Below are positions 1 to 64,000 of a stretch of 64,000 nt of DNA, one piece after another. Positions within the stretch are counted from its first letter, which is position 1. Each line of letters opens with the position of its first letter. The notes under the pieces are model-generated. The model did not search any database. It was not told the origin of the DNA and saw only the letters and a list, made by a program, of their open reading frames with translations. Made by a program: the position numbers and the translations under genes. The stretch comes from Phoenix dactylifera (lineage: Eukaryota; Streptophyta; Magnoliopsida; Arecales; Arecaceae), in contig NW_024067677.1 of NCBI RefSeq assembly GCF_009389715.1, forward strand, positions 496,001-560,000, in the 5' to 3' direction.

Positions 1-228
1 CCAATAATACGTGGTGGGATCTTTAAATCCATGGTTATTATTTCCGCTCCGGCTTACAGCTACAGTAGTCCAGAGCCATCCACCCACGTGGCCATTTTTC
101 CCAACCGCAAGGACCATCCTCCTCTCTTGACCGTTGGAGAATTTGAATTTCAAATTCTTCCCCCATCCCGTCTCCAATAGGATAAAGAACCCAGAGAAGG
201 AGAGAGCAGAAGGGAGGAGAAAGAAACC

Positions 229-2243
229 ATGAAGAGTGTGGTCTTGACTCCAGCCTCGGCCTCATCGTCCAGGGCAAGATCGGCCACCGGCCGAGACCGG
301 TCGGAGGGCCGGTGCGACAGCTGCTACTTTCCCGGCTGCAGGAAGGACACCAACTGCCACTGCGAAATCTGCCTCGCCAGCATCAACGCCACCCGTGACC
401 TCATCCCATCCGGCAGCGCCATCCAACAGAGTTCCCTCACCAAGCTCTCCGCCACAAAACCTGTGCCCAGGAGACCCTTGGTGTTGTTCGACCCCGAGAC
501 ACCTCCGGCGACCCCCGAGTCCGGCTCCACCATCACCGTGACGCCACCGATCCAATCCTCCGTGAAGTCCAGGCCGCCGGAGAAGGCAGTCATCAAGAGG
601 AAGAGATCTTGGATTCTTGGGGACAGGGTGTTGAGGTTTCTTGCTGGTTTATGCTTGTTGTGGGTGCTAGATTCGGGGTTTTCAGCTGTAGTTTGGACTG
701 ATTTCAGTCCTAAATTGACTGCAGAGACCGTAAAGCAGGCAGGGGAGGAATCTGGGGTTTTATTGGGAGATTTGACGGGGGGATTGAGGGTTTTGCTGCA
801 GAAGATTGAGAGAGCGGTTGGTGAGAAAGTCTCTGATTGTAGCTCTGATGATTCCGTTTGGGAATTCAAGCAGGTATATTTGTTTTCTTTCCTTCCGAAT
901 ATGTACGCATGCATGCATGTATGAATGTTGCATGCACGTATGTAGGTATGGATGGATGGATGTATGCATGTATGTATGGATGTATGCATGTATGTATGCA
1001 TGTATGCATGGATATATGCATGTATGAATGGATGTATGCATGTATGTATGCATGTATGCATGCATGGATGGATGGATGGATGGATATATGTATGTAAGGA
1101 TAGTGTATGCATGTAAAATACTCTGATAATTTAAAATGCTTCGGTTGCAATCTAAGACATTTATCAAATTACTTATAATTTCCTTCTGAATTGACATGCC
1201 GCATGAATTGATTTTTTTTTATTTTTTGTGCAGATCATTTAGCAATATCGTTCTTTTTTTTTAATTCATTGATAACTTACGAATTCCAGAATGTGGCATT
1301 TACGGAGATAATTGTAGCTGTCATATACATGTAACTGCTATTATTTTTGGATCCTATTGAGGATCTAAATAAAGCAATTTTTTATTTCCTAAATCATTTT
1401 AATGGCATCTATCAAATTCGTCCAGATTGAACAAAACCATATAGAAATTGCTTATTATCATATATTTACTTGAAAAGAATTTGTTGTTCTCAATTCAAGT
1501 AGTCCTTTCTAACCACACCAATAATGGGCATGATGAAAGGTCATTGAATTTTTGATTAAGTTGGAGCTTCATCTATCATTTCATTACTTCCATTGCATTT
1601 TCTTTTTCCTCAAAATTGTATGTTCTTTTCTCATAGAGTAGGTTCTGAAATTATATCAGTAAGGCTACATATGAAAAATTTCAATTGTAGGAAGGTCAGC
1701 TCTTCTTCCACTGGAAGTGTGTGATATACAAATCCATAGCAGAAGAAGTGAGCGTCTGGGGAAGCCCCCTAAGGACCTCTGGGTTGCTCCCCACTGGGTC
1801 TTCTTCAAGATCTCTAACCCTTCTCTCAGGAAGAATCACAGAGGTGCTCAGTTTTTCTCCCTTCTCCTGCTGATTTCTGTTATTTTTATTAATTCTAGTA
1901 TTGTTGAAGGTACTTCTATATCTTTCCTAACTTGTTTAATTATCAGTGGTCAGAAGGGAAGCTGATTTCTACCCTGAGAACAGGCAACAGCAGCTCATGG
2001 AGTTACAGGAAATGGAGCTTGGCAGCACTGCAATTGGATGCAGACACTTGGGTTTTGGAGTATGACAGAAGTGCTCTTTTTGAGGGTTCTGGATTGATGT
2101 CAGCTGCATGCGAGGTGTTGAGATTGCGAACCTCGAAGCTGGCGAAGAAGCTGAAGCATAAGCCTTGGAGGCTGTTGCTGCCCAACGCTTTCCCTGGCTC
2201 TTACTACCAGCATCCAGAACAACACTTTCCATACCCAACATAA
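229..2243 (+). CDS. ERG2/sigma-1-receptor-like membrane protein, three exons
   Basis: Coding exons 229-873, 1691-1843 and 1947-2243 join in phase with GT-AG introns and give 364 residues ending in TAA. I chose the ATG at 229 because it opens the long exon-1 frame and follows a purine-rich leader. Residues 29-48 hold six cysteines (29, 32, 37, 43, 45, 48), a possible small metal-binding knot. Residues 84-110 are Pro/Ser/Thr-rich. Residues 134-156, after a basic RKRSW stretch, form one likely membrane span. The C-terminal 150 residues contain SGRITEW and DTWVLEYDRS, which recall the sigma-1 receptor SGRYWAE and NTWMVEYGRG segments (C-8 sterol isomerase/ERG2 family). Plant proteins of this build have been annotated as C-8 sterol isomerase-like from memory; enzymatic activity is not shown. 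The gene structure is confident, the family moderately so, the function open. Confidence 0.8.
895..1120. repeat. ATGT/ATGC/ATGG tetranucleotide microsatellite in intron 1
   Basis: About 200 bases of imperfect ATGT, ATGC and ATGG units lie 20 bases inside the first intron of the sigma-1-like gene. The repeat keeps several reading frames open on both strands, which makes spurious His/Met/Tyr/Cys-rich ORFs. Length variation between individuals is likely. Confidence 0.9.
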
Positions 2244-2890
2244 GGAATTACTTCGAAGTTTTCCCGCAGTGTATTATCCAATTCATATCTCATCTCTTGT
2301 GAGAATTGTATTTGTTTCTCTGTTGTTTTAATTTTAGACGTTGTGCTGAAGTACAAACACTTCTTTGGTTGTAGTGAGAATTATAAACTTCAATTTTATT
2401 TGATCAGAATTACCCTGAAATTAATAAAAGGTAATGACAAACACTGGTAGACTACATGATACACTAGCAACTTCACTACAAATTATAGACAAACATTTAG
2501 AGTTCATGAAGACAGCAATGATGCTAAGTACAATGTGCAGGGCATGGGCGACAAGGTTGCAAAGAGCAAATGCATGGAAGGACAAAGGGGAAGTAAATTG
2601 AGTGGAGAATTTGCCTTAAATCTGAGGATAAGGTTAAAAGAGCTTGGTCCTTTTGTCTGAAAAATCACAGACAAGCTATGTATCTAAGATGATGCGATAA
2701 AGGGGGGAGCTGTTTCGATGATTAGATTGAAAATTTTATTGAATTTGTGGATTGAACCAGTGCAATATAACCATCAAAACCATAGGATTATAGGCTGAGA
2801 TAGGCCTATATTCTTAAGCACCCAAGAATAGCTTTTTGGAGTGGGTTGGCTCGTATAGAGAAAAAGAAAAATTGGTATCAGAGATAGGCC
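2244..2890. other. 3' flank of gene 1, no gene seen
   Basis: The first 200 bases are T-rich and probably hold the 3' UTR of the sigma-1-like gene. No coding exon or recognisable RNA gene was found in the remainder, which leads into TRIM-like repeat sequence. Confidence 0.5.
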
Positions 2891-2900
2891 TATATTCTTC

Positions 2901-3265
2901 CGTACTTATACAGGACTAAGAAACCCAAATAATATCTTCCGGCTAGCCAGTTTGGATAAGGTCCTAGATTATTACAAATGGTATCAGAGCAAACTCGGCT
3001 TATAGGCTATGTGGACTAGGGAACACTGCAGCATGGGTTAATGAATGCTGACCATGAGCCTATCATGGTGCATGTGATTAAATTTGAATGGATTTGAGCC
3101 TTTAACTTGACGAATACGTCAGGGCTTAAATGAGGAGAGTATGTGAGGATACATGCGGGCGTGTGTTTAGTCTCACATCGGTTATTTGCGGAGAAGATTT
3201 TGGGTACTTATACAAGACTAAGGAACGTAAATAATACCTTTCAGCTAGCTATTTTGGATGAGGTG
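2901..3265 (+). mobile_element. TRIM-like miniature LTR element, copy 1 (fossil)
   Basis: A right-hand terminal repeat starts near 3142 with TGTGAGGATAC, preceded by a purine-rich TGAGGAGAG tract, and carries the TAGTCTCACATCGG-type motif common in plant TRIMs. Its second half (ACTTATAC to AGCTAGC) is repeated at 2901-2970. Between them, at 2979-2990, is TGGTATCAGAGC, the classic primer-binding site complementary to initiator tRNA-Met. The interior is about 150 bases and has no coding capacity. Terminal repeats are incomplete and diverged, so the copy is old. A second copy in the opposite orientation is at 26637-27050. Confidence 0.65.
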
Positions 3266-3910
3266 AGTCTCAAAGCTCATATAACTCTTCGCAGGAACAA
3301 GGTGGTGGATGGTCGAATTCTAATAGATCTAATAGGGTAAAGAAGAGAAAAAGAAAAATCCATAATCTACCGGTTGCCAATGTCACGCCCCAAACCCAAC
3401 ACTTCGGTCCGAAACGCAACATAGTCATACATTCCCTAAGGCAATGCCCTAGAGAATATGCTAGGCCTGAGATGAACAAAATTCACACAATACTAACAAA
3501 GTTGGTCCAATTAATCATTCTCTTTACCTGTGATCTCAACCATAGCCAAGTACAGTATAACCTGTAACTCTGAAAAAGAGAAAGATAGAAGGGGTCGTAA
3601 GCTTGACGACCTAGTAAGAATCCCAAACTGCTACACCATAAGTAATAAAAAAATAATCAATTAACAATACCAGATGAATATTGTATCAATACTTGAAAAG
3701 CTCAAAAATAATATGCACTTAAGTTCTCATTATCATCTTTACAAAGAAGTGTATATATATATTCTCAAATGTAATAAATTGTTCAACAATAGTTTCTTAT
3801 GTCATGTTATCTATTTCTCATTAACTTGATTTCTAGGTTTCTCATTAATTAACTTCCGGTTTTGCACTAACCAAGATCATAACTCAGTCCAAGACTGATA
3901 CTATATTATG

Positions 3911-4077
3911 TTATAGCCTGTAGCAGCTATCCAACCCAAGTTATAGCCCGTGGTGGCCATTCGACCTACGTTATAGCCCATGGGACCTCTCCGGCCCACG
4001 TTATAGCCCATGGAAGCCCTTCGACCCATGTTCTAGCCCATGGGGCCTCTCCAGCCCACGTTATAGCCCATGGGAGC
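3911..4077. repeat. 30-bp tandem repeat inside the putative solo LTR
   Basis: Five full units and a partial sixth begin at 3911, 3941, 3971, 4001, 4031 and 4061, each starting with TTATAGCCC or a one-base variant. No role is suggested. Confidence 0.9.
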
Positions 4078-4277
4078 TTACCATGCATAATCTCATGGAG
4101 GCTTCTAATATGTCAACCCATAGGCGCTATGACAAGATTAGTCCAAACCATATCTTATTCATTTGATTTACCGGTTATTCCTGTCAAATCAATTATCACA
4201 TATATAATGAATTTCTCTCACTTCAAGGTATCTTTGCTAATATAGTTATGTTCTCAATATCTAATACATATGATAAC

Positions 4278-5159
4278 TGTTGCTGGAAATTGGACCCGGG
4301 GGCGATCGTTGGCTGAGGAGGGGGAGCGGCTGGTGGACACAGGTGGGTGGCGATCCGTCGGCGAGCGGCGTCCTCCGTCGGGGTGCCTGCAGAAAAATCG
4401 GTGGCCGGGTCTTCCAGCGCCGGCCCTCCGATGCTTAAGTCAGAGGGGGAAAACTTCATTTAAAGGAGAGAGGAGGGAGGTAAGTTTTTCTCTGTTTTCT
4501 TGTGTCCAACCCTCCTCGGGAAGCAAGGGTCCCCTTTTTATAGGGGGGTCGGATTACCTGTGATGTGATAGGGCGAGACCGTCGTACGACTTAGCACGTT
4601 GCTTGGTCTGGCACACGATCAGGCGAATCATTGCATTGATGTCGGAGGTGAGGCCGTCGTACGACTTGAGCTGGCGCGCGATCGGGTGAATCATTGCATT
4701 GATGTCGGAGGAGAGGCCGGGGTCAGAGAATTGTCACAGCCGACAGGACCCTGCTGAGCCGATTTGCCGTGGAGAGCTGAGGATCCGTAGATAATAGGAG
4801 CCATGCGCATTAATTGTTGAGTGAGTCGGAGATGTGCATTAATTGTTGAGTGAGTCGGAGATGTGCATTAATTGTTGAGTGAGTCGGAGATGTGCATTAA
4901 TTGTTGAGTGAACTGTGGGTTTGCAGAGATCATGCGTAATAAATGCTGGGGCGGTGGCAGGGTATGGCCCCCGGCCAGACTTCGGAAGGGTACAGCCATG
5001 GTAAGTGGGCGACGAGGGCGGACCTCCGAGGTCGGGAGCTCTCCGGGTCGGACGTTCCGAGGTCGGACGCCGACCTCGGCCGTCTAAGGTCGGCCATCAT
5101 GCGGTCTTCTGGTGACGAGGTTTCTATGTTCTGGGGGGGAAAACCACATTCCCCCAACA
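4278..5159 (-). repeat. 3' LTR of the gag-only element
   Basis: 882-bp terminal repeat, TG...CA ended in either reading. It is near-identical to 11023-11891. Units of 29 bp begin at 4805, 4834, 4863 and 4892 and the same array recurs at 11550 onward in the partner LTR, so the array predates this insertion. Confidence 0.92.
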
Positions 5160-5848
5160 CTACCCCCCGACTTCCGAGTTCGAGCCGCTTGCGAGCTCGG
5201 ACGCGGGAAGTAGAAGTCGTTATTATGGCTATCGAGGCCGGGGGGATTGGATCATGTCTGCTTCCTTACGCGTCTTGAAGCCTTTATAACGGAGGCTGCG
5301 CCCTTTGGCCCTTCGAGGTCGTTTTATATGGCGAACTTATGATGGGGTCTGCGTCCTTACGCATCCCGAAGCACTTACAATGGAGATTGCGCCCTTTGGC
5401 TCTCCGAGATCACTTCATACGGCGAACTCATGATGGGGTCCCTGGGCCCGATGGGGCGGCGCCTCGATCTTGTGGTTGAGGCGCCCTTCTTAAACAGGTA
5501 CGCCGTTTCGTTCTTCAAAGTGGACACGTGGTATGATCCGAGGTCGGACGCTTGTGATCTCGTATTGGCCGAATAGAGATTTGGGAGGCTGAGATTACAT
5601 CAGTGCTCCATGCGTCTCTGGGGCTTATTAAATGAAGGGAGCGGGGGTGGCGTTCGCTCGTCTTTTGAGGCGGTCCGGCCTTGCGGACCCATGATGAGGC
5701 CGTGAGATCCGATGGGACGGCGCCTCGATTTTGTACCCGACACATTGGTCCGGAATGAATGCGGTGCTTCAGCTTCCGAGGCCGACACGTGGCGCAATCC
5801 AGACGGGGGGTGGAAACCGAACCCGCCGATCTGGGCCGTTAGGGGGGC

Positions 5849-5857
5849 CTATATAAA
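5849..5857 (+). promoter_or_regulatory. TATA box for the antisense gene
   Basis: CTATATAAA sits about 220 bases upstream of the plus-strand coding region that starts near 6075, in a GC-rich context. This suggests the antisense gene is transcribed from its own internal promoter rather than from an LTR. Inferred from sequence alone. Confidence 0.55.
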
Positions 5858-6074
5858 CCCCCCAGCCCTAAGAGGAGCCTTATCTGGTTGCCCCTTCTTT
5901 TTTGCCGTTTCCATCTTCATTGTCTTTCTCACCAAAAACCTTACCGGCGGCGCTCAGAGCGATTTCCGGCGACTCTCCCGTAGGTCCCTTTCTTTTGTCA
6001 GTTAGGGGGTTTCTCCCTCTTCTTCCCTTTTTCTCTTCCTCTCTTTTGTCTCTGTACTTTTTCTTAGAAATGGG

Positions 6075-8175
6075 TTTCAGTCCGGAGGAAGTCGGATCTA
6101 TCTGTCGGGGGAGGAGCTGGAGTTGATCCGCTTCCGGTTCTTTTTCCAGCCCGGATTTCGTCTTGAAACTGCGGGGCCGGAGGACAGGGTGATACGGCCG
6201 CCCCCAGGTCGGATCGCGGTTCACCGCGAGACGCTCTGGGCCGGTCTGCGGTTCCCCCTGCATGAGTTCGTGAACAACTTGCTGGTGGAATATCAGCTCG
6301 TCCCAGCACAGCTTGCTCCGAACTCGTGGAGGACCATAGTCGGGTTCTTATCCCTTGGTCTCGCACATGGGATCCCGACTTTGGTGAGTATTTTCCGCCG
6401 GTGTTTTTTGTTAAAGAAAAACCCGGCGGATGGAGGGTGGCTATACTTCGCTTTTCGGGGCGGTATGTCACTCTTCCAGGGTGCCCCTTCCTCTATTCAT
6501 GAGTGGAAGGGGAAATTTTTCTTTCTTGCGTCCGAGGTGCCGTGGGGGTTTAACCCGAGGTGGGGGCACCCTCGACTGAAAGCTCTCAACAGACTCTCCG
6601 AGCCCTCGGGGAGGGAGCTGAGGGTCTTGGACGCCCTGCGGGGCCTCGGGAAGGGGTTCAACCTGACCGAGCTCCTAAAGGAGGACGCCCTGGTGAGCGT
6701 TGGCCTAAGTTCGGCGTGTCCCGAGGGTAAGAGTAGTTGTATGGTTTCGTCTTTACTTTATCTGTTTCTTCTTCTTTTTTTAACGTTGGTCTGACACTTA
6801 GAAAAATTTTTCCTGTTTCAGATATTCCTCACATGCCGACCAGCAACACATCTCTCTTCTCCCGATTGAAGAGGCGGGAGGCCGAGGCCGGCGGGGCTAT
6901 TCCCCAGCCTCGGAAAAAATCGAGGTCGGCCGACGCTTCTACCTCGGCCGGGGCGAGTGGCCCGGAGGCGGGGGCCTCCACAGCCGCTCAAGGGCGGGAG
7001 ATAGTTGCCGGGGACGCAGCCCCGATCATTACGAGGGTGTCGGATTCGGCGGCCCCTCTCCGCCCCGCTCCTATTTCCGAGCGGAGGGGGCGAGCGACCG
7101 TCGAGTCGCAACGCTCGGAGCCCGAGCAAAGCAGGGGCTCCGAGGTTCCAAGCTCGGGCGGGTCGAGCTCTTCACGGGGCCCGGGGGGAGAATCGACCGC
7201 GGGGACCCTGGCTCTTCACGACGCCGATGTCGCGCGGGCGGTATTTCGGCGCGCAATGCTTCCAGCGGACCGGGCCGAGTTCCGCAACTTGTCCCTGGAA
7301 GCAATCGTCGACAGTGCCTATTGCAACACTGTTCGAGTAAGTTATCCCCTTGATTCTCCTTCAGCTATTAATGTGTACGAATAATTTACTCACTGCCTTC
7401 TTCCTTTTCTTTCTTGCAGCGTGTTCATGAAGTCGACACCTTGGTGTTCATCGCCCAAGGATGTCAAGAAGAAACTCGGCGCCTCGGCCGGCAACTGGAG
7501 CCGGCCAAGAAGAGGATTGCCGAGCTGGAGGCCGCGCTGGCCGAGGCCGAGGCGCGGAGGGAGGCGACTGAGGCCGGGAGACTGGCCATCGTTGAGGAGC
7601 TCGAGGAAGAAAGAGCTGCTCATTCGTTGGCCAAGTCGGCCTTGCGTGCTTCGGAGGCGCGCTTGGCGGAGGCCCAATCCAAGGTGGCGGGCCTCAAGTA
7701 TGAGGGCGGAGTCCTGCGCCTTAAGATCAGGCAACTCGAGGCCCGGGAGAAGAAGGCACTCGAGCGGGCTGAGCATGCCGTGGACTTCTTCAAGGACTCA
7801 GACGAGTTCCGCGACATGCTCGAGGAAGAGACCGTGGATGGGTTCCTCCGCGGTTTCGACAACTTCCGGAGGCAGATGACTCGGTTCTGCCCCCAGCTCG
7901 ACCTCTCGGGAATTCGCCCAAGGATGAGGTTAGGCGCCGACTCCGACGACGACGTTCCCGCCGCCCTTGCGTCCGAGGGGGAGTCCGCCGAGGCCGAGGC
8001 GGATGCAGCCGCGCCAGCGGAGATGGAGGCTCCCCGCGGGGGAGTTACCGAGGGCGCTCCCGAGGCGCCTGCCGAGGTCCCCGCCATAAGCTCCGAGCCC
8101 GCGCTTATCGAAGGCTCTCAGGTCATCACCATAGATGACCCTGGGAGTGACGCCGGCGACACTGCTGCCCCATAG
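6075..8175 (+). CDS. antisense accessory gene of the LTR element, putative gypsy-type transposon family
   Basis: A plus-strand gene lies opposite to the element that carries it. The first part (about 6.08-6.72 kb) has the family hallmarks GEELELIRFRF, RPPPGR, LAPNSWRTI and FQGAPSSIH of the plant family often named putative gypsy type transposon (Pfam Transposase_28). Short candidate introns near 6.73-6.82 kb and 7.34-7.42 kb have GT and AG borders. The middle part is a low-complexity Ser/Ala/Glu linker. The last part (7420-8175) is a long coiled coil with repeated AELEAALAEAEA-like heptads and an acidic tail. AATAAA-type signals follow at about 8.27-8.40 kb. Similar antisense ORFs are known in Tat-lineage elements; their role is unknown. 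Treated as a fossil gene; intactness not claimed. Confidence 0.7.
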
Positions 8176-9239
8176 GACTTAGATGTTTTTCTTTTCCTTT
8201 TTGTAAATGAGGTCGGCTTCCAAATTTGTTGGACTGCCGACCTCCGATCTTGTACTTAGCCTTTTGGCACTTTATTAATGAAAAAGTTTTCTTTTGTCAT
8301 TCCATGTTTAGTTTTCCCTTTTACTCTTTCTAATTGTAAATAGGGCTGGTGCTTTGGCCTCGAACTTGTGTTCCAGTCTTTAGGCTACTTTTCAATAAAG
8401 ACTTGTTTCTCAGCTGTGTTTTGTTTTCCTTTCGCCCGACTTGTTTGAATGTCTAAGTCCCAATTACGCTGGTTGGGGGGCTCTGAACCCAGATTCTAAA
8501 AAGTTTCGCCAAATCTTGGGGCTCGGATTTGAAGCTCGCAGAGGTCACCCAATTCGATTTTTGGATTTCTGAGGTACCGGGCTCGGACCTCGGGCCCCAA
8601 GAGGGGCGGTGTCGGATTCGCATAGGTCGCTATTAAGGTATTTGACCGAGTCTTTGAGTTTGGCGTTTTAGAGCGTAGGTCCATAGAAATGTTAGGGCTG
8701 TTCCCTGAAGGAGAGCGTGAGCCAGTGGTCAAACCATCACAAAGGCTTTCATGATTATTGCCCTCGGACTTTACCGAGGTTCCGGCGAGCGGGGTCGGAA
8801 CCAGTAGAGGGTACCCCAGCCTTTTTAAGCTTAATCGGCACATCCGGGGTCGGGGTTATCTTTACGGGTCGAGATCGACGTCTCGACGTATGGGGGCCGA
8901 ATCGGGCCCTTACGAGGGTTTACATGAGTTGTCATGAGAGTTATCGGTAGATAGAGCATGCATGAGGTCAGCGGGACCTTGGTCTTAAATCGACTTGTAG
9001 GGGCAACCCGGCCTCGGCCGGGATAAGGTCCCGATCTCAATCGGAATTTCGCTGGCAATACGTAGATAAAAATAACAAGGCGGGCATCAAGCGGGATGTA
9101 CCTTTTGCACCTCCGAAGTTGCGCACCTTGTAGCGGAGTGGGTTGCCTTGTTTCCTCGCCGACTTTTGGAGTCACTTTTTGGCTCGGGGTCGAGAGAACT
9201 TGGGCTTCTTATGAACCCGATGGCACCCCCCGAAGTCGA
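8176..9239. other. non-coding interior of the gag-only element
   Basis: About 1.1 kb between the antisense gene and the minisatellite. No pol-type motif was found in either strand. Two AATAAA-like sites follow the antisense gene in its sense direction. Confidence 0.5.
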
Positions 9240-9925
9240 GGGGGTTTGGGAATGCTCCATCAATCTGCGACGCTTTCCGAGGTCGAGGGAGTTTGGGACT
9301 CTACGGTCGACCCTCGGGGCATCCCGACCTTAGTCGAGGAATCGTGCGCCAGGTCGATGGGTCTGGGAATGCTCTATCGACCTGCGACGCTTCCCGAGGT
9401 CGAGGGAGTTTGGGACTCTACGGTCGACCCTCGGGGCATCCCGACCTTAGTCGAGGAATCGTGCGCCAGGTCGATGGGTCTGGGAATGCTCTATCGACCT
9501 GCGACGCTTTCCGAGGTCGAGGGAGTTTGGGACTCTACGGTCGACCCTCGGGGCATCCCGACCTTAGTCGAGGAATCGTGCGCCAGGTCGATGGGTCTGG
9601 GAACGCTCTATCGACCTGCGACGCTTCCCGACGTCGAGGGAGTTTGGGACTCTACGGTCGACCCTCGGGGCATCCCGACCTTAGTCGAGGAATCGTGCAC
9701 CAGGTCGATGGGTCTAGGAACGCTCTATCGACCTGCGACGCTTCCCGAGGTCGAGGGAGTTTGGGACTCTACGGTCGACCCTCGGGGCATCCCGACATTA
9801 GTCGAGGTCTCAAATATGGGGCCAAGGGAGGTTGGGCTCATCGTCGACTGGGTGGCGCTTTCCGAGGTCGAGGGAGTTTGAGACTCTACGGTCGACGCTC
9901 GGGGCATCCCGACCTTAATCGGGGT
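9240..9925. repeat. 117-bp minisatellite inside the LTR element
   Basis: The marker GTTTGGGACT (GTTTGAGACT in the last copy) recurs at 9291, 9408, 9525, 9642, 9759 and 9876, exactly 117 bases apart. Copies differ by a few substitutions. Because 117 is divisible by three, frames stay open and 39-residue protein repeats appear in more than one frame; I take these as by-products, not genes. Confidence 0.93.
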
Positions 9926-9951
9926 ATCTGAGGATCACAAACGACCCAACA

Positions 9952-10989
9952 TTAGAAGAGATAATCATAATCATTGAAAAGAGACGAATCATTATAAAGA
10001 GGAGACTGAATCCATGTTCCTGATTGCCTAGGTCCCCTTGGGGTTTCATTGGTAATACATCCGTAGATTCTCGGAGTTCCAGCTTCGCGGACTTCCCACG
10101 TGGCGGCGGTAAAGCGGTCCAGATACTCCTTGAGGGATTCCCCCTCCTTCTGCTTGATATCCAGGAGGGAGTCCGACGTCCGTCGCTGGCGTCGGCTGGC
10201 AGCAAAGTTGGTAGCGAACTGCCTGCCGAGTTGCTCGAAAGAGGATACCGTGCTCGGCTTCAGCCCGGAAAACCAAAGCCGAGCTATCCCTCGAAGGGTC
10301 GCCGGGAAGGCCTTACAAAGCACGGCCTCCGAGGATCCTTGCAGTGCCATGAGAGCTCGGTAGCTCTCCAAATGGTCGAGGGGGTCGGTAACTCCGCTGT
10401 AGGGCTCCACTTGAGGCATCTTGAACCTCGTGGGGACCGGCTCGTCCTCGATTTGGCGGGAGAAGGGGGACTTGGTGGTAAATTCAAAATCCCCCTCCTG
10501 TTTTGCCTTCTTGCTGTGGAGCGCTTCGATCTGGCGCTCTAAGTGCTCGACTTTCCTGTCGAGCTCCCCAACCCGAGGAATCGTCACCGTGGTTTGCTCC
10601 AGCTCATGGTGGTCCGGGGCCGACTCGGCTTCAGAGGGTTGGGGTCTTCTGTTGAGACCTCCCCCCGGCAGCTCTCTCTGGGGGGAAGCCCGCCCTTCGT
10701 TGTTGGCCCTGGAAGAGCCATGAAGATTCTGGCCTTGGAGAATCGGGCCGTTGGGAGGAAACTCCGGCAGGATCTGGGCCTGAGGGGAGAGCGTAGGCAA
10801 GGCCTCCTCGCGCCGCAGACCTTGGACGGTAGCGGCCAAGGCCTGAACTTGCTGCACCAGGGCATTGAATTGCTCCGGCTGGACCTGAGGAACCGGGTCA
10901 ACCGGAGTAGGTGAATTCTGGACGGAGTGTCCAGGTCTCTGTGGGGGACGCCGGGAAATGTTGGAGGCTCCCTTACTTCTCAACTTCAT
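9952..10989 (-). CDS. Gag of the LTR element (fossil)
   Basis: The likely start is the ATG at 10989 (MKLRSKG), just inside the LTR. Order: Pro/Gln-rich N terminus, a short coiled-coil segment (VGELDRKVEHLERQIEAL), then the retrotransposon Gag core (PF03732 type) with FKMPQVEPYSG, DHLESY, ARLWFSGL and SFEQLGRQFATNF. This core forms the particle shell in autonomous relatives. No zinc knuckle or protease follows before the frame ends, in line with a non-autonomous element. Confidence 0.75.
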   Translation of the reverse strand: MKLRSKGASNISRRPPQRPGHSVQNSPTPVDPVPQVQPEQFNALVQQVQALAATVQGLRREEALPTLSPQAQILPEFPPNGPILQGQNLHGSSRANNEGRASPQRELPGGGLNRRPQPSEAESAPDHHELEQTTVTIPRVGELDRKVEHLERQIEALHSKKAKQEGDFEFTTKSPFSRQIEDEPVPTRFKMPQVEPYSGVTDPLDHLESYRALMALQGSSEAVLCKAFPATLRGIARLWFSGLKPSTVSSFEQLGRQFATNFAASRRQRRTSDSLLDIKQKEGESLKEYLDRFTAATWEVREAGTPRIYGCITNETPRGPRQSGTWIQSPLYNDSSLFNDYDYLF

Positions 10990-11022
10990 GATCGCGACTC
11001 GGGCCCTTCCTCTAGCGCCAAC

Positions 11023-11891
11023 TGTTGCTGGAAATTGGACCCGGGGGCGATCGTCGGCTGAGGAGGGGAAGCGGCTGGTGGACACAGGTGGGTGGCGATC
11101 CGTCGGCGAGCGGCGTCCTCCGTCGGGGTGCCTGCAGAAAAGCCGGTGGCCGGGTCTTCCGGCGCCGGCCCTCCGATGCTTAAGTCAGAGGGGGGAAACT
11201 TCGTTTAAAGGAGAGAGGAGGGAGGTAAGTTTTTCTCCATTTTCTTGTGTCCAACCCCCCTCGGGAAGCAAGGGTCCCCTTTTTATAGGGGGGTCGGATT
11301 ACCTGTGATGTGATAGGGCGAGACCGTCGTACGACTTAGCACGTTGCTTGGTCTGGCACACGATCAGGCGAATCATTGCATTGATGTCGGAGGTGAGGCC
11401 GTCGTACGACTTGAGCTGGCGCGCGATCGGGTGAATCATTGCATTGATGTTGGAGGAGAGGCCGGGGTCAGAGAATTGTCACGGCCGACAGGACCCTGTT
11501 GAGCCGATTTGCCGTGGAGAGCTGAGGATCCATAGATAATAGGAGCCATGCGCATTAATTATTGAGTGAGTCGGAGATGTGCATTAATTGTTGAGTGAGT
11601 CGGAGATGTGCATTAATTGTTGAGTGAGTCGGAGATGTGCATTAATTGTTGAGTGAACTGTGGGTTTGCAGAGATCATGCGTAATAAATGCTGGGGCGGT
11701 GGCAGGGTATGGCCCCCGGCCAGACTTCGGAAGGGTACAGCCATGGTAGGTGGGCGACGAGGGCGGACCTCCGAGGTCGGGAGCTCTCCGGGTCGGACGT
11801 TCCGAGGTCGGACGCCGACCTCGGCCGTCATGCGGTCTTCTGGTGACGAGGTTTCTATGTTCTGGGGAGGGAAAACCACATTCCCGCAACA
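11023..11891 (-). repeat. 5' LTR of the gag-only element
   Basis: 869-bp terminal repeat matching 4278-5159. On the minus strand it is the promoter-bearing copy ahead of gag. It has the 29-bp array at 11550-11657 and is followed on the right by the ATAAC target duplication. Confidence 0.92.
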
Positions 11892-13390
11892 ATAACTACA
11901 TAAATGTACTAAAAACCGATACAAATCTCACGATATAAATCTAGCGATACAAACCAATAAACATAAACATATATATATGTATATAATGCTACTAATCCAA
12001 CCTAACGCAACCTAACGCAGCTATAATGTTACTAATCCAAACCTAACATATCCAGTTAATTTGATATCAATATAACACCAACTTATCCCCTATCAATCAC
12101 TCGCCATATTTACGAATCAATTATTCAGTAATTACCCAATTTTAAATTACCCATATTCTTTATTCTCCTTTAATTAAAAATTAAATATAAATAAATGGTT
12201 AGGGTCCTACCTCAATTTAGAAATTAGCGTATAAGATCTCGTTGGGCTTCTTTCTGCCCAGATGATTGCAACCCATACAAAACTAGAGTTGACTATGAAA
12301 ATAGGTTCGTATAGGAAGATATACAAGACTAACTAGATGACAACGCCCAATTGTTCGAATCGATTAGCATAACACAACTCAACATATATTCAATCAAGAA
12401 AAAAAGTAATAAATCAGGGATTATCAATTATGGGTCTAATAGTACCTGATAACAATCGAGTGCAGGTATAGGGTCGACTATGTAACAGCATCCGATGATT
12501 TGGGTCGGTCCACTCGGGCCAATCAAGCCAGTCAAATCATGAAACGAGAATTAGACCATGGTATAGGTGACATAATGGGAATCATGATAATATATTCCAA
12601 CGATACTCAGCGATGGTTAGGCTAAAGCTAGCGCAACAGGTGGTCACAGCGACACTAGTCCAGGACCCTCGACTAGGGTCAACTCGGATCCACAAAGAAA
12701 ATATCTGGGGCCCTCCTGTTGGGTCCATAGAATCAAGAGAAGAGAGATAAACAAAGAAAGATAAGTCAAAAGAGAAAGGAGAGAGGAGAGAGAAAGAAGA
12801 GAGAGAAGACTTTTTTTTTGCTTCTCAAAATAGGGGAGAGCCCATCTCTCCTTTTTCTCTTTAGAACAGAGAGCGTGACAGCCATGGTGGCCAGCCCCAA
12901 TGACGGTGGCCACGGACAGCCCGTTAATCGCTACCTCGCTAGCGATGGTGGCCGAACGACACAAAAAAGGAGGGAAGAAGATCATGAAAAAGGTGGAGGA
13001 TGATCCATGGCAACTTAGCCTAAACCATGACTAACTCCCTAACAGACAGCCACATGTTCTCAGGGGTCCTAAATGATAGGAAAACCCAACCGAATCCGGC
13101 AGCTGGTGGTGGCGAAACTCAGAAGAAGGACATCAAAACAAGGCACCTTTATTTCGAAAGTTATTTCAGCAATTTGCTAGCTCAAATCAATGTGAACGAA
13201 AGCCAAGATGACGGAGAAGAAGGAGAAGAGGATGCAAGATTCTTACCTCGGTCCGGCGAAGCTTCTAGCAGAACTTTCCGGTGAGGAATCGAGGAAGAAA
13301 GCCCATAAGCACACAAATCTGGGTTAGCATAACCTACTGGCTAAATGTTAATTTTCCCTAATATCCCAAATCAACGATTGTTTCACATTA

Positions 13391-13592
13391 ATTTTATTAA
13401 ATATTAAAATATATTAGGTGTACGGTAGCAAAATTCTAATTATTTTTTGTTACTTTCTTTACCCTCGTAGGCTCTATCGGAGCAACACCAATTTTATTAG
13501 ATATTAAAATATATTATAGGTGTATGGCAGCAAAATTCTAATTATTTTTTGTTACCTTCTTTACCCTTATAGGCTCTATTAGAGCAACACCA
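13391..13592. repeat. 100-bp tandem duplication
   Basis: Two adjoining copies (13391-13490 and 13491-13592) both run from ATTTTATTA to AGCAACACCA with about eight differences. Confidence 0.9.
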
Positions 13593-15885
13593 TCCTCCAC
13601 CTCATTCCGACGGAGTTCCACAAGCTCCGAAATTTGTCACTAGAGGAATTCCATGCGAAGATCAAAGAGAGAAGAATTCAGTACCTCCGCAAAACCAAAG
13701 GCATAGCTTGGACCAGTGGGCGAAAGGAAGAGGAGCCAACAATGACTAACTAGGAGGAGGCACCGAGCAAGACGAAGAGAGAGGAGGAGGAGGAACCGAA
13801 ACGGTTGGCTGGGCGAGAGGCATCGAAAGAGAGTATATTACTATATTAGTATACTCAAAAAAAGAAAAAAGACTGATTTTCTAATAAACCGATGACAAAA
13901 GGAAGAAGCTCGAGAAGGCCTAGGATTAGGATACAGTCCTCAAAAAAATCACAAAAACACCACGCAATTTTGACATTTACTTTCAATTAACTAATAAATA
14001 TTTTAAGCTAATAATTTTAAATCAGACCACTATGATTGTGTACTATACAATTTTACGAAAGTATCGTAGCAAAACCGTAAAATATAATACACAAGTTAGT
14101 AGCAAAAATCTTGACACAGTGGAAGGTGGCGCCTCCCATCTCCCAGAAGTGATATGATTACAAGATAAGCATCAACATGAACAAAAAATTAAAAAGTCAA
14201 ATGTTATGAAAAGATATTTGTCTAATGACAAATCACCACCAATAAAGAAACTAAAGGGCGTTAAAGTTAAAGTTAAATTGCAATAATTGATTTACAAGAC
14301 AGCTGCGGATTCGAAAGTTTGGGAAAAAGGACAACTTTAGCATACATTCCTTCAAAACTTTGCGAGCAGAAACCAAGTGGCGCACTCGACGAATATAGAG
14401 ATGGTGTCATGGATGAAGATATCGCGGAGGCATAGGGCCATAGGCATTAATCTGGACACCCACGTCGAGAAAGTGAGCAAAGAAAGTAAAGGAGATGGGC
14501 TGCATGGTAAGCAAAAGGCTGCAAATGACAATATAGAGGCGGACGAGACGAACAGCAGAGAAAAAGACTTTGAGTCAAGGAAAGAGAAATTTTCTTTTCT
14601 AATTATGAAAACCACCCAAGCAATAACTTATCCTAATAACCCTGAATTGCATTTCAACAAGCAATTTAACTTACCATGCAACTTAATTTGCAGGCATTCC
14701 AATGACAACCAAACCCTTAAAAACGATCACGATCACGATCACAAGAACTACAGAAGTTGATCTCAAAGCATCCGTAAGCATAAATCTCGAGTTTTTAAAG
14801 AGCCCACAAACGATAGAGACAGAAGCAGATTTTCAGACGACTCATGTCACGTCCACCCGGAAATAAATAATAAATAAAATAAAATACTCATTTTAATATC
14901 ACCAGATCTCCAATATTTAGACAGCTCCATTATCGTAACCAGTCCACTCGCACGACATGTCGATACCACTCGAGTTTTCCCCCCTAACCCTAGTCGAGTT
15001 AATAAAACTTCAGGAAGGGGGCGGGGGGGGGGGGGCTTCAAAGTTCAGAATTGAGCTGCTGCAATTGTAATACGCAGAAATTGAATAGAACAAACTACAC
15101 ATCTAGTATTTTTCTCTCACCAAGTTTGTGTGAAATAGCGAACCAGACACAAAATCACTGATCAAAGCAAGGTGCAGCAAATATTTATACAACCACGTCG
15201 GCATAGACACCATGAAGTTTCCCAGAAATACTGATATAAGGGGACAAGTACTACTAATGAAAGTGAAATACTACATAGAATAAGCTTACTCATGTCTTTC
15301 CTACATAGTTTCTACTCAACAGCCAGGAAGTCTTAAGGATTGGGACATAACTGACAACAAAACATCTTAAGATTACACAAACCAGCTCTGAGGTGCTGGC
15401 GCTTACAGAAAGAAGCCACCTTTGATGAACCAAGACTGCCATCAGCAACAGATATGCTTGCCTCACCGCTTCAAACAGTGCTGAAGAAACTATCTGCGGA
15501 GATGTCAGAATGTTCCTCAATTGCCATACCAAAATAGAACTGTTCCAGACATAGCAGGCATGGAGAACAGAGAGCACAATCAGAGCATGCACCAAAAAAT
15601 AACACATCGCTTTGAAAGAGCATGAAATATAATTTTGAGCATATGTACCTTGTTGCGGAGCACAGGTTCAGCTGCCTCCCATGGATACCATTCAGCTACA
15701 TCTCATGGATGGTATTCTCCACTAAACACAACTTTCGAACTAGGTTGACAAACTTATATAAATGCAAGATTGCACTACCTAACTCACCACCAAGTACAAG
15801 AGACAACATAGTAGAGCTGACCACAGACAAACAGAACATGTAGAGAAGTAACAGCTAAAAACATGCATGCGGAGATGGACAAACA

Positions 15886-15961
15886 AGTGACAGAAGGGAG
15901 AGAGGAGCCGGTCTTTCTAGTTCAGTGACAGAAGGGAGAGAGGAGCCGGTCTTTCTAGTTC
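15886..15961. repeat. perfect 38-bp tandem duplication
   Basis: AGTGACAGAAGGG to TCTAGTTC occurs twice head to tail (15886-15923 and 15924-15961) without a mismatch, so it is recent. It may lie in transcribed sequence 3' of the PNRC-like gene. Confidence 0.95.
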
Positions 15962-16713
15962 TCCTCCCAACTTCTTCATCCAAAAAACCAGAAGAAGTGA
16001 TGAGGCGAACGCGATGCCCTTGCGGAGCACCAAAGTGAGAAGTTAGATGAACAACAGTAGAAACGAGAAGAGAGAAGATCCCAACTTTAAGTGTTGGACA
16101 GGTGAAATTTATCTAGAGAATGCAGGCTCTAAGAGAACGGAGAAACAGATAACCTGAAGACACAACTAGAAGCTTGCATGATATGAATCATCTATGTAAT
16201 TTGTAGTACTGAACCTAAAGCATATCCAGAAAACCTAGAAAAAAAGAGCAAAGAACAGCATCTAAATTGAACTTACCCTACCAGATACTACAACGAGACC
16301 TGAGAGAAAAGGTTTACAGTGTCAACCCAGAGAATAAGGAAGTACTCAGGCAGCACAAAAGTAGAACAATGCTTAGCCATTGTCTTCACTGCTTCCATAC
16401 CTTCCTTCCCCACTTCTTTCCCCATAAATTTGATCAGCCTTACAATGCAACAATTAACCGATATCACCACCACCCCGACTTCCTCCCAGCTTTCCTCCCA
16501 CTCCTACCTTCTCAAATACCAGATAATATTTGATTTCTGCCATGGAGCCCCATTTTCCTTCATCTCCAACTAGAGAATCCTAAGTTATCTTCTTCTAGAG
16601 ATTGGCACTACCCAACGAGTTATTTGCTAACCCCTATACAAGTAAACAAACAACAAAAGAGAGCATCAGTTATGGTGAATATATACAGAAACCCCCAAAC
16701 TCCTCCATCAAAT

Positions 16714-17277
16714 TTAGTCATCAGCGACATCCAAATGGAGAATCCGTCTCAAATTCTCCGTAGCAGTGGCAGTATTGAGAAAGAAGCCGTTGGCAGATGA
16801 AGAAGAATCTCTGCCTGGAGAAGAAGGTGCCGATTTGGACAAAGGATGGAGCGTGATTCCAGATGGAGAAACCGGCAAGTCAAGAGAGATGCTGCGTTTC
16901 TGGCGAAGAGAAAATTTTGGGATGGGTAGAGAACTCGGAGGCGGTGAGTTGGAGTAAGCAGGCCCTGCCCACAGCTCAGAATAAGAGAAGTCATCATTAA
17001 AGGTTGTCCCTTTAGGAGAGGATAAAGATTTTATCGGAACAGGCTTGCTCCTTCTATTCTGTTTGTGTGGTTCCGAATAAAAGCAAGGTGATGTCGGTTC
17101 CGGGGGGCTGGGAAACAGTGGAGGCGATGGCAAAATACCGGCACCGGACTGGAAAGCCCGGCAATTGATTCCTTTGAAGCCTCTAGAAGGAGAAGAACCG
17201 AACCGATCGGAAATCTGAGACTTGTCCCTACTGTAATATTGATTCCGATGCTGAGCAACAACCACCAGTGTCTCCAT
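16714..17277 (-). CDS. PNRC-like proline-rich protein
   Basis: Single-exon frame of 187 residues starting METLVVVAQHRNQYY. The central motif WAGPAYSNSPPPSSLPIPKF is of the proline-rich nuclear receptor coactivator (PNRC, PF15365) type. The C terminus has ATENLRRILHLD, a short conserved helix in the plant members. In animals PNRC proteins use a similar Pro-rich motif to bind the decapping activator DCP1 and link it to mRNA decay; whether plant members do so is unknown. The protein is otherwise disordered, rich in Ser and Pro. Upstream sequence has good donor-like sites (for example rc near 17724 and 17488), so 5' UTR introns are likely. Confident as a gene, moderate on family. Confidence 0.78.
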   Translation of the reverse strand: METLVVVAQHRNQYYSRDKSQISDRFGSSPSRGFKGINCRAFQSGAGILPSPPLFPSPPEPTSPCFYSEPHKQNRRSKPVPIKSLSSPKGTTFNDDFSYSELWAGPAYSNSPPPSSLPIPKFSLRQKRSISLDLPVSPSGITLHPLSKSAPSSPGRDSSSSANGFFLNTATATENLRRILHLDVADD

Positions 17278-18190
17278 CTCAAAATCTCGATACCTTCAAA
17301 AGGCTCCAAAATGGGATTTTTCCCCCCAACCAAATCCCGTTAACTCGTGATCAAATACAGTAAAACCTAAGAAAGTAGAAGGAATGCAGAAATCAACACG
17401 GCGAACAGAAACAAATAGCTCCAAGCTAAGGAAAATAATTCATCAGAGCTCATAGCATCAAAAATCAAAGGATCTGATGTTATACCTCGAGAAATCTCGT
17501 TTCGTGAGCCCAGATCCGACGGGAAACCACAGCGGATGCGAGACGCACTTCGATCTAGAGACAGAGAGCCGAAAATAACAAGCAAATCCGAATGAAAGCT
17601 CCTTCTCTCCACGTCTTCGTACAAATCCAACAAAACAAGCACTAAAACCACAGATCGAGCAAAAAAACCATCAGATCACTTAAATGAACAACACGAAAAC
17701 AGTTGGAACACCGAACTCGACTCACCGGCTCATCGGAAGAAGGGGGAAATGCTCGCAAAGACGCTGAGATCCTCCGCTGTTGTGGAAGCTCGAAGGTGTC
17801 GGAACCGAGCTGAGATCACCATTTCCTGGGCGGAAATCCTCGTAGAAGCGGCCCAAATCTTCGCGGAAAAAGCCAGCACGATCGGGCCGGCCAGACGGAT
17901 CGACCACAAGAAGCGATCAAGAGGAGATGGGAGGAATTTGACGGAAATTCTAGCAGAGAATTTTTGGGGGAATGGGAGCTAGGGTCTTGAGCTGTACCCT
18001 TCGTCTTCTCAGAGGCCAAAGCAAGAGCTTCAGACCCGGAACCAACCACGGATCTGAAATGACTCCCAGTCCGATTTAAATAATCCGGAGGACCAGTGCA
18101 CGCATCCCAACCCTTTGGACCAAAAAAAGGAAATAACCCAAAGTTATCCTCCAGTGAGATACCATAATTTTTATGCGGGAACGACATCAG
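17278..18190 (-). promoter_or_regulatory. probable 5' UTR and promoter of the PNRC-like gene
   Basis: GC-richer than its surroundings, with short open frames but no domain. Splice-donor-like sites on the minus strand suggest one or more 5' UTR introns. No TATA box could be assigned. Confidence 0.4.
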
Positions 18191-18523
18191 CCGTCCACGT
18201 CGCCTTTATAGCTACCGTTGCAATGGATTATAATCTCGTATGGAAATATTTATGCGGAATCATGCACCCGAATTTAAGACTACCGAAATAAATGACCCTG
18301 TGGGAGAGAGAAATTACGAGGACCGCCATTCTGCTCTCAACAACTCACCAAGTGTTTTTTTTTAAATTAAAATGGATTAAAAAATTTGGATGATTTCAGA
18401 TATTTATACGGAAAGGCGGTGTATGGTGAACAGGTGGGTGGACGTTGGACCGGTCAGTCATTGTTGGAGCTTCTCAATTGTGTCTGTTTGGGTAGTTGGC
18501 TCCCACCGCTAGTTTTTTTTTAA

Positions 18524-18555
<32 letters not shown>

Positions 18556-20864
18556 CGAGTATACCATAACTCTGAAATGGTAGCACGATTGGAACGGAGC
18601 TAAAGTTCCAACAGAGTGACCCAAGTTTGAAACGCTCGGACGTCGATTAAATACGAAAATCGGATGCCCTTTGTCTGATTTGTTCGGTAGAATCGTCTTC
18701 TGATATGCCAGTATTTAAGTGGTGCTGGTGTGACGTAGAAGAGATCTAATTAGTTTATCTGAATACATGCTTAGCTTGAAAAGTCATTCTAATTTTTACT
18801 ATTGCTCCAATATCTCGAAGTAGAGAGTAACCAACCTCACCACTTGTTTAGATATGCCATGGCGAGTACAATGAGACACATGATTTACAGATAGTAGATT
18901 TCTAACAGAAAGTAGTCTTAGATTCCAAGAGCTGTGGAATGACAAGACCTTGCCGAGGGCCTGATTGCACACAACCTAATTAACCAATTATCCTACCTTA
19001 ATTTAAGTTGAAATACTTCACAATTAATTCTATGTTTGTAAAATTATACTTAGGGTACAAAAAAATAGTAAACAAGGCCAAAAACAAATTGATTTATTTG
19101 TTTTATTATATATAATACTAACTCTTGGTATGTCCATGTATACGATATGTATCCTAGTTTTTCTGCTCGATATATGTCTTCCTTTGAAGTTTCCCTTATC
19201 CCCTCAAAATTTTTTAATTCCACGTCATATGGCTTTCCTAAGACTAGAAATTCGAGACTGTCCTGTGATATTTTTATTATTTTTTAAAGTAATCCCATCC
19301 CATTATACCCATAGCATGTATTAATGTATTTTTTAATTACAAAACATGCATCAAACTTTTTTATAGCCAAAAAATATTTGATTGATTGACCTAAACATCT
19401 ATGATTTTGGTCTTCTAGGAAAAATAAAGAATATATAGCTAATTCAATTGTTATAACGTTATACAAAATCAAATGGGAGAATAATATTTCCAATATGGTC
19501 ATCCAAAATTTTAGGTTATTAAAATTAATCATATCCGAGTCATTTAGTCTAAGGAATATGCGAACCTTCAATTAATATTGTCATCCATCATTTTATCTTC
19601 TTGCTTTTAACTCGTGAGTAAACTACTAATCTTTCACTCACATGGAAGAACACAGCCATCTTTAACCACTATTGAGGGAGGAACCAGACCCCTTTTTCAT
19701 ATTACTTGCTTGACCTCAACTTCCTTCTTACTCTTATTAAGGATTGATACCTTGTCCATCATCTAACTCAGCAATGACTTAGTCCAACTTGATGATCAAC
19801 TTGATCTGATTTAGCGATAAGTTGGTCTAACATGGCTAAGTTAAAGTTCCAGGAAAACAAAATAATAAAGAATATGACTTGATTGATTTTTTTTTATGAC
19901 ACAGCCCATGCAATCAAGTCATGAAACACTCAGCCGAGTTTTGTCCATTTTCTAAAACTAGCCGAGTTATCTTGACTGTTGACTTGGTGGCCGTGATTTT
20001 TGACTTGACTTGGCCGAGTCATCAGTTAACTTGCCAAGTTTTCTAGCCTTGTGCAATTCTACTTAATTGCTTGAGGAAATAAAATAATTTCTTGTGAGAA
20101 AAAGGATTTTATTACCTCATATAAGAAATTTTATATTTTTATAAAGATTTTAAACTTTTCAACTATTATTTTGAGACTAGATTGAGTTGAGTTGGACTCA
20201 CGCTTGGATTTCATGTTTGGATTTGTCTCCAATCGGCAACTAACTGTTTCTCTTCTTTATGGTTTGCTTTAATGGTTCATTAGTTGCTTAATAATTCTGG
20301 TTTTATTTTACCAGCCGTTCTTAGACTTCTATGATCCCAAAAACTCCAGTCAGTTCTTTCTAGCAGCCGTTTATGATTTTTTATAGTTAGGACTGGTGTT
20401 AAGGGTTTTTGATTGTTCAATTACTGTTGATCAATCAGGATAATGGATCTACATAAGGGAGGTGAGGTTTCTTAAGGCCTCAAGTAGAGTAATAGAGAGG
20501 AAATTATACTCTATACCCTATACCACATGCCCCATATGGTTCTATACCATGCCAATCATCTCATCTTATTCCTATAGGCTCCATGCACTCATCTTAGTGA
20601 TCAGCCCACAGCAAGTAGATAAGATGATTAGCATGGTGCACGACCATATTGATGTATGCAGTATAGGATATAATTTCTTATCAATAGAGAGACAACCAAC
20701 ATTATAGTCCCATCATTTTCTTTTATTCTATTTTCTAGGTGATCTACATGATGCATCGATCATGCGAGTTCTCTAAGGACCTACAACATGTCGAGATGTA
20801 CTATCAGTGCAAATTAGGTCCGTTATATCTTGCAGAGAGGCTGGGTTTGAAGCCTGTGCTTGTA
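18191..20864. other. AT-rich intergenic region
   Basis: No gene found. It has a T run at about 18529-18553. The 18557-18640 stretch has weak A-box and B-box resemblances (GGTAGCACGATTGG, AAGTTTGAAAC) and may be SINE-derived. Confidence 0.4.
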
Positions 20865-21331
20865 TAAGGCCGTAAATAGTTCAAGTTGACTCGTGACTCA
20901 ACCCAACCTAACCCGCTTAGACCCGACCTAACCCATTCCATTTTCTGGATCAGATCTAGATTTTCTGAATTCAGACCCAACTCGACCCATTTGAAGTTTG
21001 GGTAATTTTGGATTTTCAATCCTACGATCTACGCCGATCCAACTTGAATCTGTAAAATTATTTGGGCCCACGTTGATGTAACAAATTCTGAAGCCATGAA
21101 TAAGTTGACCTAACCAGACCCGACCTGGAGCTGAATCCGAATTTTTTCGGTTGGGTCCGGATTATACATAGACCCGACCTGACCCAAATGATCCGTTGAG
21201 TCAAAAATTTTAGCTGTGGACCTATCCTGACCCAATCTTCTATTGGGTTAAATCTGGGTCTAAAATTAAAATCCAAACAAAAAACCAGATTGGATCGGGG
21301 TGGCTCATGATCCTACCCATTTGCATCCCTA
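20865..21331. mobile_element. hAT-like non-autonomous DNA transposon
   Basis: 467 bp flanked by a perfect 8-bp duplication TGCTTGTA (20857-20864 and 21332-21339). Ends are TAAGGCCGTAAATAG and the reverse complement TAGGGATGCAAATGG, imperfect inverted repeats. The interior is rich in GACCCGACC-type sequence and non-coding. The 8-bp duplication points to the hAT superfamily. Confidence 0.8.
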
Positions 21332-21339
21332 TGCTTGTA

Positions 21340-22529
21340 GTCAGAGCTTCTCAAAGGACATGGCCTAGCGTGCCTCAAATCCTGTACTGTTCTTTTTTAT
21401 TTTTTGTTATGCAAGAACACTCATACACACTACACTCAATACTGACACACTGCAGGTTGATACACATCGCCATAGATGCTGGTATACATATTAATGTAGC
21501 CGGTACATACTAATACACGCCTTCATTAGTTAATACACACCACAACATTCTTGTGGTTTGTCCTTATCTTTGGAAGCCTGTCACAGATGTGCTTATTTGT
21601 GTTATTTTCTTAGCTCTTCACTTGCGAGTCGTGTCACCGTCTCAAAAGCAGGAAAGAAATGCATGCTTCTAACTGAAAGAAAAATGGCTCGTTTCAATCA
21701 TATATAAGAATGTATGATCACTTGAAATAAACCAATGAACTAAAAGAAAAATATTTTGTCCATATGAAAGATGACCTCTGACCTCAAATAAATGCAGGAT
21801 CGCAGAAATTTTTCTGAAATAAAAACACTAAATCAGAACCGAAAAGAATGGTGCTGGTTGGATTTTATGTCTGAAACAGTTTTAAGCAATCTAATAAGGT
21901 TTCATCTCATACTTCGATTTTACCAGCCAAGATTTGGCAAAGATGCTCTCTCAATGAGTTGATCAACATTTCCCAATTCATTTTATACGTAATGGGACTG
22001 AATCCACTTTCACATCATGATGTAATATGGATATGAGTAATTCTACAACATAGCCATGCTATTTGTTTGTTAAAAACAACTTGCAGGTGAATCTAGTTCA
22101 GATACTTAAGATACCATTCATGATCTGATGTTTCCTGCAGCAGATGACTTCGAAAGGGCGCTCATAATCAGAAGAGCTGAAGAACATTAACCTCACTAGC
22201 AAGCAAAAATATTGTGATGAAAACAGCATTAGAGATAAATATGATAGATTTTTTTTTATAGTAAAATTATGATATAATACACTGAAAACCTCAGACCAAT
22301 TTATGCAACAAGATAGAATAGTTGGCTCTGTTTAGTAGGGAGACACATGACCAAGATGGTGCTCAATCATAAGTCCAAAGGGTATCTTAATTCAAGGCAT
22401 CAAAAATTGGACATTCTTGTACCAAAAAAAAAAAAGGACATTCATCTCAGATTATAATGCCTAATTAAATGATCATTATGCATTTATACTTATAGACTAA
22501 CCGTACATGCTTCATTGCTCGCTGACCAG
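21340..22529. other. 3' flank of the PPR gene
   Basis: AT-rich spacer. No coding exon, RNA gene or bounded element was seen; it probably contains the 3' UTR of the PPR gene at its right end. Confidence 0.45.
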
Positions 22530-25500
22530 TCACCAGAAATCTCTACAAGAGCAAACACCATCTTTGTAATGGTGGAAACGACTCCTATCTCTCAAAACAA
22601 TCTCTCTCTCATACACCTTCGAAACCAACTTCATGAAAGTGTGGCAATCTTCACAGACCCTAAGATTCTTTGCTATGCGGATGCAAAAGCCTCTGCTTGA
22701 GTTCATCAGCCCAAAAGAAAGAGCCAACTTCTCACTGTGCCAGAGAACAGCTCCTTTCTTCTCTTCCTCTTCCAAATCAACCAACACACTTCCTATATCA
22801 GGCGAATAACCTACAAGCTCTAATTCTCTCACAACCTCCTCCAACTTTCCATAGATCTCACTAGATCTCGGATGGGACTCATCGCCCATCAAAAATTCAT
22901 GTACTTTGCCATCCAATTCAATCCAGCTACAACCCCTTTCCTTCGACACTCCTTTACATTTCATCAATGTCCTCACCTGCCTAACATCATCCCACCTGCT
23001 AGCCTTGGCATAGATATTTGATAGAAGAACATAAGCCCCATCATGACTTGGGTCTAGCTCCAAAAGCCTCTTGGCTGCCAATTCTCCGAGTTCAACATCC
23101 CCGTGCATCTTGCATGCTCCCAACAGTGAACCCCACACTACCACATTCGGGGTGAAAGGCATTGACTCTATGAGCTCAAATGCTTCTTGCAGCAGTCTGG
23201 CACGTCCAAGAAGATCCACCATGCAGCCGTAGTGCTCGTGCTTGGGCTCCATGTTGTGATCCTGAATCATGGAATTGAATATCCTCCGACCGTCTTCAAC
23301 CAAGCCCGTGTGACTACAAGCATAAAGCAGGCCCACAAATGTCACCCTGTTAGGCTCAACCCCCTCAGCTTTCATCTGATCAAATAGTGCTAGTGCAGAT
23401 CTTCCATCCCCATGCACTGCACATCCAGTGATCATGCTTGTCCAAGTGATAACATTCCTACTAGGCATCTCTTCAAAGATCTTTTGTGCATCTGCCAAGC
23501 TCCCACATTTACAGTACATATCAATGAGAGCATTCTTTATTGACAGAATACCAGAAAACCCATTCTTGTCCACAAAGATATGGACCCATTTGGCTTGATC
23601 CAGAGCACCCAGATGAGCACAAGCTGAGATAACACTCAACATGGTGATCCTGTCAGGTCTCACACCTGAGAGTTGCATTTCATTGAACAACTTGATTGCT
23701 TCATTAGGCTGGTCACTCTCAGCATACCCTGAGATCATTGCACTCCAAGAGACTAGGTCCCTCTCAGGCATCTGATCAAAGATGGAGTGAGCAATCTCAA
23801 TCTTGCCAATCTTGGCATACCCAAAGACCATGGCGGTTGATGACACTAGATTCTTAGGGTATATGCTGTCATACAATTTTTGGGCATTATCCATCGACTT
23901 GCAACTGGAGTACATGTTGATAAGGGCACTTTGTAAGTGGGAATCCATTGAGATGTTGGATGCAACAATGTACGAGTGAATTGCCTGGCCGGCCATCAGA
24001 TTTCCAGTGCGCCCACATGCTGAAAGGACTGTGGCCAGGATCACCTGATCAGGTACCACATTGCAGCTCTTCATGTCCTCAAACAGCTGCAGAGCTTCAC
24101 CAAAACAGCCAGTCTGACAATAACTGCCATTGGAGTTAGAGGGCTATGAAGGAAGTTTGGTGATTGAATTGTCTATGGTGAGCAAAGAATAAATTTCTAT
24201 TATTACATAGATCACTTTCTGAAGTACTAACATTCATCACATACACATGGCCTATCTAACACGATAGCATTTGATGACCTCACCAATTACGTATTGTCTA
24301 AGAGCAGGGAGTGTTTGCTGGATGGGAGGCAAGTCCATCACATTATTAGCAGGAATAGTTATAGCTTATGATCCAGCAACTACTTAGCCAGAGATGGAGT
24401 GAACTTTCAATAAATCCTATATCCCCAAATAATGGATCTCCTCGAGAACAAGTTATTCCTCATTATAACAAAAATAACCATCTTTACTTCCCCAGTTCAA
24501 CCTGGATTATATTTATCCAGGGGTAAAATTTTGTACATAATAACTGCTGATATTAGCAGTCATAATAGAATACAACAGAAAAAGAAAACAATGTTATTTG
24601 CTGCCGTACAAAATAATTCTTCCAGCTAGCACAGGGACATGAATTTAGAAAATATATTAGTTTTATTTGATGAACAGTGACCATCTAAAGTTGCTCTTAG
24701 CTCCATTCTAAATAGGGATGGCAATGCTTAACCGTTTAATCTATTTCAACTCGTTGTAGATCAGGCTACATTATCTGTTTAATAAAATAGCCAGGTTTGG
24801 GTCTGAATTTTTGACATGTTTAATAAACAGATCAGATTCAGGTTGATAGATTTTTGATTTATTTTGTATTTGATCCGACCCAGACCCAATTGCCACCCCT
24901 AATTCTAAAACATCTGCCACAATGGAGATAACCGCTAAAAACATTGTTCCAGAATTCCATTTACTATATCTCAAGGGCAGGGATTTATTTACACCCAAGG
25001 CCAAGGGTGTCAAACTTAAATAAAAAGTAAAGGAAGAGAGTGTTATCTATAATTTTAATGAGGTTGCATGAGAAAATATCCGTTCATATTGAAAAGCGGG
25101 AAGCTTTATCTATTAGGGGGTTATACTTAAAAAGGTACTGGCTCCGAGATATCTAAAACTTACCCGTCGAGCATGACGCCCCAGGCGACGAGGTCCCGCT
25201 GGGACATCCGGTCGAACACCCCGCGTGCGTCGGCGACCCGCCCGCACGCTGCGTACGAGCGAACCAACGCAGTTTGGACGAAAGGGTCGGAGTCGAACCC
25301 CAGCTTGGCCACGAGCCCGTGGGCCTCTCTGGCCACCCAATCGTCTGCGCCGGCCCTGGCGGCGACTCTCAGAACCGTGGGGAAGCTGAAACGGTCGAGG
25401 GGGAGGCCGGCCCGCCGAATGCGGTCGTAGGCGGCGAGCGCCCGGCGATAGTCGCCGGCGGAGGCGCGGGAGAGGACGCGGAGAGCGCGGTCGCAGAGGC

Positions 25501-25744
25501 GGGCGTCGGGTTGGGGAGTGTGGAGGAAGACGGAGAGGGCGTAGTCGAGGGAGGAGGGGGAGGAGAGGGGGAGGGAGAGGAGTTTGGAGAGGAAGGGGGC
25601 GGAGAGGTCGAGGCCGGAGCGGAGGAGATGGGCGTGGATTTGTTTGAGGTGGGAGAGGGTAGTGGCTGTGAGAAGGAGGTGGTTGGGTCTCGGGGGTGAG
25701 AGGAAAGAGGTCAGTATGGGTTGCGGAGGGGCGACGGCCTCCAT
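22530..25744 (-). CDS. DYW-class pentatricopeptide repeat protein (At4g14820-like)
   Basis: Exons 25744-25164 and 24123-22530 join as GG|T (Gly) and give 724 residues. I chose the ATG at 25744 (MEAVAPPQP); an in-frame ATG lies further upstream. Typical PLS repeats run through most of the protein (DLVSWSAMISGYAE, NALIDMYCKCGSL, RNVITWTSMITG), followed by E and E+ motifs and a DYW deaminase domain with HSE, CEDCH and a terminal CSCRDFW. The HSE glutamate and CxxC cysteines needed for zinc binding are present; the last triplet is DFW instead of DYW. PLS-DYW proteins edit C to U in plastid or mitochondrial RNA; the target here is unknown. Length and sequence closely follow Arabidopsis At4g14820 (722 residues, from memory). 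The 1,040-bp intron is uncommon in this mostly intronless family. Confidence 0.95.
24713..24901. mobile_element. hAT-type MITE inside the PPR intron
   Basis: 189 bp with perfect 8-bp duplication ATTCTAAA (24705-24712 and 24902-24909). Inverted ends TAGGGATGGCAAT and TAGGGGTGGCAAT match at 12 of 13 positions. This TIR is typical of plant hAT miniature elements. Confidence 0.9.
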
Positions 25745-26636
25745 TTTCTGTTCTTTTCTTCTCCACAGCCTTAAAGGAGACTTATCTTGCAGTAAAGAGA
25801 GATCGGCTATACTGTAAAACCTCAATGGAAAGCAATGTGCGCACCAACCGCCGGCAATCTTATAGAAGGGAACATCAGCAGTCTTTTGATCTGAAAGCTA
25901 TTTAATAATTGCGAAGGAATTTCCCTCGAAACTAAAGCAGCACTAGTACTTCTGAAAATAAAATTAGCTCTACCAAAAGCACCCTTCTGCCTACGGCCCA
26001 CCGCTCGACGTATGCCCTCTGATCGGAAAAGAAAAAGTTGTCATTAGCACTCCATGAGTTATTGTATTTTAATTTTATTAGATATATTTGTACACGTACT
26101 GTATGAAGCACCCGCATTCAGCAAAAAAAAAAAGAAGCACCCTTCTGCAGCTACTAGAGCACCACTAGCCCTTATATGATAATAAAACCAACTCCACCAA
26201 ATGCACCTTTTTCTGTACACTACTATAAAACTTTGATCTTGGGGGAGCATAGGATGATGGCTCTTAAGAAAAATAAGTTTTGCAGAATCTGTTGGAAAAG
26301 AGCCATAGGTTGCTCCTTCTGCCAATGGACCCACAGAAATAGTAAGTTAGAGAAATTTATGAGTTTGAGTAGAAGCTTTCAAAAAAAATAATTGAGCACT
26401 CAATCTCATGCCTTAGAAAATATATTCATTCCTGGCCAACTAAATATAATAAGCAATGAAACAGATCAAAACTGCTTTAGATTTTTCCATCATTGGTAGT
26501 AGATCTCTAATCCTTGCTAGCTTTGATGAGAAGATTTTTAGACACATGCAATCATAACTGAGAAGTAGGTTGTAGACAGTGCACTTGCCTCAATAGGAAA
26601 GAAGAGGTGTAACTAGTTACCCCTCCTGAAAAAACT
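25745..26636. other. upstream region of the PPR gene
   Basis: Probably holds the PPR promoter. Two related blocks (about 25.93-25.99 kb and 26.15-26.21 kb, both with AGCAC..ACTAG and CCACCAAA/CTACCAAA) look like pieces of a dispersed repeat. No gene seen. Confidence 0.4.
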
Positions 26637-27050
26637 AGCTTAAAAGTTATTATTTAAGTTTCTAAGCTTTATATAAGTATTCAAGATATATCCAGTATAT
26701 AGCTGATGTGGGACTAAATACACATTCTTACGGATCCTCACATACTCATCTTGATTCAAAATCATGTAACCAGGCTAAAGATCCAAATTCATTTAAATCT
26801 AGTTACCAATACAACAAATTCAATCATAAATACCATGATTAGCCTATGATCAACCTAAATAGGCTTGCTTTGCAATGTCCTCTAGTCCACATGGATCATG
26901 AGCCGGTCCATTGTGATATCATTTGTAAAAAAATCCATAATCTAATTCAAAAAGACTAGCGGGAAAGTATTATTTGAGTTTATTGGTTATGCATAAGTAA
27001 CCAAAATCTACCTAGTATATAGCTGATGTGAGATCAAACACATGCTCGCA
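26637..27050 (-). mobile_element. TRIM-like miniature LTR element, copy 2 (fossil)
   Basis: Reverse-complement counterpart of 2901-3265. One terminal repeat spans about 26637-26742 and starts TGTGAGGATCC on the minus strand with a TAGTCCCACATCAG motif. The other spans about 26935-27050. A diverged primer-binding-like site lies near 26912-26925 in the expected place. The interior is non-coding. Divergence between its terminal repeats is high, so it is old. Confidence 0.65.
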
Positions 27051-28200
27051 TAAGTCTTTTTGAATTCCTCTACCACCTGCTCTTGCTAATATTTGTAATT
27101 TCTTCTATGTATCATTAGTGAGGAAGTATGTAGCAGATCCTAGCTGCACATTGCAGAGTACAAACCTTTGTAGTTTAGAGAAGAATTAACTTACGAAAAT
27201 TATCCAGTAGAGTCTCCTAAGCGAGCTGAATGGATGGGTTGTTGGCCAAGCAGGATCAGGTCAAGTTTTTTGTGCTAAAAATAATTTGAATATAAATAAT
27301 AAGCAAGACTCAAGCCCTTGTCATGGAAAATAACCACACCACCATCCAACCACCCAGATAAATAATTTTTTTATCAAAATTAATAATTTATTTATATAAA
27401 CTTGTTTTTAAATCAATTATTATTTAAGCATTAAAAAAAATCTTAAATCCTATTTATACAGATGTACAACAAATTAATATTTTACTAAATAAAATTTAAT
27501 TTGTTTTTCATATAACAAATAAATTAGGCATCAATTCTGTTAAATTCTTTTAAAACTTTGAATTTATAATCAAATGTTTCGACCATATTCATGCTGCACA
27601 TTTGCATTATACAAGTTTATTGAATAATTATTGATTAAGATTATATAAGTAATGGAAATAAATTGGATATATCAAACAAACCATTATATCGTATAATTTT
27701 TTGTGCAAGCTTTTATAAAATAACCATGTCAAATAAAAGACTAAAATATGAAGTAAGCTTTATATTTTATTATATATTCATATTAAAATTAATTCTATGA
27801 TCCATTTTATTTTATTACTTTTGTTTTTATATTTTTTGGATATTTATATATTTTTTTATTAATAATATCATGAGTCAATCAATCGACCTATGGTTGAACC
27901 ACTAACGCGTGACCGGGCCACCAAAATAGGTTGGCTAGGGTCAAGATGTTTAAAATAGCGATTATAAACCATCTAAGCAAATAGATCCAAAATCACTTAT
28001 TTGCTAGCTGCGCTTTAAAACTAGTTTATATTCGTCTTCTCTTTAATCAGGCAAACTTGAATCATTGGTAGGAATGCAAAAGGGTTGGACCGAATCAGGG
28101 CATGCTTGACCAGTCTCGAATATTCAGGTAATGATTTTGGACCTTGATGCGGTCAACTAGTTAATTAGGTCAAGGTCAAATAAGTCCTTGACTCAGCTCC
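27051..28200. other. AT-rich spacer
   Basis: No gene, RNA or bounded element could be supported. It has long A/T tracts and one stretch of GACCxxATC-type text like that of the neighbouring repeats. Confidence 0.4.
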
Positions 28201-29813
28201 AAATGTTCGAGTTCAAGTTAGGACTCAGGATGCGTTGGTTCTACAATTCCAATTAAATATTTAGATATTATTTTATGGTTAAAAATAAAATAATGGAAAA
28301 CTAAGTATAACATTTAGAAAATTTTAAGTAAAACAAAAGTCCAACTTAAACATGCATTTTTATATACTTTTTAATATAACCCAATAAAGTGACTCTTTCG
28401 GTACATGTTTACAAACTATAGTTTTCTAAATAAATATGATATACTTGGAAATATTACAAAAAAGAATCTAACAAAACAAGAATAATTGTTTAAATATAAT
28501 TACATGAAAGTTGGTAGAAGGATATGGGATTGGTGGGATGAACAAAGAGGAATTAATTTAATAACATGTATTCAATGAATTAAAAACACATCTACAGTGA
28601 AATAGAAGGGGTTTTATATGATACAAGTTTTTTAGTCAAGCTAGATCAAGCCTGAATTGGGAAGAATTTAATTTTTGTTGATCTAAATCAGACCCGAATA
28701 TTATATGGATCTAGTTGGATTACATCAAACAATATAGGATCCAAAAATAAAATACCATTAAAATTAGGTTCAATTTTTGACCTTGACCCAATCCATGAGT
28801 CTTCAAAAAGATATTTGGTTAGGACCAAGTTAGGTCAGGGGTTAACTTGATCATTTACAGAGCTATTCTACATTCAAATGGGTAATTAACGATTGAACCG
28901 TTCGAGTTCAAGTTTGGACTAGATCGTGTTGGTCCACAATTCCGGACAAACATTTAATTATTATTTTATAGCTAAGAAAATTATAATGGATAACTAAGGA
29001 GTCATTTGTCATCACTTTTATTTTTTCTATTTATGAAAATAAAATATAGAAATTTTGTTTATATTTTTTTCTAATTTATAAAATATATGTATATTTAGCA
29101 TACTCCAATATTTTTTAAGAATAAGCATATCAATGATGATGGACATGATGGTAGTTTTAGGGTAGCTGGTGGAAACAGTAATGATGTTGTTAGCAAGTAT
29201 TATAGTGATACTACGGAGATGGTGGTAATGACAGTAGTAGTAGTGTAGTTGACGTGGTGATGGTAGTAATAGTAATGGTGATGGTAGTGGTAGTGGAGGC
29301 ACTAGCAATATAGCGGAGGTGGCGATAAAGATTTAAGTTTACAAACTATAATTTAATCTAAGAAAGTGAATGGTACAAATTTACAAACTATAATTTTTTA
29401 AATAAATATTATATATTTGAGACTGTTATAAATTAGAATCTATAAAAATAAAAAAAGTTGTTTAAATATAAATACATGAAAGTAGGTGAATGGAGATGAG
29501 ATTGCTGGGATGAGCAAAAATGAATTAATTTAAATAAAAATTATTGCAATGAGCTAAAATACGCATGCGATGAAAGAGAAAAGGGTTCTATAAATAATTC
29601 TGGAGTCGAGCTAGATCAGGTCCAGATTGAGCCGGGTTTAATTTTTCTTGACTCAAACTAGGTTGGGATACTATACAGGATGGGTCTGATTGTGTCGGAA
29701 AACATAGAATCCAAAACTGACCTATTACCAAAATCAGGTTCAATTTTTAATCTAATCCGATCCATGGGTCTTGGACATGGGTCGGGTTAGGTCACGGATC
29801 AACCTGATCATTT
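28201..29813. repeat. diverged direct duplication upstream of gene 4
   Basis: Copy A is 28201-28855 and copy B 28900-29813. Shared landmarks in the same order: GTTCGAGTTCAAG, ACAAACTATA, TACATGAAAGT, GAGCTAGATCA/AAGCTAGATCA, GGTTCAATTTTT and AACYTGATCATTT. Copy B is longer because it holds a degenerate trinucleotide tract at about 29130-29330 (GAT, GTA, GTG units). The pair ends about 80 bases before the ATG of gene 4. Confidence 0.8.
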
Positions 29814-29895
29814 TTCTTTCTTTTTTTTTTTCGCGATAAACGATCCGCCGGATCATTTCCGCCTCCCTCCGCCCGCCTCTCTCTCGGTGAAAAGA

Positions 29896-30772
29896 ATGGG
29901 AGATGTTCTGGCCGAGTTGGAGGACGTGCTCCGTTCCAAACCCACCGAGGTGAAATCCCACCCCTTTCGTCTCCCCAATTTCTAGGGTTTCTGTAAAACG
30001 CCCACTCCCTTCTCAATTTCTCCATCTTGAACTCGGATCAGGGTTTCAATCTTCGCCTTTCATGAAATAAAAAAAGAAAATCCCTTCTTTCATGAAGGAT
30101 TTTTATTTTTTTTTATTGGGGTGTTTGAACTGTGAAGCGAGTTACAAATGGTGGATGGATGTCTGGATGAAGAATGAGCGATTGAATGCTAGAATGTGCT
30201 TGCTTGCAGGAGAAGATAACAGCGGGGGAGGAGCTGGTTCTTCAGACGTGCAAGTCGAGGGCAATTCGCGATTTCACGCTCGGGGCCGGCTTTTCTTCGG
30301 CCGTGGTGTGGACTGGTATTGCTTGTGTTTTCTACTCATTGCTGGATGCTTTCCAATTACTCCCTTGTGCACATTTAGTGGTATTGGCTTCTTCTTTTCT
30401 TATCTTTTGGTGGTTAGTGTGCACAATTCTGGTCTTTGGATTGAAACTAAATTCAGTACCTGAAGAATTGCTAAAAGGATGCACTTTTTTTATGGTTAAT
30501 ATCGCTGCTGTTGAAGTGTTATGTCTTGACTTTGGTTTTTTGTCGTAGCTTGTCAGGATTTGCTGTTTCTCAATTGTGGGATCTAGACTAGCTTGATAGT
30601 AATTGTTCGGTAAGGAGTATCTCAAGTTACCTTCGAGATTGAGGGTTCACTATGGAGTAGCATCTCAATGATGTGTAAAAGGACTGTCTCTATGTTGAAG
30701 AAAAGATGGGCCTGCATTCGATAATGATATATCTGAGTTTTTTCTATGTAGAGTGAGAGAGTGAGTGAGTAA

Positions 30773-30830
<58 letters not shown>

Positions 30831-33800
30831 CTGATATCAGAGTAAGGGTGAGATCAAAACCAGGTCACTGATGTCCAACAGCCAGTGACTTAGCCAACTT
30901 AACCAGTTGCCACCCCTAGAGAGAGAGTTATGTTGGTAAGTTGGCTAGTAGGGAATATGAGCTGGAAGGTAATAGGATCTGATGCATATTTTATATGCAT
31001 CACATATGTTTATTTCCTTATTGTTGACTGAAGAGTTGGTGGTAAAAAAATTTGATAAGTACCCTTGAGGAGAAAGGAAAACATACTTGTGAACAATCAA
31101 AAGATTGAAAAAAGGGTAAAATTAGGATACAACATCAGAAAGGTGGTGGAGGACCAGATTTTGGGGGACCTTTTTAAGAGTTTAGCATGGGTTGTTGGTA
31201 AGTTCCTAGTACTTGAGGCTGAGGGTGCTTGAAACATTTCTTAAAATGTCCATTTACAGTTCTGAATTTAAAAGGAAAAAAGCAAAATTAAAACTTTATA
31301 AAATCTTCAGTAATGCTCACTGGAAAGTGCTTTTTCAGATGAGTAGAAGTCAAAAGGCTGCTAAATTAAGAGAAGCTGCACCTGCATTGTTACTTGAAAA
31401 AAAGTGAATTCCTCTTGCTAATGGATTGATGGATTGATGTTCTCATCCAACCTATCATCGAGCCTACCCTAACCCAAACATGTAATCCTGTGGATCAATT
31501 CCAAGTTCTTAATATTTGCCAAAATCTTAAATGAGATGAATTCAAGTCTAGCAGAATTGTATACTAACCTAGTGAAAGCAATTACACCTAAAACACCTAA
31601 TGAAACCAATTGTACCTAAAACTGCTTTTGCATTATCTGTTCACCCAAAAGCAAGCAGGTGAAGCAGTTCTCTTCAAAGCAATTTCATGGAATAGCTTCT
31701 TGAAGGGCTCTTGGAAAAATCAAAAGCAGCATCAGTCTCGTCATAAGGATTTATTGCAAATAGTATAGCTTTCTACTCTAGAATAAACTCTTCAATGAAA
31801 TGTTGAAATGACCTGGTTTTGTGGTGCATAGTTATTTATGTCGAAGGCTTGATGATTCTCATTTGATTCACTTTAAGATTAAAGTGTTCTGTGACATTTA
31901 GGAATTGCGTTTGTGTGGTCATCATGGATGTAGTCCTATCTTGATCTCGAACAATTTTGACCAATAGAATACTGGACTTACATAACTGATCCTTGAAAGA
32001 TTCAAAAAGGAATGAGGACGCTATGTGTTGTTTTGATTGACAAATAGTTGACAACTAAAACTATGTGAGACACATGCTGAAATGAGTAACTTGAGCTGGT
32101 CCTGACTATGGTAATTTCTCATTTTCAATGCAATAGCCTACCATGTATTACTCGTAAGTCATAACATTCAATATCTCAATAAAGAGAGAATGCATCTAAA
32201 TTTTTAATAGCAATATCATGGATAAATGGAACCATGTCATCACTGTTCTCTTCAATTCATTATTTATTCCTTAGTCAATATTATTTTGCAGAACTTCTCT
32301 TTTTTAGCAAATCTAAACATTACTCTCTTATAGGAAATTAGTGGATTCAAAATGGATGTCTTTACCTCCTTTTTAAATGGTGATCCATAAAATTTCACTT
32401 TTACATGGTATCAAATGATTCCATATGCTACTGAGATAATAATGTGTATAACCATCCAACACTGAGCAAGAACAAAATAGAAACTTGCTTGCCTCTTGTG
32501 AACTTCATTATGCACCTTGATACATGCAGCTAAAAAATGAGCACTTATCACATTTTGCCTCATTCAAGATCTGAAAAATAACAGAGCTTCATATTCCTTC
32601 ACCCCTCACATGCACACAATGGTTATTTACCCTAGTGTTCATGTTGTGGACATTATCCCTAATTCATCATTTCTTGTCAAAACCATACAATGTCCACACA
32701 GAATGTTTTTCTTCTTTTTTTTTTTTTTGCACCAGTAGTCTATATGATTTCCAAAGTTTAGGTTGAGTCCATAATGCTGTGCACGTTATGCCATTTTTCT
32801 GTATCAGACCTTTGTTTACTTTATATTTTTTCCATTTCCATTTTGTGATTTCAATCAGGATCCTTGTCACGTTGTATGATCTTGAAGAAGAAGGGCATTG
32901 TCTCATTTTTCCTGTATTTCATTTTCCATCTTATGCCTTTGAATATAAAATCTAAAGAAAGAAAAAGTAAGTAAAGTGAACATGTAGTGTGACTCAATAA
33001 GCATTAGAGATTAGTGTCAATTATCAATGTCTTGTTTGATAATTGACTGGGAGTGTGCCTATTGTTGAAATGACATGTAATATTATCAGAGTATTGGGCA
33101 AAAATATGTTGTAATGTTCCATTACCTCTGTGAGAAAGGTGACATGCCCGTTGCACAATATAAAAGAGGATAATGCTTAAATCTCTGTAGATAAAAATTT
33201 GAAGTTAGAGCCCAAAACCAGAGTCCTTAAATACATAACATGGAGCTACTAATTGGAAGACAGGGGAACTTGTAACCTAGTTGTGGAAGGCTTTTATCTT
33301 GGTTACATGCTGCTCCAGGAATTCAATTTACTCCCACTCTCGTATGCTAAGGGGTTATGAGTTTAATAATTATTATAGAATTATCTATTGCTTCCTTCAT
33401 CCTCTCTATATCATTTCTTATCATATAGTTCTGTGATCCTTTTGTAAGCTCGCCATTTATGAATTATATAAAGTGATATCATTGTCTAATGTTACTTCTA
33501 AAAGTTATTCTTTATGCTTGTTTACTAAGCATAACAATATGCTGTGTGGTATGTGTACAAATCAACTTGTGACCCCTCTCCTGCTTCATGTAATTAAAGT
33601 TTCACATATAGGTACATATTAGATGATAAAGTGCTTGGACAGGCTAGAATAATTTAATCGTTGGAGTTTGTTTAAGAAAATAAATTTAGGCAGACATCAG
33701 TTTGGAGCTTTGAGATAGTTTGAGTCAACATCTGCAGTAGGCTTTCAGAAGGCCTGGATTTTCTGCATGTTGCCAGCAGCGTTTCTAATCTACTCTAGAA

Positions 33801-36702
33801 GGGTAACTATTTCTGTGAAAATTTTGTTCTATTGAATGAGAGAATCTTTTTTCTCCCTATCAAAGATTTTCTTGTAGTTTGTCTCTTGTTCTTTTAGTGT
33901 TACATGCTTCATTATCCATCTTTGTCGTTCAGAAATTCATGGTTGAAGATAATTAATAACGCATGCTCTATATGCTAAACAGAGGAAGAGACAATTGATA
34001 ATCTTGTTTTTCCCCCTTCTAATCGGATTATTTTAGGAGTTCATTCCCATTCTTCCCATTAACTTACCCATTGTTTTGGTGCTCAATCATGAAAATAAGG
34101 TAACCAGTTAGGATACTGATTATATAGTGTTCTTTGGCATGCTATGATTGAATCATGTCTTGAACTCAATGACAGAAATTCAAAAGGTTAAGAGCCAACT
34201 CTAGCCAAGTGGGCAATGAAGGGCAGAAATTGGGAGGTCTTCTGTTCTGCAAGGCATTAAATTGCTGAACTAGCTAGACTGTCGAGATCATTGATCAATT
34301 GTAGATGTTGGCTAGCGGACCTTTTGAACTAGGCCTCCATCCAGGGTCTTAGGCAAAGGAAAGGAAAAAAGAAAAAGAATGATGAATAAAAGAGAAAAAA
34401 TGGCAGATGAAGGAAATGGGAAGCAGCAGTGGAGAAAAGGAAAAAGGAGAAAAGAAGAGAAAGGAAATAAATGGGGAAAAAGAAAAGAGACAATATAGCA
34501 AAAAATATGAGACAAAAGAGCATGAGAAGAGTATAAAAGGAAACAGACAAAAAGGGAAGAAAGAAGTTCAACTAAATTAGGTTTTACTAGAGAAATAGAG
34601 AGAAAAGAAAGATGGAGGAAGAAATGTGAAGGGAAATGAAGGTAGAAGCAAAGGAGTAGATGATGAATGCAGTGATGTGAAAAAACTTCTTCAAAACATG
34701 GAGTGATGCTGGTATGCAAATGGCTAATAGCAGGGAGGTTTTTTTCCTTTCTCTTGTCCTTGTGTATAATTCTTTAGAGGCACCTGGCTTAACAATTTAA
34801 TATAAATAAACAAACTTGTGAAAGTAGGTATGCATATGTATTACAATATATGAACTGTGTAGTTAAGTGTATACTAATCTGATTATCCAGTTGAGCTTCT
34901 AGATACTCATCATGATAATGGTATTGCTGAGCCTCTTCTGACTTATGTTGTCTTTTGCTTCCTGCCCATGCTTGGTGCTATTATTATGTCTACAGCTTGA
35001 TGCAGGGTCCCACTTTTTGGGTTTTCTGGAAGGTGTGGTTAAGTCCCTGTCTGTATACAATGCTTAGCTTGTAATGATCATATTTTAGTAAAGTTGGATT
35101 TGATCTTTGTTGTTAGTTTTTTTAATAAAAAATGTGGTGCTGCTTATATGTATGCATGCATGCATACGTAATAATTATTATAGATTAAAGTTAAAATAAG
35201 TACATATGTTTGTTTACATATATAATTATTTTATTGTCAGTTATATGAACCTTTATATATATATATATATATATTCTTTCTCTAACCTCAAATTTTTGCT
35301 AATCATGCAATACTTTACTACAACGCAGCAACCAGGAGACTAACACATGGACAGAGGTTCAATATTTCAGTTGGTAAGTTGCAGACACATTTTCTGCTGC
35401 AAATAGTTGATCAAAGTCAAATGCAAGCATATTCATTGCTGTCAGTCTCAGCAGGGTGGAAAAACAAGTTTTTGTGCTTAGATAGGAATATGCTTTGTTC
35501 AAATTATTGCCTATGTTATAAGTAGGAAAAATTGGACTTACCGAAGTAACCTGATTCCATGGTTAAGTTTAGTTACTACCTTTTCTTTTCTGTTTCCACA
35601 TCATGTTGATATGATGGTATTTTGTTCAGCATAATTCAATGTTTTTGAAAATTTAAAAATCATTTCGTATTGGTGTCAGCCATTGTCTCAAACCTTCATG
35701 TGGAAAAAAATTTCTATGCTGTGGGAATGCGATTTATCAAGACTTTATTAACTATGGAGTTACTAGTCTCTACATTTTATTCTGTCTCAAAAGTAACAAT
35801 AGCCCCCTGTACCTGCATGTTGAGCTTTTTTGCCTTAGTAATTTTTAGATGTGCAATTTGAACTATTGATTGGCTGTATTGTAGGCTCTGCTATGCTCAC
35901 GGGGATGTGGAGATTTGACAGGTCATTAAACTCGTGCCTTGATCAAATTCTAGGGCTTGAAGGAAGTCGCATGCAGAGGGAGTTGACAAATATGTAAATT
36001 CTCAGTCTCACCCCATCATTTATATAAAATTGTCATTCTAATGGTTTCTACTTGCTGTCTCATGACATAACCGAACTTTCATTTATCCATCCAATTTATG
36101 ATCTGGGTTTGCTCTTTGATGGCAGAATATTGACAAAACACAGGGACAACGTATCAAGGGTGCAGCTTGTAGGCAAACATTTCTACCCAGAGCAAGTATT
36201 TAATGACTTAAATCCAGATAAACCTTTTCTCAGGTGGCGATCACGGAATCTCTACATGGACAACACTGCTGTTCAAAAGATAGAAGGTCCTGAAGATAGC
36301 AGCTATCATGATAAACCTGACATACAGCCGAGATACTCCACTGTAAGTATATTAACATGAAGCTTGACCTGATCATAGAACTTTTAAATAACTACTTTAC
36401 CTAACTGTACACTCACTACTTGACATGAATTTTGTTATTAGCTATGGAAATCTAGAAGAATGATTCTCTGGTTTGTATGGTACTTATCATTCCTCTTTTT
36501 TCAGAGGAGCCTAGGTGGAGATATGCTTGCAGATCCGTTGGACTGCATCTTTGGTTATCCAGAGAGTAACGTGGAGATCACTCATTCTGATGAGATGGGA
36601 ACATATCCTAGAAGACGGTTGCGTTCCCTCAAGAGAGCTCATCGGCGTCACCGAGCTAAAAACTCTGAATTTCCATCAGATCATGCAAACCATCAGGACT
36701 GA
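29896..36702 (+). CDS. conserved-looking plant protein of unknown function, five exons
   Basis: Exons 29896-29949, 30210-30315, 35885-35993, 36126-36342 and 36505-36702 keep one frame across four GT-AG introns and give 227 residues. The ATG opens MGDVLAELEDVLRSKPTE. Residues 40-64 (FTLGAGFSSAVVWTGSAMLTG) form a Gly/Ala-rich, membrane-compatible segment. Then come a region with LDQILGLEGSRMQRELTN, a WRSRNLYMDN segment and a basic tail (RRRLRSLKRAHRRHRAK) that could bind RNA or act as a nuclear signal. I do not recognise the family. Intron 2 is 5.6 kb; the others are 132-260 bases. Phase agreement over five exons and clean splice sites make it a real gene; the function is open. Confidence 0.8.
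30757..30915 (-). mobile_element. tRNA-derived SINE-like sequence with (CT)n tail
   Basis: On the minus strand 30915-30830 has an A-box-like TTGGCTAAGTCACTGG and, about 35 bases on, a B-box-like GGTTTTGATCTC, the layout of a tRNA-derived SINE head. It runs into a (CT)n tract (30775-30826). Target duplications could not be fixed because the flanks are CT-rich. Lies in intron 2 of gene 4. Confidence 0.5.
30775..30826. repeat. (GA)n microsatellite
   Basis: About 26 uninterrupted GA units, probably the tail of the SINE-like sequence. Confidence 0.95.
34343..34640. repeat. purine-rich tract of about 300 bases
   Basis: The plus strand is almost wholly A and G for 300 bases, giving Phe/Leu/Ser-rich spurious frames on the other strand. 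Purine tracts of this kind can adopt triplex structure. Lies in intron 2 of gene 4. Confidence 0.75.
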
Positions 36703-38328
36703 AAACCCAGACTTATTGACGAGTAGGTTCTGAGAGATGCTTTGACTGTGGCTCATTGGAAAAAGTATATTTAAGGAAGCAGAGGAGCCGAGCAGTGTTT
36801 CACTAACTAAATCAGTAAGGTACAGTGTTGTATCGTGATGTTCACGCACTTCAATGATGCTCTTGTTCTGGTGTATGGCGGTAGAGGATTTCTTTGGAGT
36901 TCATGCTGGCTTCATCCTTGTAGCATTGTTTTCACTTTCCATTTAGGTGATTTAACTCCTGATCACAACTCTGATGTTTGGATTGTTTTTTGTAACAACA
37001 TACCTTTTCTTTCTTTGTTCCATAGGTTTGCTGCAATACCTATAACTCACGAAAAGTAGCTTGAAGCATTCTGCACTTTTACACCGAGGGGAATAAGAAA
37101 ACTGAAGCAATTTGCTTATTGCTGATCTTTATTGAGAATCTTTGCATAAATTATTGCAGGCCCAAATGGTTTTTCCTGATTGATTCATCTTGTTAGACTA
37201 GCAGGCATGTGTAACCTGTTCTTTAGCTGGTCGGTGGTGGACGTCCATCTTACAGAATGCCTCAATCCTGAGGCTCTGTTTGTAGATTGCTGAGCAGAGC
37301 CGCAAACCAAAGATGATCGGAGTGAACATGGACTGGATTGCTGACTGGATTGGTAATTCTGGGTTCCTAAATTGATCAATGGGATGCTTCTCGTGCATTT
37401 GTTACAGATGGATGCTTAGCAAGGACTGAAGTGCAGTGCAATTTACATGCTGCTGTCCGCAAGCTGACAACAAATTCAGAGAACTGGTAATTGATTACAT
37501 AGGTTGATATTCTGTCCTGACACCATTTCCGCTAACCAGCAACCAAAATCCCCCTTGCCCTTTCACCATCAGAGATTCTGCAGAAGGTAGCCGTTCTACA
37601 TAGGTTTTGAGCCGGCAAAAAGAAGTTTGGACCTTCTTCCCTTTGCAATGTTCGTATTAAATTCCGAGGCCTAGTTTGTAAAGGGAATGTATTTTTCCCC
37701 ATCATTTAATGACACCAGGTAAATTACTACAAAGATTTATTTGGTAGTTGAAACCACTCTAGCAGATAATATGCTTGAATAGAAATCATGTGGATTTGTC
37801 TGTGGATAAAAGAAGTAAACAATTTCCTTCCTTTTCACTGGAATCAACAAATTTGCCCTTGCAAATACCTTTGCTCTTAAGCCATTTGGTAATAAATGGT
37901 CATTTACTTATTATATTATTATACTAGAACAGTATATTGATTATATATTTGAAGTATTCTATTAAACTCATACATATATAACATGATATATTATATTACT
38001 ATTATAGATAAAATATATATATATTGTCAAGTATTGGACTATGCTCCTGTACATAATATTATAGCATAATGTTATGAAAATATTATGATATTATAATATT
38101 ATAAAAAATTCAATTATTAATATTGTATATTAATAGAAATATTAGAACTTTGTGAGGGGAATTTGTGTTTAACTAAAAATAATTGGGATATAAACCCTGA
38201 AGATAATTCTGCCTCCAAGTTATACCATGTTTTCCAGGTGTATCAGCTACACATCAGTCCCGACCAATGTCCATTCAGTAGGTCACCCAGGAATACCAGC
38301 AACGAGTTTACTTTGTCATCCAGCATAA
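36703..38328. other. 3' flank of gene 4 and AT-rich spacer
   Basis: The first several hundred bases probably contain the 3' UTR. About 37.88-38.15 kb is extremely AT-rich with TATATA-like runs. No second gene seen. Confidence 0.45.
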
Positions 38329-38362
38329 CTCGAAAAGAATCCTATATAGGATTCTTTTCGAG
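38329..38362. repeat. perfect 34-bp palindrome at the 5' junction of an old LINE
   Basis: Each arm is 17 bases (CTCGAAAAGAATCCTAT) with no spacer. It lies just left of the younger LINE target duplication. It spans the inferred target site (AGAATCCTATAT, 38336-38347) and the first bases of the older LINE. Confidence 0.95.
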
Positions 38363-38407
38363 GGATGCCTATGTTTTTTTTTTTTTTTTCTCCTGAAAAC
38401 GGATATT

Positions 38408-41400
38408 TCATACAATACGTGTACGAATACATCCAAGAAAGTCAAAATACAACAACTCACGGAGAGCCTGTGGAAGCTCCCCCTCCCCTACCCAAAGAGT
38501 GTACCCTGAGTGGTGGGCCGCATGGGCCGCCACCCAGTCGGCCGCCCCATTAGCTTCCCTAAATACATGCTTAGCCAGAAAGGCCCTCCCATCTCCCATC
38601 ATCATCCCTATATCACGGATCAAGGGATGGTCTGTACCATCAGCCGTCACCCCCCTCTGGATCCACCCGATGACCGTGGCCGAGTCGCCCTCCAAGATGA
38701 TCGAACTAGCCTGCAGGACCATCCTCGCATGGCGCACGCCCGCCCAGGCAGCTCGGAGCTCTGCCTCCGGAACTGATATGTCAAACAGTTGGCAGCCGCC
38801 TGCTGCCACTACCCTGGAATGCGGGTCTCGTATGATAAAGCCTGCACCGCCCCGCGTGCCACCATCCAGCACCGACCCATCAAAATTAACCTTGAGGAAG
38901 CTTGGGGGTGGGGGCTCCCAGGTGAAAAACACCATCTGGTGAGCTGCCGAAACAGAAGGGGGGCCCCAGGTGTTCTGAGCTATCAAAGGCCTATCTGAAG
39001 AGTGGGTGGGCATGATCTCTGAAGCCTGTACACGAGCACGCTCCGCAGCAAATCGTGGTGACACCCTGCGGTCACTGAGAGTACGAGCGTTCCTTGCCAG
39101 CCAAATCTGATGCGCTGTGCAAGTCGCTCTAATGGCCTCCTGACTCGTCCTCGTGCTGGCTAGCCACTGCCGTATCGTGTGAAGAAACTGTAGCCTCTCA
39201 CTCCGGGCCTCCTGCGGGACCCCGGCCCACTGCCATGTCAGCCTCGCCCATATACACTGGAAGAGCACATGGTCCACTGACTCCGCGGCTCCGCATGTCC
39301 CACACTCTGCGGGGATCCCCCATCTACGCCTGCTCAGTGCTGCTCTCGTCGGAAGGCGGTCCCAGAATACCTTCCATAAGAAGAGGGCTGCCCGCGGGTG
39401 GAGACCGTACCTCCAGATCCAAGCACAATCCGGCCCCCTCTCCTGCTCTGGCTGGATGACACGGGTGAGGTCTCCCAGCCTGACCCTGGCCCGGCTCGAA
39501 GTACCCCATACCCTAACATCCGATCCTGCACATCCTGGTAACGGGATGGACCGGATCCTCGTTGCTAGATGTACCCCAAATAACTGTCGAAGTCTAGCAT
39601 CATCCCACTCTGCTCCACCTGCTGCCAAAAGGTCGCAAACCCGTAGTCCCTCTGCTGCCTCTACGCTAACCATGGCCGGCCAACTCCTCAATGGGAGGGT
39701 GTCCACCTACGGCTCACTGGTCACATCAATGCTCCTGCCATCACCTATCAGCCATCTGGTGTTCGCTGATGCAGTCAGCAGATACCTCCCAATCTCGCGC
39801 CACATGAAAGAGGCTCGGCGACCCCGCCATGCTCCCTCTAGGCCCCCACGGCCATATCTGGCTGCCATCACCTGACTCCAAAGGCTGTGTGGCTCAAGCA
39901 GAAACCGAACCGCATGCCGAGCGATGAGAGCCTCACGCCTCCCCATCAAGGACTGCACCCCCAGGCCACCCTCACTAGTAGGACGACAAACCTGCTCCCA
40001 AGCCACCAAATGCACGCCATGGCCCCCACCGTGTGATCCCCACAAGAAGCTCCGAAGAAGACGCTCGATCCTCAAGAGAGTCGTCTTTGGCATCACAGTG
40101 TTAGCCATGAGGTACAATGGTATGGAACCCAATACTGATCTAATCAAAGTCAATCTCCCCATTATGGATAGGGAAGACGCTTTCCATCCCTCAAGCCTGC
40201 TCTGGACCCGCTGTACCAGGCTCGAGCACTCTGCTACTCGTGGCCGCCGGCCACTGATGGGAACTCCCGGATCTGGTATCTGCAGTATCCCCCGGATCTC
40301 CTGTCGGACTCTAATATCCATGCTGGGACTGAAAGTGATAGCTGACTTCAGGAAATTCACTCTCTGGCCAGACGCCATGCAGTAATCCGTCACCACCCTG
40401 CGAAGAACCCGTGCCTCCGTCACTCGTGCCCTGGTCAGAAGAAGGCAATCATCAGCGAAAAATAAATGTGAGAGAGGTTGAGCCCCCGGTGCTGGACTGT
40501 ACGCCTCCAGCTCCCGGTCGGCGCAAACTCTCTGTAGAGTTCGTGATAAGATATCAGCACAAATAATAAACAGGTATGGGGATAAAGGACATCCCTGTCG
40601 CAATCCCAAAGTGGACTCGAAGAATAGTGTGGGTGTGCCATTGACCAAGATAGAAAACTTTGGTCCCCGGATGCACCCCATGACCCATCCAATCCATTGC
40701 CTGTGGAAACCGTACGCCTCCAGTGCTCGCCCGAGAAAGCTCCACCTGATCCTATCGTAAGCCCTCTCCATATCCAGCTTGATGGCCATCAAGCTGCGCC
40801 TCTTCGATGCTCTTTGAAGATCCCACATCATTTCCTGAGCCAACAAAATATTGTGTGAGATGTTTCTACCAGCTACAAATGCCCCCTGCTCATGGCTGAT
40901 GATACCAGGCAAAAGGGGCTTCATTCTGCCCACCATAATTTTTGCCACAACCTTATACAAGGTTGTGCACAAGCTAATGGGCCTGAAGTGACTGGGCTCA
41001 ACCGCATCCTGACGCTTTGGTATAAGCGTGATGAATGTGGCCTTCTAGTCCTCAGGCATAGCAGCCTGGGCAAAAAAACACTGGATAGCCTCCACCACAC
41101 CTCGATGGATAATGCCCCAGTACTGCCGAAAGAAGAAGCGAGGAAAACCGTCGGGCCCTGGGGCCTTGTCGGCAGCCAGCGCCCAAACTGCCTCATGTAC
41201 CTCCTGTGCTAACACCGGTCGAATCAAGGATGCCCTCTCAACATCACCAATACCCATGTCCACCCTCAGGGGGCGGTCACCGTCACTGGCCTCATCATCC
41301 TCCGTCCATCTGGCTCGGAAAAATCAAAGAGGGTCTGCCGAACCGTCTGCTCGCCCTCTACCCGATGGCCAGTCCCATCTCGCAAAGAATGAATCAAGCT

Positions 41401-42528
41401 CCGCGGCCGCCGAATAATCGTCGACCGATGGAAGAACCTAGTGTTGCGATCACCCTCACTCACCCATTGCACACGGGATTTCTGTCGCCAGAAAATCTAG
41501 TGCTGCCGTAGCAACGAATGATGAGTCGCTAGCAACCCCCGAAAGTCGGACATATCGTCCTCCAGGAGCGCCCCTCCTAGGTCTTCCTTCCTCTGCAACT
41601 CAGCAATCGAGGACTCAACCCCTTCCAATCGCCGAAATATATTGCCCACGACCTCACGATTCCAACGGCGTAAACGCCTTTTAGTCAATTCCAATCGGCG
41701 CGAGACCGCCTGCATGGCATCGCCACGTACCGGGGTACGCCACGCGTCGCGGACTACATCCCACGACTGGGGGTATGATAGCCAAACCTTCTCAAAATAG
41801 AAGGGACTGTGATGGACGTGTGCCGATGAGGTGGATAGAAGCAGGGGGCAATGGTCAGAGGCAATCCGGGGAAGGTGACTGACCTGACAGGTAGGGAAAC
41901 GGAGGATCCAATCTGGGGATGCAAAGGCCCTATCTAGGCGCTCCCAGACCCTAGCACTGCCTAACTGATTATTGCACCAAGTAAACTTAGGTCCTGAAAA
42001 ACCAAGGTCTACCAGGCCATTCCGCAATACAAAGTCATGAAACTCCCTCCTGTCCATTCTGTCAGTGAAGGCAGCACCACCCCGCTTCTCATTCTCACCC
42101 TGGATACAATTAAAGTCACCGACCACGACCGTCGGGATGCCCTGGGTGATGAGGTTAGTGATCTCCTGCCAGAGGACTCTCCGAACCCTGTGATCCGTAC
42201 TCGCATACACACCACAGAGTACCCACGGAGCGGCTCCTGGTTTCGATACTACCATGACTACCTGTTGGGAGCAATTGTGGAAAACATCTATTGTCGCCAC
42301 CCCTCGCCTCCATAAGACCAAAATGCCTCCCGACAACCCCCGAGAGTCAACTGCATAGGTAGCCCACTCCCTATCCAAACGACGCCTCACACGACTAAGC
42401 CCCTCACCAGATAATCGAGTCTCGCATAGAAAACAGATCTCCAGACAGTGGATCTGTACTAATCGCTTAAAGGAGGACATGAAGGACGGCGTGGCCGCCC
42501 CCCTACAATTCCAAGCTAAAATCATCAT
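38408..42528 (-). pseudogene. LINE ORF2 (endonuclease, reverse transcriptase, RNase H), broken
   Basis: Endonuclease 42528 to about 41.75 kb: ILAWNCRGA start, ETRLSG, VGDFNC, SDHCPLLL. Reverse transcriptase about 41.2-39.7 kb: DKAPGPDGFP, LISxC-type CTTLYKVVAKIM, KLDMERAYDRI, RQGCPLSPYLF and FFADD at the catalytic site. Finger CGTCGAAESVDHVLFQC near 39.28 kb. RNase H 38.9-38.45 kb: NFDGSVLDGG, AELRAAW, LEGDSATV, REANGAADW. Breaks: in-frame TAG at 41497-41499, 41045-41047 and 39707-39709, and one frameshift near 41.32 kb by a run of five A (plus strand). The last two TAGs sit where related LINEs have Trp. Confidence 0.9.
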
Positions 42529-44573
42529 GGATCACAGTCCACATAGTCAGCCTCAGACCCATCCTCACCTAGGGTCGTGGGGCCGGCCTCAGGCTCGAAC
42601 CCCCGGCTGCCCCGCTCCTCCTCCCCCCCGTATGTAGAAAGAGCAGCACTCATGATTGCTGCCGTGACGCGCTGCACAACAGTGGGTAGGACTGTATCCC
42701 CTCCCGGTACTGAAGGCTCAACCTCCATGTAAGGAGCCGGTCGGTCCCACCCCTCACCCCTGCCTAAGGCAGCATCATCCATTTCGCCCAAGGCCGGGGG
42801 CGGAGGGCCAAACCGGAAGACTGGGATCGTCTCCCTATCAGCCTGCCGGTCTAGCTCGACCTGGGCCCCTAGACCCAAGTTTGACTGAAGCTAAGTGCCC
42901 GCCGCACAAGGGACTGCCCGCAGCTCCCCCGTGGCCCGGGCCTGAGTGCCCTGTACTCGCGGCCATCCTCAGCCCCCACAGCCGAGTCGGCCTGGCCCAG
43001 CAGCTCCCGGACCCGCTCCCCCGCCGCTGGGGAGGCCCGCAGGCCTGGGGCTGATCGAGCACGCAGCGTGCCCCGCGCTGCGGACGCGTCCCGAATCGCG
43101 CCCGCTGGCCCACGGCCCCGACGTCCCATCCCCTGGGCCCGGCCGCGGGCCAGCATCGCGTCAGCCCGCTGGCCCACCGCTGGAAGCGCGCGGGCCAGCT
43201 GGCCCGCCCTTCCGGGCCTCCGTGCGGGCCCGGGTCCACCGGTGGCCTGGGCCTCTTCTGAGCTTGGGCCCGGGCCGCAGCTGGTCCACCAGGCCCGGGC
43301 TCGGCCCGCGTCAGGGTAATTCCTGACTCGGCCCCGAGTCAGCTCGCAGAGGGGTAACCCCCCGCTCGGTTCCGACTCGGCTGGCTCGAGCAGGTCATCC
43401 CCAAGCTCTCCGGCCGGATCAACCTGAAACAGGCCGAGAGGAAGAGCCAGGTGTAGCCCTTCCCCCTCCGCTGCCAGCGGCGATCGGCGACGCGCTACCT
43501 TAGCTGGCTTTTGCCAGCCGGCCGTGTCCGCCGGAGACACCGATGCAGGCGGTGATGTCGACACCACCGAATTCGACGGCCGCCTCGAGGACGACCCAGC
43601 CCCAAGATCGGGGCCGGTAGTCTCCCTCGGCCGCGGCGGCAAGTCCCCCTGAGGGATTTTCTGCCACGTTGCCACCATCCAGGGCCGTAGACAGGCCCCT
43701 GGACCTCCTCCCCACCGCCCGAGAACAGCAGATCGGGGTTGCCCCCCGCCTCCGTTGCCACCGGAGGCACCTCCCTGTGTGCATCGGCTGCCGTCGGAAA
43801 GCGGCAGGCCGCTTCCACGTGCCCCATCCGCCCACAGCTAGGGCAAAGGACCGGGATGTTCTCGAAGACGAAGGGCTGCCACCGCACCTTCGTCTTCCCC
43901 TGTATCAGAACTCCCGGCCGTAGCGGTTCAGTGGTGTCAATCGCCACTTTAACCCAGGCGAAACCCATCGCCGCCTGCTGCTCGGTGACCCCATCCACCG
44001 CCACTGGCTAGCCCGCGCGAGCCGCGATGTGGAGGATGGTCGACGTCGACCAGTACTCCGGCGGTAGTCGCGGTAGCCGGAGCCACACCATCGCCCTTTT
44101 CACTGTGCCATCCCCAGGCTCAAAGTCTGGCACCCACGGGCTCATGGCGAGGAGTTGCCCCGCCACCACCCAAGGTCCCTCACTGAGAGCCCGATCCCGG
44201 TCCTCCGTCGACCGGAACTCAGGGCGAGGTAGTCGTCCGCTAGCGGGACGGCCACCACATCTTTGAGCTTCGCGCGGGTGGCCACATCCTTGGCCACCCA
44301 TTCCGCCGGAATCCGGCGGCCAAAGCTGCGGACAATCACCGCCCGCCCCTCCCACACCTGTCGAGCCGCCTCTATCGGCTCTTCCGGCGGCCGCAAAACA
44401 TCCGGAAAGCGGCGGCTCAGGCGATCCACCTCCTCGGCCATGGGCTAGTGGGTAATCCATGGCCCCGGCTTCGACCAGGCAGCAGGGCGCACCCCACGAC
44501 CCGACGGCTTACCGTAGCCTCTCGCCGCTTCCTCCGTCGCCTTCGCCGCCGGCTGCTTCCCTTTTCGATCCAT
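42525..44573 (-). pseudogene. LINE ORF1 (DUF4283 plus zinc knuckle), broken
   Basis: Probable start ATG at 44573 (MDRKGKQPAAK). The DUF4283-type RNA-binding region follows (RIPAEWVAKDV, then ALSEGPWVVAGQLLAMSPW), then a CCHC knuckle CPSCGRMGHVEAAC near 43.83 kb and a Pro/Arg-rich C terminus. Breaks: in-frame TAG at 44445-44447, a frameshift near 44.22 kb, a stop at 44008-44010 and a frameshift near 43.68 kb. The TGA end overlaps the ATG of ORF2 (42525-42528). In L1 elements ORF1 coats the transcript. Confidence 0.8.
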
Positions 44574-45526
44574 GCTGCAGTTGCACACCTGAAAACACAG
44601 TAAACAAAGCAGGGAGGACAGAGTGTACCAGTCGCCCCCCCCCCTCTTCCGGCGAGGTCCGCCCAAGCGCCGGCGATCCCCCTCCTCAAGTTTCCTCCCC
44701 GGAGGCAAGTCCCGCTGCCGCTCGCCCGCTTGCAGTCTTACAGACTCCCCAAGGGTTCCCGACAATCAAACCGAAGCACGCCGACCAGCCGGAGCACCAG
44801 ATTCCCCGGCCAAACGGCTCACGAGCACCACCGACCAGATAGCCGTTGGGATCTCTCTCTCTCTCTATGCCAGAGTTTCTCTCTCCACCGACCAGAATGA
44901 TTTACCCATCCTTCTCTCTCCACCGACCGTTGGGATGCCTATGTTGGAGCAGGCTTCGTCGTCAGAAGTGTTAATAGTGCTTTGCTTAGTTGTAGGTGGT
45001 GTTGGAATTTTCTATGCTACGGTTCAAATGGTGGAACTGCCAGTGGCATAGGAGAGATTTACACTACACAAACATTGAGAACTTCCCGTGTTCATTTAGG
45101 AGACTATGGTTATCAAATAGCTTTCATATGCACGTTCTGCCAATATCAGAATCCATCCATTTTGGCTGCTCTACATTGAGATTGCACATATTATTTATAA
45201 GAAAGCTAATAATCCAGCAGATTGGATAACATTTTTTGTGGCCAACCATATCGGATCCACATGAGAGGATTTTTCGACAAATATTCCAGTCCAATTGTTA
45301 AATATTTTATTTTTTGATTCCCACTAATATTCTCAAAAGATTTAATTCATCTGATTTATTAAAAAAAAGAAAAAAAAGAGAATCCCATATTACTGGAAAC
45401 CCAAATGACCACGTCCATTCTGGTTCCTCAAACAGCATGAAATAAACCTGCACGCAACCCACTTAACCTTTTCCAAACTACAATACGGAAGATTGAAGGA
45501 CAAAAGTGAGAATCGCATTCTACCTC

Positions 45527-48500
45527 TGTAGTAAAATAATAGATGGAGAGAAGGAAGAACTTATCAGTTGAGGCGTGATTTCACTGTCTTTAAGAATAGA
45601 TCGCACCCCTCGGAGAATGAATCTCGGTGTAGCAGGTAATGGCGGCCTATCCTCCAGGATACAACAACTGGATCACTCCAAGCGCACACTCGCAGATGCA
45701 GTGATCTTGTTGAACAGCCCAGAAGCGCTCAGAAAAACAAAACAGAGGAGAGTATTCTCTCGGGAACATAGAAAAGAGAGAGAGAGAGGCTTTCGGAAAC
45801 CAGAGAGAGGATTTTGATTAGATATCTCTATCGGATCTGATAGGGTTTAAAAAGAAAGGAAGAGGCGTATTTAAAAGACACATCGTTTTAACGGCAAAAA
45901 GAAACCTGACTCAAGCCCACACCCCGGGGGGGTCCCCTCCTGCGTGTGATAATCGAGCGCGACGCGCCCGATTAAACGTTTCCAGATCGGATTCGCCAAT
46001 TTTGGCTTGGACCTCCATTGGGCTTATGCGCGCGTGGGCTACTTTCTTTCTTTGCTTCACCAAGTTAAAAGGTTGAATACTATATAAAGATCTTTTGAGT
46101 TTTATTCCTTTCCAATGTGGGACTAAAGAAAGTACACTAGACAAAAACACAAAAGACAAAGAAGGGCAGACTCGGAATTTTGAAATATTCCAACAATCCC
46201 CCACATATTTTAAAATTCAATAATAAGTTAACGAGCGCGAGAGTTCAATGCATCAAATTGGTGTCTTTGAGACTATGAACCATTTTTAGGACTAGTAAGT
46301 ATGACTTACATAACTTTTGGTGAAACATGAAATTTCTATGAACCAAAAGTCCTTTATGTAAATCAGTGACTCATAGCCCACATTGACCTCTCAAGTTCTG
46401 GGCTTGTTCTAAACGGGTTGGTGCAAATAGGCCATGCACCTTATCTGGATATTCATGAGTGCTTTAGAGAACTGCCTAATTCTCATAGGAAGCGGCCCCA
46501 CTCCCACACCCATATAGGTGGATCCATCAAGTGTATACTGCAGGTAGACACACCATCCTAAAGGACTATGGTATCCATTAAGAGCTTTACCTCATCCTTA
46601 TCTACTGCAGTTTGCACTATCTACACCATAGGGATGGATTTTCAAAATTAAATATGATAGTGTACTCACAGTCAACTAGCGACTTGTTATTACCCATATG
46701 AACATGCTTCATGGGATCTCCAATCACACATGTTGAGTTTCTGTCGTTATTGACTTTGATATAGGCATTAGTCCCATCCCCCTCGATGTTTCACTCACTA
46801 GTTTTCTACCTAGTGGTTTTGTCAAAGGATCGGCCAAATTCAACTCTGACTTTACAAACTCAAGAGATATAATCCCATCATCAAGCAGCTGCCTTACAAT
46901 ATTATGTCTCAACCTTATGTGTCTATTCTTTCCATTATAAACTTTATTCTTAGCTCGATATATAGCAGCTTGGTTATCACAAAGAATAGACACAGAAGGT
47001 GTTGGTTTATTCCATAATGGAATATCTTCCACAAGATTTCTAAGCCATTCAGCTTCAGAACCTGCCTTTTCTAAGGCAATAAACTCGGACTCCATCGTAG
47101 ACCGAGCGATGCATGTTTGCTTGGATGATTTCCAAGATACTGCACCCCCACCAAGAGTAAAGATATATCCACTTGTGGATTTCATCTCATCTGAATCAGA
47201 GATCCAATTTGCATCACTATACCCTTCTAGTACAGCTGGAAATCTACGATATAACAAACCATAATTAATGGTTCCTTTCAAGTACCTTAGTACTCTATGA
47301 ACAGCACTCCAATGATCCTTACTAGGATTATGAGTATATCTACTTAATCTTCCTACTGCATAAGCAATATCAGGACGAGTGCGAGCAATGATGCGAGCAT
47401 ATTCTATTTGTAAAATACCATTTTCTTTATTTTTCCTTAAATGTATACTAGCATCATATGGAGTAGATACGGGTTTACTATCATAATGCTCAAATTTTCT
47501 TAAAATTTTCTCAATATAGTGTTCTTGTGATAGCATAAGTCCATTAGAACTTCTTGTTATTTTAATCCCAAGAATTACATCTGCTTCACCCATATCTTTC
47601 ATATCAAAATTTGAAGCTAAAAATTTCTTAGTATCTATAACTATATTCAAATCAGTTCCCATTATAAGCATATCATCAACATACAAACATATGATCACAA
47701 CAACATTATTAACAACCTTACTATAAACACACTTATCAGCCTCATTAATTAGAAAGCCATTAGATACCAATACTTTATCAAATTTTTCATGCCATTGTTT
47801 AGGTGCTTGTTTTAATCCATATAAGGATTTTACTAATTTACAAACTTTGTGCTCATTACCAGGAACAACACAACCTTCAGGTTGTTCCATGTAATTTCTT
47901 CATCTAATTCTCTATTCAAGAATGCAGTTTTTACATCCATTTGGTGAATTACTAAATTATGAATGGATGCTAATGCAATGAGTACTCTAATAGATGAAAT
48001 TCTAGAAACTGGTGCAAAGGTGTCAAAATAATCAATATCTTTTCTTTGTGAGTATCCTTTTGCTACTAATCTTGCTTTAAACTTATCAATTGAATTATCT
48101 GGTTTTAACTTTCTTTTAAAAATCCACTTACAACCAATTGATTTAGCACCTGGAGGCAAATCAACTAAGGTCCATATATGATTAGACATAATAGACTCTA
48201 TTTCATTATTAATAGCCTCCTTCCAAAAAGGTGTATCAGCTGAAGTTATTGCTTCTTTATAAGTTTGAGGTTCATTATCAACAAGAAAAGTGTAAAAATC
48301 ATTTCTAAAATTTTTCTCTTTTCTAGTTCTTTTACTTCTTCTTAAATCAATTTCATAATTTTCATGTGCCTCCTTTTCTTGTTTATTATGAGGCAGAGAG
48401 TCAATTTTTTCTTTACCTAGTTTCATAGGAAAGATATGTTCAAAGAAATCAGCATTTTTAGATTCTACTATAGTGTTGGGTTCCATAATATTAGATTCAC

Positions 48501-51149
48501 ATTTTAATACCAAGAATCTATAAGCAGCACTATTTAATGCATAACCAATAAATAAGCAATCAAAGGTTTTAGGTCCCAACTTTCTTTTCTTTGGTTCAGG
48601 TAATAGAACTTTGGCCAAACACCCCCACACTTTAAGATATGTAAGGTTAGGTACATGACCTTCCCATAACTCATAGGGTGTCTTACCAATTTTCTTATAA
48701 GGTATTCTATTTTGAATGTGACAAGCAGAGAGAATAGCTTCCCCCCACAAATAAAGAGGTACTCCTGAGCTTATTAACATAGCATTCATCATTTCTTTTA
48801 GAGTTCTATTTTTACGTTCAGCAACTCCATTAGATTCAGAAGAATATGGTGGGGTAATCTCATGGATTATACCTTTATCTTCACAAAATTTATTGAAGAG
48901 ATTATACTCATATTCTCCTCCTCTATCAGTCCTTATTCTTTTAATTTTTTTATTAAATTTATTTTCTACTTCAGTAACATATTGCTAAAATTTTTCAAAA
49001 GTTTCATCTTTAGTCCTAAGTAGATATACCTTAGTGTATTTAGAATAATCATCAATAAAAGTTATGTAAAATCTTTTTCCTCCTCTAGTTGGAGTGTTTT
49101 GCAAATCTCCTAAATCAGAATGTATTAATCCAAGTAATTCAGTTTCTCTTTCTATTGACTTATGACTCTTTTTAGTAGATTTAGATTCTACACACACTTC
49201 ACATTTATCATTCACATTTTATTTAACAAGCCTAGGTCTTTCATTTTCTTGATATAAGAAAAATTAACATGTCCTAATCTACCATGCCATACATCAACAG
49301 AATCAATCAAATAAGCAAAAGATGATGCATTTTCATTCATAGTTTCGGTTACATTCAAGACAAATAAACCCTGGTTACAATAACCCTTCCCAATGAAAAC
49401 ATTGTTCTTAGTCATTACAATTTTATCAGACTCAAAATATACTTTAATTCCAGCCTTTCCTAATAAAGATACAGATACTAAGTTCCAACGGATATTAGGA
49501 ACATGCAGCACATCATTCAGGGAAAGGACTTTTCCTGATGTTAGCTTGAGGAGTACTTTTCCTTTGCCAACCACTGGCGAGGGTCTCGAATCACCCATGA
49601 ACACTTGTTCTTCGCCTTCATTTAATGGAGTGTAGGAAGTAAATACACTCCTATTGCCACAAATATGTCTGGTAGCCCCAGAGTCTACCACCCAGTCCTT
49701 TGCTGCCATAACCATGTTGGTTTCAGACACAACTGCTGCAATAATATCTATCTCTACCAAGTTAGCATTTGGTTTAGCAGATATATCATTCCTTTTTCTA
49801 AACTTGCATTGATTAGCATAATGTCCAGGTTTTCCACAAACAAAACAAGTTCCTTTTCTTTTAAAACTAAGACCTTGGAACTTAGGTTTCTTATCATTTT
49901 TGAGATAAGGCTTCTTGGACTTTGAACGAGACCCACCTGGTTTGCTGACTATTACATTGGCTTTGGAAGTCATTTCCTTGGCCAATTGTTCTCGGTCTCT
50001 GACTCGATTTTGTTCTTCAATTCTAATATGAACAATAACATCTTCAAGACTCATATGTTTTCTTTTGTGCTTTATGCTGTTTTTATAATTTTTCCAAGAC
50101 TCAGGTAATTTTTCAATCAGACAGCCGGCTAGGAAAACTTCTTGAAGTATTATGTCTTCATTTTTAAGATCAGTGACTAGCCTATGAAAATTATGGATTT
50201 GTGATGACACATCCCTATCCTCAGACATTTGAAAGTGCAGAAAATTTCCTATAGCATATTTTTGTACTCCAGCATCTTCTAACACATATTTTTTATTCAG
50301 ATTCTCCCAAATTTCTGCAGCTTCTTTGTATGAACAGTAGACATCAAAAAGTTCATTGGACAGTGTACTCAGAATTGTGTGCCTATAGATTTTATTTCCA
50401 TGTTCCCACTCTTTGAATTTAGTGTCAAAATCTTCAGACCCTTCATCGATTTTGACTGATTTAAATACCGAGCAAAATTAAGCATATCCAATGCAGAATA
50501 AACACGTTCTTGCCATATCTTAAAATACATACCATTGAAACTCTCAATTTTAGAAATATCAGGAATTGATCTAGCAGTAATCATAGCAGAATCCATGTCG
50601 ATCTATTCTTAAGATTGTAGTAAAATAATAGATGGAGAGAAAGGAACACAGAAAACAGAGAGAGAGAGAGAGAGAGGCTTTCGGGAACCAGAGAGAGGAT
50701 TTTGATTAGATATCTCTATCGGATCTGATAGGGTTTAAAAAGAAAGGAAGAGGCGTATTTAAAAGACACGTCGTTTTACCAAAGAGGTGTTTTTAAAAAA
50801 CGCGACGTTTTATCAAGAGATAAAATAAAACAATTCAAAAAATAAAACGGCAAAAAGAAACCTGACTCAAGCCCACACCCGCGGCGGGGGGGCCTGCGCG
50901 TGATAATCAAGCGCGACGCGCCCGGTTAAACGTTTCCGGATCGGATTCGCCAATTTTGGCTTGGACCTCCATTGGGCTCATGCGCGCGTGGGCTATTTTC
51001 TTTCTTTGCTTCACCAAGTTAAAAGGTTGAATACTATATAAAGATCTTTTGAGTTTTATTCCTTTCCAATGTGGGACTAAAAAAAGTACACTAGACAAAA
51101 AGACAAAATACAAAGAATGGCAGACTCAGAATTTTGAAATATTCCAACA
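45527..51149 (-). mobile_element. Ty1/copia LTR element (fossil, broken)
   Basis: LTRs are 45527-46195 (669 bp) and 50616-51149 (534 bp), both ending in TGTTGGAATATTTC / CTACA on the minus strand. A polypurine tract TGTGGGGGA adjoins the left LTR. Order on the minus strand is Gag, CCHC knuckle, protease, integrase, reverse transcriptase, RNase H, the copia order. No 5-bp target duplication is visible (ACCTC against TTAAC). The LTRs differ by large blocks: about 210 bp unique to the left and about 65 bp unique to the right. Shared parts differ by several percent, so it is clearly older than the 4278-11891 element. Confidence 0.88.
46724..50596 (-). pseudogene. copia gag-pol remnant
   Basis: Recognisable parts: UBN2-type Gag start (MDSAMITARSIPDI), knuckle CFVCGKPGHYANQC, protease DWVVDSGATRHIC, GAG-pre-integrase WHGRLGHVN, integrase core pieces, reverse transcriptase with [25 protein letters not shown] and YVDDMLI, RNase H with CDNQAAI and a [10 protein letters not shown] motif. 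About five breaks separate them, so no working polyprotein is expected. Lineage within copia not assigned. Confidence 0.85.
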
Positions 51150-51844
51150 TTAACCACTTAAAACGAAATTATAAAACCAAAATTATTGGATAGATTTATT
51201 GAAAGTAGTTCCTCCCATTTTTCCTGAAACTTATCGCATTAACCTGGATAAATCTATTCCCAAAACAAACAGGGCAAACTTGTTTACGAGGTAAGAACTA
51301 AGAGCTTCCTTTTCATAAATTCTACTTGCGAAGCATTGATATCAAATGGGACTTACTGAACAGCTTGCGAACTTGGAAGTGTACTCCAAGATAGACCACA
51401 CTGAGAAATAATTATTTTTTCTTGTTCACTCAATAAGGAAAAGAAGGTCCAATGTTTGTACTACAATAATAATACACTATTTGCAGAAAGACACGATAAT
51501 ATTTATATCAATATGCTTTCCCCCAAAAGAGCCATCACTGACATAAGATACACCTCCCCCCAAATTCAGGGTACTATTCACTAAAGCTGGCCGGTTTCCG
51601 GCAAGCACACACCTAGCGAAAGCCCTACACAACTCTCTTTACAAGATGGAACGATTTGACTTCGGAATGCTAGACACCATTCTCTGTACAGTCACTGCCA
51701 CAGGTCTTGGGCATGACAGCAACGGGGACAGTGTGAGTACTACCAGCCAAAGAGCTAACAAACACAGCATTCCCGTTTCCAACTTTTAAACCCAACCCTA
51801 AAAAATTGCAACAGCAATTTTATTCACAGTTCAAGAGGAGGATC
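51150..51844 (-). other. probable 3' UTR of the kinase gene
   Basis: Sits between the kinase stop codon and the copia LTR. No coding sequence was seen on either strand. Confidence 0.5.
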
Positions 51845-54800
51845 TTAGGGTGTAGAGTTCACCGATATCTCTTGCGACACCGGTGGGCTTTGTGTGTCTT
51901 GATGGGAAGGGATGACAAGCCGCTGCAAGGCCTTCAGGGCAGTTGTCAGCTGTGCAAATGAGGGACGCAAGCTTGGGTCTCTGTTAACAAAAACAATTGA
52001 AGCCACAAGTAAGAACTATATACCAATCGAGCCATTCTGCAATTAGAGGTTAAAGTACCAATAATATATACAGGGCATTATCAAAATGCATGTAGAACTA
52101 GCCAAGGCCATTATCCTAGGGCACATTTAACATCTCAACATCTAGAAATTAGTGGTGATCTGCACTCCTTATCATAATGTTCATATGGCATTCAACCTCA
52201 ATTACAGTAAGCATGGTCTGGTATATGATTCCAACATTAGATAGTTTACTATTTTGGTATATGATTCCAATATTAGATAGTTTACTTTTTAACCACTTAC
52301 GTCTGCCAGCATTGCCTAATAATCGTTGCAACCAGAGGATCAACTTCTTTTGGGATATCAAGCCGTCGGTCCTGGAATCCAACAGCACCAACCACCTGCA
52401 TTGGGTTCATCCCACTCCATGGCATCCTCAGTGTTGCAAGCTCCCATAAGATCACTCCAAAGCTATAGACATCACACCTGTACAAATTTCAGATTTGATT
52501 TATGAGATGTGCAAATAGTTGTCAAAATGGATCATTCCTGTGCAAAATAATAGGAAGAATCATCTATTCTACCATAAATCTACTATGTTAAGTGTCTAAA
52601 TTAAATTTACATGGATATGTCATACAAGTTAAGAAAATGTCGAAGACTTTTCCAAACAGATATTTTCTTAAGTTAAAAATCCAAAATTATCATTTGTTAC
52701 ATAGACCGTAGAGTACCTCTGTTGACATGAAGGTAGCTATCCTTAACCATTTATTTATAAATCATGGTTGTCAAAAGGGATCTTTAATTTCATAATAACC
52801 AATGAAGTAGGTTTATACTGCTTTGCACTATGTACGCATTTATAGTGGACCATATATAACCGTTATATGCATTACAATAATTGTAACAGTGGTACATAAA
52901 TGTTATAGCAGCCATTAGTAATTATATGCCTGTGTTTGTCAGTGTGTGTTTTCATTAGCCCAAGCAGCATTTGTAAGATTGCTGCATAACTATTATACCC
53001 TAGGATAGATATCACATATTATAATAGCAGCAAGGGCTGTTTTAGAAAAGTATACAATGATTTTTAATTAAACATACATTGTTCATTCGAATGTGTTATA
53101 GAAGATCAAAGGATGAACTCAAGGTTCGCCATCTCATACCATACCACGTACTGACACTATAATAGAAGACTGCATACCGATTCGGTACCAGTAAAGTATG
53201 GTACGCTCGGTATAATACGGTATACTTGGTACAGTACGGTACGCTCGGTGTGGTATGATATCGATCGATACGGCGAACCTTGGATGAATCTTTAATTTTA
53301 TTTAGCGAATGAAGTAATTTCAGAGTGCTTTGCACCATGTAGGTGTTTATAACACACCATACTCATACTTCATGCATTACAGTAATTGAAACAGTGGTGC
53401 ATTAAGGGTATACCAACCATTAATGATTGCATGCATGTGTATATGACCATGTGTATTTTTCATTAGAACAAATAGCATTTCTAATATTGCTATATCGCCA
53501 TCATACCCTAGGATATCACATGTTATAACAGTAGCAAGGGCCGTCTTAGGAAAGTATATCACAATTTTTAATTAAATATGCATTGTTTCATCAAACATAT
53601 TATAGAAGATCAAAGGATGTCCATTCCATGCAATTAACAATGTTATAGAAATCATGGTGTCCCTTAACCATCGGTAGCTCCCTAAATCCTCCAAACTCTC
53701 CAATCTAATGCATTGCATCAGCAACATTAATTGTGGCAGTGTTTAGATATCTAGATAATATGCTGCCCCAGCAGCTCAATCAACACTCACAATGTAATCA
53801 AGAGCAAAAATATGAATATGGGCGATGCCCAGTCCATCATGATATCATACCAAGCATTTCATGAACATTTGCCAGGTCAAGATCCTGATTTCAGAAAGAA
53901 TTAAATCGTTGCATGTGCACTTGTAAGTTTGGTATTCAAGAATCATTCAGCTAGGGCCAAAGTTCTAAATTTGGAAGAATTAAAAAAGAATTTTTTGCAT
54001 GTATACCCTCCTATATATATGAAATTGCATGAATACCCTCATAAAATTATTATTTATATGTATATCCTTTCTTTTTTTTCTTTTTTGCATATGTATCCAT
54101 ACCATCTAACGTCGTTAAAAAGTAAACAGCTTAAAACAAAAATGACTAAAATATCCTTATCGGTAGATATGCAAAAAAAAGTTATAAGGATACACATGCA
54201 AATAGCAACTTTATGAGGGTATTCATGCAATTTCTTATATTTAAAAGAGTATACATTCAAAAAATCTATTAAAACAAAAAAATCAAAACTCGACTGGAAC
54301 TTGCTAAGTTTTTTATGATTCAATTGGATCGACAAGTTAAAAAAATATTGAGCTACATTGTCAATTTTCTTTTTTAAGATCATGACTCTGTCAAGTTGGA
54401 ATATTAGGTGATCATTTTGGTAATGCTATTCTCCATTTGATTTTGATATAATTATCATTATTGAATCTATGACATTTATATATTTGTTACGGGGGAACTT
54501 AGCCACCATGCCCCACGTGACCGGCACGCGCGCCCAGGAAGACTACGGCAGCCCGACCCCGAGTCGGCTGCCCCTTGATCCAGCAATCCGACCCCGAGTC
54601 GGCAATCTCTCGACAACAACAGACTGTTCCTCTGAGGCACGCCGCGGCCCCCTGCTCCACTACTCCCTGCAACGGCCGTATCCGGCGCTGCCCCACGATC
54701 TCCTGTAACAGCCGTACAAAGCGGAGCTCCACTATGCCCTGCCATGGCTGTACCCAGCGCTGCCCCACGACGCCCTGTAACGGCCATGTCAGTGGCAGCC

Positions 54801-57800
54801 CCATCGTGCCACACGATGACGAATCCCCGGAAAAACCCCCCAGCCTGATATATATGAGGCTGGGGGGGAAGGGGGAGGGTAAGATATATCTTCCAGAGTA
54901 TCATCTCACCTGCTACCTTCTCCTTCTCCTTCTCCTTCGATCTCCTCTGACTTGATCGTCGGAGGGCCCCCACTACCCCGGTGGTGGTGCGAGGCTTGCT
55001 TGCAGGTTTCACGGCGGAGGGCGGAGCGCAACCAAAGCAACTCAAAGGAAACCCCGTTCACACCGCTGTGCCAATCGTTCTCGGTTTGGACCCCCAGCAA
55101 CAATATTCTTCATTATTTTTAAAAGATTAAAGCATATCAAATTTAAATTAATTATAGATGATTAGATTAGTAAAATATTTTTTAGTGATTTGTAAATGTT
55201 TTGCTTATTTTTTAGGTAAGAATTTCGTAAACATGATTCATTCTATAAGAGTTGATAACTTGATATTAACATGAGATCATGTGACATGATAATATTAATC
55301 TTTTTTTGCCATATTTTTTAATTCAAAACAACTAAATTATCTTTACTGAATTTTGATCATTTTTATTGAATTTTTTAAGTCTATACCCTCCTAAATATGC
55401 GTAATTGCATGAATACTCTTGCAAAGTTGTTAATTGCATGTGTATCCTTATAATTTTTTTTTTGCAAGTCAACCTATAAGAATATTTCGGTCATTTCAAA
55501 TTTAAATCATTTATTTTTTAATAGCGTTAGATGGTATGGGTACATAAATAAAAAAGAAAGAAAAAGAAAGATATACATGCAAAATAAATATTTTATGAGG
55601 GTATACATGCAAATGTCAATTTTTGAAGTCTATACCCTCCTAAATATGCGTAATTGCATGAATACTCTTGCAAAGTTGCTATTTGCATGTGTATCCTTAT
55701 TTTTTTTTGCAAGTCAACCAATAAGGGTATTTCGGTCATTTCAAATTTAAATCGTTCATTTTTTAACAGCATTAGATGGTATGGGTACATAAATAAAAAA
55801 GAAAATAAAAAAAAGGTATACATGCAAAATAAGTATTTTATGAGGGTATACATGCAAATGGCAATTTTACGAGGATATTCACATAATTTTGTATATTTTT
55901 GGAGGGTATGGGTACATAAATAAAAAAGAAAGTAAAAAAAAGGTATACATGCAAAATAAGTATTTTATGAGGGTATACATGCAAATGGCAATTTTACGAG
56001 GATATTCACATAATTTTGTATATTTTGGAGGGTATACATGAAAAAAAACCCATTAAAAATTGCAAAAAATTTCAGAAAGATGCGATAAAATTATAAATTT
56101 GAACAAAAATGACAAAAATATTTGCAGATTTATTCATTTGAAGAAAATATAGGAGAAAGAAGAACAAAATATGGTAGTAAAAACACCATCACCACCAATA
56201 ACAATAGCACTACTCTTGAATAAAATGTAAAATATGTGATTTATCAAATAGTTCTTAGTTAATAACCTGAGAATAATATGGAGAATCATTCGACAAAGTG
56301 AAAAAAATAACTAACAATTCAAGCCTTTTCTTTTTTACAATCATTCAAGAAAACTATTACTATCCTTGCTAGCTACCTTTTTTCTCCTTGACACTAACCT
56401 ATATGAGCCTATTAAGCTATACTCGTGACAATTAGACCTGCTATCTTCACATCCTTAAATTTTTGCCATCACTGCTTCTAATTCAATAAGTTATGCTAGC
56501 AATATGACTAATTTATCCTCATGCACATCATCAACCGATTTAAGCCTGAAATAAACAGTTCCCCACTTGAAACCCCATGTGAGAGTAATTCCATCAGCCC
56601 CAGCTAGGGCCTGGTCAGATCATTTTGCTGTGATTTGGGTGGTTGTGGTTCTTGAGCAGTTTTGGCTTGGCTCAGTAGTAGTTGGAGTGTAAATAGGCAT
56701 TGTACATCAATGGATCGTGCAGAAGTGGTTTGGACACACTTGGTTCAAAAGCAGTTCTGGCAAAGTATTTGCCTGGTTTAAGGGCATGGTTCAAAGGTGG
56801 ATACGCTAACCCATTTGTGAAAACCACAAGTCTGTGTTATTAATACCTCAAAGGCACACCTAGCACCTCCAGTCTATCACCTAGTCTAATACATATCACA
56901 TTCTTATTGAGAACTGATAAGTGCTGAATAATTTATAATTTAGTTATCTTTTCATAGCACTTATCAATGTTCTTAAACTAATAAATACATACTTTACCAT
57001 AAAATTGAATAAACATTGAAATAAATTTAAAATATGGTAAGAGGTAAATAATTCTTTTCTCAAAACAGACTTTGAACTTGTCTCTCTCCTGGTTGTAATC
57101 TTTCATATAAGGAGGAGATTGTGTTGACCCGGTTTAGTAACCTGATGGGGTTGTAATCAAGCTAAGGCTATGATTAAATCGGTTTTGGTCCTGATTCGAT
57201 CGTTATAATTAATTATGTATGGGGCAAAAGTTTGATTAACCCTTTTTATTAGGTCACGGTCCGGTTTTTAGTCTTGTCTGGTCGAGTTCGATCTGAAGCA
57301 GCTCAGCAAGAATTAGATTTAAATAACATTGGGCTCAAGAACAATTTCAAGCAAATCAACGATCATGACCCACCTCAAACCCAAAGTCAATTCCCAACCA
57401 ATGCCTTGCGTGCCTTCATATAAAATTTATAATTTTAAAAAAAATAAATAATAATAATAAATAATAAAATAAATAAAAATAAGTTCGGGAAGAATTACTG
57501 GATTCACTGTTCATATGAACAGTATCCCGTGAAAACACTGTTCATATGAACAGTGTTTTTACAAATATATATATATATTTATGTGTATATATATATCAAA
57601 TAATAAATAAATAAATTAATAAATAATATATATATAAGTTCACTGTTTATCTTCTTCTTCTTCTTCCACTGTTTATCTTCTTCCCCCCCTCCCCCGCAGT
57701 GCATCCAAACATTCCGCATTAGCTTCCCGTCGATCCCGCGGCCGTCCACCTTCCACGACGTCCTCCCGTCGATCCCGCGGCCAGCCGTCCGTGATCAGCC

Positions 57801-60800
57801 ATCCACGGAGCATCCGAAGCCACCGATCCAGCCACCTTCTTCAGCTCTCCCGCATCCACACCGAATCTCCTCCGCAATCATCGTCGATCCAGCCACCAGC
57901 TTCCGAATCCCAGAGATGGCGTAGCGACTCCTCCTCCGGATTCCTAGCTCCAAGCATGATCGGCTCGTCCCAGCGTCCTCGAGTGTTCCGCCATCAGCCG
58001 CATGCAACAGCGCCCATAATCCAGCCTCCGCGAGATCAAAGACCGCAGACCACGCCCTCCTCCTCTCTGGGAATCGATCGCTGGGTTTTCAGCGATCTAT
58101 AAGAGGAAGACGGAAGAGAGGAGAAGGGGAGAGCTCGGTTGAGAAGAAAGAAACAGGGGTCTCCCCTGTTTCGGTGAAGAAAAGAAGCCACCAGCCGAGA
58201 GAAAAGAGAGAAAAAAAAAATTATAAAAAAAAGAGAAAGGAGGGAGGAAAGAGAAGAGTTTGTGACATTTTGGGAAGAATGAGAGGTGAAGGCTTTCATT
58301 TGAAGATGGAAGGACATCCGGCCACCATGCGCGGCTGAACACCTAGTCTAGGGCTGGATGAAGCCCTAGCAATGTAACAGGGCATTGTAGTTCTTACTCT
58401 TTTAGTCTTTTTGGAGTTTGTTTAAATTCTCATTCTCAATGAAAAATTATTTTATGATGTTTAAACCTTGAGCATGCCATTTACTATTCATGTTTGCTAA
58501 AGTAGTCTAAGATGATCCATGCCTAGGAAGATGAGATGTGCTACACCCTAGATTAGCATACTTAGGTAGACACTTCATGCTATACCGAAGATGGATCTTC
58601 CTAAAACTCTTTATGTTTTTATTTTATAAGGCTTGTAGCCAAAATTGCATGCCTCTCCAAAAGATAAGATTAAGAACACAATCCTTGATGCAATGCTATG
58701 TGGTGGATTCCAAACCCTAGATCTATTTACTTTGATAAAATTTCAATCCGTACTCATAGTTTGATTTAGTTAAATCAAGTTAGCAAATCCTTCTTTTTGA
58801 TTTATTTTTAAAAGAAAAATAACTTATTCTTCAATCCCTGTGAACCGACACCCGTAATCACTATCCTACAAGATACGTGCTATTGCGTGGTTTATTTTCA
58901 AAATTGAAAGAACCGATCAAGAACCAACCATTAGTCCTAGTTGACCTCACAAGTTAACAGCATCTGTTAGGCTAAATGCATTAACATAACAAAATGCTTT
59001 ATTTCTGGATAAGTGGAGCCCTCAACTACTGGGAGACTCGAATCTGAACTTATATCGACCCCTGCTTCACCTTCTTTCCCTAAATAAACACATGTTAGAG
59101 AGTAATTATGATAGAAAATAGATAAAGAATGGATATTTTCTGGAGACCTTTTAAGGAAAATCATAAGTTACTTTCTCATTGAAGGAAAAACCTATTTCTC
59201 TACTTATAGACAGAATTAGATCTCCCAGGCACCTAGGCAAAAGCCAACAGACCATTTTGACCAACAAAAACTGGAACTTGAGGCACTCCATGCTATTGAT
59301 AAGCGGTCCAGATTCAGACATCCTACATTTTAAAATTATTCCAGGATAACATTGTCAAACACAGTTCTAATCTATGATTATCCATACAGTGCTTTGCATT
59401 GAGCCATAAAAGGCATCATTATTTTAGGACATCAGAAAGAATGTATCAGTTCGTCAAGCACCTAATCTTACATAACTGAAGATAGTAATTCAATTTTAGA
59501 ACACTCACTACATAGCCTGAAAGATAAACAACCAGAAACTAACGCAGAGAAAACCAGTTACTATCTACCAAAATAAAAAGGACAACCAGCTAATTAGAAA
59601 ATAAATGCAAAATTAGAAAAGGGCCTAGAAATAATACTAGATAGGAAACTCACTTTTCATTGGATGGTTCATTGCGCAACACCTCTGGTGCCATCCACTC
59701 AGGCTAAAACATCAAACAGATAAGTGTAAAGATACAGTTAATCATTGGTAATAAAATGGCTAAACAGAAATTTTTCTTTTTGACAATATTTGCGTACCGT
59801 GCCAGCAGTGGACTTGGATGATAAAAACGTATTATGTTTCAAGCGTGAAAGACCAAAATCACAAACCTGCAGTTTTTTTGGATCAAAAGACATGTAATAC
59901 AAATTAATATGTTTAGTCATGTGTGACATCTTATAAAATAATTCTATTAACCTAGTTATTACAGCTCCATGTACATATGACTACCAGTTGCTTGGTTGAC
60001 AATGGTACAAACAAGACAAGTCTGGTATTGGCACATCTAGATATGAGTACCAGCGGGCATTCTAGTGGTTGCAAGATGCACAGTCCACCAAATCCCACCC
60101 CAAACATGCACAGACATCGATGCATGTGTACACACGCACAAGAACATATTGCTTTTGGGAGGGCCACTAACTGACTCTGGCCTTCTCTCACCAAATCCTA
60201 GCTAAGCAGTGGCGTGCAATTTGTATGGAATACTGAAGCACTGGTGAGCTTCAAAATCATATTCAACCTCTAAATTAACTAGATAAAATTTTAAATCAAA
60301 CCATCAAGACTAAATCTAAAGAGCAATAATTAGCTAGAACAAATTATCAAGGAGCAGTGCTCAACTAAAGTCAGAAGCTGGTGCCTCTACATCTTTAAAG
60401 GCTAAAAGTTTCCAACTTTCTCGTTTGATAATGAAATTGCATCATACCTCATAAGAAATAAGTCAAACACCTAGTCAATTAAAAACCTAACCTCCCATTA
60501 AGGAACACCTAAAGTCCAGGTGGGCTACCACCTTTGCATGTGATTCCAAAGGATGAGTGAATTTTCATTAATGTTGAAACAAAAATACCATCCAAGTTAT
60601 CTTAATAATTTTGCCAAAGATTTTTTTCACATACTCGCAAACAAATAGATCGACCATTCAGTTTTCCATAGAATTTAACTCGAGTGTATCATATGCTAAT
60701 AAAAGAAAAACAGAACAAAATCAAGAGGAAGTTGTCATAGCTGGTATTTGCAAAGGCGAGTCAAGAAAAATGTTTGCAAGAAACATATCTAACTACTAAA

Positions 60801-61229
60801 AGTTAACAATTAAACATTTCTCTAGTCAAGTCCCATCACCTAGCATTAGAATTACCTCAAAACAGCTAATAAAATGTAATTTAAATGAATGGAAATACTA
60901 GGTAGATAAGTTTCAAGGGCGACAAGAACACTGCATACCTTAACTGTCCAATTCTTGTCCACCAACAAATTCGGCGATTTCAGATCCCGATGAACAATTG
61001 TTGGTACGCTAGTGTGCAAGCAATTCATGCCCTTGGCCTGTGAGAGAGAATGCGTAAGCAAAGAGCAAGCAACCAAGAGAGAAAGAGAGAGAGTAGCTTG
61101 CAATAAGGGTTAACAAGAAGATGGAGCATGCAAGTTTTCGGCATTCATACCACATCAAGGGCCATTTTTATTCTACGCTTCTCATCGATTTGGCAATTCG
61201 GACGATGAACAATTCTGTACAAGCTTCCT
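51845..61229 (-). CDS. Raf-like MAPKKK (CTR1/EDR1 type), C-terminal exons; 5' part off window
   Basis: Six phase-compatible exons: 61229-61151, 61037-60939, 59866-59798, 59703-59654, 52477-52301 and 51980-51845, about 203 residues to the stop. In order: [11 protein letters not shown] (end of N-lobe/hinge), [12 protein letters not shown], catalytic loop [14 protein letters not shown], activation segment [35 protein letters not shown], tail ending [12 protein letters not shown] Asp, DFG Asp and APE Glu are all present, so the C-lobe looks catalytic. The Gly loop, VAIK Lys and any regulatory N terminus must lie beyond 64000. Raf-like kinases of this group act in ethylene, stress and defence signalling; subgroup assignment is tentative. 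Intron between 52477 and 59654 is 7.2 kb and full of transposons. Confidence 0.92.
52771..53620. repeat. diverged 340-bp direct duplication in the kinase intron
   Basis: Copy A about 52771-53116 and copy B about 53283-53620. Both run from TCTTTAATTT through CACTATGTA/CACCATGTA, CCCTAGGATA and AGCAAGGGC to GAAGATCAAAGGATG. A MITE separates them. Confidence 0.85.
53120..53282. mobile_element. hAT-type MITE with perfect 11-bp TIRs
   Basis: 163 bp, ends CAAGGTTCGCC and its exact inverse GGCGAACCTTG. Flanks GATGAACT (53112-53119) and GATGAATC (53283-53290) agree at six of eight. The interior is full of GGTACG/GGTATAC repeats. It sits at the boundary of the duplication 52771-53620. Confidence 0.8.
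53989..54266. mobile_element. long-TIR fold-back element
   Basis: About 85 bases at each end are inverse complements with some differences (TGCATGTATACCCTC.. and ..TTGCATGAATACCCTCATAAA). The interior is about 100 bases. Target duplication not resolved in the A/T flanks. It is related to the array at 55378-56040. Confidence 0.75.
54485..55102. mobile_element. solo LTR with perfect 5-bp target duplication
   Basis: 618 bp, starting TGTTACGGGGGAAC and ending CCCCCAGCAACA, flanked by ATATT at 54480-54484 and 55103-55107. It is GC-rich in an AT-rich intron. GATATATATGAGG near 54.85 kb could be its TATA region. It was left by recombination between the two LTRs of a lost element, probably a gypsy type. 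The clean duplication suggests moderate youth. Confidence 0.85.
55378..56040. repeat. higher-order array of fold-back repeat units
   Basis: CTATACCCTCCTAAATATGCG occurs at 55381 and again at 55630 (249-bp period). A second, shorter duplication of about 127 bases (ATGGGTACATAAATAA at 55781 and 55908) follows. Units carry the same GAGGGTATACATGCAAA and TGCATGTGTATCC ends as 53989-54266. Confidence 0.8.
57122..58960 (+). mobile_element. possible gypsy-type LTR remnant
   Basis: Starts near TGTTGACCCGG and ends in text such as AATCCCTGTGAACCGACACC, which resembles the end of Athila/Tat-like LTRs. No matching ends, target duplication or coding sequence could be shown. It includes a CTT-rich tract and a GC-rich block (57.7-58.1 kb) that could be a transcription-start region. 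Confidence 0.35.
57506..57559. repeat. two copies of an 18-bp palindrome, one extended to 28 bp
   Basis: ACTGTTCATATGAACAGT is perfect at 57506-57523 and again within a perfect 28-bp palindrome at 57532-57559. Centres are 31 bases apart. Confidence 0.95.
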
Positions 61230-61639
61230 CTGAAATTTGAATTGCAAGTAAGTTATGAATGAAACATGCTGACTTAAGATAAACAAAGAAATTAGTCAAA
61301 TAGTATTTACAAGAAAACTAGATCAATAACAAACTTGTTCAATCACTACATCAGAGTACAATTGCTTTTTACTAAATAATATGCAGAGAAGTCTAAATAA
61401 CACATGACCAGTTGCACCCAAAGCCAAGAGCAACAACAATTCCAGATTACAAAACAATTATAAAAATCATGTTTAAAGTCAATTAGATAGAACAAAATAT
61501 TCAAAAATATAGTATTAAGAAAAATAACATCCTCTTAATTTGGTGATCATGTTATATTTTTATAAAAGAAACCTTTACTAGGATAAACTATTCTCGTTCC
61601 TACAAGTCATCCAGGGTGAAAAAAAAGCACACCAAGGAT

Positions 61640-62640
61640 TATACCAATATTATGCATAACACCTCTCCTTATCCCTATATACAAATCGGCCTAGATAAAG
61701 ATAATTTTATTTGCAAGAAGCCCCTTCTGCTAGCCAATCATCTCCTCAATGACCTATGGATCATGGTGTTAAGTTTACTTGGGATACTAAAAGACGACTT
61801 TACCCCGGATTACTCTCATCCAGGGTCCAGCACAAATGGTAAAACATCCAAGGCCTTGACACCAACCCACTCCCCCTCCTCTGTGGCCCCTTGCCTTCAG
61901 CTCCATCTCGGGATTCCAACCTCCTTACCTGCAACCAGCGACATTCCAACTGCTCCAAGATTCAACAGATGACTCCCCAATAGAAACCTCAGTGGCACAG
62001 TGTCCTGGGTGTTCCTGCGGGGCATCACGAATCTCCAAGTCCTGACGTCTCCAACAATGCTGTTGAGGGCTCCATCCCAGGAAAACTTTTGGTCTGCCGC
62101 ATCCCTCCTCAAGGTCAACCTCTCCACCAACCACCTTGGCAATGACCTCTGATTCAAATCGAGCCTGCCCAACTAGGCCCTGCCAACCCTCAAGGTCCTT
62201 AACCTCACCGACAACCGGTTCAACCAGTGTGGTAGGCCTCTCCCGATGTGACAGCCTCCTAGTGCTCAACCTCTCCTGATATGACGTCAACAATGTGCCA
62301 GCTAGCTTAGAGGCCCTTAAAAGCTTGAAACATCAAGAGCTTTCTCGTAATTCCATGTCAGGAATTTTCCAAAAGATTTCCTGTCTCTTGCTAACCTTGG
62401 TTTCTTAAATGTCTCAATGGTGTGTGGAACCCAAGGAGGTCAAGAAGAGTCCAACCCACCGGCTCAGCCCGGTGGCGACGACTCTAGGACTTGGGAAAGC
62501 CACAATGACAAGGGAGTTCATCTTCCTAAAGGCGCCCTCACCAAAGCATTGTCCTCTTCATGATGCACCATAATGTACAACTATGGCCCTCTTCACTTGG
62601 GAAATGAGAAGGAAAGCAGTGGATCATGGGACCTTCGAGC
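61640..62640 (+). pseudogene. leucine-rich-repeat receptor pseudogene fragment
   Basis: Plus-strand text reads in shifting frames as LRR units: NLSGTVSWVFLRGITNLQVL, NNAVEGSIPG, LKVLNLTDNRF and LSRNSMSG. Several stops (for example in the unit before LKVLNLTD) and at least one frameshift near 62.04 kb mean it is dead. Its lower part (62.4-62.6 kb) no longer shows a clear domain. It lies upstream of the last visible kinase exon, so probably inside a kinase intron, antisense to the kinase. Parent gene not identified. Confidence 0.6.
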
Positions 62641-63213
62641 CCTAGCGATTGGGCCAAGGCGACTGTGCAGAGTTGGTGAAGAAACCTAATTCTGGAAGAA
62701 AGGGAAAAGGGGAGAGATAATGGGGACAGATAATTTCATCTCCTAAATTATAAAGGTTCCATCAGAGGAGGAAGAAAAAACCATCCATTCATCTATTAGA
62801 ATTAACCTAATTAGCAAATAAAAGCTAACTTTATCTGGGTCGATTTATAAATAGGGATAAGACGTGTATAATATTGATAAAATCTTGGGTGTGATATGCA
62901 AAAAAAAGAAGCCCATACAAAATACTGTACTAATGACTAGGAATAAATATGGTACACAACAAAATTAAAAAAAAACAATAATTATGATTAAGAAGATATG
63001 CTTAGTATAAGCAAGTTTTTCCTTCCTAATTTTTTCCCCTATGTTTCCATGTGACAAAGAGTAATGATACATGGACTCTAATGTCACATCTACTATAGGG
63101 TGTGATTCTTCCACATTTACCCGCATCAACAGGAACTTGGCCTCACAAGAAGGCCTGTCAAACCACGGCCATTGCCCATTGGAAAAGGGGGGCAGATCCT
63201 AAAGAGACGTAGC
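62641..63213. other. AT-rich stretch without a gene
   Basis: No kinase exon, gene or bounded element was seen here. Confidence 0.4.
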
Positions 63214-63901
63214 CAGGGGCGGCCCAATACATTTAGAGGCCTAAAGCGAACTCACTAGGGGAGAGCTTTTTTTTTATTTAAATGATGAAAATTTGTTAAT
63301 AAGCATCGGTGATGGAAGTAAAAATTATGATTTTTTTTTCAAAATATTTAAAATAAGTTTTTCTTGAACTAATAAAAATATTTTTAAAAAAATTAAAAAT
63401 ATTAGTTCTAAACATATTCTTATTTGAATAGCTAAGCAAACCTCTACCCTCTTACTTCAAGGCCTTTCTCTAAAAAATATATATATATTTTTTTAAAAAA
63501 AGAAAAAAAAGCACTCTCTTTCTTTCTATCAAAACCTTCGACCAGATTCTCGAGTTTTTGCGATTCCAGCGAAGCACTTTCGTTGCACAGATCAGGATTC
63601 ACAACGCAGTCGGGCCTCACAAATTGGATCCAACCCTTACTCTCTCTCCCCCCCCCTCTCTCTCTCTCTCTCGGCGCCCTTCCCAATGGCTTATCCGCCA
63701 TGGCCTGCTCTCCTCTTCCTCCACTGCCTCTTCTTCACCACCTCTCTATCTCTCCCTCTCGGGTCCATTTCCCACCCAACCATTAATTCCTTATCCTTCA
63801 TCTCTCTCTCTTTAGCTGTGCGGCTGTGGCAGAGCAGGGCCTTCCTTTGGCCGGGGGCCTTAGGCGACCGCCTCAATCGCCTAAGGCTCGAGCCGGCCCT
63901 G
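63214..63901. mobile_element. hAT-like non-autonomous element with CAGGG ends
   Basis: 688 bp with a perfect 8-bp duplication GACGTAGC (63206-63213 and 63902-63909). Ends are CAGGGGCGGCCC and the inverse CAGGGCCGGCTC; subterminal copies of GCCTAAGGC-type sequence follow. Its interior has a (CT)n tract and an open frame beginning MAYPPWPALLFLHCL that looks like a signal peptide, without other support. Confidence 0.85.
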
Positions 63902-64000
63902 GACGTAGCCATATGAGCCCAGCAGACATTGTTAGTATGGTGAAATGACACCTTTTGAGCAGAAGATGGAAACAATAATGGTTGAATTATAAAGCCTAAT

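Follow-up and report, generated by a model that had tools for sequence, protein, structure and literature searches.

Does the persistence of an antisense gene in an LTR retrotransposon without pol mean that the gene's product, or its transcription, matters to the element? The question arises from the initial annotation of a 64-kb stretch of DNA (the window, here meaning the whole stretch analysed), which described the interval 4278-11891 as an element that had kept gag and both LTRs within a perfect ATAAC duplication, that lacked pol, and that nonetheless carried an oppositely oriented gene. This interval is one LTR retrotransposon of 7,614 bp in minus-strand orientation, such that its 5' LTR is the right-hand one (Table 1). 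The two LTRs align with 851 matches and 17 mismatches over 868 aligned bases, 16 of the 17 mismatches being transitions, and differ by two indel events, one of 14 bp and one of 1 bp (six of the 21 gap columns in the alignment came from an over-extended left end and were set aside). This alignment and the flanking junctions (ATAAC/TGTTG...CAACA/ATAAC) bear out the two LTRs and the perfect duplication, and a primer-binding-site-like stretch and a polypurine-rich tract were recognized by position and composition only. LTR divergence (K2P = 0.020) corresponds to ~0.8 million years at a substitution rate of 1.3e-8. Each LTR also contains a 29-bp unit present in ~3.8 repeats (4803-4911 and 11548-11656).

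Table 1. Features of the element and its flanks, in window coordinates
Feature	Position	Strand	Remarks
Target-site duplication, left copy	4273-4277	.	ATAAC
3' LTR	4278-5159	-	882 bp
TATA-like TATAAAAA in 3' LTR	starts 4542	-	
Polypurine-rich tract	5160-5175	-	adjoins 3' LTR
TATATAAA, candidate core promoter of antisense gene	5850-5857	+	
Sole ATG between TATA box and domain	6070-6072	+	not in the domain's frame; own frame ends after 18 codons
Antisense exon 1	6072-6726	+	frame of domain, upstream limit not set; Transposase_28 at 6222-6416
Predicted intron 1	6727-6821	+	GTAAGA...TTTCAG, 95 bp, 49% T
Antisense exon 2	6822-7336	+	
Predicted intron 2	7337-7419	+	GTAAGT...TTGCAG, 83 bp
Antisense exon 3	7420-8175	+	includes stop codon; coiled-coil-like, Pfam matches all below cut-offs
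AATAAA, candidate poly(A) signal of antisense gene	8394-8399	+	
Tandem array	9242-9928	.	117-bp unit, 5.9 copies, 91% matches
Truncated gag frame	9952-10989	-	345 aa plus stop
Primer-binding-site-like stretch	11003-11020	-	begins TGG, 2 bases inside 5' LTR; position only
5' LTR	11023-11891	-	869 bp
TATA-like TATAAAAA in 5' LTR	starts 11287	-	
Target-site duplication, right copy	11892-11896	.	ATAAC

The sense strand encodes part of gag. An open minus-strand frame spanning 9952-11184 contains the gag ATG at 10989, and the gag frame matches PF03732 above the cut-off (E 4.1e-12) over profile positions 2-78 of 97, the match ending near 10087. The ~44 codons between this point and the stop codon match no Pfam family above its cut-off, and none of the three minus-strand frames of the internal region shows a CX2CX4HX4C zinc knuckle. 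With the domain cut at position 78 and no zinc knuckle found, the claim that gag was kept is not borne out. The absence of pol is: a Pfam scan covering each of the 22 minus-strand ORFs that reach 80 aa or more and overlap 5160-11022 (E limits of 10, 1, 0.01 and 0.01) detected no pol domain, and this result supports the proposal that enzymes are needed in trans. The gag frame was the sole match to a retrotransposon protein among these 22 ORFs; the ORF at 9915-10259 matched DUF7511 under that family's cut-off (E 0.016).

The Pfam Transposase_28 search that had been suggested for the plus-strand translation was positive. PF04195 was matched over profile positions 3-68 of 69 (E 2.7e-13, 50.4 bits against a cut-off of 26.2), and all six conserved TRP28 positions given in the accessible text of a published survey (G21, P25, L34, P46, N47 and F55; PMC11963269) are present with the published spacing, confirming an oppositely oriented gene with domain hallmarks. 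The candidate introns also stand, as two T-rich GT-AG introns are predicted to link three open frames in phase, giving 641 codons plus a stop. The best Pfam match of exon 3, to the coiled-coil family PF13851, is sub-threshold (25.6 bits against 32.3), and an AlphaFold model of exon 1 alone had a mean pLDDT of 34.7. The long open frames of this region exceed chance moderately: the longest observed are 267, 262 and 215 codons, and the longest simulated frame reached 262 codons or more in 21 of 500 runs, the third-longest 210 or more in 0 of 500.

The TATA box proposed for the gene was found as TATATAAA, which occurs once compared with a mean of 0.015 in 200 simulations of the internal region, for a pattern picked after it had been seen. 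Other TATAWA sites in the element lie at 9993 on the plus strand and, on the minus strand, at 5288, 5328 and 5855 and once in each LTR. Runs of G and C flank both the antisense TATA box (5844-5865) and the LTR TATA boxes (minus strand, from 11287 and 4542). Of the downstream poly(A) signals that had been annotated, one candidate AATAAA was recovered; as it is the sole AWTAAA match within 8100-8600, the plural was not. Two further features of the plus strand were considered and rejected. The leader at 5880-6069 is free of ATG, as it also was in 666 of 1000 simulations at leader composition and in 156 of 1000 at element composition, and we do not count it as evidence. A 271-aa frame over the tandem array was rejected as a gene, since a 117-bp unit, being 39 codons long, preserves open frames, and since none of the frame's three Pfam matches reaches its cut-off. 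The array leaves two long plus-strand frames open in all (271 and 238 aa), neither convincing as a gene.

The start of the antisense gene appears to be disrupted in this copy. The sole ATG upstream of the domain is out of frame with it (Table 1), and the first ATG in the Transposase_28 frame, at 6465, lies downstream of the domain. Either the frame has been broken near the start, or the gene starts elsewhere; an undetected 5' exon, translation from a non-AUG codon or a misassembly would likewise account for the pattern. Given the two indels that separate the LTRs, a single post-insertion indel in a gene of 2 kb would be nothing out of the ordinary. At ~1% substitution per site, ~0.3 premature stops are expected in the 641 spliced codons if all substitutions are transitions (33 sites). 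What the open exons therefore show is a largely intact gene in the parent; they do not show its maintenance in this copy and cannot separate selection from youth.

What kind of element would carry such a gene? In a survey of 617 assemblies, Vicient 2025 described antisense coding between pol and the 3' LTR in every Retand cluster, antisense TRP28 (Transposase_28) ORFs in 97% of recently active clusters and tandem arrays in roughly half; some standard domain was missing from 10 of 63 clusters, array units measured 8-100 bp and LTRs 315-1,194 bp (PMC11963269, accessible text). RT-less copies lay outside the sampling of this survey, because it recruited elements by their intact RT. Neumann 2019 found Transposase_28 in 23% of Retand elements (PMC6317226, accessible text), so the domain is less universal than the figure of 97% of clusters suggests. 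The antisense Transposase_28 ORF present here upstream of the 3' LTR is frequent in Retand and not strictly defining. The order seen here (LTR, start of gag, array, antisense TRP28 gene, LTR) is that of a Retand element minus the end of gag and pol. On this basis, we consider it very probable that the element derives from a Retand-type plant LTR retrotransposon (Tat clade, Ty3/gypsy) through loss of pol and truncation of gag, with the antisense gene kept by descent. Against this assignment, the Retand lineage is defined by reverse-transcriptase phylogeny and no RT was found in this element; the 117-bp array unit also exceeds the published range. The deletion itself we infer from the expected order of parts in a single copy.

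For such a derivative, genomic RNA would be made from the LTR promoter, and a deletion running from gag through pol would leave the antisense gene behind passively. Because this gene is a common part of the region between pol and the 3' LTR in Retand-type elements, it needs no special retention. It does not follow, as the initial annotation had proposed, that retention shows the antisense gene to matter to the element: the gene can be a passive leftover, and this copy has both a truncated gag and an antisense start that does not share the domain's frame. The antisense gene is thus no unusual acquisition, and the element is an ordinary dependent or damaged copy, not a new kind of element.

The likelihoods that we attach to the next two explanations split a single question inside the Retand-derivative reading. 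The first, to which we give about an even chance, is that an autonomous element suffered damage in a single insertion, the end of gag and pol having been deleted in place or lost by template switching, and that the antisense gene has no role here. If the deletion came during or after insertion, enzymes and Gag would have been provided by the element's own intact parent, and no helper family is needed. Ordinary decay would account for the truncated gag, the two LTR indels and the apparent single break in the antisense frame. However, the longest word shared by 10060-10110 and 9915-9990 is 4 bases, and no microhomology is seen at the junction, the exact position of which is not fixed. Because gag is cut inside its domain, we lean slightly toward a deletion with or after insertion, and hence one damaged copy, over an earlier deletion.

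The second explanation is an established, Zeon-like non-autonomous family, many copies of which share the deletion and spread by means of a Cinful-like partner, with the antisense product or RNA kept to help or regulate transposition; we hold it as a possible but rather doubtful account. If the deletion preceded insertion, the enzymes and complete Gag would have been supplied by an intact relative. The LTRs and perfect target duplication show that an element of some form inserted by retrotransposition, and all three predicted antisense exons (exon 1 from 6072 onward) are free of internal stops and join in phase. There is also precedent in the lineage for a gag-coding partner without polyprotein domains: Cinful-1 is listed within Retand (PMC6317226), and Cinful codes polyprotein domains while Zeon codes GAG (PMC8547701, accessible text). 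The size of Zeon, apparently 7,459 bp with 698-bp LTRs by our reading of a table row (PMC3091746), is near the 7,614 bp of the element. Against a family of this kind, a gag cut inside its domain means that even Gag would have to be borrowed, the one upstream ATG of this copy's antisense gene is not in the domain's frame, an element so young would have open frames in any case, and the account draws on one copy only.

It is improbable, in our estimation, that the element represents a non-autonomous Retand family without pol and usable gag that keeps the antisense Transposase_28 unit for a product or RNA acting in trans on both the helper and itself; Vicient 2025 could not have seen such an RT-less family, because it started from intact RT domains. 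Least credible by far is a foreign origin of the plus-strand gene, as a host gene or a second transposon that the element captured or that landed within it. Such an origin would fit the separate TATA box, poly(A) signal and predicted introns of the gene, but antisense PF04195 at this position is a hallmark of the lineage, the accessible text of Vicient 2025 reports no TRP28 similarity outside TEs (PMC11963269), and 3000-13500 contains 0 inverted-repeat pairs of at least 25 bp.

Self-comparison of the window revealed no second copy of the element beyond its own repeats. Searches for relatives of antisense exon 1 and of gag gave 64 and 67 pattern matches, respectively, in bacterial and archaeal contigs and 3 and 4 in viral contigs, none of which was confirmed by tblastn; because neither is a plant collection, these negatives do not bear on copy number. 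In the wider region, 28 of the 49 listed ORFs were scanned against Pfam. The GC-rich stretch at 38-46 kb was considered as a partner element and rejected, the ORFs scanned there being those of a LINE; this LINE-type element (38408-44007, minus strand) has endonuclease, RVT_1, zf-RVT and RVT_3 matches and a CCHC knuckle below cut-off. A fragment of a Copia-type reverse transcriptase (RVT_2) lies at 46727-47899 on the minus strand. A pentatricopeptide-repeat gene occupies 22530-25897, also on the minus strand, with a DYW deaminase domain in the ORF at 22530-24143 and a PPR match only, below cut-off, in the ORF at 25160-25897. The minus-strand ORF at 16714-17295 matches a short PNRC motif (PF15365) at 31.1 bits, above the cut-off of 21, and tandemly duplicated units of 245 and 127 bp occur at 55369-56035. 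We infer a plant host from the families found, including the DYW-type PPR gene.

Among the matches listed in our literature search, in which subscription journals were thinly covered, no title or abstract described a Retand element that combines a truncated gag with an antisense Transposase_28 gene. We would expect such copies in any annotated Retand-rich genome. Taken alone, the element is one more pol-less Retand-type copy. Its use would be as a natural deletion experiment: pol-less copies sharing one deletion would allow decay of the antisense gene to be compared with that of gag and of neutral sequence.

With the elements of the Retand lineage (Silene Retand, rice RIRE2, maize Grande and Cinful), the element described here shares an antisense Transposase_28 gene upstream of the 3' LTR, a tandem array in that region (here between gag and the antisense gene), a 5-bp target duplication and an LTR length within the reported range. 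It differs from them in having no pol, a truncated gag and no lineage-defining RT, and in an array unit that, at 117 bp, exceeds the published range. It resembles TR-GAG elements in having two LTRs and sense coding that is only gag-related. The TR-GAG definition, however, allows no sense domain other than GAG, accompanied or not by AP, and its accessible text does not mention an antisense gene (PMC6022998), whereas the element here carries such a gene and its PF03732 match passes the cut-off yet is incomplete, the search for a zinc knuckle having been negative. Zeon, related to the Retand-lineage Cinful, is similar in its reported GAG-only coding and apparently in total and LTR size; Zeon and other published gag-only elements keep the GAG domain, whereas gag is cut inside the domain here, in an element known from one copy. 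A further parallel is gene23 of maize Grande, which is transcribed in antisense from its own upstream promoter and encodes a nuclear protein, and for which Vicient and Casacuberta 2020 consider both a protein role and a dsRNA role (PMC7264820, accessible text). Whereas transcription and nuclear localization have been reported for gene23, and the promoter, splicing and product of the gene described here are predictions, both appear to be antisense accessory genes of the region between pol and the 3' LTR, each with a promoter of its own.
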